A DNA stretch of 64,000 nucleotides, from NCBI GenBank assembly GCA_958295945.1, contig OY282386.1:4520204-4584203 (forward strand), written 5' to 3'. The notes under the pieces were generated by a model. The model did not search any database. It saw nothing but the letters and a program-made list of their open reading frames with translations, and was not told the DNA's origin. How positions within the stretch are numbered: the first letter of the stretch is position 1; each line of letters opens with the position of its first letter. Origin of the DNA: Candidatus Poribacteria bacterium (GTDB lineage Bacteria; Poribacteria; WGA-4E; WGA-3G). The position numbers were made by a program, and so were the translations under genes. Of the stretch, positions 1 to 64,000 are shown one piece after another.

Positions 1-247
1 TCCAACAAATGATAGGTGGCAACTTAGGTTATTTTAGAAAAGATAGAATCTTGTTGCTAAAGCAAGAATCCAAACCAATCGGGAAAACAGGATAGATTAG
101 TTGGCGTTATAATTACTAAAAATAGATCTACTTCATCAATATGGAATCATAATATAAATCATTAAAATATTAAGAGATCTAAATTGCCAATAATTATTTA
201 TCTTATGTGAGAGAATCGGATTCCCCTTAACAAGGAGGCAACTCAGC
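1..247. other. non-coding leader region with a possible repeat end
   Basis: No convincing gene is seen here. The first 14 bases (TCCAACAAATGATA) match, with one change, the right edge of the inverted-repeat element at 7600-7674 and its flank, so the window may open at the end of another copy. The rest is AT-rich. A purine-rich ribosome site, AAGGAGG at 232-238, serves the GTG start at 248. Confidence 0.5.
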
Positions 248-682
248 GTGACCAATACAGTTTTGAAAGATCAAGTGTGTCTGACAATCCCGATGGACCG
301 AGACATGGAGCTTGTAGCAGCCAAAACTGGTTCAGTTCTTGCCGAATTGAACCACTTTAACGAGGATCAGACAGAAGAGATTCAATTAGCGATCATAGAA
401 ACATGCATTAACGCCTTTGAACATAGCCAAAGCGAAGATCGACAGGTTTTCATTAAATACATAGTTAAGGCTGATGAATTGGAATGTAAAATAACTGACC
501 ACGGTGTCGGTTTCACAGCAGAAGACCACCATAACAGAATCATTAACCGTCAACAGATCCATACGGAAATGCGAAAACGTGGATGGGGTTTAGAGATTAC
601 AATGAATCTGATGGATGAATTCAATATTGAGAGTGGTGAAAACGGAACAACGGTTAGTTTTATAAAAAGAACGGCATCATAA
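248..682 (+). CDS. RsbW/SpoIIAB-type anti-sigma factor, histidine-kinase-like ATPase
   Basis: This 144-residue protein is a small cytosolic GHKL ATPase of the anti-sigma kinase type. Such proteins bind a sigma factor, or phosphorylate a STAS-domain antagonist to inactivate it. The N box (ETCINAFEHS, residues 51-60), the G1 box (DHGVG, 84-88) and the G2 box (RGWGL, 111-115) are all visible, and the protein is essentially just this domain. The GTG start is supported by AAGGAGG about nine bases upstream. The next genes encode a STAS antagonist and a SpoIIE-type phosphatase, completing a partner-switch set. No sigma factor gene is in view, so the output could be a sigma factor elsewhere or a non-transcriptional target. 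Confidence 0.88.
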   Translation: MTNTVLKDQVCLTIPMDRDMELVAAKTGSVLAELNHFNEDQTEEIQLAIIETCINAFEHSQSEDRQVFIKYIVKADELECKITDHGVGFTAEDHHNRIINRQQIHTEMRKRGWGLEITMNLMDEFNIESGENGTTVSFIKRTAS

Positions 683-719
683 TTTCAAAACGGACATTGC
701 ATTCTGAGGAGGTAAAGGT

Positions 720-1064
720 TTGGCAAATAAATTTGATATTCAGGTACGTGCTGAGCACGAATATGCTGTGTTGGAAACAGCAGGTTATTTAAATGATGCT
801 CTCGGTGAAGATCTATCAAAAAAGGCACAAGAACTTATTGAAAAAGGATATACACAACTTGTAATCAATTTAGAGCAAACTGCTCTGATTAACAGCATAG
901 GTATCTCTATACTGATAGAAATTATAGAGGCACTTGATGAACGTGATGGCACTTTGAATTTTTGTGGGTTGTCCGCAACACAAGAACGGACTTTTCGTAT
1001 GATGGCAATTGCAAAGTATGCTGGTATCTTTCCGGATGAAAAGGCTGCTATCGCAAATTTTTAG
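720..1064 (+). CDS. STAS-domain anti-sigma factor antagonist (RsbV/SpoIIAA type)
   Basis: This 114-residue single-domain STAS protein is the expected substrate of the preceding RsbW-like kinase. The phosphorylatable serine should be Ser59 in the segment LINSIGI, which sits where SpoIIAA has its DSSGLG loop. The unphosphorylated form would bind the kinase and release its target, and the SpoIIE-type phosphatase downstream would regenerate it. The start is TTG at 720, chosen because GAGGAGGT lies just upstream at 706-713 and no ATG fits. The gap to the kinase gene is 37 bases, consistent with one transcript. Confidence 0.87.
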   Translation: MANKFDIQVRAEHEYAVLETAGYLNDALGEDLSKKAQELIEKGYTQLVINLEQTALINSIGISILIEIIEALDERDGTLNFCGLSATQERTFRMMAIAKYAGIFPDEKAAIANF

Positions 1065-1190
1065 TTTGTTTCCAATTAATCTCACCCTATTCATGAACCT
1101 AAACTGCCTAAATTTCCGTTCCCTAACACTTCGGGGTTACAGGATTGAACACCTAACATTAGTTTAGAAAACAAAAAGGAACAATCCGAT

Positions 1191-3065
1191 ATGCACCTCA
1201 GTTCTGCAGAAGAAACTATACAAAGGTTAATATTTAGCCTGTCCGAACTGGAGCAGTTAGGTCAAACACTAATCTCCGGACATAGCAACTTTAAGGTTTC
1301 CAGTAAGACATATTTGCGAATAGCACTCGGTACCCTTCAGGTAACGCGTGGTGCGATTCTCTGTTACCACGAAACAGATAATTACTTGACAATTGCTGCC
1401 TCAACACCTGAATTGGATGAGACTCAGATAGAAATTGAACCGGACGAAGTTAAATGTCTACTTGAATCTCCGACTGTTGATATAGACTCGCCGCCTGAAA
1501 ACCTACAACATTTTATTGACAGAAACGCGACACTGTTAGACGTTGATGCTATGCATCGCCTTTGGGTTCCTTTAAAAATTCACGATGAATTTCTCGGTAT
1601 TTTGTGTTTGGGTAAGTTCTTAGGGCGCGCAAAGTTAGAAGCATGGGAGCAGGAACTGCTTACTATCCTTGCTCATCAAATTTCAATTGCAATTGCATAT
1701 TCGCGTAATGAGGAACGGATACAGAGCGAAAAGTTTAGGTTATTTATGCTGGCAGAAAGTGCCCCCCAAATATGCCAACTGCTTCAACCAGAAGATGCAG
1801 CTGAGCAGGTAGTTCATCAAGCCGTAGCCCTCCTTGACTCTAATGTTGGGGCACTCATGCTAATTCAACCTAACGAACCGAACCTTGAATTAAGTTATGT
1901 GTTTCCACCAGATATTTTGGCATCAAATGATACCGAAGATGATCCAGAGAACAAGTTTATAATTTCAATGGAAGATGTTGACGAAAGTGAATCCCAAACG
2001 TCTCAGTATATGTTGGTTAATGTGGTTAAAGAGGGAAGAACAGGGCAATGTTCAGCAAAAATGGATTCACTTTTTGGTGGTAGAAACCTGATGGCGGGTC
2101 CAATTCAGGGACGAGATGGTGATGTTTTAGGTGTATTGGTTGTGGGTGATAAAGAGGAACGGGGTCGCAGAAACGCAGAGTACACATTTGAAGATGAAAC
2201 GTTACTTGACTCATTCGCGAAGCAAGCTGGAGTTGCGATCGAAAACGCACACCTACATCAAGAAGCACTTGAAGCGCGTCAATTGCAGGCTGAAATGGAA
2301 GAAGCGCGTAAAATCCAAGAAAACCTAATTCCTGATACACTCCCTGACATACCTGGGTATGAGGTGGCCGGACATTACGAACCACGGGGACCTGTTGGTG
2401 GAGATTATTTCGACTGTATTGAACTGCAGGCAAGTGGATGGGGTCTTGCTATCGCTGATGTGTCTGGAAAGGGGATGCAGGCAGCACTTTTAATGGCTAC
2501 GTTACGTGCTGGACTTATCTCCGAATTATCAAGTGCTACAGTTCCCAATGAAAATGAACTTGTTGATATGAAAAATGAACTGATTGATATGGCAATGACC
2601 CTGAATTCGTTGTTATATGTTAGTGGAACAGAAGAAAAGTACGCGACTTTCTTCTATAGTCATCTCTGTCCAGATACAGACACTTTGACATCATTAAATG
2701 GCGGACATAACCCGCCTTTAATTGTGAAAAATAGCGGGGAGATAGTGTGGCTTGGAGATGAAGTTGGTGGATTGCCGCTCGGAATGTTTCCCAATGATAT
2801 GGTGCCACTCATCGCAAAATATGAGGCAGAGCAGACAATACTGGAAAGCGGAGACATCGTCATTTTCTATACAGATGGTGTCACCGAGACCGTTAACATT
2901 GATGATGAATTTTATGATGAAGAACGGCTTGAACAGGTCGCTAAAACTTGTAACGATAGTGATGCATCTCAAATATGTGAACGTATCTATAAGTCAGTGA
3001 TGGATTTTCAAGGAAATGCGGATCAATTTGACGATTTAACTTTACTTGTTTTACGGAAGAAATAG
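1191..3065 (+). CDS. GAF-GAF-SpoIIE (PP2C) protein phosphatase, RsbU-like
   Basis: This 624-residue cytosolic protein has two GAF-like sensor segments (about residues 20-165 and 180-355), a short coiled linker (about 355-385) and a C-terminal SpoIIE/PP2C phosphatase domain. Metal-binding and catalytic motifs are GGDYFD (about 403-408), ADVSGKG, NGGHNPP (about 503), YTDGVTE (about 560) and FDDLTLLVL at the end. No membrane segment is seen, so the signal is probably a small ligand bound by the GAF domains. It should dephosphorylate the STAS protein encoded just upstream and so switch the kinase partner. It overlaps the possible upstream start of the next gene, which suggests co-transcription with the DUF58 gene. 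Confidence 0.9.
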   Translation: MHLSSAEETIQRLIFSLSELEQLGQTLISGHSNFKVSSKTYLRIALGTLQVTRGAILCYHETDNYLTIAASTPELDETQIEIEPDEVKCLLESPTVDIDSPPENLQHFIDRNATLLDVDAMHRLWVPLKIHDEFLGILCLGKFLGRAKLEAWEQELLTILAHQISIAIAYSRNEERIQSEKFRLFMLAESAPQICQLLQPEDAAEQVVHQAVALLDSNVGALMLIQPNEPNLELSYVFPPDILASNDTEDDPENKFIISMEDVDESESQTSQYMLVNVVKEGRTGQCSAKMDSLFGGRNLMAGPIQGRDGDVLGVLVVGDKEERGRRNAEYTFEDETLLDSFAKQAGVAIENAHLHQEALEARQLQAEMEEARKIQENLIPDTLPDIPGYEVAGHYEPRGPVGGDYFDCIELQASGWGLAIADVSGKGMQAALLMATLRAGLISELSSATVPNENELVDMKNELIDMAMTLNSLLYVSGTEEKYATFFYSHLCPDTDTLTSLNGGHNPPLIVKNSGEIVWLGDEVGGLPLGMFPNDMVPLIAKYEAEQTILESGDIVIFYTDGVTETVNIDDEFYDEERLEQVAKTCNDSDASQICERIYKSVMDFQGNADQFDDLTLLVLRKK

Positions 3066-3078
3066 GAAACCAACACGC

Positions 3079-4041
3079 ATGCAACAGAGATTAGAAGGAC
3101 GAAATTACTTAAATCCTACCATCCTTGCCCAAATCGGTAACCTTGAACTCATTGCCAAATATGTGGTGGAAGGATTTATATCTGGTTTACACAAAAGCCC
3201 TTATCACGGGTTTAGTGTTGAGTTTTCGCAATATAGACAATATATGCCGGGAGATGACACAAAACATATTGACTGGAAAGTCTACGGAAGGACAGACCGT
3301 TACTATATTAAACAGTTTGAGGAAGAGACGAACCTCAATTGCTATATATTGTTGGATACCAGTCAATCAATGGCACATCCTGCTCCTGAAGACTTAGCAG
3401 AGATAGATGAGGGACAACAAACTGAAGATTCATCTACAACAGGTCCATTATCCAAACTCCGCTATGCATGTTTTCTCATCGCTTCTCTCTCCTATTTCAT
3501 GGCGAAGCAACGAGATGCAGTTGGATTTGCATATTTTGACGACAAAGTCCATCAGTACTTGCCAGCACGGAGTAGTGCATCGCACATGCACACTATCTTG
3601 TTAACATTGGAGAACATTCAAACAGAAAAGGAAACGCGCATCGGTGAACCGTTACACCAAATTGCTGAACGGTTGTCTAAACGGGGGTTAGTCATATTGA
3701 TTTCTGACCTATACGATGAGAATCCTGATGAAGTTATTGAAGGTTTGGAACACTTGAGATATGATGGACACGAAGTTATTGTTTTTCATCTTTTATCGCA
3801 ACAGGAAGTAGATTTTGAGTTTGAAAGACTCATTCGTTTCGTCGATTCCGAAAGCGACCAAGAAATAATTACAACTCCACAGGTGATACAGGAAAGTTAT
3901 CTCAGTAATTTTAACGAATTTATAAATCATTACCGAACGACATTAAACCAATCGGATATAGATTATAATTTGATGAATACGACAACACCGATTGATAGAG
4001 CATTATCATCATATTTAGCGAAACGACAAGGATTTATTTAA
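3079..4041 (+). CDS. DUF58 domain protein (von Willebrand A-like)
   Basis: This 320-residue protein has the DUF58 signature around YMPGDDTKHIDWKVYGRTD and a VWA-like MIDAS segment, LLDTSQSMA, followed by a Rossmann-type core with SDLYDE. In many bacteria DUF58 proteins work with a MoxR AAA+ ATPase and BatA-like membrane proteins. The BatA-like gene follows, but no moxR is in this window. I place the start at the ATG at 3079 because AGGA sits 11 bases upstream. A start at 3046 is open in frame but would overlap the phosphatase gene by 20 bases. The insert around residues 105-125 is acidic and low complexity. Confidence 0.82.
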   Translation: MQQRLEGRNYLNPTILAQIGNLELIAKYVVEGFISGLHKSPYHGFSVEFSQYRQYMPGDDTKHIDWKVYGRTDRYYIKQFEEETNLNCYILLDTSQSMAHPAPEDLAEIDEGQQTEDSSTTGPLSKLRYACFLIASLSYFMAKQRDAVGFAYFDDKVHQYLPARSSASHMHTILLTLENIQTEKETRIGEPLHQIAERLSKRGLVILISDLYDENPDEVIEGLEHLRYDGHEVIVFHLLSQQEVDFEFERLIRFVDSESDQEIITTPQVIQESYLSNFNEFINHYRTTLNQSDIDYNLMNTTTPIDRALSSYLAKRQGFI

Positions 4042-4252
4042 TAGTGGTAGTTATAGTGAAATGTAAAAATACGTGCACACTCCGCGGTAGATGCGGTTTT
4101 CTAACCAATGCAGAATGCCATACGCGCATTCTGCCTAACAATGAGACAGAACAAACACCGGTTCGGTTAGGAAACCGAACCTACCGTAGTGTATAAATAA
4201 TTAAGGTTTTTACTAAAAACTGTGTAAAGAGTGAACGTAGGAGATTAACACG
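4042..4252. repeat. REP-like hairpin element between DUF58 and BatA genes
   Basis: Two hairpins stand here. One pairs CAGAATG with CATTCTG at about 4111-4133. The other is GGTTCGGTTAGGAAACCGAA (from 4160) with its stem completed to 4181, followed by CTAC. The outer sequences (ACACTCCGCGGTAG near 4077 and CTACCGTAGTGT near 4181) are roughly inverted, so the whole of about 4076-4192 may be one mobile repeat unit. GAGATTAA just before 4253 is only a weak ribosome site. Confidence 0.6.
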
Positions 4253-6349
4253 ATGGGTCTTTTAGCAGGAATGTTTGCCGTAGCAGGTGCTGTTGGGGCA
4301 TCTATCCCTCTGATAATCCACTTATTGAACCGAGAACGGGCACGTCAACTTGTCTTTAGTACTGTTCGCTTTATTCAGATGTCGCATCAAACAAATGTGC
4401 AGCGACATAAACTAAAGCGATTACTTCTACTACTGATGCGTATGTTGATGTTACTGCTGCTCGGTTTTGCCTTTGCACGTCCATTTTTCGCTGAGGACCC
4501 CGCAACAGCCCCCGAATTAGGCGGTGTGAGAAATGCTGTTATAATTTTGGATACATCTTACAGTATGCAGTATGCGGACACATTTGCCGAAGCAAAAAAA
4601 GAGGCAATTAAACGACTTGATAGTTTAGATAGTGCGGATGCCGTCGCACTTATTCTGTCTGCAGACAAAGCAAGACAGGTATTACCGATTGACTCAGAAC
4701 ATAACCACATCAGATCTGCCATAGAAAACGCAACGTTAACAAATTATATAACGGATTACCTTGATGCCATACAGACTGCTGATGAAATACTTAAGGCTGT
4801 TTCAGTTGGACAGAAGCAGATCTATCTTGTTGCTGACCTACAAAAGAGTGGATGGGAAAGTTTCCTTGAAACGGATCGCTTGAGTCCAGATGTTAACATT
4901 GAATTTGTTGATGTTGCAGCTGAACAACAGAACAACCGTGCAGTTACGGCTATCAATGTCCCTCCAGTCGTCCTGCTTGATCAAAAAGATGCAGAATTGG
5001 TGGCACGTATCCACAACTACAGTAATGAACGTGTTGAAAATCTCCCTGTTAGTCTTTTCATTGATAATGATAAGGTAGAAACGATGCAATTGGATATTGA
5101 ACCTAATGATAGTTTAGATGCTGCCTTTAGGATCAAAATCGATCTTCAAACAGAATCTGCACATACAGGTAGAGTTGAAATTGAAAGTGATGCTCTGGAA
5201 ATTGACAATGTTCGATATTTTACAGTACAAAGCATGAAGTCCATCAAGGTGCACTGCGTCAATGGTGAGCGGAAAAGAAATGACATAGATGATGAAACCT
5301 TCTTTTTGACAAGAGCACTTGTGGATGTGGGGGACGATGGCGTGCCAGTTGATTATACTGAATCTACTACTATCCCATCAGCAGCTGCCATACAAAGTTA
5401 TGATGTGCTAATCCTCGCAAATCTCAGCAAAATGAGTTCTACTGAAGCAGAAAGGTTGAAAACTTATGTCAATGCTGGCGGCGGATTAATTCTCACAATG
5501 GGAGATCAGGTGGATTCTAGTGTTTATCAACAACATCTTGGGGGAACGGAGAATTCTCTCTTACCATGCACATTGATGCAAGCTGTTGGTGATCCCATCG
5601 GTAAAGAGGAATTTCAGGTTATTGCGAATGTAGAATATCGTCATCCCATTTTTACACCGTTTAGTAATCCTAATCATGGTGATTTTGCCAAAGGACGTTT
5701 CTTCCGTTATTATCAGTCAACACCAACATCTGATGCTTCTGTTATCGCTGTTTTTGATGATGGAAATCCAGCAGTTGTAGAAAAGATATATGGAAACGGT
5801 CGTGTGTTATGTTATACTTCCACGATTGATAGGGAGTGGAATGACTTGCCTATACACGGCGTCTTTCTTCCGTTCCTTCATGAAACCATAAAATATTTGG
5901 CACTGAAGCAAGCTGGGAAAGTGCCTGATTATCGAATTGGTGATGGAATGAATTATAGTGGGACTCAAGAAAATGCTGGGAAAGAGGTAGCAGTCTTTAA
6001 TCCTGACCGTAAAGAAACGCGGATGTCATTAAATGAACAGGGTAATCTATTTTATGAAGACACATCAAATCCCGGTATCTATTCAGTGCATCAGTCTGGT
6101 GAAGAACAACACTATTTCGTCATCAATGTGGATACTGTGGAGTCGGACCTAACGCCTCGGAATCCTGAAGAATTGACCAGCATGCTAATTGGCACAACAG
6201 AAACAGATCGCACACCGACCGAACTTACACCTGAAGTTGTGAAAAAATATAAAGAAGATGTTGAAAGAAATCAGAGTCTTTCTACATTTATATTGTTAGC
6301 TGTATTTGCACTTGCAATAACGGAGATGTTCCTTGCAAATAGGGTATAG
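4253..6349 (+). CDS. BatA-like membrane protein with VWA domain
   Basis: This 698-residue inner-membrane protein starts with the BatA N-terminal double-membrane module: a hydrophobic helix at residues 1-24, the IPLIIHLLNRERAR motif, and a second helix near 57-77. A VWA domain follows with the MIDAS-type segment ILDTSYSM (about 97-104). The middle carries an Ig-like CARDB-type stretch and a glutamine-amidotransferase-like fold region (YDVLILANLSK, then AGGGLILTMGDQ). A last membrane helix lies near 676-694. Its partner is probably the DUF58 protein upstream. The role of these MoxR-associated sets is not settled; cell-envelope maturation or chaperoning is a common proposal. A second protein of this type is encoded at 52465-54354. 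Confidence 0.82.
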   Translation: MGLLAGMFAVAGAVGASIPLIIHLLNRERARQLVFSTVRFIQMSHQTNVQRHKLKRLLLLLMRMLMLLLLGFAFARPFFAEDPATAPELGGVRNAVIILDTSYSMQYADTFAEAKKEAIKRLDSLDSADAVALILSADKARQVLPIDSEHNHIRSAIENATLTNYITDYLDAIQTADEILKAVSVGQKQIYLVADLQKSGWESFLETDRLSPDVNIEFVDVAAEQQNNRAVTAINVPPVVLLDQKDAELVARIHNYSNERVENLPVSLFIDNDKVETMQLDIEPNDSLDAAFRIKIDLQTESAHTGRVEIESDALEIDNVRYFTVQSMKSIKVHCVNGERKRNDIDDETFFLTRALVDVGDDGVPVDYTESTTIPSAAAIQSYDVLILANLSKMSSTEAERLKTYVNAGGGLILTMGDQVDSSVYQQHLGGTENSLLPCTLMQAVGDPIGKEEFQVIANVEYRHPIFTPFSNPNHGDFAKGRFFRYYQSTPTSDASVIAVFDDGNPAVVEKIYGNGRVLCYTSTIDREWNDLPIHGVFLPFLHETIKYLALKQAGKVPDYRIGDGMNYSGTQENAGKEVAVFNPDRKETRMSLNEQGNLFYEDTSNPGIYSVHQSGEEQHYFVINVDTVESDLTPRNPEELTSMLIGTTETDRTPTELTPEVVKKYKEDVERNQSLSTFILLAVFALAITEMFLANRV

Positions 6350-6399
6350 TCGTAGAAGGACTTCATATTTTGATTAAGTCATAGGAGGAATATAAACAA

Positions 6400-7332
6400 A
6401 TGGGTCCTGAAATAACAGAACGAATTGATGTTCCAAATATCGTATCTGACGAAGAATGTCAATTTTTCATAGACAACGGTTATCTTGTCGTACCAAACTT
6501 GCTATCCAAGAGCGAGATTGATGAACTCAGACAAGATGCAGTCAGACTGGCACGCGGTGGATATGAATGCGATAATATGAATCCACTGCCTGAAAGTGTT
6601 TCAGACGAAGAAGCAATAGGTAGGATTCTCTGTATCCATCAACCGCATTTCGTAAGCGATACTATTGAGCAGTATGTCAAGCATCCTAAAATCTGCGGTA
6701 TTCTTAGTCAAATAACCGCTGCACACCTGCCTTATTGGGACGGTAGCGTTAAGTGTATGCAGTCCATGCTATTTGTCAAACCACCTAATTTTCAAGGTCA
6801 GGCGTGGCATCAGGATGAAATCTATATTCCCACACGCGACCGTTCCTTAATTGGTGCGTGGATTGCTATGGATGATGCAAATGTTGAAAACGGGTGTCTA
6901 TGGGTGCTTCCTGGTTCACATCGTCAAGGGTATCTCTATCCACAACGCAATCACGAAAATCCGGATGAATTTGACTTCGCACAAGAGAGTTACGGTTTTG
7001 ACGGTTCTGAAGAAGTCCCTGTTGAGGTGGAAACCGGTGCACTGGTTTTCTTCAACGGATATCTATTGCATCGCTCCCGAAAGAATCGTGGCAGTACATT
7101 CCGACGTGTGCTTGTTAATCATTACTGTAATTCATGGTCGTTGTTACCGTGGTCAATCAGAGAAGGTGAACGACCTGCAAGTGCTGACCGCCGCTGTATT
7201 GTTCCTGTTTCAGGCGTTGACCCGTATTCTTGGAAAGGATATGATGAACCACCGAAAAGCATAGGTTTGCGAACATGCAAAGCAGTGAACGAACTACCAC
7301 CTATACATACGGAAGAGAATGGAGCACAATGA
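6400..7332 (+). CDS. phytanoyl-CoA dioxygenase family protein
   Basis: This 310-residue Fe(II)/2-oxoglutarate oxygenase of the PhyH family has the iron-binding HxD motif at His137-Asp139 (WHQDE), the distal His224 (LLHRSR) and downstream arginines that would hold 2-oxoglutarate. It also has the typical family stretch GCLWVLPGSHRQG. The substrate cannot be read from sequence; the family hydroxylates lipids, small natural products and amino acids. AGGAGGAA precedes the ATG at 6400. The next small gene overlaps its stop as ATGA, suggesting translational coupling. Expansions of this family are known from Poribacteria. Confidence 0.9.
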   Translation: MGPEITERIDVPNIVSDEECQFFIDNGYLVVPNLLSKSEIDELRQDAVRLARGGYECDNMNPLPESVSDEEAIGRILCIHQPHFVSDTIEQYVKHPKICGILSQITAAHLPYWDGSVKCMQSMLFVKPPNFQGQAWHQDEIYIPTRDRSLIGAWIAMDDANVENGCLWVLPGSHRQGYLYPQRNHENPDEFDFAQESYGFDGSEEVPVEVETGALVFFNGYLLHRSRKNRGSTFRRVLVNHYCNSWSLLPWSIREGERPASADRRCIVPVSGVDPYSWKGYDEPPKSIGLRTCKAVNELPPIHTEENGAQ

Positions 7333-7532
7333 CAATACAACAATCTACAGAACTTCACAACACATTAGAAGATATGATGAACCGTATCACATCTGGTGAC
7401 GATATTGCAGATCAACTGCTCAGAATTCAGGAGTTATCTGCAGAAATTGAGGAAACCGCACCGAAAACGCTTATGCACTATTTAGAACGGAAAAGTTATA
7501 CAAAGGCGTTAGATCTACTTAAAGAGGTTTAA
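7329..7532 (+). CDS. small hypothetical protein translationally coupled to PhyH gene
   Basis: This encodes a 67-residue acidic, mostly helical protein of unknown function. I use the ATG at 7329, whose ATGA overlaps the stop of the dioxygenase gene. A longer reading from 7275 would run inside that gene. The length and helical heptads (TLEDMMNRI, LLRIQELSAEIEE) recall small accessory subunits, but I do not recognise the family. Confidence 0.55.
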   Translation: MTIQQSTELHNTLEDMMNRITSGDDIADQLLRIQELSAEIEETAPKTLMHYLERKSYTKALDLLKEV

Positions 7533-7599
7533 TTGCGTAATAACATTGCTTGAGCAAAACAAATTGATTTCCATATATGTGAATTAATTTGTCTTACTT

Positions 7600-7674
7600 C
7601 TTGTTGAAGGACTTTGTAACCCGATTTTGCGGATTTTGGTTCACAACATTGGACTTACAAAGTCCTCCAACAAG
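7600..7674. repeat. 75-bp inverted-repeat element
   Basis: The left arm CTTGTTGAAGGACTTTGTAA (7600-7619) and the right arm (7655-7674) are inverted copies with 19 of 20 positions paired. The arms enclose 35 bases. The element lies in the gap before rph, outside any gene. It could act as a terminator-like structure for the upstream pair of genes, or be a small non-autonomous mobile element. A similar right edge opens the window. Confidence 0.7.
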
Positions 7675-7703
7675 TGATAATCTGAATATCATGTCATATA
7701 ATT

Positions 7704-7728
7704 GTCAGTTATGGTGTCCATAATTGAC
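7704..7728. promoter_or_regulatory. hairpin upstream of rph
   Basis: GTCAGTTATGG and CCATAATTGAC pair over 11 positions with one wobble around a three-base TGT loop. The right arm includes TTGAC, which could serve as a -35 box. The best -10 match (TAGAGT, 7746-7751) would lie only about eight bases before the rph start, so rph would be leaderless or the promoter lies elsewhere. An operator or a transcript hairpin are both possible. Confidence 0.35.
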
Positions 7729-7758
7729 ATCACTAAAATATTGCATAGAGTTTAACTT

Positions 7759-8562
7759 ATGACAACACAAATTACCAATAATGTCCGATATGCTGATGGT
7801 TCCATTGTCCGAGATGATGGGAGAAAACCGGATGAGATGCGTTCTGTTACAATACAGCGCAATTATACTATACACGCAGAAGGATCAGTCCTGATAACTA
7901 CCGGGAATACCAAAGTTATCTGCACAGCATCCGTGGATAATCGGCAACCACGGTTTATGCGGTACCAAAACATTCAGGGACGAGGATGGGTTACCGCAGA
8001 ATATTCTATGTTACCACGTTCCACATCCGAACGCATGCAACGGGAAGCAACGCAGGGACGGCTCGGTGGACGCACTCAGGAGATTCAAAGACTCATCGGC
8101 AGATCGCTTCGGGCTGCTGTTGACCTTGACCTTTTAGGTGAAAGGACAATTTGGATTGATTGTGATGTTATCCAAGCAGATGGTGGCACACGCACCGCTG
8201 CGATAACGGGGGCTTATGTGGCACTTTGGGATGCGTGTAAGACCTTACAAGATCAGAAGATAATTGATGAGTTGCCTATCGTTGAGAATATCGCCGCAAC
8301 AAGTGTTGGTATTATTGATGGAACTCCCATGTTGGATCTCTGTTATACTGAAGATTCTGCTGCAGATGTTGACATGAATGTTGTGATGACAGGAAGTGGT
8401 AAGTTCATTGAAATCCAAGGCACTGCTGAACATAACCCGTTTACTCGTGAAGAGTCTGATGAATTACTTGACCTTGCTGTAAATGGAATTCAACAACTTG
8501 TTCGTCTACAGAACAGAATTATGCTTGAGAACCTTGATGAAGTTAGTACTGGCAACCCGTAA
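7759..8562 (+). CDS. rph: ribonuclease PH
   Basis: RNase PH is a phosphate-dependent 3'-5' exoribonuclease that trims tRNA 3' ends. The 267-residue product has the family landmarks: GRKPDEMR near residue 21, [63 protein letters not shown] and [12 protein letters not shown]. It is slightly longer than usual because of an extra segment of about 18 residues at the N terminus. The rdgB gene starts inside its last 26 bases, a pairing seen in many genomes. Confidence 0.95.
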
Positions 8563-9127
8563 TCTTGGCAAAGTCAAAGAATTGACAACAATGTTCAACA
8601 CAGATAAAGAGCATCGGAACATTCAGATCTTATCGCTTCAGGATTTTCCCGATGCGCCAGAAGTGGTTGAGGATAGAGATACATATCAAGAGAACGCAGC
8701 CAAGAAAGCGATGGTAATTGCAGAGTGGACAGGACACCGCACACTTGCAGATGATGCTGGATTAGAAGTTGATGCACTTGACGGTGCACCTGGTGTTCAT
8801 TCAAAACGATGGGCCGGTGAGGATGCAACAGATGCAGTTCGTATTCAGAAGTTGCTTGAAGCAATAGAAGGTGCGACAAATCGGAATGCACGGTTTGTAG
8901 CTGCAATCGCCATTGCTGAACCGAATAATAGCAAGGACGTAAAAGTTGTTGTTGGAAAATGTGAAGGACATATCACCCATACACCTTCAGGAGAAAACGG
9001 TTTCGGTTATGACCCAATTTTTGTGCCAAACGGGTATGAGAAAACTTTTGCTGAATTAGGTGAAACTATCAAAAACCGTATCAGTCATAGAGGAGAAGCG
9101 TTGCGATTAGCACTTGAATTATTATAA
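8537..9127 (+). CDS. rdgB: XTP/dITP diphosphatase (HAM1/RdgB)
   Basis: This 196-residue house-cleaning pyrophosphatase hydrolyses non-canonical purine nucleoside triphosphates (XTP, dITP) to monophosphates. It begins with the family signature [16 protein letters not shown] and shows [36 protein letters not shown] and the C-terminal [12 protein letters not shown] chose the ATG at 8537 because the homologous N terminus begins there; an in-frame start at 8483 would add residues unlike the family. The gene overlaps rph by 26 bases. Confidence 0.94.
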
Positions 9128-9201
9128 TTTTTCTAAAGCACTATTAACATATATGAAATCTTGATAGAATACATACTTTGGTATTTAAGAAAGGAATATT
9201 A

Positions 9202-9759
9202 ATGGCAGCATTAAAAGATTTACGAAACGGATTAGTCCTCCGTCTTGATGATATTGTCTACACAGTAGTAGACTGTGAGCATGTTAAACCCGGTAAAGGA
9301 GGAGCATTCGCCAGAACAAAAATAAAACGAGTCAAAGATGGCGCGGTGCTTGACCGCACTTTTCGTTCTAGCGAATCGATAGAAACTGTGCGTCTTACAG
9401 ACCAAGAGATGCAGTTTCTCTACAGTGAAGGTGAGTTACTTTGGTTCATGGACAACGAAACATTTGATCAGCATCAACTTCCGGAAGCAATGCTTGGTGA
9501 AAACGTGAAGTACTTAAAAGAAGGTGAGAATGTTATCGTCAAAATGGATGGTGCTACACCCCTTGCTGTAGAATTACCAACCTTCGTTGAACTCCAAATT
9601 GTTGAAACTGACCCAGGGTTACGTGGGGATACAGTGAGTGGTGGAACAAAACCGGCAAAATTAGAGACAGGGGCTGTCGTCAATGTCCCGCTCTTTGTTA
9701 AAAATGAAACGACCATAAAAGTAGACACACGGACAGGAAAATATGTTGAAAGGGTTTAA
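9202..9759 (+). CDS. efp: translation elongation factor P
   Basis: EF-P binds ribosomes stalled at polyproline stretches. The 185-residue product has the normal length when started at the ATG at 9202, preceded by AAGGAA. The conserved loop is KPGKGGAF with Lys32 at the tip, where other EF-Ps carry lysine-derived or other modifications; which modification is used here cannot be read. The C-terminal OB domain ends with the family motif TRTGKYVERV. The gene is followed at three bases by accB, then accC, a well-known arrangement. Confidence 0.95.
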   Translation: MAALKDLRNGLVLRLDDIVYTVVDCEHVKPGKGGAFARTKIKRVKDGAVLDRTFRSSESIETVRLTDQEMQFLYSEGELLWFMDNETFDQHQLPEAMLGENVKYLKEGENVIVKMDGATPLAVELPTFVELQIVETDPGLRGDTVSGGTKPAKLETGAVVNVPLFVKNETTIKVDTRTGKYVERV

Positions 9760-9762
9760 AAT

Positions 9763-10248
9763 ATGAATAAAAACGATAAAAGTAAAGACCAAGATTCTAC
9801 TGCGGATGCTGAAGTCAACTCTGATCCGCTCCTTGAACGTCTTGAACAACTTATTTCAATTGCAGAACAGTCAGATTTAGCCTCGGTTCGAGTTCGTGAT
9901 GGTGAAATTGAAATTGAGATTTCACGCGCAACCGTTCAACAGATATCTACTACACCGACATCTACAGGTGCAGTGACACCAACATTGGTTACAGAAAGCG
10001 AAACTGGTGATGATATAATTCGTTCGCCTATGCCTGCCCGGTTTTATCGTTCCCCCGCACCTGATGAACCGCCATTTATTGATATAGGTGATTCGGTTGG
10101 GGCTGGTGATCCTATTGCTACTTTGGAAGTCATGAAAACATATAACGATGTTGAAGCACCTTTCGATTGTGAAATCCTTGAAATCTTTATCGAGGATGGA
10201 GAAGCAGTTGAATATAATCAACCCCTCTTCCGTGTGAGGCAAAACTAA
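9763..10248 (+). CDS. accB: biotin carboxyl carrier protein of acetyl-CoA carboxylase
   Basis: This 161-residue protein carries biotin for the first step of fatty-acid synthesis. Its N-terminal part is acidic and followed by a Thr/Pro-rich linker (about 60-85). The biotinyl domain has the acceptor lysine in EVMKTYND at Lys125, with IRSPMPARFYRSPAPDEPPF as the start of the domain. The usual AMKM motif is changed to VMKT, but the lysine is kept. It is encoded between efp and accC with gaps of three and four bases. Confidence 0.93.
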   Translation: MNKNDKSKDQDSTADAEVNSDPLLERLEQLISIAEQSDLASVRVRDGEIEIEISRATVQQISTTPTSTGAVTPTLVTESETGDDIIRSPMPARFYRSPAPDEPPFIDIGDSVGAGDPIATLEVMKTYNDVEAPFDCEILEIFIEDGEAVEYNQPLFRVRQN

Positions 10249-10252
10249 GACT

Positions 10253-11611
10253 ATGTTTCAAAAAATACTGATTGCCAACCGAGGCGAGATAGCTATTCGT
10301 GTCATACGTGCCTGTAAGGACATGGATATAAAGACAGTGGCAGTATATTCTACAGCAGATAAAGATGCACTCCACGTCAAGTATGCGGATGAGGCGTACT
10401 GTATCGGTCCGCCACCCTCCGCAGAAAGTTATCTGAAATACGCGAATATCACAGCTGTAGCGGATTTTGCTAATGTTGATGCAATACATCCGGGGGCAGG
10501 CTTCCTTGCAGAAGATGCACAATTTGCAGAGATATGTGAAGCACATCAAATTAAATTCATTGGACCATCTATTAAAGATTTAATTACTATGGGGGACAAG
10601 GTAAGTGCGCTTGAGACAGTCGCGAAAGCTGGATTGAAACTTGTTCCAGGTAGCCAAAGTAAGAAACGGAAAAAAGATAAGAAAGCGACTGTTGATACAC
10701 CGGAAGAAGCAGCTAAACTTGCTGAAAAAATCGGTTACCCTGTCGGAATCAAGGCTTCAGCAGGTGGCGGGGGGCGTGGTATTCGTATTGCATACAATCG
10801 TCCAAGTCTGTTCAATCTCTTTCACACCGCAAAAGCCGAAAGCCAAGCCGCTTTTGGCAACGGTGATGTCTACATTGAAAAATGGATTGAAGACGCACGA
10901 CACATTGAAGTTCAGGTTTTAGGGGATTCACACGGCAATGTTGTGCACTTCGGGGAACGGGAATGTTCTATTCAACGAAAACAGCAGAAATTGCTTGAGG
11001 AAGCACCTGCAGCATCCATCTCTGCTAAAGTCCGCAATGAAATCTGCAAAGCAGCAGTCAAGGCAGCTAGGTCAATCGGATATAGGAATGCTGGCACGAT
11101 AGAGTTTGTAGTTGATAAAAACGAAAACTACTATTTCCTTGAGATGAATACGCGAATTCAAGTTGAACATACCATTACAGAAAGCATTACCGGTGTTGAC
11201 CTGATTAAGGAACAGATAAGGTTGGCGATGGGTGAGGAACTTGGTTACAACCAATCTGATATTCACATCAAGGGACATGCAATTGAATGTCGCATCAACG
11301 CAGAAGACCCAGCCAATCAGTTTATGCCTTCACCAGGTTTGGTGACAGACTATCAGCCTCCTGGTGGTATAGGTATTCGGGTTGATGGATATGTTTACAA
11401 CGGTTATACGGTACCACCCCACTACGATTCACTGGTGGCTAAGTTAATTGCCATAGGTAGTAATCGTAACGAAGCAATTTCCCGGATGAAACGGGCGTTA
11501 TCTGAATTTAAAATTGAGGGCATAAAGACAACTATTCCACTTCATCAAGATATCCTTAATGACGAACGGTTTTTAAACCGTAATATCTTTACCAACTTCC
11601 TAAAATCATGA
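10253..11611 (+). CDS. accC: biotin carboxylase subunit of acetyl-CoA carboxylase
   Basis: This 452-residue ATP-grasp enzyme carboxylates the biotin on AccB using ATP and bicarbonate. Visible landmarks are the N-terminal KILIANRGEIAIRVIRA, the glycine-rich ATP loop KASAGGGGRGIR, HIEVQVLGD, HFGERECSIQRKQQK, EMNTRIQVEH and ECRINAEDP. There is a lysine-rich insert near residue 137 (SKKRKKDKK) that is not typical. The carboxyltransferase subunits are not in this window. The next gene starts within the stop codon (ATGA). Confidence 0.96.
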   Translation: MFQKILIANRGEIAIRVIRACKDMDIKTVAVYSTADKDALHVKYADEAYCIGPPPSAESYLKYANITAVADFANVDAIHPGAGFLAEDAQFAEICEAHQIKFIGPSIKDLITMGDKVSALETVAKAGLKLVPGSQSKKRKKDKKATVDTPEEAAKLAEKIGYPVGIKASAGGGGRGIRIAYNRPSLFNLFHTAKAESQAAFGNGDVYIEKWIEDARHIEVQVLGDSHGNVVHFGERECSIQRKQQKLLEEAPAASISAKVRNEICKAAVKAARSIGYRNAGTIEFVVDKNENYYFLEMNTRIQVEHTITESITGVDLIKEQIRLAMGEELGYNQSDIHIKGHAIECRINAEDPANQFMPSPGLVTDYQPPGGIGIRVDGYVYNGYTVPPHYDSLVAKLIAIGSNRNEAISRMKRALSEFKIEGIKTTIPLHQDILNDERFLNRNIFTNFLKS

Positions 11612-13317
11612 AGAACCATATAGATACAACAATGGGAGATAGGCACATTTCTCTCTCCATACTGTGCCTTGTGGTAATCTTCTATGTTACCCTTTATGTT
11701 CATGCACAGTCCCCTACTTTTGTTGATGTAACTAAAGATGCAGGTATCCGTTTCAAGCACGCAATTGGTTCACGTTCCAGTCTTCTCCCTGAAGACATGG
11801 GTTCAGGTGCAGGTTTCGCAGACATTGATAATGATGGTGATCTGGACTTATACATTGTCAATATCACTGGTGCCTTCAAGGATATTTCATCAAAGAATAT
11901 GAGAAACTTACCTACAAATGTGTTATATAGGAATAACGGGGATGGAACTTTTACAGACATAACTGAATCTGCGAATGTCGGTGACACAGGTTACGGAATG
12001 GGGTGTGTCTTTGCAGATTATAATGGTGATGGCAACCTTGACCTATATGTAACAAACTACGGTGAAAATGTTCTCTATCTGAATAATGGTGATAGTACAT
12101 TTACTGACGTAACCCAATTGGCTGGTGTAGGTTGTTCACATTGGAGCACGGGTGCTGTGTTTGCTGATTATGATGGTGATGACGATTTAGACCTATATGT
12201 ATGTAACTATGTGAACTATGATCTTGTGAAGTTGCAGGAAAAGAAGATTGGTGCCAACCAAGTAGGTTCATACGGACCGAGTGCACTAAATCCCACCGTT
12301 TTTGAATCGCAAGACAACGTTTTGTACCAGAACAACGGTGACGGGACATTTACTGATGTTACGACTGAAGCTGAGGTAGCTGCATCGGGTGGGAGAAGTA
12401 TGCAGGCTATATTCAGCGACTTTGATAATGACAACGATATGGATCTCTATGTTGCAAATGACACATCGGAAAACCATATCTACAGTAATAATGGGAATGG
12501 TACGTTTACTGACGTCAGTGCTGAGTCTTGGGCTGCAGATTTTCGCGGTTCTATGGGATTGGCAACGGGAGATTACGACTCCGATGGGGATATTGACTTA
12601 TTCGTCACGCACTGGATTGATCAGGAAAATGTGCTATACAGAAATTTGTTGAATGAGGAGAACAATACGAAACGAATCAGATTTGTAGATGAATCCTATA
12701 CCACTATGTTGGCTGAAGTTAGCATCAAGGAAATTGGTTGGGGTACTTCCCTATTTGATTATGACAACGATGGTGATTTAGACATATTTGTTGCAAACGG
12801 TAGTACTTTCCAGAAATTAGATGAACCGGAAACACTCATTCCCCAGAACAATCAACTGTTCCAAAATGATGGAGATGGTGTATTTAGCGAGGTAAGTAAA
12901 AGCACGGGTATTGCCGATCTTCCATTTCGTGTCAGTCGTGGTGCTACATTCGGAGATTATGATAATGACGGTGATGTAGACATTTTCATTGTCAACAATT
13001 ATGCGAATCCTACTTTACTTCAGAATCAATCTGATGCTTTGAAGAATAGCAACAAATGGTTACATGTGAAATTGATTGGCACGAATGAAAACCGATATGC
13101 TGTTGGAGCGAAAATACAACTTACAACCGATGATTCCGCACAGATACGAGAAATATATGCGGGTGAAAGTTACATGTCATCTAACAGTTATGTCGCTGAA
13201 TTTGGATTAGGTGAAGCAACACAGATTAAGTTGCTGAAGGTTAACTGGACTAACGGAAAAACGCAGTCACTTCAAAATATAACTGCAAATCAACTGATAC
13301 AGATTACACAGGATTGA
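11608..13317 (+). CDS. exported FG-GAP/VCBS repeat protein with ASPIC/UnbV C terminus (CRTAC1-like)
   Basis: This 569-residue protein has a basic start, a hydrophobic segment (about residues 15-32) and a likely cleavage site after VHAQS, so it is predicted to be exported. The body holds at least seven FG-GAP/VCBS repeats with calcium-binding cores such as DIDNDGDLDLYI and DYNGDGNLDLYV, expected to fold as a beta-propeller. The C-terminal part (SNKWLHVKLIG, then NRYAVGAKI and VNWTNGKTQ) is the ASPIC/UnbV module. Its ATG overlaps the accC stop, but the function looks unrelated to acetyl-CoA carboxylase. Role unknown; adhesion or ligand binding outside the cell is plausible. Confidence 0.88.
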   Translation: MKNHIDTTMGDRHISLSILCLVVIFYVTLYVHAQSPTFVDVTKDAGIRFKHAIGSRSSLLPEDMGSGAGFADIDNDGDLDLYIVNITGAFKDISSKNMRNLPTNVLYRNNGDGTFTDITESANVGDTGYGMGCVFADYNGDGNLDLYVTNYGENVLYLNNGDSTFTDVTQLAGVGCSHWSTGAVFADYDGDDDLDLYVCNYVNYDLVKLQEKKIGANQVGSYGPSALNPTVFESQDNVLYQNNGDGTFTDVTTEAEVAASGGRSMQAIFSDFDNDNDMDLYVANDTSENHIYSNNGNGTFTDVSAESWAADFRGSMGLATGDYDSDGDIDLFVTHWIDQENVLYRNLLNEENNTKRIRFVDESYTTMLAEVSIKEIGWGTSLFDYDNDGDLDIFVANGSTFQKLDEPETLIPQNNQLFQNDGDGVFSEVSKSTGIADLPFRVSRGATFGDYDNDGDVDIFIVNNYANPTLLQNQSDALKNSNKWLHVKLIGTNENRYAVGAKIQLTTDDSAQIREIYAGESYMSSNSYVAEFGLGEATQIKLLKVNWTNGKTQSLQNITANQLIQITQD

Positions 13318-13377
13318 TAGATAGACAACTATGGAACGGTTGTATGTGTACTGATGGTTTTTGTGAGATAGTTTTGT

Positions 13378-14817
13378 ATGTCAAATACGAAAGCAACTGC
13401 TATGAAATCCATTTCTGATGCTTCAGAACAGAAACCTGATTCTTCTCCAATATCTGCACTGTTGACAGAATCAGAGATGTCGCTCTTTGTAGACTACTAT
13501 CAACTCACGATGGGGAATGCAGATTTCAAGAACAGAAACGATTCATTTATTACTGCAAACTACTATGTCCGTAAAATACCACAGGGAGAATATCTTGTCG
13601 CAGCAGGACTTGAACAGGTAATCCACTACATACAAAATCTTAGTTTCACTGAGGACACTCTCAAATGGTTGTTACAACAGGGCGAATTGAGCGAAGATTA
13701 TATTGAGTCGTTGAGAGACTTCCACTTTGAAGGTTCTGTTTATGCTGTTCCTGAAGGCACAATTGTGTTTCCTAACGAACCGATTATCAATGTTACTGGT
13801 AGATCCCGCGATGTACAACTCTTTGAGACTTATCTGTTGAGTGTGATGAACTTTCAGACATTGATTGCTACGAAGGCATCACGTATAGTTCGCGCAGCGA
13901 GAGGAAAACCGGTCTTTGATTTTGGTGCGAGACGAGCACACGGTAGAGATGCGGGTATCCTTGCAGCACGTGCATCATTTATCGGAGGGGCAAGCGGTAC
14001 ATCACTTGTCATTGCTGGACGGTATTTTGATATTCCGTATGTCGGCACGATGGGGCACAAATTCATAATGGATCGTCCATCAGAGATAGATGCATTCCGA
14101 GATTATACCGATGTCTTTCCACACAATTCAACGCTACTGATAGATACTTACGATACGATTCAGGGAGCAAGGAAAGCGTGTATTGTAGCAAAAGAGATGG
14201 AAGGTCGTGGATTACGGTTGAAAGCAGTCCGTTTGGATAGTGGTGATCTCTTGTTGCTTAGTGAACAGGTGCGTAGTATTCTTGATGATGCTGGACTTGA
14301 GTATGTTCAGATTATCGCCAGCCATGACCTTGATGAATACGAGATAGACAAACTTCTTGAGAATAACGCACCGATTGACAGTTTCGGCGTTGGTACACGT
14401 TTAGCGACAGGTGCAAACTTTAATTCACTTACGGGGGAAGGTGGACCCTCTGCCCTTGGAGGTGTTTATAAGTCTGTAGAACACGATGGAAATCCTGTTG
14501 GAAAGCAGACAGTTGATGAACCTGCAAAAGCTACTATTCCCGGTAGAAAACAGGTATATCGTTTTACTGATACTGATGGATTCTATTGTAAGGACTGTGT
14601 TACACATTGGGGTGAATCGATCCCTGATGGAAATCCGATCTTAATTCCTGTTGTAATAGAGGGGAAATTGGTGTATAATTTTCCAAATCAAATAGACATT
14701 CAGGAAGGGACAAAAACAGAACTCACTAAATTACGAAATACGCATCAGACTTTATCGGATGCTAAACCCTATCCTGTTGAGATACATCCGAGTTTGATTT
14801 ATACCAAATTAACCTAA
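13378..14817 (+). CDS. pncB: nicotinate phosphoribosyltransferase
   Basis: This 479-residue enzyme would make nicotinate mononucleotide from nicotinate and PRPP in NAD salvage. Family landmarks are DYYQLTMGNA, FDFGARRAHGRDAG, the GTMGHKFIM segment with His227 (likely phosphohistidine site), DTYDT, RLDSGDL and GVGTRLATG. Its last residues, YTKLT, and the stop codon lie within the left inverted repeat of a 92-bp element (14801-14892), so the C terminus was probably reset by that insertion. Fragments resembling the last 50 codons recur around the Uma2 genes at 16.3-18.5 kb. Confidence 0.93.
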   Translation: MSNTKATAMKSISDASEQKPDSSPISALLTESEMSLFVDYYQLTMGNADFKNRNDSFITANYYVRKIPQGEYLVAAGLEQVIHYIQNLSFTEDTLKWLLQQGELSEDYIESLRDFHFEGSVYAVPEGTIVFPNEPIINVTGRSRDVQLFETYLLSVMNFQTLIATKASRIVRAARGKPVFDFGARRAHGRDAGILAARASFIGGASGTSLVIAGRYFDIPYVGTMGHKFIMDRPSEIDAFRDYTDVFPHNSTLLIDTYDTIQGARKACIVAKEMEGRGLRLKAVRLDSGDLLLLSEQVRSILDDAGLEYVQIIASHDLDEYEIDKLLENNAPIDSFGVGTRLATGANFNSLTGEGGPSALGGVYKSVEHDGNPVGKQTVDEPAKATIPGRKQVYRFTDTDGFYCKDCVTHWGESIPDGNPILIPVVIEGKLVYNFPNQIDIQEGTKTELTKLRNTHQTLSDAKPYPVEIHPSLIYTKLT

Positions 14818-14892
14818 ATCGTAGGGGCAGGGTTCCCCTGCCAGCCCGTGTACTCGGCATTGAAAACAATACAAATCTCGTTAATTTGGTAT
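14801..14892. mobile_element. 92-bp MITE-like element, copy 1
   Basis: Perfect 13-base terminal inverted repeats, ATACCAAATTAAC (14801-14813) and its complement (14880-14892), bound a short interior holding a GTAG-plus-hairpin motif (GTAGGGGCAGG and CCCCTGCC). A second copy lies at 50372-50462 with the same interior layout. No open reading frame is inside, so it must depend on a transposase elsewhere. Confidence 0.82.
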
Positions 14893-15086
14893 AAGGAATG
14901 AATTTTAGATGATGTGTGCGATCCTAAATCAGTTCGGTTGCAAAAGAGAATATGACAGCATCTAACAAATACACACCAAAGCGTCACGCAGCCTAAGACC
15001 TTGCGATGCGTCACGCACACATTTTTTATTAAGGCATAACATCGTTGTTATGCTTGAAAGCTAAAAGCTAAAGGAACACAAAATTA
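14893..15086. other. non-coding gap before desaturase with hairpins
   Basis: GCGTCACGC occurs twice near 14980-15015. GCATAAC and GTTATGC form a seven-pair stem with a six-base loop at 15034-15053. A purine-rich AAGGAACACAAAA precedes the GTG start at 15087. No gene is seen. Confidence 0.45.
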
Positions 15087-16271
15087 GTGTCTAAAGAACC
15101 AAGCAATTCGCGTGTCGCCGATGCGGTTGACATTGTTCATCCTCGTCCTATACCTTTTATATTGATTCACCTTGCATGTTTTGCTGTTTTTTGGGTAGAT
15201 GTCAAACCTACCGATTGGATTATATGCGGTGTTCTTTACGTTGTCCGTATGTTTGGTATCACAGCAGGATTTCATCGTTACTTTTCACATCGAGCATTCA
15301 AAACAAGCCGTGCCTTTCAATTCTTTTTGGCGTTTCTCGGACAGAGTTCGGCACAACGGGCTACCTTATGGTGGGCAGCGAAACATCGGGAACATCATAA
15401 GTATTCTGACACAGAACAAGATGTACATTCACCAGTTAAACATGGATTTTGGTACTCCCATGTAGGTTGGATTTTGTGTAAACGCGGGCTAAGGGCAGAT
15501 TACAGTCTGATAAAAGACTTCCGAAAATATCCTGAACTTGTATGGCTTGGGAAATTCCATACATTACCTGCAGTCCTATTAGGTGTTTTCGTTTGGATGA
15601 TTGCAGGCTGGTCTGGACTTGTCGTGGGTTTTATAATCAGTACTGTGCTTCTATATCACGGAACTTTTGCTATCAATTCTCTGTCCCACATTTATGGGAA
15701 ACAACGTTATGACACTGGAGATAATTCTCGCAACAATATCTTGCTTGCCATCATTACATTGGGAGAAGGATGGCACAATAACCACCACCATTTTCCGAGT
15801 GCTGCCCCGCAAGGTTTTCGTTGGTGGCAAATTGACATCACGTATTATATTTTGAAATTATTGTCTGTTTTTAGAATCGTTTGGGACCTTCGCTTACCAC
15901 CCGCGCATGTCGTTGCTGGCAAACGCAAACTGTCTCTCGTTGCTATTGAAAATGCTGCCCAACAACTTGCCGCAAGTTTTTCTATTGAACAGATAAGCAA
16001 AACGGTTTTACAGGTATGGGCGCATACATCAAAATTAGAAGAACTCCGTAGACGCGCTCATATTGGTCAGGCAGAGGTTGAAGCATTTCTCAAAGAGATG
16101 AAGATCCTTGAATTACCGAAAATCGGAAACCTTAAAGATAAAGCACAAACCATGTTTACTCACATCCCATCTTTAAATCCGATTGTTGAACGGGCAAATC
16201 AAATCATCGTTCAGGCTGTTTCGGTGTGGATACTTCAGAACGACATGTGCGAAACGGCTATTGGCGTGTAG
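15087..16271 (+). CDS. acyl-CoA/acyl-lipid delta-9-type fatty acid desaturase
   Basis: This 394-residue membrane di-iron desaturase has the three histidine boxes of the family: HRYFSH (63-68), HREHH (100-104) and HNNHHH (230-235). Hydrophobic spans near 20-60 and 155-195 fit the usual four-helix topology. It would introduce a double bond into saturated acyl chains. Beyond about residue 285 there is a helical, charged tail of roughly 100 residues that is not part of the core enzyme. The start is GTG at 15087. The final residues run close to the scrambled region that begins near 16.3 kb, so the extreme C terminus may be altered. Confidence 0.9.
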   Translation: MSKEPSNSRVADAVDIVHPRPIPFILIHLACFAVFWVDVKPTDWIICGVLYVVRMFGITAGFHRYFSHRAFKTSRAFQFFLAFLGQSSAQRATLWWAAKHREHHKYSDTEQDVHSPVKHGFWYSHVGWILCKRGLRADYSLIKDFRKYPELVWLGKFHTLPAVLLGVFVWMIAGWSGLVVGFIISTVLLYHGTFAINSLSHIYGKQRYDTGDNSRNNILLAIITLGEGWHNNHHHFPSAAPQGFRWWQIDITYYILKLLSVFRIVWDLRLPPAHVVAGKRKLSLVAIENAAQQLAASFSIEQISKTVLQVWAHTSKLEELRRRAHIGQAEVEAFLKEMKILELPKIGNLKDKAQTMFTHIPSLNPIVERANQIIVQAVSVWILQNDMCETAIGV

Positions 16272-16317
16272 TGGATATTGATATGGTTAGATTGGAAGTA
16301 AAATCTAATACCGCATA

Positions 16318-16455
16318 GGAATCTCATAAAGTTTTGATTGATGTTACCCCTTATCCGATTGGAAAGCATGCGGGTTGAGAATAGAATAGTAACGAAGACA
16401 CGTTTATTCCCCTTAAAACGCTTTACCGGCAATGAGAAACATGTCTGCTCTGATA
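16318..16455 (+). pseudogene. remnant of a pncB 3' end, copy A
   Basis: This stretch is nearly the same as 17459-17594 and reads as a broken version of the nicotinate phosphoribosyltransferase C terminus (the TPYPIES region corresponds to KPYPVEI in the intact gene). An extra base at GATTGGAAAGC breaks the frame relative to copy B. It directly precedes the first Uma2 gene and was duplicated together with it. Confidence 0.65.
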
Positions 16456-16468
16456 CGCAAGGTAGGAA

Positions 16469-17365
16469 ATGATGAATACCCTAAAAGACTTTGAATTTAA
16501 GAAAAGAAAGTATATGCCAGTCTTTCCGATAGCCAATGGAAAACCGACCATCCATATTGAAGGATACCCCTGTGAGGACGATGAACCGATGCCAGCGACT
16601 GAGTTTCACGGTTTGCAGATAAACATATTTTATGACCAACTTTTCCGATATTTTAGGATGAATGATTACGTTCACATCGGTAACGACAACTTTATCTATT
16701 ATGAAGAAGGTAACCTCACGAAGGTAGTCGCTCCTGATATTTTCGTTGTGTTTGGTGTTAAGAAGTATCCGTTGCGGCGTTCTTTTTATACGTGGTCTGA
16801 AGGTGCGGCACCGGTAGCAGTCTTTGAGTTTCTATCAGATGCGACAGCGGGTCAGGATCGGCATGAAAAGGTGCAAGTATATCTGCAAGAGATGGGGGTT
16901 CAAGAGTTCTTTATCCATCAACCTGAAATGGATAAACCTGCGGAGTTTTTTGGGTGGTGTCGGCGGGGTTCTGGTGATATTGTTGACATAGTGCCGGATG
17001 CGGCGGGTGGCTTGTTCAGCGAAGCCTTAAATCTCTGGTTCCGGTGGGAGGAAGATCAAACGACGCGCGTGAGGTTATTGCGTCCATCTCTGCCTGATGG
17101 CACACCGATAAACACATCTGTGGAGGAAGAACAGCTGCGAGAACAAGAACAGCAAATGCGACTGGAAGAACAGCAAATGCGACTGGAAGAACAGCAAATG
17201 CGACTGGAAGAACAGCAAATGCGACTGGAAGAACAGCAAATGCGGATGGAAGCGGAAGCGCGCGCTGAAGAATCTGAAAGACTGGTAAAAGAAGAAACGG
17301 AACGAAGACAGGCGTTAGAGGCAGAGTTAGAAGATCTCCGCGCACAAATCACTAACCGCTCTTAA
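16469..17365 (+). CDS. Uma2 family (DUF820) PD-(D/E)XK nuclease-like protein, copy 1
   Basis: This 298-residue protein of the Uma2/DUF820 family, a PD-(D/E)XK endonuclease-like fold, shows APDIFVVFGV, VFEFLSDAT, DRHEKVQVYLQEMGVQEFFI and the typical following strands. The family is abundant in cyanobacteria and other large genomes, but its substrate is not known. The C-terminal third is a coiled coil built from five tandem seven-residue units (QQMRLEE type). A nearly identical copy lies 1,138 bases downstream. The stop codon falls in sequence resembling pncB (see remnant B). GTAGGAAATG just before the ATG gives an AGGA ribosome site. Confidence 0.82.
   Translation: MMNTLKDFEFKKRKYMPVFPIANGKPTIHIEGYPCEDDEPMPATEFHGLQINIFYDQLFRYFRMNDYVHIGNDNFIYYEEGNLTKVVAPDIFVVFGVKKYPLRRSFYTWSEGAAPVAVFEFLSDATAGQDRHEKVQVYLQEMGVQEFFIHQPEMDKPAEFFGWCRRGSGDIVDIVPDAAGGLFSEALNLWFRWEEDQTTRVRLLRPSLPDGTPINTSVEEEQLREQEQQMRLEEQQMRLEEQQMRLEEQQMRLEEQQMRMEAEARAEESERLVKEETERRQALEAELEDLRAQITNRS
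17150..17254 (+). repeat. 21-bp tandem repeat, five units, in coiled coil of Uma2 copy 1
   Basis: Four exact 21-base units (start CAGCAAATGCGACTGGAAGA) at 17150, 17171, 17192 and 17213 are followed by a degenerate fifth at 17234. The paralogue has two comparable units at 18288-18329 with CAGAAAATG in place of CAGCAAATG. The units encode seven-residue heptads, so copy number changes the length of the coiled coil without a frameshift. Confidence 0.92.
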
Positions 17366-17373
17366 GTCCCGTT

Positions 17374-17594
17374 TTCAAGAACAGAGAATTGGTGTCCAAT
17401 TTTCCAAATCTGACAGATATTCAGGTACAGACAAGGATGGACCTTATGAAATTAGATGAATCTCATAAAGTTTTGATTGATGTTACCCCTTATCCGATTG
17501 AAAGCATGCGGGTTGAGAATAGAATAGTAACGAAGACACGGACATTCCCCTTTAACGACCGGACCCGTGATCAGGAACATGCCTGCTCTGATAC
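17374..17594 (+). pseudogene. remnant of a pncB 3' end, copy B
   Basis: The translation from 17389 gives NFPNLTDIQVQT, then KLDESHKVLIDVTPYPIES. This parallels NFPNQIDIQEGT, then KLRNTHQTLSDAKPYPVEI at the end of the intact pncB product. The upstream bases after the Uma2 stop also follow the pncB sequence. There is no upstream enzyme body, so this is a decayed fragment lying between the two Uma2 genes. Confidence 0.7.
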
Positions 17595-17606
17595 GCAAGG
17601 GAGGAA

Positions 17607-18440
17607 ATGATGAATACCCTAACGGACTTTGAATTCAAGCAAAGAAAATATATGCCAGGCTTTCCGATAGCCAATGGAAAACCGACCATCCATATTGAAG
17701 GATACCCCTGTGAGGACGATGAACCGATGCCAGCGACTGAGTTTCACGGTTTGCAGATAAACATATTTTATGACCAACTTTTCCGATATTTTAGGATGAA
17801 TGATTACGTTCACATCGGTAACGACAACTTTATCTATTATGAAGAAGGTAACCTCACGAAGGTAGTCGCTCCTGATATTTTCGTTGTGTTTGGTGTTAAG
17901 AAGTATCCGTTGCGGCGTTCTTTTTATACGTGGTCTGAAGGTGCGGCACCGGTAGCAGTCTTTGAGTTTCTATCAGATGCGACAGCGGGTCAGGATCGGC
18001 ATGAAAAGGTGCAAGTATATCTGCAAGAGATGGGGGTTCAAGAGTTCTTTATCCATCAACCTGAAATGGATAAACCTGCGGAGTTTTTTGGGTGGCGGCA
18101 GCGTGGTTCTGGTGATATTGTTGACATAGTGCCGGATGCGGCGGGTGGCTTGTTCAGCGAAGCCTTAAATCTCTGGTTCCGGTGGGAGGAAGATCAAACG
18201 ACGCGCGTGAGGTTATTACGTCCATTTCTGCCTGATGGCACACCGATAAACACATCTGTGGAGGAAGAACAGCTGCGAGAACAAGAACAGAAAATGCGAC
18301 TGGAAGAACAGAAAATGCGACTGGAAGCGGAAGCGCGCGCTACAAAAGCAGAAAAGATCGCCAAAGAAGAAATGGAACGGCGGCAGGCATTAGAGGATGA
18401 GTTAGAAAATCTCCGCGCACAAATCGCTAATCGCTCTTAA
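17607..18440 (+). CDS. Uma2 family (DUF820) PD-(D/E)XK nuclease-like protein, copy 2
   Basis: This 277-residue tandem duplicate of the gene at 16469 is almost identical through the nuclease-like core (APDIFVVFGV, VFEFLSDAT), with differences only at the extreme N terminus, a few core residues (for example CRR changed to RQR) and the coiled-coil tail. The tail has two heptad units instead of five. GGGAGGAAATG gives a better ribosome site than copy 1. The low divergence points to a recent duplication. Its stop also lies in pncB-like sequence (remnant C). Confidence 0.82.
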   Translation: MMNTLTDFEFKQRKYMPGFPIANGKPTIHIEGYPCEDDEPMPATEFHGLQINIFYDQLFRYFRMNDYVHIGNDNFIYYEEGNLTKVVAPDIFVVFGVKKYPLRRSFYTWSEGAAPVAVFEFLSDATAGQDRHEKVQVYLQEMGVQEFFIHQPEMDKPAEFFGWRQRGSGDIVDIVPDAAGGLFSEALNLWFRWEEDQTTRVRLLRPFLPDGTPINTSVEEEQLREQEQKMRLEEQKMRLEAEARATKAEKIAKEEMERRQALEDELENLRAQIANRS

Positions 18441-18490
18441 TTCCGATTGTCATAGATGGGAAATTGATGTATAATTTTCCATCTATGACA
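18437..18490 (+). pseudogene. remnant of a pncB segment, copy C
   Basis: The bases TTAATTCCGATTGTCATAGA and onward match, with a few changes, the pncB coding sequence at 14640-14690 (LIPVVIEGKLVYNFPN). The match ends where a FlgD-like fragment begins at about 18497. Confidence 0.65.
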
Positions 18491-18721
18491 GATATTGCAA
18501 ACGGCAGCAATGTTCAGATTACGATTTATGATACGAGAGGTAGTATAGTCCGCACACTTACACTTGGGAATCGTGCGGCAGGTTATTATACAGATAAGAA
18601 TCGTGCGGCATACTGGGATGGTCGCAATAGCGTAGGGGAACGGACTGCAAGCGGAGTCTATTTTTATCAACTGCAAACGGATAACGTTTCACAACTGCGC
18701 AAAATGTTGATTTTGAAGTAA
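18464..18721 (+). pseudogene. FlgD-like / sorting-tail fragment fused to pncB remnant
   Basis: From about 18497 the frame reads like the C-terminal FlgD Ig-like tail that ends many large exported proteins: VQITIYDTRGSIVRTL, YWDGRNSVGERTASGVYFYQL, and the end RKMLILK. There is no body domain or signal peptide upstream. The first 11 codons come from pncB-like sequence, so this is most likely the surviving 3' end of a lost gene rather than an 85-residue functional protein. Confidence 0.65.
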
Positions 18722-18735
18722 AATATGGAGAAAAA

Positions 18736-21246
18736 ATGAAAATAAAGTTATATACAATCTTTTGGATTATTATCCTCGTCTTAACTTCATTTTTACATAA
18801 ATCTTATGCAGCGGATTCGACACAACTGAACTTACCAGAAAATGCCAAATATCGACTTGGTAAAGGGAAAATAAGTAAGATAAAGTTTTCTCCTGATGGT
18901 TCTCGGATTGCTGCAGTCAGCAGCATTGGGATCTGGATTTACAATACACATAGCGGAAAAGAAATGTATCTTATACTTAATCCTGAATCAGGTGTCACTA
19001 GCGTTGCTTTTAGTCCAAATGGACTGAAATTAGCACTTATAGGATGGTGGACAATTCAGATATCTGATATAGAAACTGGAAAATCCCACATACCTATGAG
19101 TTCTGGAGGGCTCATAAGAAACGCTTCATTTAGTCCAGATGGACAAACACTTGCCTCTGCCTGTAGGGACAAAATCATACGTGTATGGGATGTGCAAACA
19201 GGAAAACGCAAGCAGATGCTAATAGGGCATACAGATGAAGTTGAGAGTGTGACTTTTAGTCCAGATGGACGAACTATAGCAAGTGCGGGTGATGACAATA
19301 CCATCCGATTGTGGAGCGTTGAAACTGGTGAACAGAAGTCCATTCTTACAGAACATGCAAAAGATATTGATAACCTTTTCTTCAGTTCAGGCAAACAAAA
19401 CATCGTAAGCGTAGGTAAAGATAGTACGTTTCAATTGTGGGATGCTGAAACTGGAGCAAAAAAACATACTTTTACACCGAGAGACCCCACGGAGGGTATT
19501 ACTTCCGTAGCCTTTAGTCCTAACGTAAGTACAATCGTAACAGTGAACGATAACAAAACTATCCAACTATGGGATAGGGTAGCAGAAAAACACAAATATA
19601 CGTTTCGAGGAGAGGCAGGACGTATCACTGATCTGGACTTTAGCCCAAATGCACAGATGATCGCAAGTATAAGTGACGACAACACTATTCGCTTATGGAA
19701 CGTTGAAACAGGAAAACGATTTCAAATACAGACAGAAGAATGGCACACACAGACCGTTTCATCGTTGACTTTCAGTCCAGATGGAAAAATATTTGCTACT
19801 AGCAGTGAAGACAAAACAATTATGGTATGGGATACAGACACTGGGAAACATAAATATACATTATATGGTCATACAGGAAAAGTGTATAGCGTTGCTTTTA
19901 GTCCAGATGGAAAAACAATAGCAAGCTCTGGACAATACAGCATTCGTCTTTGGAATGCTAAGACTGGAAGATGTCACAAAACACTCATGACACCACGTAC
20001 GAAAAATAGACATAATGGAGATGTCTATAGCATAACTTTCAGCCCAGATGGAGAAACAATTGCTACTTGCAGTGAAGACAAAACAATTCGTTTATGGTAT
20101 GCAAGAACTGGTCTACACTACCGCACAATAACAAAAAATAGTGGAAGTTTCCACGGAGTAGGTTTCAGTCCTGATGGAAAAACACTTATAAGCGCGAGCA
20201 GGGGGTCTGAAGACACAATTATTCGGTTATGGGAAACAGAAACTCGAGTTCTTAAACACACATTTTCAAGTAATATGAGAAGTGTTAATAGTTCATCATT
20301 CAGTCCAGATGGAAAAACAATAGCAATTGCTACTCACGACAATACTATTGAATTGTTGGATGTAGCGACTGCAAAACTAAAACAGTCTCTTGCTACTACA
20401 GAAGATGTGGATAACATAGAATGTGTAGCATTCAGCCCTAATGGAAAAATAATTGTAGGCTGTACCAACAACAGAAAAATCCTTTTGTGGAATACGAAAA
20501 CCTTAGAACACATACGAACTTTCACAGGACATAAAGGAACGATAACAAACGGGGCTTTCAATCCAGATGGACGAACAATTGCAAGTGCAAGCAGTGACGG
20601 GACGGTAATAGTTTGGGACATTTCCTCTTCTGTCATCAATTTAGATGCTACAGTTAGGTTATTCCCCTCAACAATACAAATTTCTTCTATTGGACAAAAG
20701 CTTACATTCTCCTTGAACATCATAGAAGGTGAAATTGTGGCTGGATATCAAGCAACCATTGATTTCGATCCCACCGTCCTCCGTTACGTTGAGAGCAAGA
20801 ATGGAGATTATCTGTCGTCTGATGCTTACTTTGTTCAGCCAATTGTCAAAAAGAATAACGTGACAGTTGCAGCAACAACTCATGGCACTGAAAGCAAAGG
20901 CGATGGCACCCTTGCGACACTTACGTTTGAGGTTATTGCTATCAATAATAGCACCCTAAAATTATCTAATGTCCTGCTTACTGACTCCGTAGGTATAAGT
21001 TCACATCCGCGCATTGAAAATAGTAAAATAACAAAACCAGCTGCCCCTACAATATTAAAAGAAGATGTGAACGGTGATGGTGTAGTAAACAATCTAGATT
21101 TGGAATCAGTTGCCGAAAGTCTTGGAATACTTGGTAATAATCGTTCAGATGTTAACGAAGATGGTGTTGTCAATATCGCTGATCTTACTTTAATTCAGAA
21201 GGCGATCGAAAAAGCGAATACAGTACCTTCTTCGAATGATAAATAG
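18736..21246 (+). CDS. exported protein with 14 WD40 repeats, cohesin and dockerin domains
   Basis: This 836-residue protein has an N-terminal signal peptide (hydrophobic residues about 6-25, end SYAAD). Fourteen WD40-type repeats follow (about 35-635), enough for two seven-blade propellers. A cohesin-like domain (about 640-765, with TFSLNIIEGEIVAGYQATI and LATLTFEVI) comes next. The end is a type I dockerin with two calcium loops (DVNGDGVVNNLDL and DVNEDGVVNIADL). Having cohesin and dockerin on one chain could allow self-assembly or docking to similar exported proteins. GGAG sits nine bases before the ATG. Blades 2, 5, 6 and 12 are the most degenerate. Confidence 0.88.
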   Translation: MKIKLYTIFWIIILVLTSFLHKSYAADSTQLNLPENAKYRLGKGKISKIKFSPDGSRIAAVSSIGIWIYNTHSGKEMYLILNPESGVTSVAFSPNGLKLALIGWWTIQISDIETGKSHIPMSSGGLIRNASFSPDGQTLASACRDKIIRVWDVQTGKRKQMLIGHTDEVESVTFSPDGRTIASAGDDNTIRLWSVETGEQKSILTEHAKDIDNLFFSSGKQNIVSVGKDSTFQLWDAETGAKKHTFTPRDPTEGITSVAFSPNVSTIVTVNDNKTIQLWDRVAEKHKYTFRGEAGRITDLDFSPNAQMIASISDDNTIRLWNVETGKRFQIQTEEWHTQTVSSLTFSPDGKIFATSSEDKTIMVWDTDTGKHKYTLYGHTGKVYSVAFSPDGKTIASSGQYSIRLWNAKTGRCHKTLMTPRTKNRHNGDVYSITFSPDGETIATCSEDKTIRLWYARTGLHYRTITKNSGSFHGVGFSPDGKTLISASRGSEDTIIRLWETETRVLKHTFSSNMRSVNSSSFSPDGKTIAIATHDNTIELLDVATAKLKQSLATTEDVDNIECVAFSPNGKIIVGCTNNRKILLWNTKTLEHIRTFTGHKGTITNGAFNPDGRTIASASSDGTVIVWDISSSVINLDATVRLFPSTIQISSIGQKLTFSLNIIEGEIVAGYQATIDFDPTVLRYVESKNGDYLSSDAYFVQPIVKKNNVTVAATTHGTESKGDGTLATLTFEVIAINNSTLKLSNVLLTDSVGISSHPRIENSKITKPAAPTILKEDVNGDGVVNNLDLESVAESLGILGNNRSDVNEDGVVNIADLTLIQKAIEKANTVPSSNDK

Positions 21247-21584
21247 CCTATTACAGATTTCACTTGAATCTGGGTGCATTAAGTAAATGGAAGCAAATTA
21301 TATGCTTAGAATTTTCATCGGTGCGTTCAGTTCAACCAACGCACTGCCCTATTCCGTGCAATTGGGTATAAAGTCTGCACCTTTTGGTGCAGTCGTCTAT
21401 GTAATTCACAAAGAATTCTAACTGTGTCGTGCCGGTTAGACTGGCACAGAATTTGCACTTAGTAAGGTGAGTTAAACTAAACCTGTAGGTTGGGTTAAAT
21501 AAGCATCTATTTGGATTTTGAATTTCGCAAGTTTAATCTAACCTATACACTGTTTTTTCTATATTCAACTGAGGGAGTCATCCA
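21247..21584. other. 338-bp gap with three consecutive hairpins
   Basis: Three stems stand in a row: GTGCGTT paired with AACGCAC (21321-21344), CTGCACC paired with GGTGCAG around TTTT (21375-21392), and GTGCC paired with GGCAC with extra inner pairs (21429-21447). No gene is seen. The second has no long T run, so it is not a classical terminator. A structured untranslated leader of the next gene is possible. Confidence 0.45.
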
Positions 21585-22493
21585 ATGGAAACCGATCAAA
21601 AATACCGGATTGCACCACCCGGATTTACACAAGAACAGTGGAACACTTTCAACGAAGATGGAATTATCTTCATTGAAGATGCAATCTCCGATGAAGATAT
21701 TGACATATATAAAGATGCAATAGATCGTGTTGCTGAAAGCAATCCAAAATATACACAGGGTGGTTACCTTGGGATGGAGAATATCGTTGAACGTGATCCC
21801 GTCTTTACAGAGTTGATTGATCATGACCGGCACGTTGGATACGCTTATGACTTATTCGGTGAACTTCTCAAATTGCATCAGAGTCAATTTTTTCTGCGTC
21901 CACCCGGTGGCAAACAGTATAATCAGTGGCACCCAGATGGTGCACGCGCACTCCCTTATGGTGTGTTTTCCCCCAATTTACCTTTGCAAATCAAAATAGG
22001 ATATTGGCTGACAGATCTACTTCATGAAAGAATGGGAAACCTTGTTGTGTTGCCGGGTAGCCACCGACAGCAATATATGAATGGATATGATACACATAAG
22101 AGTCTACCTGGTGAGTTAATTGTATGTCCTCGGAAGGGAACAATGACAGTGATGCACTCCAGTATTTGGCATCGTGTGGAAATGAATGATAGTGATGTGG
22201 TGCGATATAACATCTTTGTTGCTTATTGTCCCTCTTGGGTTACACCTGCGGATCGCTTTCATTCATCAAAGGATTGGCTAGAAACGCTCAATCGTGAACA
22301 ACGAATCATTATGCGGAGTTATAGCCACGCCTATCATAATGCTAAACCTCCAGCGTCAGATTTTCCACTATTTCTTGAACGTGATTCTGGATCGGAAAAA
22401 GATGATGAGATGTATTTAGATCATGTCCAACTACACAGACGTAAACGACAAACCATGCATGAAAGAATAACATCAATAAATAACCTTAATTGA
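21585..22493 (+). CDS. phytanoyl-CoA dioxygenase family protein, second copy
   Basis: This 302-residue Fe(II)/2-oxoglutarate-dependent oxygenase of the PhyH family is divergent from the one at 6400. The iron-binding HxD is His116-Asp118 (WHPDG) and the distal histidine is His196 (IWHRVE), followed by an arginine-rich strand (VVRYNIFVAY). NLVVLPGSHRQQ is the usual family loop. The substrate is unknown. The start is supported by GAGGGAG at 21570-21576. It precedes a small membrane protein and an ABC exporter by less than 20 bases, so the genes may be co-transcribed. Confidence 0.9.
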   Translation: METDQKYRIAPPGFTQEQWNTFNEDGIIFIEDAISDEDIDIYKDAIDRVAESNPKYTQGGYLGMENIVERDPVFTELIDHDRHVGYAYDLFGELLKLHQSQFFLRPPGGKQYNQWHPDGARALPYGVFSPNLPLQIKIGYWLTDLLHERMGNLVVLPGSHRQQYMNGYDTHKSLPGELIVCPRKGTMTVMHSSIWHRVEMNDSDVVRYNIFVAYCPSWVTPADRFHSSKDWLETLNREQRIIMRSYSHAYHNAKPPASDFPLFLERDSGSEKDDEMYLDHVQLHRRKRQTMHERITSINNLN

Positions 22494-22510
22494 TAATTTG
22501 AGAGGTAAAC

Positions 22511-22804
22511 TTGAATAAATTTAATAGACTGATAAAGTTGATGTCAGATGCAGCATATTATGTTCTCATCACTGTAGAGTTTATATTCGGAATTTGGGTT
22601 AGCCTGATTCCTATTGGTTTAGCAACATATTTTTTTGTTAAGGCATGGCATCGGACAGATCCTGTCCTGTCAAATTTTGAACGTTTTAGAGACACGATCA
22701 ATTCTATATTTTGGGAAAGCCTATTAGTCCTTGTGTTGATGATTGTCCTCCGAAAAATAATATATTGGGCGATAGAATATTCAGATAAAATAGAATCCGA
22801 ATAA
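22511..22804 (+). CDS. small membrane protein, two predicted helices
   Basis: This 97-residue protein of unknown function has two hydrophobic segments, about residues 14-42 and 70-88. The start is TTG at 22511, chosen because GAGAGGT stands a few bases upstream and the reading begins right after the dioxygenase gene. It ends 19 bases before the ABC permease gene, so an accessory role for that transporter is possible but not shown. Confidence 0.6.
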   Translation: MNKFNRLIKLMSDAAYYVLITVEFIFGIWVSLIPIGLATYFFVKAWHRTDPVLSNFERFRDTINSIFWESLLVLVLMIVLRKIIYWAIEYSDKIESE

Positions 22805-22823
22805 TATACATAAACAGGCAACA

Positions 22824-24092
22824 ATGAAAAACTTATTTCTGAAAGACATGCGTTTTCGTCAAGCGAGAGTTGTTTTGACAGCACTTGGAATCATTGTGCT
22901 GATTTCGCTTATACTGCTGTTAGGTGGTATAATGAACGGCATGCGTATCCAAGCACAACAGTATGTTAAATCCACTGGTGCAGATATCTGGATTTCTGGG
23001 GAAGGTTCAGGTGGTGCGTTTATCGGTTTCTCACTGCTTGCCGAAGAATACATGGCGGGTTTGCGTTCAGCAGAAGGATTAGTGCCAGACTCAGCCTCTC
23101 CGTTGATTTTCGCCCAAGCCCGTCCGAACATTAAAGGGAAACCCACAAAGGCAATGGTTGTTGGATATTCATTAGGAGAACTCGGTGGTCCCAAACAGGT
23201 CGTAGAGGGCAGAATGTTTACACCCCGAACTTATGAGGATTATCGTTCTGAGGACAATGTGCCTTATGAAGTGGTTGTTGATGAGAAAATGGACCTTGAA
23301 ATTGGTGAAATTATCACTATAAGTAAAGACAAAGTTCGAGTTGTGGGGAAAGCAAAAAGTTTGATGTTTGTATTGGATACTCCATTATTATTTATGGATG
23401 TTCGTGTTGCACAACGCGTTATTCTTGAAAACACACCGCATATTAATATGATGGTTGCCAAAACACTTCATAAACAGCTGCAGGAACAAATTGGTGCCAA
23501 TTCGGCGACACTCCAAACACTTGATCAGACAACATTGAACTTAAACAATCTTCAAAATGCAGAAGAAGTTGCAGCCAATTTAGATGCTATAGATACGATT
23601 GAAGCCCGTAGTTTGGATCAAACGCTCTCGGATATTATGGAGTATTGGGTTGACGAACCGATGAAGGCAGTGCAGTTCTTGCGGGTTATGCTATGGTTAG
23701 CTGCAGGATTGATTGTTGGGATGATTACCTATGTGACGATGTTGGAAAAGACACAGGAAATAGGTGTTTTGAAAGCCATTGGTGCATCAAACAACTATGT
23801 CATACTGCTCTTATTGAAACAGGTTGCATTAATTTCTCTCAGTGGTGTTTTCATTGGATACTGTCTCTCTTACATCTTTGCTGCTGCTGCACCTATCTTT
23901 GTAAAGATACACTTTGTAGAATCCATCATCGTTGCATTGATTAGTTTTGTTGTCTGTTGTGGTAGCGGTTACTTGGCTGCGCGTAAAGCTATCAGAGTTG
24001 ATCCGATGGTTGCGTTTCGTGGTGAAATAGATACTACACAGATGCGATATACAGATATTGAACCAGCAGTGGCTGCAATATCTGCAAATTGA
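22824..24092 (+). CDS. FtsX/MacB-type ABC transporter permease
   Basis: This 422-residue inner-membrane protein has one N-terminal helix (about 15-37), a large periplasmic domain (about 40-290) and three C-terminal helices (about 292-315, 335-365, 372-392). This is the MacB/LolC/FtsX topology. The segment EKTQEIGVLKAIGASNNYV is the typical FtsX cytoplasmic motif. It pairs with the ATPase encoded 25 bases downstream. Such exporters move lipoproteins, peptides or drugs by mechanotransmission. The following barrel-like gene suggests substrate delivery towards the outer membrane, which is an inference. Confidence 0.87.
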   Translation: MKNLFLKDMRFRQARVVLTALGIIVLISLILLLGGIMNGMRIQAQQYVKSTGADIWISGEGSGGAFIGFSLLAEEYMAGLRSAEGLVPDSASPLIFAQARPNIKGKPTKAMVVGYSLGELGGPKQVVEGRMFTPRTYEDYRSEDNVPYEVVVDEKMDLEIGEIITISKDKVRVVGKAKSLMFVLDTPLLFMDVRVAQRVILENTPHINMMVAKTLHKQLQEQIGANSATLQTLDQTTLNLNNLQNAEEVAANLDAIDTIEARSLDQTLSDIMEYWVDEPMKAVQFLRVMLWLAAGLIVGMITYVTMLEKTQEIGVLKAIGASNNYVILLLLKQVALISLSGVFIGYCLSYIFAAAAPIFVKIHFVESIIVALISFVVCCGSGYLAARKAIRVDPMVAFRGEIDTTQMRYTDIEPAVAAISAN

Positions 24093-24117
24093 AGAAACAT
24101 CCATAAGGTTGTGAATT

Positions 24118-24792
24118 ATGGCATCAATCATAGAAGGTATCGGTCTGACAAAACGTTTTGGTTTCGGTGATGCTGCTGTTGTCGCCATTGATTCTGTTGA
24201 TATCCACATAGAAGAACGTGAATTGGTGATGATTATGGGTGATAGCGGTTGTGGAAAGACTACACTTATCAGTCTACTCGGTTGCATATTGACACCTGAT
24301 GATGGAGAAATCCGAATTGATGGGGAACAAGTTGATACTGTAAATCATGATCTTAGCCTGATTCGTAGAGAAAAGATCGGTTTTGTGTTTCAAATGTTCC
24401 ATCTGTTGCCGTATCTCACAGCGATGGAAAATGTGATGGTTGCGATGGATATTGCGAAGACGAAAGCATTTGAATCAGAGAATCGTGCGATTGAATTGCT
24501 TTCTCGTGTTGGCTTGAGTGATCGACTACATCATCGTCCAGGACAACTTTCTGGTGGTGAAAAACAACGTGTCTCTTTTGCCAGAGCCCTTGCCAACCGC
24601 CCCAAAATCATCTTTGCAGATGAACCGACCGCAAACTTAGACAGCCGACAAAGTGATAACTTGATGAATCTCATACAAGAATTACGACATGAACATCAAA
24701 CTACCATTGCGATTGTAACCCATCATGAAGGTCTCAAAGAGAATGCAGATCGCATTATTCAGATGAAGGATGGGAGGATAATTGATGCATGA
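24118..24792 (+). CDS. ABC transporter ATP-binding protein (LolD/MacB-type)
   Basis: This 224-residue ATPase shows Walker A GDSGCGKTTL, the signature LSGGEKQRVSFARAL, Walker B IIFADEPTANLD and the H-loop VTHHEG. The segment RREKIGFVFQMFHLLPYLTAMENV is characteristic of the LolD/FtsE/MacB clade, in agreement with its permease partner upstream. The next gene overlaps its stop by four bases (ATGA). Confidence 0.92.
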   Translation: MASIIEGIGLTKRFGFGDAAVVAIDSVDIHIEERELVMIMGDSGCGKTTLISLLGCILTPDDGEIRIDGEQVDTVNHDLSLIRREKIGFVFQMFHLLPYLTAMENVMVAMDIAKTKAFESENRAIELLSRVGLSDRLHHRPGQLSGGEKQRVSFARALANRPKIIFADEPTANLDSRQSDNLMNLIQELRHEHQTTIAIVTHHEGLKENADRIIQMKDGRIIDA

Positions 24793-26183
24793 GAACTATT
24801 ATTTTGGTTAGTATATTTAGAAGAAGTATTTTTACTGCTATCACATATCTGTTTCTCTTTAACCCGCCAATTTTTGCCCAAGATATGTCAACACCGATGG
24901 TTGAAAAGAACTTCCTCACAAGTGGGTTCTATGGTGGTGGCTTAACTTTCATAAACGGTGATGTTTTTGTTCGACTTCAACTTCAACCGGAATTCCCAAT
25001 CGGCAATTTCGGTTTGGGTTTTGATTTTGTGTTGCTCTACAATCCTTATGCTGAGACTGGAGAAGATCGCTTCCTTGCAGAGGATGGTGAGACATGGGAC
25101 AGCTTCAGCACTTGGTTAAGATTGATCCGCTATTTCCGTTATGGGCAACCTTACGATCCTTTATACTTCCGACTGGGTGAATTCGACTATCTCACGATAG
25201 GACACGGTTCAATCATGTCAGGTTATTCTAATCATGATCGGCGTGGCTTACATTTTAACATCAGAAAACCTGATAGGAAATATGGTGTTGAAACGATGTT
25301 GAATGACTTCGGTGCTCCTACTATTTTTGGTGGACGTGGGTTTTACCGACCCTTTCTACGGGAAGAAAACAACAACCTTTTGACGCGATTTGAAGTCGGT
25401 GCTACTTATCTTACCGATATTGACCCTAACTCACTGGAAGAAGGTGAAGAACCGTTGAATGCTGTCGGTGTAGATTTTGGGTTTCCAATTTTTGAACGTA
25501 GTTCGTTTCGACTTGATTTGTATAACGATATTGCTGCACTGAATCCTCCAAAACCAGATGATATTGATTTAGAAGTTGAAGATACTGATACACAACCGGA
25601 TGACTCCACAACAGATGAGGTTACATCAGTATCAGACTTGGGTATTGGAAATGCTACTGGTATCGGTTTTGTGCATAACAAAGCGATTATAAAATTAGAA
25701 TATCGTATTTTCAGTGATGGCTACATTCCTTCTGTTTTTGATTATACTTATGAAACAGGGTCTCCTGAGTTTTGGGGATTTGAAGAAACCGATGAAGCGA
25801 GGCACGGTTATTATACACAACTTATTTGGCAACCACTGCCCCAATTCAATCTACTGGGTGCTTTTGAGAGATATAACAACAACACATCAAAACTCTATTT
25901 AGGTATAAAGGAATCTGGTTTAGTTCCACGTCTGTCATTTCGTGCATTCTATACTAAACGGGATATTGGTGAAGATGGCGTAACAGGTTTCTTCAAGGAT
26001 TTGATTGATCTTGATGAGAGATCTGCTCTTAACTTAGAAATCCGATATGTTGTTGTTCCTCCTGTTCAAACGATTATTATCAATGAGTATCGCTTCCGTC
26101 GGGTAACGACAGATGACGGTGTTGTACAATTCAAACCTATCCATAAGACCTCAGTGATGGTAGGAATTGCAACAGACTTTTAG
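24789..26183 (+). CDS. outer-membrane beta-barrel-like protein
   Basis: This 464-residue protein has a signal peptide (hydrophobic stretch up to PPIFAQD near residue 31). It then has alternating amphipathic strands rich in aromatic and glycine residues and ends in a phenylalanine (VGIATDF), as expected for an outer-membrane barrel. An acidic, Asp/Thr-rich loop lies near 255-285 (DDIDLEVEDTDTQPDDS). I do not recognise the family. Translational coupling to the ABC ATPase gene suggests it works with that exporter. Confidence 0.68.
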   Translation: MRTIILVSIFRRSIFTAITYLFLFNPPIFAQDMSTPMVEKNFLTSGFYGGGLTFINGDVFVRLQLQPEFPIGNFGLGFDFVLLYNPYAETGEDRFLAEDGETWDSFSTWLRLIRYFRYGQPYDPLYFRLGEFDYLTIGHGSIMSGYSNHDRRGLHFNIRKPDRKYGVETMLNDFGAPTIFGGRGFYRPFLREENNNLLTRFEVGATYLTDIDPNSLEEGEEPLNAVGVDFGFPIFERSSFRLDLYNDIAALNPPKPDDIDLEVEDTDTQPDDSTTDEVTSVSDLGIGNATGIGFVHNKAIIKLEYRIFSDGYIPSVFDYTYETGSPEFWGFEETDEARHGYYTQLIWQPLPQFNLLGAFERYNNNTSKLYLGIKESGLVPRLSFRAFYTKRDIGEDGVTGFFKDLIDLDERSALNLEIRYVVVPPVQTIIINEYRFRRVTTDDGVVQFKPIHKTSVMVGIATDF

Positions 26184-26189
26184 CAATTT

Positions 26190-28085
26190 ATGGAACAGAT
26201 AGAAACACAAGAAGTACCAGCATTTACAAAACAGCGTCCCGATTTACAGGGACTTTCCAAATGGATTTTTGAGATTTGTGCAGTCCTTTTTGTCGGTTTC
26301 TATATTTATAGTGCAGGTTTTGGCACGTCTTCCGAACAGTATCATCTCGGTTTATATCTACTCTTTACATTTGTCTTAATCGGTCTCCTCTATAAATTTC
26401 GCCATCGTTCGCCTTCCTCTCGTCCCTCTATAATTGACATATTGTTGGTAGTATTAAGTGTATGCTCCATTGGTTATTGGATAATTGATTATCCCAATAT
26501 TGCCGACCGTGCTGGTGCTTATACGCAGCTGGATGTTTTTATGGGTGCACTTGGACTCATTGTAAGTTTTGAGATGAGTCGTCGGACGGTCGGTTGGGGT
26601 TTGTCAATCATTGCTGCAGTGGGAATCCTTTACGCGCTCTTTGGTCGTAGTATGCCAGAAGTTATTCAGAATCCTGGTTTTTCGCTACGTCGTATTATTG
26701 AACACTGTTTTTTCAATCAAGACGGTATTTTCGGTATTATGGCGAATGTGATGGCGACTTATGTCATCCTTTTCATCTTCTTCGGTGCGTTTTTAGAGAA
26801 GTCGGGTGTTGGTCAGTTCTTCATTGATTTGCCGATGTCTCTCACAGGCAGGTCAATCGGTGGTGCAGCCAAAGTGTCCGTAGTTACCTCTGGTTTTTTC
26901 GGTTCTGTTGCTGGTAGTGCGATTGCCAATACAGTTACCACAGGAGCTTTTACGATTCCGCTGATGAAGCGAACCGGTTTTCGTCCGCACATTGCGGGAG
27001 CAGTAGAAGCGTCCGCGTCTGTCGGTGGACAATTCTTGCCGCCGGTGATGGGTGCTGGTGCATTTCTGATTGCAGAACGGACTGGTGCCCCGTATAGCAA
27101 AATCGCTCTTATATCAATTGTGCCTGCCATCCTTTATTTTATGTCAGTATGGTTGATGGTGCATTTTGAAGCGAAAAAACAGGGAATTGAACCGTTACCA
27201 CAATCAGAAATACCCAAGTTTTCTGTGCTTCTAAAAACGGGTTGGTATTACTTATTACCGGTGGTTTCACTGATTGGTGCACTCATGTCTGGGTATTCGG
27301 CATATAAAGCTGCATTCTACTCAATTCTTGTTACGATTGTTGTAAGTTATTTCCGACCTGAAACGCGTTTGACTCCCAGTCGGATTTGGGAGGCGATGGT
27401 TGCGGGTGCTAAGAACTCACTTGCAATCGGTGGTGCGGTTGGTACCATCGGTATTATCATCGGTGTTATAAATTTAACAGACTTGGGTTCAAGGTTTCCT
27501 GATTTAGTTTTGTCTGTTGCGGGTAGTAACCGTGCGATTGCTGTGTTACTGCTTGCTGCTGCATCATTAGTGCTTGGTATGGGTATTCCTGTGACAGCTG
27601 CGTATCTGATTACCTCACAGCTTGCTGTGCCGATACTAACGAGTCCTGAGATGGGAATATCTGTTATTGCCTCACACTTGATTATTTTTTGGTTGAGTCA
27701 AGACTCTAACATTACGCCTCCTGTTGCATTAGGTGCTTATGCGGGGGCTGCGATTGCGCGTGCTGACCCGTGGAAAACTGGTTGGGCATGTATTAAGTTT
27801 GCTAAGCTGCTATATATCATGCCACTGCTTTTTGCATATACGCATATTCTGTTTATTGACGGAACCCCGATTCAATATGTGACCTCTGTCGTAACTGCTC
27901 TTGCTGGTACTATCATTTTTGCGACTGTCGCGATGGGTTACTTTATGCGTAAAACGACTTGGTATGAGTCTGTTTTGCTTGGTGTTGCGGCATTTCTTGC
28001 TTATATGAATTCTATCTGGACGTTTGTTATCGGTATCGTCCTCCTTGGTGTTGTGTATGTTATGCAGACACGGATGCAATCGTAA
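26190..28085 (+). CDS. TRAP transporter fused permease (4TM/12TM type)
   Basis: This 631-residue polytopic protein is the fused small and large membrane subunits of a TRAP transporter. The N-terminal part (to about residue 150) has four helices like DctQ, and the rest is DctM-like with VSVVTSGFFGSVAGSAIANTV and GGQFLPPVMGAGAFLIAERTG. Fused permeases of this kind usually work with a TAXI-type periplasmic binding protein, but none is encoded nearby. The substrate cannot be read; organic acids are typical for TRAP systems. It starts seven bases after the barrel gene. Confidence 0.9.
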   Translation: MEQIETQEVPAFTKQRPDLQGLSKWIFEICAVLFVGFYIYSAGFGTSSEQYHLGLYLLFTFVLIGLLYKFRHRSPSSRPSIIDILLVVLSVCSIGYWIIDYPNIADRAGAYTQLDVFMGALGLIVSFEMSRRTVGWGLSIIAAVGILYALFGRSMPEVIQNPGFSLRRIIEHCFFNQDGIFGIMANVMATYVILFIFFGAFLEKSGVGQFFIDLPMSLTGRSIGGAAKVSVVTSGFFGSVAGSAIANTVTTGAFTIPLMKRTGFRPHIAGAVEASASVGGQFLPPVMGAGAFLIAERTGAPYSKIALISIVPAILYFMSVWLMVHFEAKKQGIEPLPQSEIPKFSVLLKTGWYYLLPVVSLIGALMSGYSAYKAAFYSILVTIVVSYFRPETRLTPSRIWEAMVAGAKNSLAIGGAVGTIGIIIGVINLTDLGSRFPDLVLSVAGSNRAIAVLLLAAASLVLGMGIPVTAAYLITSQLAVPILTSPEMGISVIASHLIIFWLSQDSNITPPVALGAYAGAAIARADPWKTGWACIKFAKLLYIMPLLFAYTHILFIDGTPIQYVTSVVTALAGTIIFATVAMGYFMRKTTWYESVLLGVAAFLAYMNSIWTFVIGIVLLGVVYVMQTRMQS

Positions 28086-28219
28086 TAATATAGAATACGG
28101 TCACTAAATGAAAGGATGAATGCCTACTGACGGGCACGGATCCCGCGCTACACTGTGTTGAGAGTTTGTTACTTAGGTTGACAGTTGTGATGTGGCAGTC
28201 TTTTAGGTATAGTATTACC
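28086..28219. repeat. REP-like hairpin between convergent genes
   Basis: CGGG and CCCG pair around a seven-base loop at 28131-28145. The flanks read CCTAC on the left (28122) and GCTAC on the right (28148). The element lies between the converging TRAP and TPR genes and may act as a bidirectional terminator. Confidence 0.5.
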
Positions 28220-29071
28220 TCACTTTTTCTTGGCGATTTTCTGAAGACGTTGCAGGATGTTTTCGGCGGCACGTTGGGATTGTTCTTGATTATGTGTTTC
28301 TACTGCTATTTCTGATCTATACAGATTTCCCATATAATATCTCCTGAAAATGAAGTATGTCCATAACGCTGCATCTATGTAATGACCATTTAAGATGGCA
28401 TCTACAGTAACATATCCAAGCACGCCGTTTAGTCCAAGTGCGTTCAACCCTCCTCCCCATCTGCCTGCGTACATCTGGCCTGTTCCTGGTATGACTGCGG
28501 ATAACACTTTGGCGACTTTTGTAGATTTTTGTGGCAGATTCATGGCTTCCTCAAAGAGTTGATTTAGCGATTCATCAGTGGTATAGTCTTTAAGGATTTT
28601 ACGAGCATCTTCCCATCGATACTGGTAAATATACGTCACTGCTTGTAAAAAGAGTGAACGTTTGTATGTTGTATCGCTTGTGTTTCGTAGCATCACTTTG
28701 ATCAATTCTAAACGCGCGAGATCGTAGTTCTGTGATGCGATGAGTGTAACTGCGAGGTCAAGTTGATGTGCGGATTTCTGCTCATCTGTATTTGCGTTTA
28801 GGACGGCATTTCTCATTGCGAATATTGCTTCTTGCCATAGACCTTGTGAACGATAGGCGAGTCCGATCTGATTGTAGGTTTCTGCAACGCGTATGTCGTC
28901 TGAATGAAAGAAAATGAACCGTTTATATTCTGTGATCGCAGCATCGTGATTGTTTAATTTGATAAAGTGATCACCGAGTGTAAGCAGATCTTGCGATGCA
29001 ACTGATGTAGAATTGGAGAAATATGATAGAAATATTGCGAAGAAAAGTAGTGTGGTGAGTTTTGTTTTCAT
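28220..29071 (-). CDS. exported TPR protein with C-terminal membrane segments
   Basis: This 283-residue protein has a signal peptide (residues 1-26, end SVASQ) and four to five TPR-like helical pairs (about 28-170, with AITEYKRFIFFHSDD and AETYNQIGLAYRSQGLWQEAIFAMRNAV). A glycine-rich hydrophobic region (about 190-245) contains PGTGQMYAGRWGGGL, a motif seen in small membrane domains of unknown role. The end is basic. No linked gene gives a function. It is convergent with the TRAP permease gene. Confidence 0.72.
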   Translation of the reverse strand: MKTKLTTLLFFAIFLSYFSNSTSVASQDLLTLGDHFIKLNNHDAAITEYKRFIFFHSDDIRVAETYNQIGLAYRSQGLWQEAIFAMRNAVLNANTDEQKSAHQLDLAVTLIASQNYDLARLELIKVMLRNTSDTTYKRSLFLQAVTYIYQYRWEDARKILKDYTTDESLNQLFEEAMNLPQKSTKVAKVLSAVIPGTGQMYAGRWGGGLNALGLNGVLGYVTVDAILNGHYIDAALWTYFIFRRYYMGNLYRSEIAVETHNQEQSQRAAENILQRLQKIAKKK

Positions 29072-29531
29072 AGTGATAAGTCTCTTCTGTTTGATGTATT
29101 CAATTTATCATGTATTGTTATTTATGGCAATGTTGTTTTTGTTTAATGTGTAAAGATTTTTGTAAATACATCTGTTAGCTATTGTCGGTTAATTGTTATA
29201 CTACTTCTAATAAATTAGGTTGCATTTTATCGGTTTATGTAAGATGAATGTTTGAGGAGCAATGCAGTGCGCGACTACGAGCGCACTGTCTGAACCAGGA
29301 TTGTAAGGATACAAAGAAAACAGGATAACGGAAGAGGGTGTCTCTTGTAGGAGCGGTTTCTAACCGCGATTTGCATTCAGATTCTATACACCTTTGCACC
29401 ACTTGTGCTGAGAATGTAAGAACGGCACGCGGAGCGTGCCTACTACTATGCATCGGTACAATTCAAACCTAACTCTTAGTACAACTCTTGAATTGGCAAA
29501 TTACAACACTAAATAACCTTGAGTGCATGTT
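29072..29531. repeat. REP-like hairpin cluster
   Basis: No gene is seen. At least three stems sit next to GTAG or CTAC: GTGCGCGACTACGAGCGCAC (about 29269-29288), GTAG at 29347 followed by GCGG and CCGC arms to 29368, and GGCACGC paired with GCGTGCC followed by CTAC at 29424-29443. The stems differ in sequence while the tetranucleotide is kept. Confidence 0.6.
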
Positions 29532-29561
29532 GGGTGTGTAAAATTTTTGTCACCGTAGTCG

Positions 29562-29687
29562 TCAATTTAGCGTCCTTCCAGTGCCGTTATGTTCGGTTAG
29601 GAAACCGCACCTAACCAGGACTATGAGAGAAGTAATATTTGTGTAGTATCTGACGGCAAATTCATTGTGTTTATCTTGCAATTTCAT
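29562..29687 (-). pseudogene. short gene fragment with strong ribosome site inside the element
   Basis: An ATG at 29687 is preceded by AAGGAGA at ideal distance and opens MKLQDKHNEFAVRYYTN. This weakly recalls the start of phage terminase small subunits (a Lys-Gln-x-x-Phe-type opening). The reading then runs into a REP-like hairpin (about 29592-29615) and stops after 41 codons. I read this as a gene truncated by repeat insertion. The family assignment is tentative. Confidence 0.35.
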
Positions 29688-29718
29688 GGTCTGTCTCCTT
29701 CTTGAAAAGTTACGAAAC

Positions 29719-29835
29719 TGTAAGAAATCTCTTACAACTGTAAGACGGGCAAAGTGCCTATAAACGCAGTATCTGTATAGGTTTATAGGACGTATTTTTA
29801 TGGTGCTAAAATTTGAATTTTGCAAAACTGTAAGA
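29719..29835. promoter_or_regulatory. TGTAAGA repeats, operator-like, upstream of the fragment
   Basis: TGTAAGA (29719) and TCTTACA (29730) form a palindrome with a four-base spacer. Further direct copies of TGTAAGA begin at 29739 and 29829. All lie just upstream of the minus-strand start at 29687. This looks like a repressor-binding cluster, though nothing shows which protein would bind. Confidence 0.45.
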
Positions 29836-30216
29836 TTTTTCTGAGATGCTGAGATTTGTCCGTTATTTTTGTATAGAAATGTGTGATAAATTGCATGAAT
29901 ATCGTCTTTTATCTTCATAATAGTTTCCATTATCTTGCTCTTATAAATTTCTTAAAATTGTTATTTTACATATAACATGAATGTTAAAATAAATAATAAA
30001 TATATATTAACACATAAATGGACTTTTGTCAAGTTATTTTTGGCAATGGACATATTTTTAATTGTTCAACACACATTTTTTAGACCTTTGAGGACGATAT
30101 GGTTATAAGGGCTGGTTAGTACAGACATACCGTTGATTTCTTGATTTGGCCCCTTCAATTCATGGTGAGAAGTTAGTGACAAAAACTTTACACACCCCTA
30201 ACAAGAGGAGTTGGAA

Positions 30217-30245
30217 TTGACGATAAGTTGTGAACATGATACAAT
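30217..30245 (+). promoter_or_regulatory. sigma-70-type promoter for mannonate-dehydratase-like gene
   Basis: TTGACG (30217-30222) and TACAAT (30240-30245) are spaced by 17 bases, 37 bases before the ATG at 30283. AAAGGAGG lies between them and the start. Confidence 0.55.
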
Positions 30246-30282
30246 TCGTCAATGGATTCTATAGGAAAAGGAGGATTGGACT

Positions 30283-31263
30283 ATGGATACAACGAATGAG
30301 AATGGAAGGATGCATGTAGGGGTGCAGGGTGTGGGGACATCTCCGAAAGAGTTGGAGTTTCTTGTGCGGCATGGTGTTACGCATATGGATGCTTCAGTCA
30401 GAAACACTCAACCCGAGACGTTAATGCAACACAAAGCAGAAGCAGAAGCTGCAGGTGTGAGTCTTGAGATGATTCATATTGGACTACCGAGAAGTATTAC
30501 GTTGGCTCAGGATCCACAACGTGATAGAGATCTTGATGGCGTGTGTGAGACCATTGAGCATGCTGCGAAGGCAGGTTTACGTGGTCTGAACTATAATTTT
30601 TGTATTCTGAATCATCAACGGACAGAAAGCACACTTGGACGTGGTGGTTCAAGATATAGCACATTTGATTTCTCTAAGTATGACAACGAAGAACTCTCGG
30701 ATGCAGGTGAGGTGAGTCGGGAAGAGGCGTTTGATAGAATTGCTTACTTTCTTGAACGTGTCATTCCTGTTGCAGAAGAAAACAGGGTTCAGATGGCATG
30801 TCATCCGAACGATCCGCCTGCTCCTGTATTACGAGGTGTTGAACGTTGGAATTATCCGATATTTGATGGCTTAAAGAGGTTTTCTGAAATCAATGAAAGT
30901 CCGTATCACGGATTTAATTTCTGCTGCGGTGTCGTATCTGAGGGATTGGATGATCCTGGTTCTGATTTGTATGAAATAATATCGTATTTTGGTGAACGCA
31001 AGAAGATATTCAACATACATTTCCGGAATATTCGGGGTGGTTTGCACAACTTTCAAGAGGTGTGGCCTGATGAAGGTGATGTGGATATGTATAAGGTTGC
31101 CCAAACATTACGTGATGTAGATTATCCATATATGTTGATGCCGGACCATGCTCCATCTCATTCTGACGATATCGCACCTGAAGGAGTTTCTGGACGGGTT
31201 CGGCAGGCGTGGGCATATCAATTTGGCTATATTATTGCATTGATTCAGGCTGCGTATGCTTAG
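30283..31263 (+). CDS. mannonate dehydratase-like / sugar-isomerase TIM-barrel protein
   Basis: This 326-residue TIM-barrel protein is closest in motif to D-mannonate dehydratase (UxuA), which converts D-mannonate to 2-keto-3-deoxygluconate in hexuronate breakdown. Matching segments are MACHPNDPP, FNFCCGVVSEGL, NIHFRNIRGG, DEGDVDM and LMPDHAP. It is shorter than typical UxuA (about 390 residues), mainly in the N-terminal half, so a related isomerase or dehydratase substrate is possible. It is followed by a sulfatase gene, fitting a role in breakdown of sulfated, uronate-containing glycans. A good promoter and ribosome site precede it. Confidence 0.75.
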   Translation: MDTTNENGRMHVGVQGVGTSPKELEFLVRHGVTHMDASVRNTQPETLMQHKAEAEAAGVSLEMIHIGLPRSITLAQDPQRDRDLDGVCETIEHAAKAGLRGLNYNFCILNHQRTESTLGRGGSRYSTFDFSKYDNEELSDAGEVSREEAFDRIAYFLERVIPVAEENRVQMACHPNDPPAPVLRGVERWNYPIFDGLKRFSEINESPYHGFNFCCGVVSEGLDDPGSDLYEIISYFGERKKIFNIHFRNIRGGLHNFQEVWPDEGDVDMYKVAQTLRDVDYPYMLMPDHAPSHSDDIAPEGVSGRVRQAWAYQFGYIIALIQAAYA

Positions 31264-31479
31264 ATATAGTTCAGTAGATTGGGTTTCAATTCTATTGGAG
31301 GTAGGGTTTAGTAATACGGATTGAATTAGCATATCGTTTTTTTGCTAGGGAATGTCCGAGGCGCAATGAATTTCGCGTGGTGAATGTGTGTTAGACATTC
31401 ACATTGAACGCGTTTTTGGTTATTGTAAAGTGTATTTTTAGATCTAATCAGAACAAAAATCACAATTTTGGAGAATACT
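31264..31479. repeat. gap with REP-like repeat
   Basis: GAATGTCCGAGGCGCAATGA (from 31350) is shared with the gap at 39641. It contains a GCGCAAT and TTTCGCG-type stem. GAATGT and ACATTC arms are nearby. GGAG at 31470 serves the sulfatase start. Confidence 0.5.
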
Positions 31480-32760
31480 ATGGCAAAACAACCGAACATA
31501 TTACTGATTCTTGCAGATGATCACGGTTATGGTGATATTTCTGCACATGATGGACCATCAATACAAACCCCGAATATAGACAGAATTGCTAATGAAGGTG
31601 TGCGTTTTACGAAATTTTATGCGAATTGTTCAGTGTGTTCTCCGAGTCGTGCATCGCTGATGACCGGACGTTATCCAGATAGAGTTGGTGTTCCGGGAGT
31701 GATTCGCACACAGGCCCAGAACAACTGGGGTTACTTTCGTCAGGATGCGATTACGTTACCTTCAATGTTGCAGCAGAAAGACTATCGTACGGCACTTATC
31801 GGTAAGTGGCATTTGGGTCTTGAAGATGAGAATCATCCTTGTAAACGCGGGTTTGACCATTTTCATGGTTTCCTTGGGGATATGATGGATGACTATTATA
31901 CGCACCTTCGGCATAATAACAACTATATGCGGGACGATTACGATACGATTGACCCGAGAGGACATGCGACAGACCTGTTTTCCGATTGGAGTGTTGATTT
32001 TATTCGAACGCACGCGCATACTTCCCATCCATTTTTTCTGTATCTTGCGTATAATGCCCCGCATACACCAATTCAACCCCCAGACGATTGGATAGAACGC
32101 GTGAAGAAACGTGAACCGGATATTTCTGATCAACGTGCGAAGTATGTTGCCCTTGTTGAACACATGGATGCCGGTATTGGACGAGTGCTTGAGGCACTTG
32201 AGGAGACTAATCAGTTGTCAAACACACTTGTCATTTATTCATCGGATAATGGTGGACAGATGAATGTTGGTGCACACAACGGTCCCTTGCGTGGTCAGAA
32301 AGGTGAGATGTATGAAGGGGGTATACGAGTGCCGACTTGTGCTATGTGGCAGGGGAATATGCCGGCAGGACATGTATCGGATCAGGTCGGTATGTTGAGT
32401 GATTTGTTGCCTACACTCTGTGAAGTTGCAGATGTTCCTGTTCAACATGAAATTGATGGTCGTTCTATCTGGGGAACATTTCAGGGTGAGAAACAGGATT
32501 TGTCTGATCGTTTGTTATATTGGATACGCAGGGAAGGTGGACAACAGTTTAGTGGTCAGTGCCAACATGCGGTTCGTAGGGGTGATATGAAGCTGCTGCA
32601 TAACCGTCCATTTGAACCGTTGGAACTTTATGACTTATCCAATGATCCATTGGAGACAACAGATGTTTCGCAATCGGATAAAAAAATGTATAATGAGATG
32701 AGAAATCTGTTTCAGGAGGAGACTCAGAGAGCGGGGAGTGTGCCGTGGCAGAAGGGGTAA
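31480..32760 (+). CDS. Cys-type sulfatase
   Basis: This 426-residue sulfatase (alkaline phosphatase superfamily) should remove sulfate esters. Cys53 in CSPSR is the residue that must be oxidised to formylglycine. Metal ligands are visible as ADDHGYGD (Asp13, Asp14) and SSDNGGQ, and the catalytic lysine/histidine region as IGKWHLG. There is no signal peptide, so it appears cytosolic unless the start is misplaced. The ATG at 31480 has GGAG seven bases upstream. Its maturation needs a formylglycine-generating enzyme. The FGE-like proteins encoded downstream lack the catalytic cysteines, so the true activator must be elsewhere. Confidence 0.9.
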   Translation: MAKQPNILLILADDHGYGDISAHDGPSIQTPNIDRIANEGVRFTKFYANCSVCSPSRASLMTGRYPDRVGVPGVIRTQAQNNWGYFRQDAITLPSMLQQKDYRTALIGKWHLGLEDENHPCKRGFDHFHGFLGDMMDDYYTHLRHNNNYMRDDYDTIDPRGHATDLFSDWSVDFIRTHAHTSHPFFLYLAYNAPHTPIQPPDDWIERVKKREPDISDQRAKYVALVEHMDAGIGRVLEALEETNQLSNTLVIYSSDNGGQMNVGAHNGPLRGQKGEMYEGGIRVPTCAMWQGNMPAGHVSDQVGMLSDLLPTLCEVADVPVQHEIDGRSIWGTFQGEKQDLSDRLLYWIRREGGQQFSGQCQHAVRRGDMKLLHNRPFEPLELYDLSNDPLETTDVSQSDKKMYNEMRNLFQEETQRAGSVPWQKG

Positions 32761-32845
32761 AAGTAATTAATATCTTTGTGTGTCCACTGATATTTATTGC
32801 TATCCTTTTGGTTCTCAGGTGTCTCTAAAATTGGGGAGGTGTGTG

Positions 32846-33553
32846 ATGAAAATGGATAAGCAAATAAATGAAAATGATACACATTTAGATAAGAACAGTG
32901 ATGAGTCTGAAATGGAATTTGATGTAGCAATGGACACCTTTACACCAGAAGACAATCCTGAAATGCCACCTCATAGTGAGTTATCAGTAATCCAACAAAG
33001 TTTGGAAGCGTTACAAGAATTATTTGAGAAACAGATTGCTCGCAATCAGAATCAGACAGAGATGTTTGACAAGATTTATGCGGAGATGAAGGATTACAAA
33101 GAGAGTTTTCTTTTGGAAGTGCTTCACAAACCGATCATCCACAATCTGATTCAACTATATGACAGTTATCTATTGCTTGAATCTCAGCTTGATGTCATGC
33201 TTGAGACGGAAGATGGAGTTATATCTGATGGTTTAACACAATATCGGAATAATCTTGAGAATTTTCGATATAAATTGGAAGAGGTGTTGTATCGTTTGGA
33301 TGTAACACCTTATGCGGAGTCCTCAAAGACGCTTGATCGGCAACTGCATAAGACTCGTCAAACGATATCAACAGATGATCCTAAGCAGGACAAGACAATT
33401 GCTGAAGTGCATAAAATAGGGTTCAATTGGCGTGAGAAGGTATTTCGTCCGGAAGAGGTGACAATTTATCGTTATTCTGCTTCAACAGAAAACAGTGAAG
33501 AAATTGTAAGTAAATCTCCTTCTGGTGAGAAAGGGGGCAATACGGATGGGTAA
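32846..33553 (+). CDS. GrpE-like nucleotide exchange factor, first gene of the Hsp70/J-like block
   Basis: This 235-residue protein has an acidic N terminus, a long coiled coil (about 50-110) and a compact C-terminal part reading EVHKIGFNWREKVFRPEEVTIYRY, which follows the GrpE beta-domain pattern (IGF, then RPAEVxVY). It is divergent from canonical GrpE, so I call it GrpE-like. The ATG at 32846 follows GGGGAGGT. The Hsp70 gene starts within its last eight bases, and this coupling supports the role of exchange factor for that Hsp70. Confidence 0.7.
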   Translation: MKMDKQINENDTHLDKNSDESEMEFDVAMDTFTPEDNPEMPPHSELSVIQQSLEALQELFEKQIARNQNQTEMFDKIYAEMKDYKESFLLEVLHKPIIHNLIQLYDSYLLLESQLDVMLETEDGVISDGLTQYRNNLENFRYKLEEVLYRLDVTPYAESSKTLDRQLHKTRQTISTDDPKQDKTIAEVHKIGFNWREKVFRPEEVTIYRYSASTENSEEIVSKSPSGEKGGNTDG

Positions 33554-35141
33554 AGTCGTTGGGATTGACCTTGGGACGACATTTTCAGTGATTGCACATG
33601 TGAATGAACATGGACAAGCGGAGATAATACCGAACTTAGAGAGTGAGCGTATTACACCTTCGGTTGTGATGTTTGAAGACAATCTTGTGACGGTTGGGAA
33701 GATAGCTAAGCAAAACGCGCGGGCAGTGCCAGAACAGATAGTGGAATTTATTAAGCGCGAGATGGGTAAATCCAAGTTGGAATTCTTTCGCACCTTTGAT
33801 GAGAAGGACTATTCCCCCGAAGAACTCTCTGCGGTTATTCTCACGAAACTCAAGCAGGATGCTGAAACTTATTTGGGTGAAGAGATTACGGATGCTGTTG
33901 TTACTGTTCCTGCCTATTTTCACGATGCTGAGCGCGAGGCAACCCGAAACGCTGGTAGAATTGCGGGTTTGAATGTGCTGCAGGTTCTTAATGAACCGAC
34001 TGCTGCTGCACTTGCTTATGGGATGGACCAATTGGGTAGTAATCAGAATGTATTTGTGTTTGACCTTGGCGGTGGCACGTTTGATGTGACGATCATGAGT
34101 GTATCTGAGTCGGAGATACAGATGCTTGCGACAAATGGTGACCATCGTTTGGGTGGAAAAGATTGGGACGATAAAATCATCATGCATGTTGCGGAGATGT
34201 TTGAGATAGAACATGGAGAGAATCCGTTAGTTGACCTGCATTCATATCAAGACCTTCAATTGGATGCGATTACTGCGAAAGAATCTTTGTCGTTACGACA
34301 GAGAGCATTGATCGTATGTGGTTACAATGGCAAAACAACACGTGTTGAGTTGACACGTGAGAAGTTTGAACAACTTACATCGGACTTGCTTGAAAAAAGT
34401 CGTGTGCTGTGCAATGTTGTTTTATCTGAAGCAGACATGACCTGGGAAGATATTGATAAAATCTTATTGGTAGGTGGTTCAACACGGATGCCGATGATAC
34501 AAGAGATGATTGCTACACTTAGTGGGAAAGAGATAAATCCACATGAAGTCAATCCTGATGAGGTCGTGGCTATCGGTGCAGCGATTCAGGGAACTCTCCG
34601 TCAGATTACGGAGGGAGATACAGAGACTGTAGATATGCCCGAGGCAGTTATAGACCGTTTCATCGGTCCTGATGGTGTTCCGAAAGTAACTGTTACTGAT
34701 GGTGCGACACATAATCTTGGTCTTATAGTTCTTAATGCGCTGCGTGAGTATGTTATTCATGTGATGATACCTAAAATGACAGTGATTCCCTGTGAAGTAG
34801 CGGATAAGTTTTTGACGGTGGATCACAATCAACCCTCGGTGTTAATTGAAGTGGTGCAAGGACTTGAGCAGGACCAACGTAAAGATCAAATTGATCTGTT
34901 TGATGAATACAAATTGGGTGAATGTACACTGGAACTGCCCCCTGGTTTGCCGCAAGGGTCACCGATTGAGGTGAACTATAAATACAATTTAGACCAAAAT
35001 CTTGAGGTGACCGCTAAATCTCTCTCAAATGATGAGGCGACTGCTGTTTACGATCTTTTCTCTATTATTGAACGCCCTACGCTCAATGAGGAAGAGGTTG
35101 CCCAGGCTAAAACAGAGCTTCAGGATCTTGTTGTTGAATAG
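33546..35141 (+). CDS. Hsp70 family chaperone lacking the C-terminal lid
   Basis: This 531-residue Hsp70 has a complete nucleotide-binding domain: DLGTTFSV near the start, VTVPAYFHDAEREATRNAG, FDLGGGTFDVTI and LLVGGSTRMP. A beta substrate-binding domain ends near PIEVNYKYNLDQNLEVTA. It stops about 100 residues short of DnaK, so the helical lid and the usual C-terminal tail are missing. This suggests a dedicated chaperone or switch rather than the housekeeping DnaK. The ATG at 33546 overlaps the GrpE-like gene. The genes that follow encode proteins with a divergent J-like domain. Confidence 0.9.
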   Translation: MGKVVGIDLGTTFSVIAHVNEHGQAEIIPNLESERITPSVVMFEDNLVTVGKIAKQNARAVPEQIVEFIKREMGKSKLEFFRTFDEKDYSPEELSAVILTKLKQDAETYLGEEITDAVVTVPAYFHDAEREATRNAGRIAGLNVLQVLNEPTAAALAYGMDQLGSNQNVFVFDLGGGTFDVTIMSVSESEIQMLATNGDHRLGGKDWDDKIIMHVAEMFEIEHGENPLVDLHSYQDLQLDAITAKESLSLRQRALIVCGYNGKTTRVELTREKFEQLTSDLLEKSRVLCNVVLSEADMTWEDIDKILLVGGSTRMPMIQEMIATLSGKEINPHEVNPDEVVAIGAAIQGTLRQITEGDTETVDMPEAVIDRFIGPDGVPKVTVTDGATHNLGLIVLNALREYVIHVMIPKMTVIPCEVADKFLTVDHNQPSVLIEVVQGLEQDQRKDQIDLFDEYKLGECTLELPPGLPQGSPIEVNYKYNLDQNLEVTAKSLSNDEATAVYDLFSIIERPTLNEEEVAQAKTELQDLVVE

Positions 35142-35251
35142 TTTAGTGCAATGGTGAATCTCTGTGTAATATCTTGGACATACGTAAATTCAGGATCAAT
35201 TTGACGAATATGACAAAAGTGGTAAATTCATGGTTATATTCTGAGTTGTTC

Positions 35252-35293
35252 AGCGCGCTTACAAAGCGCGCCTACGGTCTGTAGGTAAGTTAT
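35252..35293. repeat. REP-like hairpin, intact copy
   Basis: GCGCGCTTACAAAGCGCGC is a near-perfect palindrome followed by CTACGG, then TCTGTAGGTAAGTT. It lies in the gap after the Hsp70 gene. The same hairpin appears inverted at 35360-35389 and again at 43752. Confidence 0.75.
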
Positions 35294-35312
35294 GAGTTGT
35301 TCAGCGCGCTTA

Positions 35313-35428
35313 ATGAAGATTAATTTATTAATTCGGTAATTCTATTTTTTACTCAAAACCCGTAGGCGCGCTTTGTAAGCGCGCTGGACTTTGATCTCAA
35401 ATTACCCAATTTATTTCTTAATCTTCAT
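35313..35428. mobile_element. 116-bp MITE-like element inserted in a REP hairpin
   Basis: ATGAAGATTAA (35313-35323) and its exact complement (35418-35428) bound the element, with further imperfect pairing inwards. The flanks, GCGCGCTTA on the left (35304-35312) and CAAAGCGCGC on the right (35429-35438), join to rebuild the REP hairpin seen intact at 35253. The element itself carries an inverted copy of that hairpin at 35360-35389. It has no coding capacity. Confidence 0.68.
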
Positions 35429-35512
35429 CAAAGCGCGCCTTCGGTCTGTGCGTAAGTTCAGATAAAATAAAGCCTGCCATTATCGGTAATATCTTGCATA
35501 GGAAATGAATTT

Positions 35513-36775
35513 ATGTCCAAGCTCGAAGAATATATTGCGTTTATCAGCGCGCTCAGAACGGCATCACCGACAATAACAGATGAACAACGTAAGGGTTTTG
35601 TTCGGTTAGGTGTTCAGGAATATGGACTCACTGTTGATGAAGCCATGAACATTTTGAACCTATCAGGAATACAGGTCGGTGAGCAAGTTGATTATTTTCA
35701 GGTATTGGGTTTGTCAATTTCTGATTTTGAACACCGAAGCGAAGCAGAGATTGTTCACCATGTTGAAACAGCACACAAAAAGTTGTATAGTGAATCGTTG
35801 AAAGCGGGTGGTCGTCCTCGTGCTGATGGCAAGACAGAGGAGCAGTGGCGGACACTCTTGAATCAAGCGCGTGATTCCTTGATAGACCCAAAAAGAAGAT
35901 TGGGATATCTGTCAACGATACAACAAGAGACGGTAAGTATTGATAAGGCGTTGAGGACTCCGATACTGGACAACATGGCCCTGATTCCTGCTGGTGAGTT
36001 TCAGATGGGTAGTGCTGATGACGAAGCTTATGGTGATGAACATCCTATCCACTCCGTTTATCTGGATGCGTTTTATATTGATAAATATCCTGTGACAAAC
36101 TCACAGTATAAGGCATTTGTGGATGAAAACCCAGAATGGAACAGGCAAAACATTCCTCATGAATATAGTGATGTTGACTATCTAAAGCATTGGAGAGCGA
36201 ACAGTTTTCGTGATTCTCAAGCCGAACACCCAGTTGTCAATGTGAGTTGGTATGCTGCGATGGCGTTTGCGAAATGGACAGGAAAACGTTTGCCAACTGA
36301 GGCAGAATGGGAAAAAGCAGCACGCGGTGGTGTCAGTGGTAACAAGTACACGTGGGGTGATGATGCCGATCTGTCTATGGCAAATTATGACTGGAACATC
36401 GGCGAAACGACACCTGTTAGGCAATATCCTCCGAATGGGTATGATTTATATGATATGTGTGGGAATGTATGGGAATGGTGTCTTGATGCATATCATGATG
36501 GTATTGCTATGGGGTCATCGCCTAGTAACCCGATTGTTGGAGCGAATTCGATTGAGTGGGTTGAGAAGCATTTTTTAGATGTTGAAACGAACAGGGTTCT
36601 GCGTGGTGGTTCTTGGCGGATACCTGCATCTTTAGTAAGAATTGCGAATCGTAATGCAGAGTCACCTTCCTTTTCACTGAATGTAATAGGATTTCGTTGT
36701 GTTTGGACTGTGCCATCTGGACATGGTGCGGAAAGTCAATCTGCAGGAATCCAATCAAATACTACCAATTCCTAA
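35513..36775 (+). CDS. J-like module fused to FGE-like domain (array member 1)
   Basis: This 420-residue protein has the shared N-terminal module: a helical segment (1-55) and a J-domain-like segment (59-133) with YFQVLGLS, then AHKKLYSESLKAGGRPRADG and LNQARDSLIDPKRR. These match the J-domain pattern of YYEVLGV, then AYEVLSDPEKR, but with PRADG where HPD should be. The C-terminal FGE-like domain (about 153-410; SUMF1/EgtB/PvdO superfamily, C-type-lectin-like fold) has GEFQMGS, KRLPTEAEWEKAARGG, DMCGNVWEWCLD and VLRGGSW with GFRC. It has no CxxxxC after RGGSW, so formylglycine synthesis is unlikely and ligand binding is more plausible. It follows the Hsp70 gene by 371 bases. Confidence 0.85.
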   Translation: MSKLEEYIAFISALRTASPTITDEQRKGFVRLGVQEYGLTVDEAMNILNLSGIQVGEQVDYFQVLGLSISDFEHRSEAEIVHHVETAHKKLYSESLKAGGRPRADGKTEEQWRTLLNQARDSLIDPKRRLGYLSTIQQETVSIDKALRTPILDNMALIPAGEFQMGSADDEAYGDEHPIHSVYLDAFYIDKYPVTNSQYKAFVDENPEWNRQNIPHEYSDVDYLKHWRANSFRDSQAEHPVVNVSWYAAMAFAKWTGKRLPTEAEWEKAARGGVSGNKYTWGDDADLSMANYDWNIGETTPVRQYPPNGYDLYDMCGNVWEWCLDAYHDGIAMGSSPSNPIVGANSIEWVEKHFLDVETNRVLRGGSWRIPASLVRIANRNAESPSFSLNVIGFRCVWTVPSGHGAESQSAGIQSNTTNS

Positions 36776-36787
36776 AATGAGCATAAA

Positions 36788-38191
36788 ATGTCTAAACGAG
36801 ATGAGTATATTTCATTCATCAATGAGATAAAGTCAATTTTTCCAACAATTTCTGATGGACAGCGAAAAGAGCTTCTTCGTAGAGCGGTTCAACAGTATAA
36901 CGTTTCGGTTGATGAGGCAGTTGATATATTGAACGCATCCGGGTTGATTATCGGTGAGCAGGTTGATTATTTTGAGGTGTTGGGTTTATCAATGTCTGCG
37001 ATTGATAACCTATCGGAAGTAGAAATTATCTCTTGGGTAGATGCAGCACATAAAAAGTTATATGGTGAATCATTGCAGGCTGGTGGTCGTCCTCGTGCTG
37101 ATGGTAAGTCAGAAGCAGAATGGCGTACGGTCTTGAATCAAGCGAGAGATGTACTTACGAATCCACAGCGGCGACAAGAACACATGGGTGAACTGAGTGT
37201 TAAGCAAACAGAAGAATCAAAAGTCACTATTCTTCAAAATTCAAAGACCGCAATTACCAAACCATATTTACAGATAGAAGATACTGCTCTTTCGGAACAT
37301 AAAGGATCGGTCAATTCTGTTGCATTTTCTCCAGATGGGGCTTCCATTGTAAGTGGAAGTTCGGATAATACAGCAATGGTCTGGGATGTACTCAGTGGAA
37401 CACTGAAATGGACATTTATTGGACATCAAGATGAAGTAACTTCGGTCATTTATTCTCCCGATGGTAAGACAATTGCAAGTGGTAGCCATGATAACACAGT
37501 TCGTTTGTGGGATTCTGACACAGGTTTACTCAAAAATACTCTCACTGGCCATTACGGGGCAGTAAGTTCAGTCGTCTATTCACCTGATGGCAAGACACTC
37601 GCGAGTGGTAGTCACGATAGAACGGTACGCTTGTGGGAAGCTAATACAGGTGAACTAATATATATTCTCAAAGACCATAGCAATTGGGTGACTTCTCTCG
37701 TCTTTTCACCAGATGGTAGGACAATTGCCAGTGGTAGTTATGATAGGACTGTTCGTGTATGGGATGTAGTTATGTTTTACAAAAAATTTACATTGAGTGG
37801 TCACAAAAATAGTGTAAATTTAGTGGTTTATTCACCTGATGGCAATACTATTGCAAGCACGACCCTAAATGGTAATATTCTTATGTGGGATGCTGCAACT
37901 GGTGAACGACAAAACTTTATGGCAGGACACCTCTCTTGGTTTAATTCTTTATCTTTTTCACCCAATGGTTCAACACTTGCCTGTGGTAGTTATTATGGTT
38001 TGATACGTCTTTGGAACACTACCAGAAATGTATTTTTTTCTACACTCACTGGACATAAGTCCACAATAAAATCCCTTGCATATTCGCCTGATGGACAAAT
38101 TCTTGCAAGTGGTAGTACGGACAAGAATGTACGTTTATGGGATCTGAATCGTGATCGTGATGCGTTTGACAATCCTATGAATTATTTCTAA
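36788..38191 (+). CDS. J-like module fused to 7-blade WD40 propeller (array member 2)
   Basis: This 467-residue protein begins with the array's common module (J-like segment about 59-133, with YFEVLGLS, then GGRPRADG and LNQARDVLTNPQRR). A linker of about 35 residues leads to seven WD40 repeats (about 170-455), one closed propeller. The blades carry SPDG turns and end with W-D/N/E. Blades are regular, suggesting recent amplification. It starts 12 bases after member 1. The propeller is about 75% alike to that of member 3 by eye. WD40 propellers bind proteins or peptides, so this may be a partner-recognition arm. Confidence 0.86.
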   Translation: MSKRDEYISFINEIKSIFPTISDGQRKELLRRAVQQYNVSVDEAVDILNASGLIIGEQVDYFEVLGLSMSAIDNLSEVEIISWVDAAHKKLYGESLQAGGRPRADGKSEAEWRTVLNQARDVLTNPQRRQEHMGELSVKQTEESKVTILQNSKTAITKPYLQIEDTALSEHKGSVNSVAFSPDGASIVSGSSDNTAMVWDVLSGTLKWTFIGHQDEVTSVIYSPDGKTIASGSHDNTVRLWDSDTGLLKNTLTGHYGAVSSVVYSPDGKTLASGSHDRTVRLWEANTGELIYILKDHSNWVTSLVFSPDGRTIASGSYDRTVRVWDVVMFYKKFTLSGHKNSVNLVVYSPDGNTIASTTLNGNILMWDAATGERQNFMAGHLSWFNSLSFSPNGSTLACGSYYGLIRLWNTTRNVFFSTLTGHKSTIKSLAYSPDGQILASGSTDKNVRLWDLNRDRDAFDNPMNYF

Positions 38192-38203
38192 TGGTATAAT
38201 TGT

Positions 38204-39592
38204 ATGGCGGACCGAGATGATTTCATTACAATAATTCGTGCTCTTAGAAATGCTTCTTCGACTATCTCTAATGAACAACGAAAGGGTCTCATACGCCAGG
38301 CAGTGCAAAATCATGGCATATCTGTTGAGGAGGCTACAGAGATTCTTGCATCTCTTGGTTTGGTTGTTGGTGAAGAGATCAGTTATTTTGATGTGTTAGG
38401 ATTTTCTATTGATGCGTTCCGAAACATAGATGAAGCAGAAATCCAGAATCTGGTTGAGGCTGCACATAAGAGATTGTATAGTGCTTCGTTGAAAGCGGGA
38501 GGTCGTCCTCGTGCTGATGGAAAGTCAGAAGCAGAATGGCGTACGGTCTTGAATCAAGCAAGAGATATACTTACAAACCCGCAGCGGCGACAAGAACACA
38601 TAGGTGAACTAAGTGTTAAGCAAACAGAAGAATCAACGGCCGCAGTTCTTCAAAATTCAAATACCGCAATTACCAAACCACATTTACAAATAGAAGATAC
38701 TGCTCTTTACGAACATAAAGGATCGGTCAATTCTGTTGCATTTTCTCCAGATGGCACTTCCATCGTGAGTGGAAGTTCAGATAACACGGCTGTTATATGG
38801 GATGTTGTAAGTGGAGAATTGAAACACACTTTACATGAACATGTAGGCGATGTTACTTCGGTTGTGTATTCTCCCGATGGTGAGACAATCGCAAGCGGCA
38901 GTAGTGATAAAACAATTCGTTTGTGGAATTCTGAAACAGGAGAACTCAAGAATACTCTCATTGGACATAAAAGTGAAATTCGTTCAGTTAACTATTCACC
39001 TGATGGCAAGACTCTTGTGAGTGGTGGCAATGACAATAGGGTATGTATATGGAATGCAATCAGTGGAACATTTTCAAATATTCTCGTTGGACATAGCAAT
39101 TTGGTGAGTGCGGTCGCATTTTCTCCTGATGGTAAGACAATCGCAAGTGGTAGTTATGATACTTCTGTGCGTTTGTGGGATGTAACCAAATATAGATGTC
39201 GCAACTCCTTGGAACATGATATGAAGGCAGTTAGTTCAGTTGTTTTTTCTCCAGACGGTAAAACCATTGCAAGTAATAGTCTATACGGTAATTTGCATCT
39301 GTGGAATCCTTCAACTGGGGAACAACAAAACTATTTTGCTGGGCACCGAACTGAATTTAATGCTATTGCATTTTCACCTGATAGTTTGACACTTGCATCT
39401 GGGAGTTATTATGGTTTGATACGTCTATGGGATATTGCTTCCGGGAAATTTACTTCAACACTTACAGGACATAAATCCACCATAAAATCTCTTGCGTATT
39501 CACCTGATGGACAAATCCTTGCAAGTTGTAGTACGGACAAGAGTGTGCGTTTATGGAATCTAAAACGCGATCGTGACGCGACTGATTCTTAG
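38204..39592 (+). CDS. J-like module fused to 7-blade WD40 propeller (array member 3)
   Basis: This 462-residue protein has the same layout as member 2. Its N-terminal module is almost identical at DNA level to that of member 4 (39722), over about 240 bases with one change seen. From codon 108 onwards it instead follows member 2. It is therefore a chimera of two neighbours, a clear sign of gene conversion or unequal exchange. The leader TGGTATAATTGT before the ATG is also shared with member 4. Confidence 0.86.
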   Translation: MADRDDFITIIRALRNASSTISNEQRKGLIRQAVQNHGISVEEATEILASLGLVVGEEISYFDVLGFSIDAFRNIDEAEIQNLVEAAHKRLYSASLKAGGRPRADGKSEAEWRTVLNQARDILTNPQRRQEHIGELSVKQTEESTAAVLQNSNTAITKPHLQIEDTALYEHKGSVNSVAFSPDGTSIVSGSSDNTAVIWDVVSGELKHTLHEHVGDVTSVVYSPDGETIASGSSDKTIRLWNSETGELKNTLIGHKSEIRSVNYSPDGKTLVSGGNDNRVCIWNAISGTFSNILVGHSNLVSAVAFSPDGKTIASGSYDTSVRLWDVTKYRCRNSLEHDMKAVSSVVFSPDGKTIASNSLYGNLHLWNPSTGEQQNYFAGHRTEFNAIAFSPDSLTLASGSYYGLIRLWDIASGKFTSTLTGHKSTIKSLAYSPDGQILASCSTDKSVRLWNLKRDRDATDS

Positions 39593-39721
39593 AGGTATTT
39601 CTAATACAGGTAATAGAAATGAAATTCCAATTTTAACTTGAATGTCCGAGGCGCAATGAATTGCGCGACTACGAACCGGAATTCCTTATAGGGTTGTTAT
39701 TTTCAGAAATGGTATAATTGT
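39593..39721. repeat. gap with REP-like repeat and duplicated leader
   Basis: GAATGTCCGAGGCGCAATGA (from 39641), then ATTGCGCGACTACG, forms a GCGCAAT/ATTGCGC hairpin followed by CTAC. AATGGTATAATTG before the next start duplicates the leader of the preceding gene. Confidence 0.55.
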
Positions 39722-40945
39722 ATGGCAAACCGTGATGACTTCATTACCATAATTCGGGCACTGAGAGACGCTTCTCTGACTATTTCTAACGATCAACGAA
39801 AGGGTCTCATACGCCAGGCAGTGCAAAATCATGGCATATCTGTTGAGGAGGCTACAGAGATTCTTGCATCTCTTGGTTTGGTTGTTGGTGAAGAGATCAG
39901 TTATTTTGATGTGTTAGGATTTTCTATTGATGCGTTCCGAAGCATAGATGAAGCAGAAATCCAGAATCTGGTTGAGGCTGCACATAAGAGATTGTATAGT
40001 GCTTCGTTGAAAGCGGGAGGTCGTCCTCGTGCTGATGGAAGGACGGAGGAACAGTGGCGAACACTCCTCAATCAGGCACGCGATGCACTCATCCACCCAG
40101 AATCACGAAACGCACCACTCATAGCTGCAGATTTTGTCGAAGATGAGGCAGAGAAACCACCTGTTCCTTTACATCTTCTTGAGGACATGGAGCTTATACC
40201 TGCAGGTGAGTTTAAAATGGGTGGCAGTGATGACGAAGCATTTCAAGATGAATTGCCTGTTCATGATGTTTACCTTGATGCATTCTATATTGACAAATAT
40301 CCTGTAACCAATGCACAATTCAAGGAATTTGTTGATGCGAACCCACAATGGGAAAAACCGCGCGGGTTCACATTTTTTCATTCCTTTAAATTCTACGATG
40401 GATATTACCTACTCCATTGGGATAAGGATAACTACCCAGAAGAGAGAAATGACCATCCCGTTGTTCATATCAGTTGGTATGCTGCGATGGCTTATGCACG
40501 GTGGATTGGCAAACGATTACCTACTGAAGCAGAATGGGAGAAAGCAGCACGTGGTGGATTACAAGACCAAAAATATCCGTGGGGTGACATGATTGATGGT
40601 GGCAAAGCAAACTATGAAAAAAGACGGCAACAGACTACACCTGTTGGACGTTATCCTGCAAACGGATACGGTTTATATGATATGGTTGGCAATGTGTGGG
40701 AATGGTGTCTTGATGAGTGGGATAAGAGTTTTTATGCATTTTCGTCAAAAGATAATCCGATATGTGGTGGGAATATTGAAAGAATAGTTCAAAACTATAC
40801 GAATTCTAAATCACATCATGTTATACGCGGAGGATCGTGGTACAATTCAGTTGAGAATGTCCGGACTGCTAAGCGATCTGGTGTCTTACCAACATACGCA
40901 AATTCTAACATAGGATTTCGGTGTGTAATACCTGTTGCGTCATAG
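39722..40945 (+). CDS. J-like module fused to FGE-like domain (array member 4)
   Basis: In this 407-residue protein the N-terminal module has FDVLGFS, then AHKRLYSASLKAGGRPRADGRTEEQW and LNQARDALIHPESR. The FGE-like domain (about 155-405) has GEFKMGG, RLPTEAEWEKAARGG, DMVGNVWEWCLD, then VIRGGSWYNSVENVRTAKRSG and GFRCV. The catalytic cysteines are missing. The region after RGGSW, which in this fold forms the exposed ligand face, is quite unlike that of the other members. The first 317 bases are shared with member 3, which has a WD40 C terminus, so the same module is being joined to different heads. Confidence 0.85.
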   Translation: MANRDDFITIIRALRDASLTISNDQRKGLIRQAVQNHGISVEEATEILASLGLVVGEEISYFDVLGFSIDAFRSIDEAEIQNLVEAAHKRLYSASLKAGGRPRADGRTEEQWRTLLNQARDALIHPESRNAPLIAADFVEDEAEKPPVPLHLLEDMELIPAGEFKMGGSDDEAFQDELPVHDVYLDAFYIDKYPVTNAQFKEFVDANPQWEKPRGFTFFHSFKFYDGYYLLHWDKDNYPEERNDHPVVHISWYAAMAYARWIGKRLPTEAEWEKAARGGLQDQKYPWGDMIDGGKANYEKRRQQTTPVGRYPANGYGLYDMVGNVWEWCLDEWDKSFYAFSSKDNPICGGNIERIVQNYTNSKSHHVIRGGSWYNSVENVRTAKRSGVLPTYANSNIGFRCVIPVAS

Positions 40946-40999
40946 TACTCCTACGAATCAAACACATATACGATATGGACAGTTATTGGAGTAGTGAAC

Positions 41000-42292
41000 A
41001 TGTCTAAACGCGATGAGTTTGAAGCATTTATCAGTAGACTCAAAGCAGTTTCACCTACTATTACAGATGAACAACGAAAAGGTCTTTTGCGGCAGGCATC
41101 TTTGGAGTTCGACGTTCCAGTTGATGATGCGGTTGAGATTCTACGAGCTGCGGGATTGGTTGTTGGAAGAAATGAAAACTATTTTGAGATATTGGAAATC
41201 TCGATTGCTAAACTCAATAACCTAAGTGAAGATGACATCACTACCTATGTTAATGACACACACAAGAAACTATATACAACATCATTAGCTGCGGGTGGAC
41301 TACCACGTCCTGATGGGAGGTCACAAGAACAGTGGCGTAATGTTTTGAATCAAGCGCGTGATACATTGATTGACCCATTGAAAAGACGTGAACACATTTC
41401 AATGCTTCAACATTATATGGACGAACAAAAATTAGATGAAACTGAAAGCATACCAAATAAACAAGCATCAGAAATTGTAGATTTACCTCGGCAAGAATTG
41501 AGTCATTTAACTATACCTGATGATTTAATTGTGCCAGAAGATATGGTATTCATTCCCGCTGGTGAGTTTCTAATGGGCAGCGAGGATGAAGAGGCACAAG
41601 ACGATGAACAACCGAATCATGTTGTTTTTCTTGATGCATACCTGATGGATATATACCCAGTCACCAATTCAGAATTTAGAAATTTTATTAATGCTAACCC
41701 AAAATGGAGAAAAACAGATGTCAATGGAGAACATATCTCTATTGAATTTCAGGATGGGGGTTATTTAAGAGATTGGGAGGACAATACATTCCCTAATGGT
41801 AAAGCGGAGCATCCTGTTACTCAGGTGAGTTGGTATGCTGCGATGGCGTATGCCCAGTGGGTAGGGAAACGGCTACCAACAGAAGCGGAGTGGGAAAAAG
41901 CAGCACGTGGGGGTATAGGGGGAAAGAAATACCCTTGGGGTGATTCCATCGATGGAGTCGACTTCAATACAGACGATACTACACCGATTGGAAGCACTCC
42001 TGCTAATGGTTATGGGTTATATGACATGAGTGGTAATGTGTGGGAGTGGTGTCTTGATGCTTATGATCCAGAATACTATTTAGTTTCCCCACCAAAAAAT
42101 CCAATTTCAGATACAGCCAACGTGCCTTGGGTGGTGAATAACTTTAGAAATATCAAGTCTCCACGCGTTTTACGTGGTGGTCCTTGGGATATTGATTCTC
42201 AAGGTGTACGCGTTTCTCACAGATTCAGCGGCAATCCGATGGATACATTTCCTACATTTGGATTCCGATGTGTGAAAGAAATTGTGAATTAA
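41000..42292 (+). CDS. J-like module fused to FGE-like domain (array member 5)
   Basis: This 430-residue protein has a J-like segment reading YFEILEIS, then THKKLYTTSLAAGGLPRPDGR and LNQARDTLIDPLKRREHI. Here PRPDG retains a Pro-Asp pair as in HPD, but without the histidine. After a linker of about 45 residues comes the FGE-like domain with GEFLMGS, DMSGNVWEWCLD, then VLRGGPWDIDSQGVRVSHRF and GFRCV. I use the ATG at 41000 with GGAG at 40988; the GTG at 40994 would sit too close to it. The gap to member 6 is 24 bases. Confidence 0.84.
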   Translation: MSKRDEFEAFISRLKAVSPTITDEQRKGLLRQASLEFDVPVDDAVEILRAAGLVVGRNENYFEILEISIAKLNNLSEDDITTYVNDTHKKLYTTSLAAGGLPRPDGRSQEQWRNVLNQARDTLIDPLKRREHISMLQHYMDEQKLDETESIPNKQASEIVDLPRQELSHLTIPDDLIVPEDMVFIPAGEFLMGSEDEEAQDDEQPNHVVFLDAYLMDIYPVTNSEFRNFINANPKWRKTDVNGEHISIEFQDGGYLRDWEDNTFPNGKAEHPVTQVSWYAAMAYAQWVGKRLPTEAEWEKAARGGIGGKKYPWGDSIDGVDFNTDDTTPIGSTPANGYGLYDMSGNVWEWCLDAYDPEYYLVSPPKNPISDTANVPWVVNNFRNIKSPRVLRGGPWDIDSQGVRVSHRFSGNPMDTFPTFGFRCVKEIVN

Positions 42293-42316
42293 GAATATTC
42301 TTGGGAATCATTGTTT

Positions 42317-43678
42317 ATGGCTAACCGTGAAGAATATATCAGTGTTGTCAACACACTTAAGGCAACTTTACCGACAATTACCATGCAGCAACGGGTGGTT
42401 TTACTCCAACAAGCCGTGCAGCAATATGGACTCTCCGCAGAAGATGCGGAAGAAATCTTGAAGACATCTGGATTAGTCGTTGGTGAAAGTGTGAACTACT
42501 TCCGGGTGTTAGGTCTATCTTTAGATGAAATCCAGGGCGAGAGTGAGAATGATATCCTCAGTATCATAGAGGAAACTCATCAAAAATGCTATGGTGAATC
42601 GTTGCGTGCGGGTGGACTGCCGCGTCCAGATGGAAGAACACAAGAACAGTGGCGAACAGTTTTGAATCAAGCGCGGGATGTGCTGAAAGATCCACAAAAA
42701 AGAGTGGAACACATAGCAATCATAAATACTGAAACTTCGCATTTTGATGAGGCATTTCCACAAGACGGCACTACAAATCTTAATCATACTTCAATCCAAC
42801 TTGCTATACCAGAAAATATGATGTTGATCCCAGAAGGTGAATACCGTGGGAGGAGTATTGAATCTTCTTTAGGAGATTCTAAATTTGACACACCGGATCA
42901 TACAATTCATGTTGATACGTTCTATATTGACAAATTTCCAGTAACGAATGCACAATTTAAGGAGTTTACAGATGCCAATCCGTTATGGAGAAAAACAACA
43001 AGGCGTAATGAATGGAACAAAATTAAACAGAAAATGTCTATTTTTAGTAGGTTTCACGATGGAAACTACTTAAATCAATGGTATGAGAGTAATTTTCCAA
43101 TTGGTATGGAAAACCATCCAGTAACTAATGTGAGTTGGTATGCGGCAATGGCTTATGCGCAATGGGCAGGAAAACGTTTACCCTCTGAAGCCGAATGGGA
43201 AAAGGCCGCACGTGGTGGATTAATTGGACAACACTATCCTTGGGGTGATAATCTGGATCCTGACATGGCTCATTGTGGAAAAAGTGTAGGGACGACCTAT
43301 TCTGTTGGACTATACCCACCAAACAACTACGGTTTACATGATATGGCTGGGAATGTGTGGGAGTGGTGTCTTGATGAGTATGCATTGAATTTCTATGCGA
43401 CATCACATAAACAAAACCCAATTGCTGGTGTCAACACACCAGAGGAATTGGATGAATTATTGAGCAATTTTAGAGTTTTCTCAACTGACCGTGTTCTAAG
43501 GGGAGGTACGTTGTTCACAACATCAGAACCGATGCCAATTGCCAATCGGTATGGTTGTTCACCTCTTAACACGGTCCTACGTATTAAGCTTTTAGTAATA
43601 CGGCAACCTACCTCTTCTACAAAGTTTGCCGCAAATGTTGGGTTTAGATGTGCTTGGGATGTTCGGTTAAAATCGTAA
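42317..43678 (+). CDS. J-like module fused to FGE-like domain (array member 6)
   Basis: This 453-residue protein has a J-like segment with YFRVLGLS, GGLPRPDGR and LNQARDVLKDPQKR. Its FGE-like domain has an extra basic stretch (RRNEWNKIKQKM) and a long insertion after RGGTLFTTSEP, before GFRCAW. Both features are shared only with member 8 (46545), so these two are sister genes separated by other members. The opening strand reads EGEYRGRS instead of GEFLMGS, the most degenerate version here. The ATG at 42317 is preferred over the in-frame TTG at 42311. Confidence 0.83.
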   Translation: MANREEYISVVNTLKATLPTITMQQRVVLLQQAVQQYGLSAEDAEEILKTSGLVVGESVNYFRVLGLSLDEIQGESENDILSIIEETHQKCYGESLRAGGLPRPDGRTQEQWRTVLNQARDVLKDPQKRVEHIAIINTETSHFDEAFPQDGTTNLNHTSIQLAIPENMMLIPEGEYRGRSIESSLGDSKFDTPDHTIHVDTFYIDKFPVTNAQFKEFTDANPLWRKTTRRNEWNKIKQKMSIFSRFHDGNYLNQWYESNFPIGMENHPVTNVSWYAAMAYAQWAGKRLPSEAEWEKAARGGLIGQHYPWGDNLDPDMAHCGKSVGTTYSVGLYPPNNYGLHDMAGNVWEWCLDEYALNFYATSHKQNPIAGVNTPEELDELLSNFRVFSTDRVLRGGTLFTTSEPMPIANRYGCSPLNTVLRIKLLVIRQPTSSTKFAANVGFRCAWDVRLKS

Positions 43679-43751
43679 TCCATAGGAGTCAAATTCGGAA
43701 AATGTATCAGTCTTGTGCTGTAAGACAGATTTTATTGGATCAGACATTATA

Positions 43752-43776
43752 GCGCGCTTACAAAGCGCGCCTACAG
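43752..43776. repeat. REP-like hairpin inside the array
   Basis: GCGCGCTTACAAAGCGCGC is followed by CTAC, the same hairpin as at 35253. Nearby AGAAGATTAAATTAGG resembles the inner edge of the MITE at 35313-35428, so a decayed copy of both may lie here. Confidence 0.65.
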
Positions 43777-43820
43777 TTATTGTGTAAATCCTGAGAAGAT
43801 TAAATTAGGTTGAAAAAAGC

Positions 43821-45185
43821 ATGTCAAAAAGAGAAGAATTCATCGCAGCAATTAATGTCCTTCGGGCTGCTTCTCAGTCTATTACGTCAGAACATCGAAA
43901 AGGACTTCTTCAGCAGGCAGTACAGGAATATGGTCTTACGGTAGAGGATGGAACGGCAATATTGAATGCTTCAGGATTGATTGTCGGTGAAGGAATTAAC
44001 TATTTAGATGTCCTAGGACTAACTTTAGATGAAATTGAAAACAAAAACGATGCTGAAATGTTGGTTCTCGTTAACGAAGCACATAGAAAAGCGTATAATG
44101 GTTCGTTACAGGCTGGTGGATTACCGCGTGCGGATGGTCGAACGCAGGCACAGTGGTACACTTTGTTAAATCAGGCGCGTGACACGTTAACACACCCTCA
44201 TAAACGTCGTCATTATCTGGAAAAATACGTGCACCAAGAAAACGTATCAAAGAAAACTGAAGAATCTATCCAAAAAACAGAACCTGAAATACAAGAACCT
44301 AAATCAACTTTACCAAAAACCCCACAAACTACCATAAGGACTACATTCTCCAATTCCAGTTCTACTCAAAAGCTGCAACCTCCCGATAATACACCTCAAT
44401 CCATGGTATTCATTCCCGGAGGTGAGTTTCTGATGGGAAGCGATAATAAAGATGGTGAAAGTGATGAAAGCTTGATACATTCTGTCTACGTGGATTCGTT
44501 CTTTATGGACAGATACCCTGTCACTAACGCACAATTCAAGATGTTTGTAGAGGCTAATCCACAATGGCGTAGACCTACTGACTTGTACTTTTGGAACATA
44601 AAGTGGAACTCAACAAAGAAAAAACCTGAACACGATGGTGATTACTTGAAACATTGGCATGAGAACAACTATCCAGATGATAAAGCGAATCATCCTGTGA
44701 CTTGGGTGAGTTGGTATGCTGCGATGGCTTATGCGAAGTGGTTGGGTAAACGTTTGCCTTCAGAAGCGGAATGGGAGAAAGCTGCGCGTGGTGGTGTGTC
44801 TGGACAGAATTATCCTTGGGGAAACACAATTGATTCTACTATGGCAAACTATAACAACACGAATGGTGGCCCGTCTGAAGTTGGACAATATCCAGTAAAC
44901 GGATACGGTCTCTATGATATGGCAGGAAATGTGTGGGAATGGTGTCTTGATGTGTCCGATGCTGAGTTCTATTTAATATCATCACAACACAATCCGATTC
45001 ATGGCGCGCCTTCAGTCAACTCAGTTACGAACGAATTTACTGATGAAAGTGTCCTACGAGTTTTACGTGGTGGTTCTTGGATTGATTCTCCGCTATTACT
45101 TCGGACTGCTTTCCGTTATAAGAATAATCCGAGACGGACTCTCGGAAGGATCGGTTTTCGTTGTGTGAAAACAGTTACCGCTTAA
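43821..45185 (+). CDS. J-like module fused to FGE-like domain (array member 7)
   Basis: This 454-residue protein has a J-like segment with YLDVLGLT, AHRKAYNGSLQAGGLPRADGR and LNQARDTLTHPHKRRHYL. The linker (about 135-190) is rich in Thr, Pro, Ser and Gln and much longer than in other members, giving a flexible tether. The FGE-like head has GEFLMGS, DMAGNVWEWCLD, then VLRGGSWIDSPLLLRTAFRYK and GFRCV. There is no catalytic CxxxxC. A REP hairpin separates it from member 6. Confidence 0.84.
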   Translation: MSKREEFIAAINVLRAASQSITSEHRKGLLQQAVQEYGLTVEDGTAILNASGLIVGEGINYLDVLGLTLDEIENKNDAEMLVLVNEAHRKAYNGSLQAGGLPRADGRTQAQWYTLLNQARDTLTHPHKRRHYLEKYVHQENVSKKTEESIQKTEPEIQEPKSTLPKTPQTTIRTTFSNSSSTQKLQPPDNTPQSMVFIPGGEFLMGSDNKDGESDESLIHSVYVDSFFMDRYPVTNAQFKMFVEANPQWRRPTDLYFWNIKWNSTKKKPEHDGDYLKHWHENNYPDDKANHPVTWVSWYAAMAYAKWLGKRLPSEAEWEKAARGGVSGQNYPWGNTIDSTMANYNNTNGGPSEVGQYPVNGYGLYDMAGNVWEWCLDVSDAEFYLISSQHNPIHGAPSVNSVTNEFTDESVLRVLRGGSWIDSPLLLRTAFRYKNNPRRTLGRIGFRCVKTVTA

Positions 45186-45209
45186 GTATCAATGTTTCTG
45201 TCATTTTTC

Positions 45210-45238
45210 TTGTATTTCGTCATTTGCTGTGCTAAAAT
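45210..45238 (+). promoter_or_regulatory. possible sigma-70-type promoter
   Basis: TTGTAT (45210-45215) and TAAAAT (45233-45238) are spaced by 17 bases, about 59 bases before the small gene at 45297. Confidence 0.4.
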
Positions 45239-45296
45239 TCGTATATGTAATATAGGTCATAATCACTGAAGACTTCAAACGCCATGAGGGAAAAGT

Positions 45297-45647
45297 ATGT
45301 ATCCTATAAAGGAATTGCCTGAACACATAGCAAAACGTGTGACAATTACACTTGGTCCTGAAGAGCTTGTAAGAATTGACAATGACGATATTCTGCGAGC
45401 TGTTGTAGTGGATGCCGCAGGACGTGAATCGGCTGTCTTATTGCAGCAAATTCAGGGGAAGCATGAGGACTATTTAGATGTGCTTGATGGACAAGTGGAA
45501 CAATCAGATATTAGTTTTATCTATAATACCATTGTACAGAAGGCTATTTCAGATGTTACCATAGATGAATCTGTTGCTATCCTAAAAAAACAACAAAAAA
45601 CCTTACGTCAACAGGTAGAGTCAAGAAATAGCATCAACTCTAAGTAA
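45297..45647 (+). CDS. hypothetical protein in the J-like array
   Basis: This 116-residue soluble protein does not match a family I know. The N-terminal half looks like a small alpha/beta unit (RVTITLGPEELVRID), and the C-terminal half is helical with a Lys/Gln-rich end. GAGGGA stands six bases before the ATG. It has its own promoter-like sequence and lies between array member 7 and the DUF2971 gene, so it could be an accessory or regulatory part of the block. Confidence 0.55.
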   Translation: MYPIKELPEHIAKRVTITLGPEELVRIDNDDILRAVVVDAAGRESAVLLQQIQGKHEDYLDVLDGQVEQSDISFIYNTIVQKAISDVTIDESVAILKKQQKTLRQQVESRNSINSK

Positions 45648-45759
45648 ATATTCACTTGTCATTTGTCTGTGATTATACAGAATGTCAGATGTCTGATCGT
45701 TTGGCAAATTGATCTTTTGCACACAACAAAGGATCATAATGAAAAACAAGATACCTTGA

Positions 45760-46551
45760 ATGACTGAAGAAAACTCAAAAAGTATAGTTCATGAATTTCT
45801 CCATGTCCCTCCTAAAGAAGCGATCTTATGGAGATATATGGACTTCGTAAAATTTATATCTCTATTAGAGACAAACACCTTATTTTTTGCAAGAGCAGAT
45901 AAACTCGGAGACCCGTTTGAAGGATCGTTTCCAAAGAAAAATGCAACTGTTCGTACTACTTTAACTCCAAGACTTTCTGTGGAAGATATTTTCAAATATG
46001 CTCACGTAACACAACACCTAACACGGTTTACATTAGTTAGTTGCTGGCATGAAAGCGAGTATGAATCTGAGTCTATGTGGAATAGATATGCAAATGAAAA
46101 TAGTGGTATAGCAATTAGAACTTGTGCTGATACGCTTTCACGAAGTTTCTTGTCTAAAGAACAAATTCATATAGGACGTGTTCAGTATGTTGATTATGAT
46201 ACAGACACTATTCCAGAAGACAACGGATTGATACCTTATCTATATAAAAGAAAGAGTTTTGAGTCTGAACGAGAAGTAAGAGCAATTATTCAGAGACCTC
46301 CTGCTGGAATTGATATAACTCAATTGAGAAGTAGCATACAACAATTATCTCTTGGAGAAATCGGTGAATGGAAGGATTTCTGTGATATTGGATATTCCTA
46401 TGAAGTGAATCTTGAAATATTGATAGAAGAGGTACTTGTGGCTCGTTTAGCCCCTGACTGGTTTCTACAACTCGTCCAACAAGTCGCGAAACGCTACGGT
46501 TTGGAAGCACCTATAAATAGATCTGTCCTTGCGGATACACCGTCATGGTGA
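45760..46551 (+). CDS. DUF2971 family protein
   Basis: This 263-residue protein has the DUF2971 pattern: LWRYMDFVKFISLLETNTLFFARADKLGDPFEG near the start, SCWHESEYESESMWNRYA in the middle and YKRKSFESEREVRAI later. The family has no established activity; its members are often found in accessory and defence-associated gene clusters. The next array member overlaps its stop by seven bases, so it is probably translated together with member 8. Confidence 0.78.
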   Translation: MTEENSKSIVHEFLHVPPKEAILWRYMDFVKFISLLETNTLFFARADKLGDPFEGSFPKKNATVRTTLTPRLSVEDIFKYAHVTQHLTRFTLVSCWHESEYESESMWNRYANENSGIAIRTCADTLSRSFLSKEQIHIGRVQYVDYDTDTIPEDNGLIPYLYKRKSFESEREVRAIIQRPPAGIDITQLRSSIQQLSLGEIGEWKDFCDIGYSYEVNLEILIEEVLVARLAPDWFLQLVQQVAKRYGLEAPINRSVLADTPSW

Positions 46552-47969
46552 TTCAAAATACTAAAAAACATGCCAAAATCAGCAATCATAGAAATATGAA
46601 CCAACAGAACACCGAACGCGAAGAATTCATTTCAGTCATCAATACCCTCAAAGGACTTTCATCAACGATCACCGATGAACAGCGGAAAGGACTGCTGCAA
46701 CAGGCAGTGCAACAGCACGGTTTTTCCGTTGATGAAGCCAAAGATATTCTTATAACATCAGGATTAGCGGTCAATGAAATAATCAACTTTTTTGAGGTGT
46801 TGGAACTTTCTATTGAAAAACTGCAGGATCAAAGTGATAAACAAATCAAGACACTTGTAGATGAAGTCCACAAGAGACTTTACAGTACTTCATTACGTGC
46901 TGGTGGACTTCCACGGCCAGATGGCAGGACTCAGGAACAGTGGCGTAACTTGTTGAACCAAGCACGTGACACACTTGCCAACCCACACAAACGTCTTGAG
47001 CATATCGCTAAGATACAAAATAAAAATTTGCACGATGTTGATTCCATTTTAAATGTAGACCTTATTTCACCAGAACAAGATGAGATTCCAGTAGACGATC
47101 CAACCTCGCTAAGCATCCCAATTCCAGATGATATGGTCCTCATTCCTGCAGGTGAGTTTCTCATGGGGAGTAAGAATGAGAATGCTGACGACCGTGAAAA
47201 GCCGATACATAATGTCTATGTTGATGCGTTTTGTATTGATAAATATCCTGTAACAAACAGACAATACAAAGAGTTCATTGATGCTAACCCAAATTGGCAG
47301 AAACCTACTAAACAGTATAGACGTAAAAAAACCAGACAGATAGTGTATTCTATACTCAAGAAGTATCACGGACGAAACTATCTGACTGATTGGATTGAGA
47401 ACGATTATCCAAAAGAAAAAGCCAACCATCCCGTGACTCATGTGAGTTGGTATGCTGCGATGGCTTATGCGGAATGGATAGGTAAACGGTTACCGACAGA
47501 GGCGGAATGGGAGAAGGCAGCACGCGGAGGAACAGTAGCACGAAGATATCCATGGGGAAATAGGACGGATCCTGCTAATGCTGAATATAGTAAGGATGTC
47601 GGTGAAACATATCCTGTAGGAAAATATCCTGCAAATAACTACAGTGTGCATGACATGGTTGGCAACGTTTGGGAGTGGTGTTTGGATTTATATGATGCAG
47701 ATTACTATGCTAATTCTACCATTCGCAATCCAATTGCCGGTGTGAATACAGATGAAGATTTGGAGATGTTAAAATCTGATTTTTGGAACATTAGGACAGA
47801 TCGTGTACTACGGGGTGGGACACATTTTACTTCATCAGAACCTATCCATATCGCTGCACGTTGGGGTGGGAAACCTATTCAAACCAGTTATCTGAGTTCG
47901 CTATATTTTTCACAGTATATGGCAAACATAGGGTTTCGATGTGCATGGGACGTAAGGTTTAAATCATAG
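46545..47969 (+). CDS. J-like module fused to FGE-like domain (array member 8)
   Basis: In this 474-residue protein the module is preceded by about 20 extra residues if the ATG at 46545 (overlapping the DUF2971 stop) is used; a second ATG at 46596 has no good ribosome site. The J-like segment reads FFEVLELS, then VHKRLYSTSLRAGGLPRPDGR and LNQARDTLANPHKRLEHI. The FGE-like head has GEFLMGS, DMVGNVWEWCLD, then VLRGGTHFTSSEPIHIAARWGG, a long loop and GFRCAW. Its long loop and basic insertion (QYRRKKTRQ) group it with member 6. Confidence 0.84.
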   Translation: MVIQNTKKHAKISNHRNMNQQNTEREEFISVINTLKGLSSTITDEQRKGLLQQAVQQHGFSVDEAKDILITSGLAVNEIINFFEVLELSIEKLQDQSDKQIKTLVDEVHKRLYSTSLRAGGLPRPDGRTQEQWRNLLNQARDTLANPHKRLEHIAKIQNKNLHDVDSILNVDLISPEQDEIPVDDPTSLSIPIPDDMVLIPAGEFLMGSKNENADDREKPIHNVYVDAFCIDKYPVTNRQYKEFIDANPNWQKPTKQYRRKKTRQIVYSILKKYHGRNYLTDWIENDYPKEKANHPVTHVSWYAAMAYAEWIGKRLPTEAEWEKAARGGTVARRYPWGNRTDPANAEYSKDVGETYPVGKYPANNYSVHDMVGNVWEWCLDLYDADYYANSTIRNPIAGVNTDEDLEMLKSDFWNIRTDRVLRGGTHFTSSEPIHIAARWGGKPIQTSYLSSLYFSQYMANIGFRCAWDVRFKS

Positions 47970-48027
47970 GTGTTTTAAATTGTGATTGATCGTAAATCAC
48001 CCAATTAAATTTAAGGAGAGATGATAT

Positions 48028-50331
48028 ATGAAAGGGACAAATGATTATGTTTTATGGTACAACAAACCCGCTGCACAGTGGACAGACGCACTGCCTGTCG
48101 GCAATGGACGACTCGGTGCGATGGTGTTCGGTGGTGTCCAACGTGAACGAATTCAACTTAACGAAGATACGCTTTGGGATGGTGGTCCTCGCGATACGAA
48201 TAATCCAAAAGCTTTGGATGCACTTCCAAAAGTGCAGCAATTGCTGTTTGAAGACAAAAACGAGGAAGCAACAAAGTTGGCAGGAGAGACGATGTTAGGT
48301 GTTCCACACCGAATCAAGTCCTATCAGTCTTTGGGAGACATCATCCTTGAGTTTTCACATGATGGAGATGTGTCGGACTATCGCAGAGAACTTGATTTAG
48401 ACACAGGTATTGCCAAAACCACATATAACATCGGAGATACCAGTTTCAGCAGAGAAGTATTTTCAACTGCAATTGACAATCTCATCGTCATACATATCAC
48501 ATGTGATCCATCAGAGAATTTAGTTTTTGACACAACGATGACACGTGAACAAGACGCTAATGTGGAAACCATCTCAGATAACCTACTGAGATTGAGTGGA
48601 CAGTGCGGTGATGATGGGATGCGGTTTTCTGCATATCTGCAAGTGCAGACTCATAGCGGTGATATTGAGGCGGATGGAGACCGAATTTCTGTGAAGAATG
48701 CAAGTGATGTAACTTTACTCCTTGCTGGTGCGACAAGTTACATAAATCAGAACGATGCAAGTGGGAACCCGCATGAGTTGTGTGAAAGTCATCTTGCTGG
48801 TGTAGAAAGCAAGTCCTATGATGCTATTCTAACAGAACACATTGCCGATCATCAGTCCCTATTTCGCCGTGTCCACCTAAATCTTGGTGCCTCAGATGCT
48901 GTCAATTTACCAACAGATGAACGTTTGGCAGCAGTCAAGGAGGGAGCTTCTGATCCAGGATTGGTAGCACTTTACTTCCAATATGGAAGATATCTGCTGA
49001 TGGGAAGTTCAAGACCAGGATGCTTACCAGCAAATCTGCAAGGCATTTGGAACGAACATATGCAGGCACCGTGGAACAGCGACTTTCACACAAATATCAA
49101 TCTTCAGATGAACTATTGGGTGCCGGAAATTTGTAACCTTGCTGAGTGTCATAAACCACTGTTTGATTTCATGGACACACTTGTTGAACCGGGTAATCAA
49201 ACAGCAAAACGGCATTACGGTGCTGATGGATGGGTAGTACATCATCTCACCGATGTTTGGGGGTTCACAACGCCTGCTGATGGTATCTGGGGTATATCAC
49301 CTATCGGTTCTGCTTGGTTGAGTGAGCATGTGTGGGAACACTATCTTTTCGGTGGTGATGTGGAATTCCTGAAAAAACAGGCATATCCTTTGATGAAAGG
49401 TGCTGCACGGTTTATGCTTGATTTCCTAATTGAGGCACCAGAAGGAACACCGATTGCTGGAAAATTGGTTACGAATCCGTCTCACTCTCCCGAAAACAGT
49501 TTCCTGAAACCAGACGGTACACGTTCCCTTTTCACCTATGCAGCAACGATTGATTTGGAAATAATTCATGAACTCTTTACAAACTGTATTGCTTGTATAG
49601 ATGTGCTCGGTGAAGATGCTGACTTACGTGAAGAATTAGTTTCTGCACTTGATCGTCTTGCACCACTTCAAATAAGTGAGAAAACGGGTAGACTACAAGA
49701 ATGGATATACGATTATGACGAACCAGAACCCGGACATCGGCACATGTCGCACATGTATGGATTACATCCGAGTTGTCAGATTACACTGCGGGGGACTCCT
49801 GAATTGGCAGCAGCAGCAAGGAAGTCGTTGGAACATCGTTTGGCACACGGCGGTGGTGGTACAGGATGGAGTCGTGCATGGTTAGTCAACTTCTTAGCAA
49901 GACTTGAGGATGGAGAGGAAGCATTCAATCATCTCCAAACACTTCTTGCAAGATGTACTCTAACGAACCTGTTTGATACACACCCACCATTTCAGATTGA
50001 TGGCAATTTTGGTGGCACTGCTGGAATCGCAGAGATGCTATTGCAAAGCCATACAGGTGAAGTGCATCCACTACCCGCTCTTCCCGAAGCATGGCGGACA
50101 GGTTATGTAAAAGGCCTACGTGCACGGGGTGGGTTTGAAGTTGATATTGAGTGGGAGGATGGAAAACTCATTCAAGCACAACTGTTATCTACACTTGGTA
50201 ATGATTGTTGGTTTAGAACATCGGAACATGTTACTGTGTCGTGTGATGGGGAACGAATCAAGTTCTCTCAATCAAAGCAGGTTGTTAATTTCCATACCGA
50301 AACAGGTAAAACCTACACGATTGAACCTTAG
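48028..50331 (+). CDS. glycoside hydrolase family 95 (alpha-L-fucosidase-like)
   Basis: This 767-residue GH95-type enzyme, an inverting alpha-L-fucosidase or galactosidase, matches the family through [72 protein letters not shown]-like TNPSHSPEN and [17 protein letters not shown]. The central (alpha/alpha)6 barrel is complete and the end is a short beta domain. No signal peptide is seen, so it would act on imported oligosaccharides. With the sulfatase and mannonate-dehydratase-like genes it suggests use of sulfated fucose-containing glycans. GGAGAG precedes the ATG. Confidence 0.92.
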
Positions 50332-50371
50332 ATTTGGTGTCAACAACTGATGGCAAATTATAGCATATCTA

Positions 50372-50462
50372 ATACCAAAATAACCTAAATCGTAGGGGCA
50401 GGCTCCCCTGCCCGTCCGTGTTCTCAGCATCAAAAACAATACAGATCTCGTTAATTTGGTAT
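50372..50462. mobile_element. 91-bp MITE-like element, copy 2
   Basis: The ends ATACCAAAATAAC (50372-50384) and GTTAATTTGGTAT (50450-50462) pair at 12 of 13 positions. The interior matches copy 1 at 14801-14892, including the GTAGGGGCAGG/CCCCTGCC hairpin and the ACAGATCTCG right part. Confidence 0.82.
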
Positions 50463-50470
50463 AACACGTT

Positions 50471-50641
50471 TTAGTCCCGTAGGGACGATATGTTTATAGA
50501 AAAACGTTGTTATCACACCTCCTAGTCCCGTAGGGACGATATGTTTGTACTAACCACACCGCATAAACATATCGTCCCTATGGGACTAAGAAATGGGTGT
50601 TGAACGTTGTGCTATAGACATATCGTCCCTACAGGACTGAA
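50471..50641. repeat. cluster of four GTCCC-GTA-GGGAC repeats
   Basis: Two direct copies (TAGTCCCGTAGGGACGATAT at 50472 and 50523) are followed by two inverted copies (50565-50589 and 50616-50641) with one-base changes in the loop. Each is a small palindrome next to GATATGTTT. The arrangement, two facing two, could fold into one large structure downstream of the fucosidase gene. Confidence 0.8.
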
Positions 50642-50771
50642 GACATCAGAAAACAGTTTGATCACTTAAATTGACACCTATGGTTCGGTAACCACACCTA
50701 CCGTCTTTGGCATTTAGTAGTAGTTAAGAAAAAGACAAAACCAAATAAATCTGATTACACTAACTTAGTTA

Positions 50772-50800
50772 TTGACAATACTCAATATTCCTGCTAAAAT
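50772..50800 (+). promoter_or_regulatory. sigma-70-type promoter for LamG gene
   Basis: TTGACA (50772-50777) and TAAAAT (50795-50800) are spaced by 17 bases, 32 bases before the ATG at 50833. AAAGAGGAG lies in between as the ribosome site. Confidence 0.68.
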
Positions 50801-50832
50801 AACGCAATTAAAATAAAGAGGAGATAACATAA

Positions 50833-51612
50833 ATGATAAGCAGAATATTTATTTTAGGTCTTTCAGCACTCTTGGTTTTTGCTGGAAGTTTGACACACGC
50901 GGTTGAGAAAGAAGATATTTTAGTCTACTATTCGTTTGATAAAATTGATGGAACAACGTTCAAAGATGACTCTGGAAATGGAAACGATGCAGAATTAGTG
51001 AGAAATGGCGAACTTGTTGATGGACAATTTGGCAAAGCAGTTCATTTAAAGGGTGGGGTTGTTGTATTAAGTCCGGCAAACGATTTTGTTGTTCCTATCG
51101 GTGAAAATGGTGAGGTTACGATGGAGGCTTGGTTTTATGTCAATAATAGCACAAACCATAGTGGTATCATATCAATTGAAACCATAGATGCTGGATGTTG
51201 TGTGTTCCGATTGATGCTGTCTCCAACCCTTACCCCATTTTGGGATGCCGGTCAACATCAGGATAAAAGTCTGGCTAACTTCACATTTGAACTGAAGAAA
51301 TGGTATCACTATGTTTTAGTTGCTAATGGAGAAGATGGCAAAATATACATAGATGGCGAACTTATTGGATCACACGATGAAAACATCGAATTTCCGAAGT
51401 GGAAACAAGCAGAAATATTTGTTGGTGCTGGTGAAGGCCCCAATACCCATCCCATTGAAGATGCAATTATTGATGAGGTTGTTATCTATTCAAAAGCATT
51501 GTCAGAGGAAGAGGTGAAAGCTTCAATGGAACTTGGCGTTGCTGGTGTCCTTGCTGTTGAAGCCAATGACAAATTAGCAGTTACTTGGGGACAACTGAAA
51601 TCAACTTTTTAA
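50833..51612 (+). CDS. exported LamG/concanavalin-like domain protein
   Basis: This 259-residue protein has a signal peptide (residues 1-23, end LTHAVEK) and one LamG-type lectin fold (about 30-235). Visible are VYYSFDKIDGTTFKDDSGNGND-type start strands, KAVHLKGG, TMEAWFYV, KWYHYVLVANGEDGKIYIDGE and IIDEVVIYSKALSEEEV. The short C-terminal tail AVEANDKLAVTWGQLK recurs in exported proteins of this kind of genome as I recall. It probably binds a glycan or protein outside the cell. It has its own promoter. Confidence 0.84.
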   Translation: MISRIFILGLSALLVFAGSLTHAVEKEDILVYYSFDKIDGTTFKDDSGNGNDAELVRNGELVDGQFGKAVHLKGGVVVLSPANDFVVPIGENGEVTMEAWFYVNNSTNHSGIISIETIDAGCCVFRLMLSPTLTPFWDAGQHQDKSLANFTFELKKWYHYVLVANGEDGKIYIDGELIGSHDENIEFPKWKQAEIFVGAGEGPNTHPIEDAIIDEVVIYSKALSEEEVKASMELGVAGVLAVEANDKLAVTWGQLKSTF

Positions 51613-51752
51613 CTTTGTTACCGATTATGGTAAATTATTGAAGTAATTCTACACATTCCTTAGGCGAGGTTAGGAAACCTCGCCTACCGTAGATAGAAAG
51701 TGTAGATATATTTTTATACTTCACCATAGTTCACTTTCGGAGACTTGCATAT
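51613..51752. repeat. REP-like hairpin
   Basis: GGCGAGG and CCTCGCC arms surround TTAGGAAA (51663-51684), followed by CTACCGTAG. The loop TTAGGAAA is shared with the hairpins at 4160 and 29592, while the stems differ. Confidence 0.65.
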
Positions 51753-52193
51753 ATGAGATTTGGATTTTTTTCAAGAATGTTTGAAGGTGTATTGAGCATC
51801 GAGAAGACTTACAACCAATGTGATAAGGCATTGGGTGACCTGCGTGCCTACAATGAGAAACAGAAACAGGAGAACGTTCCATTTTCTGCATCAGAAAAGG
51901 CTGAACTTGACAATGTTGTTAGTATTGCTATTGAAAACGCAACGAAGATTGTTGACAAAGAAGGTGAACGCAATTGGCCTGGTGTTTTTCGTGAGATGCA
52001 CAAAAACTTGGCGAATATCTATTTGGAACTTGAAGAATATGATAGGGTTCGTGAGGAATGTGAACTGCTGCAAAACTACGGTGAGGTAGGTAAGTTAGAT
52101 GCAGAGGAGGTCATAAAGAATCTCAACCAAAGAGAAAATGGAGATGAATCACCTACCCCTTCAGTCCCTCCAGCAGAAGAATCCAACTCATAA
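51753..52193 (+). CDS. hypothetical helical protein
   Basis: This 146-residue soluble, mostly alpha-helical protein has a Pro/Glu/Ser-rich tail (from about 128). The core (AELDNVVSIAIENATKIVDKEG, then REMHKNLANIYLELEEYDRVREECELL) resembles one or two TPR-like helical pairs. I do not recognise a family. It lies alone between the LamG and BatA-like genes. Confidence 0.6.
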   Translation: MRFGFFSRMFEGVLSIEKTYNQCDKALGDLRAYNEKQKQENVPFSASEKAELDNVVSIAIENATKIVDKEGERNWPGVFREMHKNLANIYLELEEYDRVREECELLQNYGEVGKLDAEEVIKNLNQRENGDESPTPSVPPAEESNS

Positions 52194-52464
52194 CAAGTCA
52201 CCATATCCGCATTTTCACTTTGTTTGGAGAATTCGGATATAGAGTTATACCATTCTAATAGAAAACGTCGCATTTTTGTAGCACAAACTGCCAGTTGGGT
52301 TTCCGTCGTTCTAGACATTCTTAACAAATGTTAATGGGATAAACATTTATAGTAATGGCATTATCTATTTTTATCAACTATCCAAGTAAAACAGAATAAC
52401 TTTGGAATATTTCAATTACAAGCATACGAAATGTTCCAAACCTATCCGTTTCTAATGTTGAAAA
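52194..52464. other. 271-bp gap, nothing recognised
   Basis: The gap is AT-rich without a clear gene, hairpin or strong promoter. The following ATG at 52465 has no good ribosome site. Confidence 0.4.
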
Positions 52465-54354
52465 ATGGCTTTTTTGAATCCTCTTGCGTTTTATTTATTA
52501 GGTGCAATACCTATAGTCATTGCCTTGCATTTTTTGAAGCTGCGTCGTCAACGTTATGTTGTGTCCAGTATAATGCTATGGCGTGAAAGTGCAGAAGATC
52601 AGAAAGCAAATGTTCCATTTCAACGTCTCCGAAATCTTCTACTTCCAATACTCCAGACTCTTTTTCTACTCCTAATAGTCGTCAGTGTGGCGCGTCCTGC
52701 GTTGCGTGTCCCCGGTATCATTGATGGAAAAATCATCTTTATTGTTGACAATTCTGCGAGCATGCAATCAAAAGAGATGGGGGTGACTCGATTGACACTT
52801 GCTAAACAGGAAGTAAAGAAACAGATAAGACAGGTGTCAGCAAGTGGTGGAATGATGATTATGACCACACATTCTCCCAGACCATATATTGAACAGACTT
52901 GGACGACAGATAAAGACAAATTGATTCTTGCTGTGGACAATATCAAGTCGACAGACATTGGTGGAGACATCACGTCTGTCTTTGATCATGCTGGTCGTTA
53001 TGTGGATTCGCCAAAAGATCAGATAATATTCATCAGTGATTCGGTCGAAAACCTTCCGAATACATCTGTGCCTATTACCAAAATTCCTGTTGGCAATGAT
53101 GCAGATAATATTGGAATTGTAACATTCAATGTTGAGAGGATTTCCGATCAATATCATGTGCTGGCGAGTATTCAGAATTGGACAGATACAACCAGAGAAA
53201 TAGACGTGCGTTTAGAATTGGCGAAAGACAGGTCTATTGATGAAAAAACTGTGTCTGTTTCTGCTGGAAATGTAAAAACTGTCCTCTTTTCGGTAAATGC
53301 TGAAAGGTTAGATGGTGAAGTCATTAGTCTCAACCTTGTTGATGTGGCTGACGACTTCGAGTTGGATAATAGAGCTTGGACAATTCTAAGTGCTGAGAAA
53401 CAATTCCGAATACTCCTCGTTAGTGAACGAAACCAACCATTCTTGATTGACCTTCTGCGGAATTACGGAGACAATGTTGTGCTGCAAACAGTTACAACAG
53501 ATGAGTTTCACGGTTCAGGTGATGCGGATGTTGTCGTTTTTGATGGTGCATTAACTTTGGAACATAGTTTGTTGAATGCGTCAAATACAAAGAACTTTGT
53601 ATTTATAAATTGGCGTTCTCAACTATTGAGTTTGACAGATGCTCCTGTTGAAATGGACAGCGGCATTGTCAACGTTATCGGTCAAAACAAAACACATCCG
53701 ATAATGCAAGACGTGTCTCTGATTGGAATGGGTGTAAAAGAGTCTGTCAATAGAAAACTACCATTATGGGGAGAATCTCTGCTTGAAACGGAGAAGGGAA
53801 CACTGATTTGGCTTGGAACAGAATCAGGGAGACAGTTTTTGGTATTTGAATTTGATGCATTTAATCCTGAAATCTCACCGTTTGCTACTACAATACCAGA
53901 TGGTCCGTTGTTAGTGTATCAATGCTTGAATTGGTTTCAATCAAATACATACCCAATACAGTTGCTAACAGATCAAACCCATCTTTCTGACCAACAATTT
54001 CGCACAGGAGAGTTTTTGAAAATTGATGTTACTCCTATGGACGACCTTGATATTCAAGTGAGAAAACCTGATAATACCTTGGTTAGATTAGAAAATTCAA
54101 CATTCTCAGAAACAGATCAAATCGGTATTTATTCTGTTTTCGTAGGAGATACCTTATTTGAACGGTTCGCTGTCAACTTAGTTGATTCCGTTGAATCTAC
54201 ACTCTCACCAACCACAACACAATCTAACAATCAAAATGAAGAAAGCAATAAAGAACAGCACCTTCAACCATACAAGCGTGAAATATGGCAATTGCCAGTC
54301 TTATTCGCTGTCTGTCTGTTCCTGTGTGAGTGGTGGTTCTATCACCGAAATTAA
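52465..54354 (+). CDS. BatA-like membrane protein with VWA domain, second copy
   Basis: This 629-residue inner-membrane protein has the BatA N-terminal module (helix at 1-25, LHFLKLRRQRYVVSSIMLW, second helix about 55-75). A VWA domain follows with FIVDNSASM (about 93-101) and later strands (IIFISDS), then a CARDB-like middle. A final membrane helix lies near 605-625. The layout is like the protein at 4253-6349, but sequence similarity is limited to the N-terminal module and MIDAS region. No moxR or DUF58 gene is next to it. Its last 54 bases overlap the 3' end of the convergent dockerin-thioredoxin gene. Confidence 0.82.
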   Translation: MAFLNPLAFYLLGAIPIVIALHFLKLRRQRYVVSSIMLWRESAEDQKANVPFQRLRNLLLPILQTLFLLLIVVSVARPALRVPGIIDGKIIFIVDNSASMQSKEMGVTRLTLAKQEVKKQIRQVSASGGMMIMTTHSPRPYIEQTWTTDKDKLILAVDNIKSTDIGGDITSVFDHAGRYVDSPKDQIIFISDSVENLPNTSVPITKIPVGNDADNIGIVTFNVERISDQYHVLASIQNWTDTTREIDVRLELAKDRSIDEKTVSVSAGNVKTVLFSVNAERLDGEVISLNLVDVADDFELDNRAWTILSAEKQFRILLVSERNQPFLIDLLRNYGDNVVLQTVTTDEFHGSGDADVVVFDGALTLEHSLLNASNTKNFVFINWRSQLLSLTDAPVEMDSGIVNVIGQNKTHPIMQDVSLIGMGVKESVNRKLPLWGESLLETEKGTLIWLGTESGRQFLVFEFDAFNPEISPFATTIPDGPLLVYQCLNWFQSNTYPIQLLTDQTHLSDQQFRTGEFLKIDVTPMDDLDIQVRKPDNTLVRLENSTFSETDQIGIYSVFVGDTLFERFAVNLVDSVESTLSPTTTQSNNQNEESNKEQHLQPYKREIWQLPVLFAVCLFLCEWWFYHRN

Positions 54355-54927
54355 TCTTACAAGAATTCGTTCTACCAATTTTTCCTTTGGCATTGCTCCT
54401 AAGATGGTGGTAACTACTTTTCCATCATAGAACAGTTTGTATGTCGGTGTGCCACGGATACCGTATTCTGCTGTGATTGCATGATTTTCATTCACATCTA
54501 ACTTCGCTACTCCGAAAACATCACGATATTCTAACGCAATTTCAGAAACCACCGGTTTCATCAAAATACAGTATATTCATGTGTCAGATTTGAAATCAAC
54601 TAAGATAGGAAGTTTCGCATTACTTATCACTTTATCAAAAGTTTTATCAGATAAAATCAGTGGTATCCCAGAATACTTTCCAAAATGACTGGCGATCAGT
54701 GTTAGATCAAGAATGTTGACTGTGCCGTCACCGTTTATGTCTGGATTGGGAGATAGATCATCATCAGGCATTTCATCAAAGTGTTTTGCTACCAACACTA
54801 AATCAAGGATGTTTATTACACCATCCGCATTAACATCCGATACGAGTTGACTGTCAAAATCAACTTCTTGCGCAGAAACTACTGACAACAGGCAAACAGT
54901 CAGAAAGATATAGAGACATTGTTTCAT
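54301..54927 (-). CDS. dockerin-thioredoxin protein with in-frame TGA at active-site Cys (candidate selenoprotein)
   Basis: Read through the TGA at 54577-54579, this is one 208-residue frame. It has a signal peptide (1-19), a type I dockerin pair (DVNADGVINILDLVLVAKHF and DINGDGTVNILDLTLIASHF) and a thioredoxin domain (about 94-200). The thioredoxin part aligns ILVDFWAEWCGPCKM with ILVDFKSDT-TGA-IYCIL, so the stop codon replaces exactly the first redox cysteine and Cys120 is the second. The cis-proline loop GIRGTPTYKLF is intact. Both sides of the TGA stay in frame and conserved. A GAAACC-GGT-GGTTTC hairpin starts 17 bases after the TGA, as bacterial SECIS elements do. The alternative is a fresh nonsense mutation. 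Confidence 0.68.
54545..54559 (-). promoter_or_regulatory. SECIS-like hairpin after the TGA
   Basis: On the minus strand, GAAACC and GGTTTC form six perfect pairs around a GGT loop. The loop starts 23 bases downstream of the TGA. Known bacterial SECIS hairpins stand within a few tens of bases of the UGA and have a small apical loop beginning with G, often GU. Confidence 0.5.
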
Positions 54928-54937
54928 TCAAGTTTCC

Positions 54938-56305
54938 TTATAGAAGCATTAAGTATGGGTTTTGGATATATTGTGACACGGTTTGTAGGAATTGGGCAGC
55001 GGGTGCTCCATCTACAACTCGGTGGTCAAACGTGAGACTTAGTGCCAGCATGTGACGGATAACGATTTCATCGTTGTGAGCAATCGGTTTCTTGATAATC
55101 CTTCCTATGCCGAGGATTCCGCTTTCTGGCGGGTTGATGATCGGTGTAAACGCATCAATGCCATAGTTGCCGAGATTTGTAATTGTAAATGTTCCACCTT
55201 GTAGTTCACCGGGAGTAAGTTGGTTGTTCCGTGCTTTTTCTGCTAAAGCCTTTATCTGTTCTGATATATCGGATAAACCGATCTTATCTGCATTGCGAAC
55301 AACAGGCACTACCAGTCCATCATCTAAAGCAACCGCAACCCCGATATTGATATCTGCTTGTAACTGAATACCTGCATCAGTGAGTGTTGCATTAAGTCGT
55401 GGGTGTTCACCTAAGGAATTAGCCACTATCTTGACAAGTAGGTCGGTGTAAGTAAGACTTTCTTCACGTTTCTGTAATTCTTCGTTGAAAAGATTGCGTA
55501 GTTCCACAAAGTTTGTCGCGTCAACTTCGGTGTGAAGTGTCACGCTTGCATTGGTTTGAAGACTCATTGTCATTCGTTCAGCGATTATTTTCCGTATGCC
55601 GCTGAGTTCAATAACTTCTGAAGCAGCAGGTGTTTGTTGGAAAACTTGATCAGGTATCTCATCAACTGTTTGCATCACATCATCACGGACAATTCTACCA
55701 TCGGGACCGGAACCTGCAATGGATGTCAAATCAAGACCAAATTCTTTTGCTAACCTCCGTGCCAGTGGAGAGGCTTTTAACCGTGTGGATTCACTTGTTG
55801 TAGGTTCTCTTGTTTCAATATAACGATGGACATCACTTTCAAGAATGCGTCCTCCAGGACCAGAAGCCTTGACTTGAGTTAAGTCAATAGAGAGTTTATC
55901 TGCAAGTTCTTTCGCTGTAGGGGATGCTTTTATAGGTGACGATGGAGACGTAGAAATAGTTTTCGTCTTTGATGGCGTTGAAGGTTTTTTGGTAGTCTGC
56001 TTTGACTCCTCTGTCTGCTGTGGCAATTCCATTGTCCCTGCTTCAACGCGTTCTACCTCTTCACCCGGTGCGGCAATTATGGCTAATAAGGCGTTGACAG
56101 GGACATTGCTTCCTTCTTCTGGTAGTATTTGTGCAATAATTCCGTCAGTGGGGGATTCTTGTTCATGCACCACTTTATCTGTTTCGATTTCTAACAAAGG
56201 TTGTCCCTCGGTCACGGTATCCCCTTCCTGAACAAGCCATTTCCCGATCTTACCCTTTGTCATTGTCTGATCCATTTGGAGCATTCTCAGTTCTACTGCC
56301 ATCAA
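54938..56305 (-). CDS. dihydrolipoamide acyltransferase (E2) of a 2-oxo acid dehydrogenase complex
   Basis: This 455-residue E2 has a lipoyl domain with the acceptor Lys44 (EIETDKVVHE), a Pro/Ser/Thr/Lys linker and two peripheral subunit-binding domains (KASPTAKELADKLSIDLTQV, and KASPLARRLAKEFGLDLTSI). The catalytic domain ends with DHRVVDGAPAAQFL (active histidine). Two subunit-binding domains on one E2 are unusual. The first codon could be either of the two adjacent ATGs. E1 and E3 genes are not in view, so pyruvate versus branched-chain or acetoin specificity is open. Confidence 0.93.
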   Translation of the reverse strand: MMAVELRMLQMDQTMTKGKIGKWLVQEGDTVTEGQPLLEIETDKVVHEQESPTDGIIAQILPEEGSNVPVNALLAIIAAPGEEVERVEAGTMELPQQTEESKQTTKKPSTPSKTKTISTSPSSPIKASPTAKELADKLSIDLTQVKASGPGGRILESDVHRYIETREPTTSESTRLKASPLARRLAKEFGLDLTSIAGSGPDGRIVRDDVMQTVDEIPDQVFQQTPAASEVIELSGIRKIIAERMTMSLQTNASVTLHTEVDATNFVELRNLFNEELQKREESLTYTDLLVKIVANSLGEHPRLNATLTDAGIQLQADINIGVAVALDDGLVVPVVRNADKIGLSDISEQIKALAEKARNNQLTPGELQGGTFTITNLGNYGIDAFTPIINPPESGILGIGRIIKKPIAHNDEIVIRHMLALSLTFDHRVVDGAPAAQFLQTVSQYIQNPYLMLL

Positions 56306-56330
56306 GTTTCTCCTATCTTCTTACCATAAT

Positions 56331-56630
56331 TCATCCTTCGGATTGTTCTATAAATTGCAAGAGTAATTCAACGTTTTCATCTTTTTCCAGTATGAGCGCG
56401 ATTTTGTGGTATTGTTCTCCTTTGAAAAAAGCCTGCACAAATGGACTAAAGGCAATCAGTAATTGCGATCCCAAAAAGTTCAATGGTTTGCCAGTTTCAA
56501 GAAATAGAATCGCAGGTGTCGTTAGATTACGTCTTACGATCCATTGTGCAAGTTTTTCAAGTAGTGCATGTTGTTCGTCTTCAGGTATATCGTCAAGCAC
56601 AACTGGTATTTCAGGATTTGGGTTGAGCAT
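56331..56630 (-). CDS. small conserved-looking hypothetical protein
   Basis: This 99-residue soluble protein has an acidic start (PEIPVVLDDIPEDEQ) and a helix-rich core (ALLEKLAQWIVRRNLTTPAILFLETGKPLNFLGSQ). It begins three bases after the oxidoreductase gene ends, so it is likely in the same transcript. The family is not recognised. Confidence 0.6.
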   Translation of the reverse strand: MLNPNPEIPVVLDDIPEDEQHALLEKLAQWIVRRNLTTPAILFLETGKPLNFLGSQLLIAFSPFVQAFFKGEQYHKIALILEKDENVELLLQFIEQSEG

Positions 56631-56633
56631 AAT

Positions 56634-57674
56634 CTACAAATCCAAATCGCTCAGATAATCGCCAATATGTTTCGGTTGTCCATCTTCTGTTGTTTCCATT
56701 GCAGCGATAACGAGAACGAAACTCTTAATATTGTCTTCAATCCGTGTAGCAGAAGGCTCGCCACCGTCAAGCCAATCCAAAAACTCGTTGAATAGATAAT
56801 GATGTGCGTAATGACTGATAGGCGGTGCTTCATAGACCTCTTTCTCACCACCAACACGATGAATAGTCATCTGGTTTCCACCACCGATTTCAACAGTTCC
56901 TTCCTCAAATTCTGCTCGGTAATGTTCACCATTCCAACAATTGGTGATACCTGCTGCGGTGCTATTTCCTTCATAGGATGTGTAGACACCGTTATCCATC
57001 CGCATCAGATAATAACCGCTTGAGAAATGCTTGAAACTGGACCATTCTGGATTCCAACCGAATCCGACCAGTGTTTCACAATCTCCTCCCGAGAGGAAAC
57101 GTAGCATATCAAGATGATGTACCGATGCCTCAAAGAGCAGACTAAAGTCCATATCATGCCGCCAGTCTACACCCCAAGACAGATACCGACGATAATCACA
57201 CGCATATCTACCGACGATGTGCTGTAATCGTCCTAATCTACCTTCCTCACGGATACGCACCAATTCCTGTTTATTGTTAGCGTATCGGTAATTCTGTATG
57301 ATGGCACAAGGCAATCCAGTTTTCTGTGAAGTGCGTACCATAGCTTTAGCTGCATCCAATGTGTCTGCGATAGGTTTTTCGCAGATAACTGGCATGCCAT
57401 TTTCCATTGCTGCAACGGCTGCGGAACTATGAAATGGTGGTGGCGTTGCAACCCCACAAAAATCTGCTTTGACAGATGCACATGCTTCGTTAAAATCGGT
57501 AAAGAGTTGAGAGGAACTCAATCCTAATGCCTCGCCTTGATTTTTTAGGACATCAGTTTTTACATCAGCCAAGCCGACAATCTCAACACGGTCACTGAAG
57601 TTATTACGGAAGTTGTGAATCCAACCGCCAGCCATGCCGCTTCCACCAATCATTAAACATTTATGTTTTGCCAT
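56634..57674 (-). CDS. Gfo/Idh/MocA family oxidoreductase
   Basis: This 346-residue NAD(P)-dependent sugar or inositol dehydrogenase-like protein has the Rossmann start GGSGMAGGWIHNF, the VATPPPFHSSAA strand, then EKPIADTLDAAKAM with the conserved EKP lysine. The C-terminal alpha/beta substrate domain has DWRHDMDFSLLFEASVHHLDMLRFLSGG, where the HHxD histidines are typical. The substrate cannot be read from sequence. TCAAGAAGGAGAAAAT precedes the start. It heads a short minus-strand group. Confidence 0.87.
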   Translation of the reverse strand: MAKHKCLMIGGSGMAGGWIHNFRNNFSDRVEIVGLADVKTDVLKNQGEALGLSSSQLFTDFNEACASVKADFCGVATPPPFHSSAAVAAMENGMPVICEKPIADTLDAAKAMVRTSQKTGLPCAIIQNYRYANNKQELVRIREEGRLGRLQHIVGRYACDYRRYLSWGVDWRHDMDFSLLFEASVHHLDMLRFLSGGDCETLVGFGWNPEWSSFKHFSSGYYLMRMDNGVYTSYEGNSTAAGITNCWNGEHYRAEFEEGTVEIGGGNQMTIHRVGGEKEVYEAPPISHYAHHYLFNEFLDWLDGGEPSATRIEDNIKSFVLVIAAMETTEDGQPKHIGDYLSDLDL

Positions 57675-57735
57675 ATTTTCTCCTTCTTGAAAACTCTTGG
57701 TAATGTGTTATTTACATCCCCAATTATAAACTATT

Positions 57736-57810
57736 GGAGCGTCCACTCTTATTTGACAGGTCCATATCGCGATTCGGAGATCGCTCCTACCGATTTAGTG
57801 TAGACGCTCC
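57736..57810. repeat. 75-bp inverted-repeat element with GTAG-flanked hairpin
   Basis: GGAGCGTC (57736) and GACGCTCC (57803) are the outer inverted ends. Inside, GCGATTCGGAGATCGC is a hairpin followed by TCCTAC. It lies between the oxidoreductase and carbonic anhydrase genes. Confidence 0.6.
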
Positions 57811-57811
57811 A

Positions 57812-58327
57812 CTATTTTGTAATACTTTCCTGCATTATTCTCCCACGGTAGACATAATCATCTTTCCCGTTTCGGACACGTTCAAATTCTGCTGCTGTTG
57901 CTTCTCGTCTAACTACTGCTGGCACACCCATTGCAATTGTTCCAGACGGTATTTCTTGTCCTTCTCGGACAAGTGTCCCTGCAGCAACGATTGCACGTTC
58001 TCCGATTTTACACCCGGTTAATAGAATCGCTCCCATTCCAATGAGTGCTTCGTTACCGATGCTGCAGCTATGGAGAATTGCCCCGTGTCCAACAGTCACA
58101 TCATCACCGATGAGACATGGGATTTCCTTATCCATGTGTATTACTGTTCCGTCTTGTATGCTGGTTCGACATCCGATATGTATAGGTTCTAAGTCTCCTC
58201 TTAATACACAGTTGAACCAGATACTTGATTCTTCCCCAATTTTTACATCACCGATTATCATTGCACCGGGTGCTACATAGACCGATGTGTGTATACTGGG
58301 TATTTTTCCTTCATATTCAATTTGCAT
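57812..58327 (-). CDS. gamma-class carbonic anhydrase family protein
   Basis: This 171-residue left-handed beta-helix protein of hexapeptide repeats (IGDVKIG, IGCRTSIQDG, IGNEALIGMG type) has the metal-binding histidines of the gamma-carbonic anhydrase family at VIHMD and VGHGAILHSC. It would form a trimer in the cytosol. Many family members have weak or no carbonic anhydrase activity, so a CO2/bicarbonate role is likely but not certain. Confidence 0.88.
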   Translation of the reverse strand: MQIEYEGKIPSIHTSVYVAPGAMIIGDVKIGEESSIWFNCVLRGDLEPIHIGCRTSIQDGTVIHMDKEIPCLIGDDVTVGHGAILHSCSIGNEALIGMGAILLTGCKIGERAIVAAGTLVREGQEIPSGTIAMGVPAVVRREATAAEFERVRNGKDDYVYRGRIMQESITK

Positions 58328-58367
58328 GATACTTATCCATTTATGTTTGTAAATTGTAATGAACAGA

Positions 58368-60008
58368 TTATGATTCCAACGGAACTAACAACCTGCGAAG
58401 ATTTCCTACACCAAAACTATATAATATCACAAACATAGTAGCAAGGAATATTATTGAAAAAAAGATGATCAGTCCATTCTGTGAATGCCATGCAACTATG
58501 GGTGCGATTATGATTGCTACATTTAAAAAAAGTGTTACTGTGAAAGTTAAGACTCTTAAAATTGGTTTTGGTTGATTCGTCAGTTCTGCCATCCATGGTA
58601 AAGTACCGATTGTCGTATTCAATGCACATCCTGTTGGAAGGGCTATAATTGGTATCATGAACATAAGTATCCACTTTTCAATGTGAATTCGCAGCAGAAG
58701 GAAAGCAAGTATTGTCCAGAATTCTGCATAAAGCAATGCACAGAGAAGCGCAACCAGGAATTTGCTATTAAATAGTAATCTCGGTTTGACCGGTGCAGAT
58801 TTCATCATCCACCAAGTTTTTGCTTCATCCCGAAGTCCGTTGCAACTGATACCAAAAGTGATAAGGAAACTATAGAGGAGAATTTGAACGGACAGGATTT
58901 CAGTTGTATATTCATCAGGGCCCGCGCCACCCAAAAATAGGACACTGATGTGGATGACCAAAAAGCAGGTTAACATAATAATTGCAACCACCCTACCAGT
59001 ATGTCGTATGTAGATCAAAAAGTCTTTCAACATCAACGATTGTATCTTGCCGCGTCCCAATAATAATGCAAAACCATTGATGTGTGAAGTAGTATTATTA
59101 CTGTTCTTACGTGCGGGTTTACGTTTAGTTTTTAATTGTCGTATATTTTCCCATCCACTCTGATATATCCATTGTGCAGTGAGAAATGCCAATCCAACAG
59201 ATGCGATGCTAATAGCGAACCCACCAATTATCCATCTCAGTCGCATCCCTAATGTAGTTTCATTTCCCCAACTTACTAACAGTTGTCCAATCCATTCGTG
59301 GGGATACCAATTTGCTGATGACCCCGCTGTCCCTGTTGATGCCAAATTGAGTATGTAGTTTTTCACTGGGAATGCATCAGATCCAGCAAAAAGCATAAAA
59401 GAAAGAAAGAAACCAACCATCACACCTATAATAGTTCCGAGGGTCTTCAATGTTGTAAGAAGACCTGATGACGAGAAGAATCGCGCAATTACCATCATGC
59501 TGATAGTAACATTACTTGCAATCAGAACGAGCAGACCGATAGATACGGGTAATAACACTGCGTAATAGTGCCACGGGAGTTGATATGTCAGACCGAAAAC
59601 TACCCATGGTGGACCCAAGAAACAGAGCATACTCATGAGACGCGAGACAGTGATGTGGATGAACTTGTATCCGAAGATAGTTAATGGTCGAATTGGCGCG
59701 GTGTATAACATTTGCGTATCAGTTGCTTCGTATAGTATTTTCAAAGAACTTTCCATCAACTCTTTTGCAACTATAATTATGCCGAACACCATGAATCCGT
59801 TAAGTACACTAAAAGTTAAATGTGATGATGCATCATTTCTCTGCAAATGTGAGAAAAGAGTCCATCCCAATACAGACAATGAAGTAATGAAGATGAGGTA
59901 ACCGATAGCCTTGAATATGCTCTTTCGCCATGCTTGTTTATCATACCTTAGGCTGTTCCACCATGCCTTGAAATCAGCTTTAAGAAGAATTGTAATATGT
60001 TTAAACAT
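58368..60008 (-). CDS. ABC-2-type exporter permease
   Basis: This 546-residue protein has about twelve hydrophobic segments in two groups, separated by a basic cytosolic loop near 290-310 (LKTKRKPARKNSNN). The second half has CNGLRDEAKTWWMMKSAPVKP, a motif typical of large ABC-2 permeases. It partners with the ATPase gene upstream on the same strand (60174-60947). The substrate is not known. Confidence 0.8.
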   Translation of the reverse strand: MFKHITILLKADFKAWWNSLRYDKQAWRKSIFKAIGYLIFITSLSVLGWTLFSHLQRNDASSHLTFSVLNGFMVFGIIIVAKELMESSLKILYEATDTQMLYTAPIRPLTIFGYKFIHITVSRLMSMLCFLGPPWVVFGLTYQLPWHYYAVLLPVSIGLLVLIASNVTISMMVIARFFSSSGLLTTLKTLGTIIGVMVGFFLSFMLFAGSDAFPVKNYILNLASTGTAGSSANWYPHEWIGQLLVSWGNETTLGMRLRWIIGGFAISIASVGLAFLTAQWIYQSGWENIRQLKTKRKPARKNSNNTTSHINGFALLLGRGKIQSLMLKDFLIYIRHTGRVVAIIMLTCFLVIHISVLFLGGAGPDEYTTEILSVQILLYSFLITFGISCNGLRDEAKTWWMMKSAPVKPRLLFNSKFLVALLCALLYAEFWTILAFLLLRIHIEKWILMFMIPIIALPTGCALNTTIGTLPWMAELTNQPKPILRVLTFTVTLFLNVAIIIAPIVAWHSQNGLIIFFSIIFLATMFVILYSFGVGNLRRLLVPLES

Positions 60009-60073
60009 GAGGTATTGAATTAAGACTTTTCATAACCTTATGAACTTTGACATTCAAATTCGGTAATGTAAAT

Positions 60074-60144
60074 GTAGGGGTTGGGTCTCCCAACCCGTCT
60101 GGGTCTTTTTCATTCGTCCACAGGGCGAGGGGACCTCGCCCCTA
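60074..60144. repeat. paired REP-like hairpins (BIME-like)
   Basis: GTAGGGGTTGGG with CCAACCC (60074-60097) and GGGCGAGGGGACCTCGCCC with CTAC (60123-60144) stand in opposite orientation, GTAG outermost on one side and CTAC on the other. They lie between the two ABC genes. Confidence 0.72.
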
Positions 60145-60173
60145 CAAATACCCAATTTGAACTTCAAAGTTCA

Positions 60174-60947
60174 TTAGGCATCTGCAGTAAGATCAAGGAA
60201 TATATCCTCTAATGTCTCAACCTCATCGGTATTATTTTTTATAGGTTGTGTAGACAATTCTCGTTTCCTATTCTGTAGCTCAGCGAGTGTTCCAACAGCG
60301 ATCAACTTCCCTTTACTTATAATACCTACTCTATCACAAATCCGTTCTGCAATTTCCAAAATATGCGTCGACATGAAGACGGTACATCCCTGTTCACAAC
60401 GTTGTCGTAATATTTCTCTGACTGTGCGTGCACTTCTGGGGTCTAATCCACTTGTAGGTTCATCAAGGAATAGAATTTGTGGGTGGTGTATGAGGACAGA
60501 GATAAGCAGTATTTTCTTCTGCATGCCGTATGAATAACCCTTGATTTGGTCATCTGCAGCCTCAACTAATTCAAGTTGTTCAAGTAATGCGTCCATTTCA
60601 TTTTCTGCTTGTTGAGATTGCACTTCATATAAATCTGCGATCATCCGAACAAACTGACGTCCACTTAATGCCTCATATAGATGGGGTGTATCGGGCATCA
60701 AACCGAGAATCGCTTTGGCTTCTAAACTTTGCTCTTGTATGTCGTATCCAGCAAGTCTTGCAGTTCCAGAGGATGGACGAAGTAATCCTGTCAACATGTT
60801 GATGGTAGTTGTCTTACCTGCCCCGTTGGGACCGAGAAAACCAAATATTTCACCTGCGTCAACTTGCAGCATAAGAGAATCTACAGCACACAACTGACCA
60901 AAGTATTTGGTAAGATTGTAGGTTTCAATCATTTTGACTACTGCCAA
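60174..60947 (-). CDS. ABC transporter ATP-binding protein (ABC-2 type)
   Basis: This 257-residue ATPase shows Walker A GPNGAGKTT, signature YSYGMQKKILL (the SYGMxxK variant common in ABC-2 systems), Walker B ILFLDEPTSGLD and the H-loop STHILE. A second in-frame ATG at 60932 (MIETYNLTKYFG) would match the family start better. The first start overlaps the PspA-like gene by 23 bases. It pairs with the permease encoded downstream. Confidence 0.9.
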   Translation of the reverse strand: MAVVKMIETYNLTKYFGQLCAVDSLMLQVDAGEIFGFLGPNGAGKTTTINMLTGLLRPSSGTARLAGYDIQEQSLEAKAILGLMPDTPHLYEALSGRQFVRMIADLYEVQSQQAENEMDALLEQLELVEAADDQIKGYSYGMQKKILLISVLIHHPQILFLDEPTSGLDPRSARTVREILRQRCEQGCTVFMSTHILEIAERICDRVGIISKGKLIAVGTLAELQNRKRELSTQPIKNNTDEVETLEDIFLDLTADA

Positions 60948-61596
60948 GAATATCCTTTTTGAGATCTGCTAATGCTTCGTCTATGTTGAAATCTTCATCA
61001 TTTGTCTCAACTGGTATTTCTTCTTTCCTTTTGATGTCTTCCCGCCTTTTTACTTCAACTTCTGACTGTTCCAACTTCTGTTGAGCTTGTTGTAATGTAG
61101 TGTTTGCATCAATTAGATCAAATTCGGCTAAGATTCTATGGAATTCTGCGCGTGTTTCTGCCTGTTTTTGCTGATGGAATAACGAATCTACACGACTTGA
61201 TGTAATTCTGAATTGCTCATATATTTCGGTGAGATCGACTTTTAGTTCCTCAATAAACGTTTCTTGTGCGTGGATACGTTGTTCTAAGTCGTGTGCCAGT
61301 TCTTGATACTTTTTCTTTTGTATACGGATTTCGTTAGCTTCTTGATCGTTATTATTCTGTAGCAAAGTAATAATTCTATTTTCACACCTATTGGCCGCAT
61401 CAATCGCTTCTCTATAAGTCCGTTTGAGTTTCTGTTCGTTAGCGATTGCCGTGGCAACAATTCCTTTCGCAGCTTGAATCTGCGTTTTCATATTTTCAAC
61501 AGGATTTTCAAGAGGGGAATCGTCATTCTCTGCATCCGCTATAAATTGGTTAATATTCTCCATAATTTGTTCTGATAATTGTCTTAATTTCTTCAT
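60925..61596 (-). CDS. PspA/IM30-like coiled-coil protein
   Basis: This 223-residue, almost fully helical protein has long coiled coils (about 40-195) and the PspA-like layout: ENPVENMKTQIQAAKGIVATAIANEQKLKRTYREA, then the middle RIQKKKYQELAHDLEQRIHAQE. Such proteins bind and remodel membranes under stress. The acidic C-terminal helix (EDFNIDEALADLKKDI) is also seen in relatives. It overlaps and is probably co-transcribed with the ABC-2 exporter, so it may protect or regulate that system. Confidence 0.72.
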   Translation of the reverse strand: MKKLRQLSEQIMENINQFIADAENDDSPLENPVENMKTQIQAAKGIVATAIANEQKLKRTYREAIDAANRCENRIITLLQNNNDQEANEIRIQKKKYQELAHDLEQRIHAQETFIEELKVDLTEIYEQFRITSSRVDSLFHQQKQAETRAEFHRILAEFDLIDANTTLQQAQQKLEQSEVEVKRREDIKRKEEIPVETNDEDFNIDEALADLKKDILGSSQND

Positions 61597-61824
61597 CAGT
61601 ATTTGTCTCCGATTGCATACTCAATTGAATTACCAACATTTATACTGTAGATATTAATGCCTGAACTAAAGATTTGTGTATCTAACATAAAATGATACAA
61701 TAATGTTAAATAGAGACATCTAAACCTGAGAGGATAGGAAAATGTATGATAGAATGCTGTATCTAACTAACGAAACTCCTATTTATCCTGATGCTTTTGA
61801 CTCCAATAAAAACAAAGGATTTAC
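61597..61824. other. 228-bp gap, nothing recognised
   Basis: The gap is AT-rich and separates the PspA-like and methyltransferase genes. No hairpin repeat or gene is seen. Confidence 0.4.
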
Positions 61825-62700
61825 TTACGGATTTGATGCTAAAGTCTCGTAATTTGCGTTAACAAGTTCCACCCCAAAGATCCTCAATCTTGACATGATA
61901 CTATGTATAGCAGGGATATTGTTGTCAATCAGGATTGAGGAACGGTTGTTTAAAGCTGCAGCCTCACCGAATGTACCACTTCCTGCAAAAAAATCCAGTA
62001 ACAAATCACCCTTGGTTGAATGTACCTTGACGATACGATTTAATATACCGAGTGGTTTCTGTGTTGGGTAACCCGTTTTTTCCTGACCGTTTGTACTGAC
62101 AATTGTATGCCACCAGACATCAGTCGGTGTCTTTCCCCGTGCTGCCTTCTCTTTGCCTACTAAACCGGGTGCCATATACGGAATCCTATCCATCTCCTCA
62201 TAATTGAATGTATAACGTTTCGGTGTTTTGGCATACCACAAGATATTATCGTGTTTTGCGGGCCATCGTGATTTTGAACGTCCGCCGTAATCATAAGCCC
62301 AGATTATTTCATTGATGAATGACTCGCGCCCAAATATCTCATCAAGTATTATTTTGCAATAATGTGCCTCACGATAATCAATATGCAGAAAAAAGCTGCC
62401 ATACGGATGTAGAACTCTATATGCCTCTTCAAAACGTGGACGCAGAAATTTCAAGTATACATTTGAACTCTCAAATTTATCTGAGTAGTGTCGGGTTTCT
62501 CCTTTGTAAGTTTTATATGTCTTGCCTTGAAAACCTACCCGATCCCCCTCATCATCCTGTTCTACCTGCATCTCAGTGCGCAATTGGTATTTTCCTGTAT
62601 TAAAGGGAGGGTCAATGTAAATTAGGTTGATGCTCTCATCTGAGACATGTTCTTGAAGAATTGTGAGGTTATCCCCATAAAATAGTGAGTGTTTTGACAT
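61825..62700 (-). CDS. DNA adenine/cytosine-N4 methyltransferase (beta class)
   Basis: This 291-residue S-adenosylmethionine-dependent DNA methyltransferase has the catalytic motif DPPF (INLIYIDPPFNTG, about residues 26-38) before the SAM-binding motif FFAGSGTFGEAA (about 238-249). That order defines the beta class of N6-adenine/N4-cytosine enzymes. A TKKPLG-like TQKPLGILNRIV helix and the target region in the middle are present. No restriction nuclease is adjacent, so it may be an orphan methyltransferase. The recognition site is not deducible. Confidence 0.88.
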   Translation of the reverse strand: MSKHSLFYGDNLTILQEHVSDESINLIYIDPPFNTGKYQLRTEMQVEQDDEGDRVGFQGKTYKTYKGETRHYSDKFESSNVYLKFLRPRFEEAYRVLHPYGSFFLHIDYREAHYCKIILDEIFGRESFINEIIWAYDYGGRSKSRWPAKHDNILWYAKTPKRYTFNYEEMDRIPYMAPGLVGKEKAARGKTPTDVWWHTIVSTNGQEKTGYPTQKPLGILNRIVKVHSTKGDLLLDFFAGSGTFGEAAALNNRSSILIDNNIPAIHSIMSRLRIFGVELVNANYETLASNP

Positions 62701-62831
62701 ACAGATATTTTTGATTTGTATTTCAGATTATATTGGAAGAATAGGATGAACTGACTTTTTTGTGGAAAAATTATATCAGAGTCTGTATAATTTATCAACA
62801 TCTTTGTCACTATGGCAAAGGAGAATTGTCC

Positions 62832-62860
62832 TTGACGCTAAACGATTTTTGGTGTAAAAT
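62832..62860 (+). promoter_or_regulatory. sigma-70-type promoter for ruvX
   Basis: TTGACG (62832-62837) and TAAAAT (62855-62860) are separated by 17 bases, 56 bases before the ATG at 62917. Confidence 0.62.
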
Positions 62861-62916
62861 TTTTATGTAGTATATATATCATAAAGCGTGCCCGATTTAA
62901 AATATAAGGAGTGAGT

Positions 62917-63339
62917 ATGTCTGTATTACTGGGGTTAGATGTCGGTGACGTAAGAATAGGTGTTGCCGTCAGCGATGTGCTTGGGAGTGGAGCACACCCT
63001 TTATGTACACTGACTCGGACAAATAGAAAACGTGATATTATCGCAATAGGGGACTTGGTTTCTATCCATAAAGTAGAACGCATTGTTATTGGACTGCCCA
63101 TCTCACTTGATGGATCAATTGGCACACAAGCGGAGAAGGTGCAAAAGTTTGGGGCGCGATTGTCGGAAGGACTGGATGTGCCAGTTGAGTTCTTAGACGA
63201 GAGATTTACTACTGCTGAAGCTGAGGATATTTTAGATACGTTGGAAATGAATCCAAAGGAACGAAAAAAGATTATCGATCAAGTTTCGGCTGTGATAATC
63301 CTTGATGAATATCTACGGGGTAATTCAGTGGAAGAGTGA
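62917..63339 (+). CDS. ruvX: Holliday junction resolvase-like / pre-16S rRNA nuclease YqgF
   Basis: This 140-residue RNase H-fold protein of the YqgF/RuvX family has GLDVGDVRIGVAVSD at the start (first catalytic Asp), VIGLPISLDGSIGTQAEKV, and FLDERFTTAEAE (acidic catalytic residues). It is thought to process 16S rRNA ends. The ATG at 62917 is chosen because AGGAG stands at 62907; a GTG at 62911 would overlap that site. mltG follows, a frequent neighbour. Confidence 0.92.
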   Translation: MSVLLGLDVGDVRIGVAVSDVLGSGAHPLCTLTRTNRKRDIIAIGDLVSIHKVERIVIGLPISLDGSIGTQAEKVQKFGARLSEGLDVPVEFLDERFTTAEAEDILDTLEMNPKERKKIIDQVSAVIILDEYLRGNSVEE

Positions 63340-63414
63340 TGGCAATTTATTGGTATATAGTTGAACAGTTGAGCAAAATTCTAATAACTAGCATTACTGA
63401 TTTGGAGACAGTCC

Positions 63415-64000
63415 ATGTTTCTACGGGATATTATTACCGAATTAACTCGGAAACGAGTTGTCCGGTTCGGATTATATACACTCGGATGTCTTGGAATCTT
63501 ATGCTTATGTCTTGTTTTAGTTGGGGCATACTATATTTCACCGACTGCTTCAACAGAGGAGATTGTTTCAGTTACAATTGTACCGGGAAGTAGCACATCA
63601 GTAATTGCGAAACACCTGGCTACAAATAATCTGATTCGTAGTCCTCTCGTATTCAAACTTGCAGTTCGGTATCGTGGTATTGGAACGCAACTACGTGCAG
63701 GCACTTACGAACTCAGTCGGGATATGCCGCTTACGCGGATTCTTGATGAACTAAAAAAAGGGCAAATTGAATATGAAACCTTTACTGTACCAGAGGGTTT
63801 TACTGCTAAAGCGATAGCTGAACTTTGGGAGGAATCTGGTTTAGGCAAAACAGAAACGTTTCGTAGCGCGATGAAATCAACTGAGTTATTGGAAAAATAT
63901 CTGCCAGAAGGGATTTCAGCGGAAGGTTATCTTTTTCCAGACACTTACAAATTTGCTAAAGGGAGTAGTGCTGAAACAGTTGTACAAATGATGCTTGCTG
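63415..64000 (+). CDS. mltG: endolytic transglycosylase MltG, truncated by window end
   Basis: The frame opens at ATG 63415 with GGAG at 63404 and is still open at the window edge (195 codons). It has a short cytosolic N terminus, one membrane helix (about residues 18-42) and the YceG/MltG domain: TIVPGSSTSVIAKHLA, LRAGTYELS, TVPEGFTAKAIAEL and EGYLFPDTYKF, the last including the family's catalytic glutamate region. It cuts nascent peptidoglycan at the inner membrane. The C-terminal part lies outside the window. Confidence 0.9.
   Translation, partial: MFLRDIITELTRKRVVRFGLYTLGCLGILCLCLVLVGAYYISPTASTEEIVSVTIVPGSSTSVIAKHLATNNLIRSPLVFKLAVRYRGIGTQLRAGTYELSRDMPLTRILDELKKGQIEYETFTVPEGFTAKAIAELWEESGLGKTETFRSAMKSTELLEKYLPEGISAEGYLFPDTYKFAKGSSAETVVQMMLA

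Follow-up and report, generated by a model that had tools for sequence, protein, structure and literature searches.

The window, a stretch of 64,000 nt from a Candidatus Poribacteria genome that consists of a single contig of 5.34 Mb, carries on its forward strand a gene cassette in which a GrpE gene and an Hsp70 gene are followed by eight genes whose products share an N-terminal module of ~140 residues (35513–47969). Behind the module, six of the eight proteins carry an FGE-sulfatase-like domain and two carry WD40 repeats, and a DUF2971 gene is placed between the seventh and the eighth module genes. A genome-wide search found no module copies beyond these eight. The features of the cassette are as follows.

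32780–33553, + strand: GrpE-like nucleotide exchange factor (Pfam GrpE, 2.7e-11), which precedes Hsp70 in most relatives too
33546–35141, + strand: dedicated Hsp70 of 531 aa (Pfam HSP70, 2.9e-123), without the SBD-alpha lid and with Gln at the DnaK R167 position
35513–35683, + strand: N-terminal helical half of the module in the first protein, residues 1–57, of no assigned family (AlphaFold helices 3–17, 23–37 and 41–51)
35678–35932, + strand: predicted J-like domain in the first protein, without HPD (hhalign 96% to the J profile; AlphaFold; Foldseek)
35795–35836, + strand: loop S95–T108 (SLKAGGRPRADGKT) replacing the HPD loop (column counts, entropy, codons)
35969–36706, + strand: FGE-sulfatase-like (C-type-lectin-fold) domain of the first protein, residues 153–398 (Pfam PF03781, 1.9e-65)
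36788–38191, + strand: module and WD40 propeller protein
38204–39592, + strand: module and WD40 propeller protein, a mosaic with a front like 39722 and a back like 36788
39722–40945, + strand: module and FGE-like protein
40994–42292, + strand: module and FGE-like protein (module starts at ~41000)
42311–43678, + strand: module and FGE-like protein
43821–45185, + strand: module and FGE-like protein
45760–46551, + strand: DUF2971 protein without module (Pfam DUF2971, 2.4e-5; PADLOC PDC-S31, 1e-17)
46545–47969, + strand: module and FGE-like protein (module starts at ~46611)

The Hsp70 gene probably starts at the ATG at 33546 and not at the listed GTG at 33525. From the ATG the protein has 531 aa, a length shared with many relatives, and the GrpE stop overlaps this start. 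The cassette is flanked by a sulfatase gene and a GH95 gene (31468–32760 and 48028–50331), the usual site in relatives as well, and the Pfam scan of the window neighbours recorded sulfatase, UxuA-like, GH95, LamG, TRAP transporter, TPR, vWA (BatA-type) and WD40 domains. In the main cassettes of relatives GrpE–Hsp70 also stands ahead of the module genes, and the DUF2971 gene recurs in two of their loci (L068 and L074).

The front of the 38204 gene (~300 nt) resembles the 39722 gene at 95–100% in windows over nt 60–300 (38204–38570 vs. 39722–40085), while the remainder resembles the WD40 gene at 36788–38191 at 87–97%, with the switch point within the segment SLKAGGRPRADG. This mosaic indicates that modules and tails undergo shuffling. 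Repeats with GCGCGCTTACAAAGCGCGCC cores were observed in both orientations at 35253–35450, between the Hsp70 gene and the first module gene, and at 43752, ahead of the 43821 gene; they are perhaps a small dispersed element.

Module sequence and predicted fold

The sequence-only reading had proposed that eight proteins carry motifs in the J-domain order with the HPD missing. All eight modules and their motif order were found, and HPD is absent from the eight as well as from all 94 full modules compared. HPD is regarded as essential for the standard stimulation of Hsp70 by J domains. The interval 35513–36016, given earlier as the module, does cover it (~35513–35932) but also takes in the start of the FGE-like domain, where the Pfam match begins at residue 153. 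The individual motifs are present but need small corrections: the opening Y-F/L-x-V/I-L-x-L/I-S is not uniform (YLDVLGLT in 43821, FFEVLELS in 46545, YFDVLGFS in 38204 and 39722), the helix II motif written H-K-K/R-x-Y is actually H-[KQR]-[KR]-x-Y (HQKCY in 42311, HRKAY in 43821), and the final motif, written LNQARD-x-L-x-P-x-x-R, reads LNQARDxLxxPxxR.

A profile of the J half built from 87 modules was compared by hhalign with a canonical J profile built from E. coli and Poribacteria J domains, and matched it at 96% (E 4.3e-9), so that the expected J domain was indeed found in a profile–profile search; no control (the N-half, the profile reversed, or its columns shuffled ten times) exceeded 0.7%. 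None of the window proteins tested matched Pfam DnaJ at E ≤ 1. When 42 members were scanned singly, DnaJ was the commonest weak family, with matches at E ≤ 1 in 15 and a best E of 0.02, and none of these 42 single proteins reached the Pfam gathering score for DnaJ. Jac1 and HscB are weak sequence matches to the module and surface as the closest J relatives by sequence, while E. coli DnaJ has the higher hhalign score.

The AlphaFold models showed J topology both for the whole module (pLDDT 86.5) and for the J half (pLDDT 88.7, pTM 0.76). In the predicted J half a short helix I (61–64) is followed by helix II (77–97), a loop (98–108), helix III (109–124) and helix IV (126–139); the helix II–III hairpin, on which the earlier assignment depended, is thus present in the predicted structure and has J-domain neighbours in the PDB. 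Ranks 1–35 of the Foldseek comparison of the J half with the PDB were all J-domain-containing proteins, among them the DnaK-bound J domain 5nro_B (TMt 0.75). The probabilities were ~1.0, but the E-values were weak (best 0.015, none below 0.01), so the J assignment leans jointly on the profile, the predicted fold and the Foldseek matches. These results indicated that the second half of the module is a predicted J-like domain, recognisable by profile and fold and lying below the Pfam cut-off. For the N-half, whose likeness to a TerB domain (as in DjlA) we take to be a mere resemblance, hhalign to TerB gave 0.2%, and this candidate was rejected.

Compared with the J domain (PF00226; DnaJ, HscB/Jac1), the module is alike in its helix order, its YFxVLGLS opening and its linkage to Hsp70 and GrpE, and it shares LNQA..L.DP..R in helices III–IV with Jac1/HscB. 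It differs in lacking HPD, in having a longer helix II that is not basic, and in its R-x-D-G loop. The mean charge of helix II was −0.45 in the modules vs. +2.7 in canonical J domains. The loop can be aligned to HPD only with uncertainty, as helix II is longer in the module and the loop is of different length. Judged from its profile and predicted fold, the module belongs to the type IV J domains, which can still be recognised as such although HPD has given way to a non-conservative replacement. Pam16 and DnaJB13 (type IV or pseudo-J proteins) likewise combine a J-like fold with a non-conservative replacement of HPD (PMC13254874). Unlike them, the module has a partner Hsp70 that is changed at the matching residue and a loop that is itself invariant; and Pam16 has an Hsp70 partner that works with the HPD protein Pam18 too, whereas the module's Hsp70 is dedicated.

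The replacing loop had been described as an invariant PR[A/P]DG. The eight proteins all carry GGxPR[A/P]DG; over the 94 full modules, however, the true invariant is RxDG with SLxAG upstream. Column counts showed I21, Y92, S95, L96, G99, R103, D105, G106, W112 and L116 to be invariant in the 94 modules, with P102 in 84 of 94 and position 104 free (P/A/S/T/K/V), and the signature SLxAG…RxDG…W is conserved in ~90 Candidatus Poribacteria relatives. The loop is the least variable segment of the module, with a mean entropy of 0.74 bits vs. 1.94 in helix II. At the fixed positions synonymous codons differ, R103 being encoded by five codons and G106 by four, and the codons of D105 vary too. This synonymous variation at invariant residues, together with the lowest entropy, indicates that the conservation of the loop exceeds chance. 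Gene conversion alone was rejected as the cause of the invariance: mosaics exist, yet the synonymous codons vary while the residues are fixed across genera. J-only relatives without the N-half (L057, L072, L164–L169) also lack HPD and keep RxDG. The N-half stands separate from the J half in L170 and is missing in L057 and L072.

Partner Hsp70 and the R167 site

The aspartate of HPD contacts R167 of DnaK (PMC8215388, PMC7289447). In an alignment to E. coli DnaK, the residue at this position was Gln in 31 and His in 2 of the 33 readable Hsp70s of the module clusters. Arg occupies the site in 28 of 28 DnaKs of the relatives and in the genome's own DnaK, as well as in E. coli DnaK, HscA, HscC and five further Hsp70s, one of them a paralogue found at some of the same loci. 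The ATPase set (D8, G10, T11, T12, K70, R71, P143, Y145, D148, R151, T199 and D201) is unchanged in 33 of 33 readable sequences. E171 is kept in 33 of 34 aligned Hsp70s, the remaining one being a truncated ORF, and the allosteric sites are largely retained (K414 and P419 in 34 of 34, Q378 and D393 in 33 of 34, D481 in 30 of 34). The position of DnaK E206 is Lys or Arg in 24 of 34, a comparison that is approximate because the alignment at DnaK 206–211 spans a 4-residue deletion. The SBD-alpha lid is absent from the cassette Hsp70.

In laboratory mutants, DnaJ D35N was suppressed by DnaK R167H (PMC7289447), and DnaK R167A was suppressed by DnaJ D35N both in vivo and in vitro (PMC13012618), from which it follows that a joint loss on both sides can preserve function. 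The two His-bearing cluster Hsp70s carry exactly the residue of R167H. The laboratory pairs of DnaK R167A/R167H with DnaJ D35N resemble the cassette in that the Arg–Asp contact is lost on both sides and function is regained (PMC7289447, PMC13012618); unlike them, the cassette is natural and fixed in the family, the whole HPD is replaced, and the charge of the interface is shifted. The loss of HPD on one partner and of R167 on the other suggests a natural re-coding of the conserved J–Hsp70 contact. The Hsp70 tree agrees with the Q state having arisen once, so the match between the two losses represents one evolutionary event plus one exception.

The exception is locus L170, in which a protein of 660 aa (4331–6313) joins an Hsp70 NBD, the N-half of the module and GrpE, the linker and the SBD being gone. 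In its Hsp70 part K70 is replaced by Arg and the R167 site is Lys, and neither the RxDG loop nor the Trp is left in the three adjoining modules. Retention of the loop thus goes with an Hsp70 that has linker and SBD, and in the one case where these are missing the loop is missing as well. A module–ankyrin protein of 715 aa also adjoins this fusion. At another locus, L124 (9919–12589), a J protein of 116 aa with TPE instead of HPD lies directly upstream of an Hsp70 that keeps R167. Like DjlB/DjlC with HscC, this TPE pair joins a specialised bacterial Hsp70 to a non-HPD J partner; but DjlB/DjlC (HPE; PMC13254874) and L124 (TPE) keep the acid and their Hsp70s keep R167, whereas the cassette lacks both. 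A second Hsp70 paralogue that keeps R167 was observed upstream of GrpE and the Q-type Hsp70 in four loci (L057:4500–6587, L164, L166 and L170), and in L057 it carries a C-terminal vWA domain (Pfam).

Fused domains, genomic site and distribution

The FGE segments were searched for Cys near the GGS motif, where we take the active-site Cys pair of catalytic FGE to lie. No Cys was found in 85 of 105 module-fused FGE domains, and in the rest the positions are scattered. Since a conserved Cys pair is missing, the FGE-like domains are probably binders rather than enzymes, as far as their sequences allow a judgement. An active FGE that matures the adjoining sulfatase was rejected on the same ground, and because the sulfatase borders GH95 also where the cassette is absent. 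Diversification of the FGE proteins by a DGR was rejected as well, as no RVT_1 match to a reverse transcriptase was found in the genome. In another genome (G016) the module was observed fused to an ABC-type inner-membrane permease (BPD_transp_1; L075, G016:C15) and to a TRAP transporter DctQ subunit (L076, G016:C20), on contigs that differ from that of the G016 cassette. The putative J-like tag is portable and occurs on membrane transporters as well.

All named relatives of the module are Candidatus Poribacteria. It is present in 17 of the 40 nearest genomes and in 29 of 85 genomes of the phylum, within one family, and nearly all of the evidence presented here comes from this one family of Poribacteria. 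Three genomes of the same genus without modules have a single Hsp70 each. Where modules are absent, the sulfatase and GH95 genes are adjacent (intergenic distance 74 bp in G001, ~1.1 kb in G018, 203 bp in G019 and 201 bp in G020), which indicates that the cassette is either present or absent as a unit and serves an accessory function. A mobile or viral origin was rejected, as the module cassette matched no plasmid or viral contig and usually occupies one fixed site.

PADLOC gave no match for the Hsp70, the GrpE or the first module protein, and for these a known defence family was set aside. A defence role of the cassette is possible, as a lead only, in view of the DUF2971 match to a PADLOC candidate family and of similar domain sets in the conflict systems of PMC7159879. 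These GAP1-N2 GTPase systems contain HSP70, GrpE and FNIII-DnaJ (Kaur et al., 2020; PMC7159879). They are alike in combining Hsp70 and GrpE with a J domain fused to other domains and in having an FGE-type domain (FGS) among their variable parts; in the outgroup locus L057, the J part is fused to a weakly matched Ig-like region. Among the window neighbours covered by the Pfam scan no GTPase was found, and the genome has no reverse transcriptase. The available portion of that paper mentions no loss of HPD or R167 for the GAP1-N2 systems.

Proposed mechanism and rival readings

The reading that we favour, at a probability of roughly 0.55, is that the type IV J-like module targets one dedicated Hsp70/GrpE through a re-coded interface and triggers ATP hydrolysis. 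One Hsp70 engine would then serve many adaptors, with the J-like tag in common and the binding domain varying: the FGE-like or WD40 domain would select a target and bring it to the dedicated Hsp70. The J side would have lost HPD and the basic helix II and gained the invariant SLxAGxxxRxDG loop, while on the Hsp70 side R167 would have changed to Gln or His and E206 usually to Lys or Arg, with the ATPase residues and nearly always D393 and D481 kept. The new loop may act at the NBD–linker–SBD junction to trigger ATP hydrolysis, and the system would be insulated from the housekeeping DnaK/DnaJ. We infer that the module proteins bind the Hsp70, stimulate its ATPase and deliver targets. A more speculative form of this reading, a polarity swap in which the Hsp70 arginine (R167) has in effect moved to R103 of the J loop, to be inserted between D393 and D481 and to trigger hydrolysis in trans, seems to us unlikely; if true, the Hsp70 system would be chemically orthogonal to the housekeeping one.

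The most serious competitor, which retains a sizeable minority of the probability, is that the module is a pure docking device that tethers the binding domain, the Hsp70 running on its intrinsic ATPase and GrpE with R167 unneeded. The missing HPD and the missing SBD-alpha lid agree with it, and loss of R167 would be expected once J stimulation had gone, a point that also weighs against an HPD-free trigger; Pam16 (DKE), moreover, is J-like and binds in the import motor without stimulating (PMC13254874). However, conservation is higher in the would-be trigger loop than in helix II, the docking helix; the R167 partners D393 and D481 are retained with the ATPase set; and none of the cassette's other proteins was seen as a J protein to drive the cycle. 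Further, the single family member whose partner has no SBD is also the one without the loop. The sequence-only reading had left open whether the loop contacts the Hsp70 in a novel manner or the domain just docks; on these sequence comparisons the re-coded trigger is favoured over docking, because R167 is lost in every readable partner while the ATPase and most allosteric residues are intact, and because the loop is lost only where the partner has lost linker and SBD.

It is improbable that the helices dock to Hsp70 while the RxDG loop binds some other partner, for example GrpE, the N-half of another module or a nucleotide. In length the loop exceeds an HPD loop, and the N-half fused into the L170 Hsp70–GrpE protein makes homotypic N-half contacts plausible, but the loss of the loop in L170 tracks the loss of linker and SBD although GrpE and the N-half are still present. 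A competitive or inhibitory decoy, in which modules block the J site of their own or the housekeeping Hsp70 and keep that Hsp70 in its ATP form until a target has bound, is quite improbable: competition with functional J domains has been proposed for type IV J proteins (PMC13254874) and the genome encodes three canonical DnaJ proteins, but the cassette Hsp70 already lacks the residue that canonical DnaJ needs, which leaves little to block, and helix II carries the opposite charge from J domains that bind DnaK, which makes binding to the housekeeping DnaK unlikely. That the module is no J domain at all, only a helical hairpin resembling one by chance, as the lack of Pfam DnaJ matches at E ≤ 1 in the window proteins tested and the Foldseek E-values above 0.01 might suggest, is highly improbable and contradicted by the profile match over scrambled controls, the AlphaFold J-half model, the J-only top of the Foldseek list and the linkage to Hsp70–GrpE.

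The role of HPD-less J proteins was called an open question in a 2026 review (PMC13254874), and HPD and its Hsp70 arginine are usually treated as universal for J-protein action. The cassette is a naturally occurring case of joint change in both partners; each Hsp70 comes with several module variants, and the system offers an internal exception (the SBD-less Hsp70 with the loop lost) as well as a housekeeping DnaK/DnaJ control in the same cell. It makes docking vs. HPD-free stimulation directly testable, and it could yield an orthogonal Hsp70–J pair.

Follow-up and report, generated by a model that had tools for sequence, protein, structure and literature searches.

The window, by which we mean the whole stretch of 64,000 nucleotides of DNA that was analyzed, comes from a Candidatus Poribacteria genome assembled as one 5.34 Mb contig. 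From position 31468 the gene order is a sulfatase, a GrpE-like gene, an Hsp70 gene, and then eight genes, a1 to a8, whose N-terminal parts are a common module of about 136 residues without a meaningful Pfam match. When the whole genome was searched with this module, a1 to a8 were the sole matches. The C-terminal parts, or heads, belong to the FGE-sulfatase family (Pfam: PF03781) in six of the eight genes and are seven-repeat WD40 domains in the other two, a2 and a3. In window coordinates, the genes are:

from 31468: sulfatase gene, directly 5′ of the array genes; its position next to the array is conserved
32780..33553, + strand: GrpE-like nucleotide exchange factor (PF01025, E 2.7e-11)
33525..35141, + strand: array Hsp70, 538 aa (PF00012, E 2.9e-123), with Q at the DnaK R167 position
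35513..36775, + strand: a1, module and FGE-like head
36788..38191, + strand: a2, module and WD40 head
38204..39592, + strand: a3, module and WD40 head
39722..40945, + strand: a4, module and FGE-like head
41000..42292, + strand: a5, module and FGE-like head
42317..43678, + strand: a6, module and FGE-like head
43821..45185, + strand: a7, module and FGE-like head
46596..47969, + strand: a8, module and FGE-like head

Two small genes are inserted between a7 and a8 (45297-46551) and are present in the arrays of genomes G016 and G013 too; one of them is a DUF2971 gene with a PADLOC match to PDC-S31-like (E 1e-17). Among the PADLOC defense models a3 matches a HEAT-ARM model through its WD40 repeats, and two FGE-type array proteins, the Hsp70, and GrpE gave no defense-model match. 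Between a3 and a4 (39650-39677) lies a dispersed 28-base palindromic repeat, GGCGCAATGAATTGCGCGACTACGAACC, found at 52 places in the genome at up to 3 mismatches (0 for a reversed control); we found no link between this repeat and the recombination breakpoints described below. Across the class the module was found in 29 of 82 genomes, which fall in one family only and in 3 of 19 genera among the matches listed. A scan of IMG/VR for a virus source gave 41 pattern matches, none of them a relative, and a plasmid search with the module gave no match.

An earlier note on this DNA had singled out 38278-38520 in a3 and 39796-40038 in a4 as the same but for one visible change, with much more divergent bases before them and different heads after them, and had proposed recombination within the array. 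The two stretches are indeed identical at 242 of 243 positions, the sole change being at 38424 (A/G), and upstream of them 15 of 74 positions differ between 38204-38277 and its counterpart (Fisher p 1.3e-9). On the 3′ side the next difference is at 38523 and differences resume at once. As the note had it, a3 leads into WD40 and a4 into FGE-sulfatase PF03781, and a3 follows the WD40 gene at 36788 (a2) after the tract, which is true from codon 107. A 14-base leader, AATGGTATAATTGT, precedes the start codon of both genes, and 5′ of it nothing can be aligned. None of the 276 within-genome module pairs has a longer exact run than the 151 bases shared by a3 and a4 (median 12.5). Over codons 1-106 the two genes differ at 16 of 236 polymorphic sites, and a concordant run of 113 sites was matched by 31 of 100000 shuffles. 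Left of the switch in a3, 112 informative sites favor a4 and 7 favor a2; right of it, 50 favor a4 and 338 favor a2 (0 of 20000 shuffles). Synonymous conservation at the breakpoint block, which is the most conserved stretch, is only slightly above that elsewhere, and we therefore claim no recombination hot spot. The segments of a3 and a4 that figure in the exchanges are:

38276..38522, + strand: tract of recent conversion in a3, between the differing positions 38275 and 38523, with an internal mismatch at 38424
39794..40040, + strand: matching tract in a4
39708..40040, + strand: cassette gained by a4, about 333 bases, comprising the 14-base leader and codons 1-106
38582..38707, + strand: a3 codons 127-168, with 0.89-0.94 identity to a2 and both at 0.68-0.75 identity to the G016 WD40 gene

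The sister genome G016, a genus mate (the genus mates being “Candidatus Poribacteria” MAGs), carries a syntenic array on loci L037 and L038. Its order is a1 (FGE-like), an extra FGE-like gene, a2 (WD40), and then genes 9548, 8251, 6916, and 5582, all FGE-like; on L037, 8251 is assigned as the orthologue of the a4 head and 6916 as a5. In G016 the a3 position is occupied by L037:9548-10909, whose leader is that of a3, whose module has 77-90% identity to that of a3 per 10-codon step over codons 1-70, and whose head is FGE-like instead of WD40. The leader and module of a3 are orthologous to those of this gene, and from codon 97 to 107 on the head of a3 follows a2, the switch point lying between nt 318 and 320 of the gene when read against a4 and a2 and between nt 288 and 289 when read against the two G016 genes. 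The head of a4 is orthologous to L037:8251-9474, its sister in the head tree (support 99), whereas in the module tree a4 is sister to a3 (97) and then to G016 9548 (90), and its leader is of the a3 type. These trees used 98 near-complete modules, including the window genes, and excluded partial, frame-broken, and J-only ORFs (L063-L068). The AU tests, which used 48 of the 98 modules and 41 heads from genomes chosen for closeness, rejected a4 with its head orthologue on the module data (p-AU 0.00048) and a4 with G016 9548 on the head data (p-AU 1.9e-53). Since its head is sister to 8251 and its module and leader are of the a3 type, a4 took the cassette at 39708-40040, the 5′ edge being set by the end of leader similarity to a3 and the 3′ edge by the switch between nt 319 and 321 of the gene.

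The proposal that the head is replaced while the module stays thus stands for a3 only, where G016 has the same leader and module and another head; a4 is the opposite case, in which the head was kept and the leader and codons 1-106 were replaced. For the head at the place of a3, either the window genome or G016 may hold the newcomer in what is a three-way fork. Over codons 1-30, a3, a4, and G016 9548 are about equally far apart (0.77-0.90), and over codons 31-70 a3 equals a4; the near-identity of a3 and a4 is accordingly a later event on top of an older exchange, because their first 25 codons are as diverged from each other as from G016. The WD40 heads of a3 and a2 are 76% identical, and that of a2 is 86% identical to its G016 orthologue; codons 127-168 of a3 we attribute to one more exchange with a2, likewise late. 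The array Hsp70 (33525-35141) is 97% identical to its G016 counterpart (L037:16923-18539), compared with about 73-83% for orthologous array proteins. The related-genome comparison found turnover of both heads and modules, and on these sequences recombination is more varied than first proposed, with a replaced module (a4), a differing head (a3), and a later conversion tract.

Mosaic genes recur in other genomes. In g14, L048:12278 combines a module like that of the neighboring WD40 gene with a head like a1, and further switches are seen in g13 (L052:4596 and L052:11571), in g07 (L049:9050), and in a gene pair common to G006, G012, and G015 (for which three rows, taken from two of these genomes, were tested). 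For all 11 mosaic triples, which come from several genomes, a permutation test gave 0 of 20000 shuffles; these p-values are optimistic because the cases were picked after the trees had been seen and sites were treated as exchangeable. Of seven orthologue controls, six gave 7180 to 20000 of 20000, and the control a1, which has a weak internal switch, gave 121. The breakpoints in the other genomes are scattered (codons 88-105, 116-120, 149-154, 194, and 212-223). In 172 of 388 comparisons (86 of 88 members used, two truncated heads being excluded), module and head have different best-match partners, and the two halves of the head do so in 43 of 388; the two halves of the module disagree in 204 of 388, so part of the module/head mismatch reflects weak signal or exchange inside the module. 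The sharp breakpoints on which the earlier note relied are strongly supported by the switch tests and the trees, and we have very little doubt that recombination in the array is real.

Two extra modules in G016 lie on separate contigs, in frame before transporter genes:

L039:5502-6578, + strand: module and TRAP DctQ subunit, G016, leader included
L040:4064-6130, - strand: module and ABC permease, G016, leader included

Compared in steps of 30 bases, these two modules are for the most part 80-97% alike along about 480 coding bases, and the genes also share the 30 bases before the start; past the module they are unrelated. The DctQ open frame is 361 aa in G016 and 177-211 aa in 16 genus genomes (17 searched), and the permease frame is 691 aa in G016 and 517-531 aa in all 17 other genus genomes. 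These orthologue frames are too short for a module, so the transporter orthologues in the genus lack it. No target duplication was recognized at either G016 graft, and in the search for a donor the longest matches to the compared array genes were only about 68% identical. In the window genome, the intergenic stretch 5′ of the permease (L100; C1:222400-225800) has about 280 extra bases relative to G004 and G001, which lie just where G016 carries the module cassette; no degenerate cassette was seen in that stretch, and the extra bases are not module-derived. Other heads that follow the module are ankyrin repeats (L064) and sequences with weak HYDIN/Ig-like matches (L062).

The transporter grafts bear on two other readings of the mosaics. 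That different modules and heads were joined artificially, in assembly or binning, is hardly credible: the relatives are MAGs in many contigs, but the window genome is a single contig, mosaics recur in several genomes, and the G016 stretches concerned contain no N and show synteny on both flanks of the transporter genes. It is also unlikely, in our view, that we are seeing ordinary concerted evolution only, a random conversion of tandem paralogues in which the module has no special role. Such a process would explain why tandem neighbors convert in several genomes with scattered breakpoints and why modules differ between paralogues about as much as heads do; however, homologous conversion of paralogues alone does not place a module before two non-homologous transporters and before WD40, ankyrin, and Ig-like heads.

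The AlphaFold2 model of the module (pLDDT 85.5) consists of a three-helix part (residues 2-50) and a second part (residues 58-136) with helices at 61-65, 77-97, 109-124, and 126-135. Aligned with VIA-align, residues 58-136 reach a Z of up to 9.9 (66 residues at 1.6 Å), with mostly J domains among the matches listed, and the best 20 Foldseek matches are nearly all J-domain entries, with a probability of up to 1.00 at an E of 0.04 and no E below 0.001. No solved structure matches the module by sequence, and the Pfam DnaJ model did not match the window module at E up to 1, where only an unrelated weak match was returned. In J-domain proteins the HPD tripeptide sits between helices II and III; none of the 98 modules has it. 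Fourteen columns, not counting the start Met, are conserved in at least 97% of the 98 modules, and 13 of these fall in residues 92-129, which make up the helix II-loop-III side of the J-like part. The N-terminal subdomain (residues 1-57) is a three-helix fold that matches homeodomain/HTH and other small helical kinds; we name no family for it, as its structure matches reach only Z 5.7 or less. By its model, then, the module is a small helical domain joined to an HPD-less J-like domain that has the fold of type IV J-like domains.

An Hsp70 gene adjoins the array in all 20 genomes with full-length modules whose loci were read. At the position of DnaK R167, located by ungapped alignment to solved DnaKs, these 20 proteins have Q in 19 cases and H in one (L041), and the canonical full-length DnaK, the other Hsp70 of the window genome, has R. 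For the numbering of R167 and its role in the J response we follow PMC7289447, which also describes R167H in DnaK as a suppressor of DnaJ D35N, an HPD mutant. The arginine marks the J-responsive Hsp70s and is not general to the Hsp70 family. Given that HPD is gone from the modules and R167 from the Hsp70, both sides of the contact appear to be lost, and the array seems to encode an Hsp70-J pair lacking both halves of the HPD-arginine contact. The reported suppression raises the prospect that the array pair is a natural case of a rewired Hsp70-J contact, as the analogy with R167H suggests it may be. In G028 one ORF joins an Hsp70 NBD/ATPase domain, the three-helix part of the module, and a GrpE-like end, a fusion that links Hsp70, module, and GrpE parts and falls short of proof for docking.

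The repetition of the module on so many proteins would also fit a domain for self-association or complex assembly that unites the heads, with Hsp70 and GrpE assisting assembly rather than serving as the docking partner. Its separate three-helix N-terminal fold, the two dispersed transporter fusions, and the precedent of effector-associated domains (EADs), which likewise repeat on many effectors in the conflict systems treated in PMC7159879, are in line with such a role. We nonetheless think it improbable, given that the conserved columns lie on the J helix II-loop-III side and that the residue change in the Hsp70 partner is at the corresponding position. For docking on the Hsp70, the location of the transporter fusions away from any listed array implies that it need not depend on gene neighborhood.

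Paralogous loci (L063 and L065-L068) contain genes that start with the J-like part alone, without the three-helix part. Hsp70 is present in four of these five loci (L067 is incomplete). At the R167 position, four J-side Hsp70 proteins of the paralogous loci carry Q and one carries K, and all three vWA-fused or second Hsp70 proteins that were read carry R. Loci L063, L064, L065, L066, and L068 encode caspase-PEGA-FGE proteins, Hsp70-vWA fusions, GrpE, a second Hsp70, and J-like genes. This set (L063-L066 and L068) looks like a chaperone-centered conflict system in Poribacteria.

PF03781 was found in 75 of the 86 family members scanned, a hand-picked set of which one (L037:15282) has no module. 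Solved FGEs align well with the a4 head, and the cysteine pair visible in them as C-x4-C is missing from it. In formylglycine-generating enzymes this cysteine pair belongs to the active site. The motif is found in none of the six FGE heads of the window and in 2 of 86 full heads across all genomes. The sulfatase gene directly 5′ of the array, which is conserved beside it, invites the idea that the FGE-like heads are enzymes activating the neighboring sulfatase and that the array is a sulfatase-maturation operon. We consider this very improbable in view of the missing cysteine pair in a4, the rarity of C-x4-C, whose two occurrences are both outside the window, and the WD40 heads, which have no such role. 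We take the FGE-like heads as putative binding domains of the C-type-lectin kind, by analogy with the FGS domains of conflict systems, for which such a role is proposed in PMC7159879 and PMC10907252. Diversification of these heads by a retroelement was rejected for the window genome, as the reverse transcriptase model (PF00078, RVT_1) had 0 matches in the whole genome and was positive in 3 of 14 controls.

Taken as a whole, the explanation that we regard as probable is that a docking cassette is reassorted with exchangeable heads by recombination between neighbors and serves a private Hsp70. On this reading a1 to a8 are a tandem family in which the N-terminal docking cassette reassorts with C-terminal heads via homologous recombination between neighbors. 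The sequences show that a4 received the a3-position type of leader and codons 1-106 and that the later tract 38276-38522 homogenized a3 and a4. Residues 58-136, a predicted J domain without HPD, would dock proteins on the neighboring Hsp70, itself apparently devoid of the arginine through which the HPD aspartate is normally sensed; GrpE would recycle this Hsp70, and the heads (an FGE/C-type-lectin fold without the cysteine pair, a WD40 propeller, or elsewhere ankyrin or Ig-like domains) would choose what reaches it. All modules would serve the same Hsp70, and this, we propose, is why swaps are tolerated. Toward the docking step itself, for which adjacency and the matched residue change argue, we lean with some reserve; HPD-less J-like proteins need not be co-chaperones, as Arabidopsis CJD1 (PMC3196505) indicates. 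More tentatively still, the array may represent a self-contained Hsp70 branch in which the arginine-less Hsp70 works only with HPD-less J cassettes and its reach is widened, in bacteria of this family, by pasting cassette and leader onto new proteins, both sensor heads inside the array and membrane transporters outside it.

What is observed in the genomes of these sponge-dwelling bacteria is a J-like module, beside its own Hsp70, that appears to have been moved repeatedly by recombination onto different partner domains, with one and the same putative docking piece now bearing different sensing heads. The array offers naturally occurring domain swaps in which both breakpoints and donors are readable from sequence. 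It also points to an Hsp70-J pair of an altered kind. If docking is true, the cassette would be a portable means of linking any protein to a private chaperone; if the self-contained Hsp70 branch is real, the cassette would act as a mobile co-chaperone tag through which new clients or targets enter the circuit of that chaperone.

Literature searches with the term sets used found no paper on this array, and its parts can be compared with several known systems. The type IV J-like proteins Pam16/Magmas and CJD1, described in PMC8605242 and PMC3196505, respectively, likewise have a J fold without HPD, and Pam16 works beside Hsp70 and a GrpE-type factor. Unlike in Pam16 and CJD1, the J-like part of the array makes up half of an N-terminal cassette that recurs on lectin-like, WD40, and transporter heads, and the neighboring Hsp70 itself lacks the HPD-sensing arginine. 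The GAP1-N2 GTPase and FGS conflict systems (Kaur et al. 2020, PMC7159879) resemble the array in having a dedicated HSP70 and GrpE beside variable proteins, some DnaJ domains, and FGS (FGE-like) heads, and the related Poribacteria loci add caspase, vWA-Hsp70, and Ig-like parts to the likeness; the array differs from them in its J domain without HPD, its eight tandem exchangeable heads, and a genome with no reverse transcriptase. Like EADs, the module is a short adaptor that recurs within one genome on many paralogues whose partners differ; unlike them, it has a J-like fold and stands beside a co-encoded Hsp70/GrpE pair. Finally, diversity-generating retroelements with FGE/CLec targets (PMC10907252) share with the array variable proteins with FGE-type C-type-lectin heads, whereas the array genome has no RVT_1 match and the diversity of the array comes from the exchange of parts.
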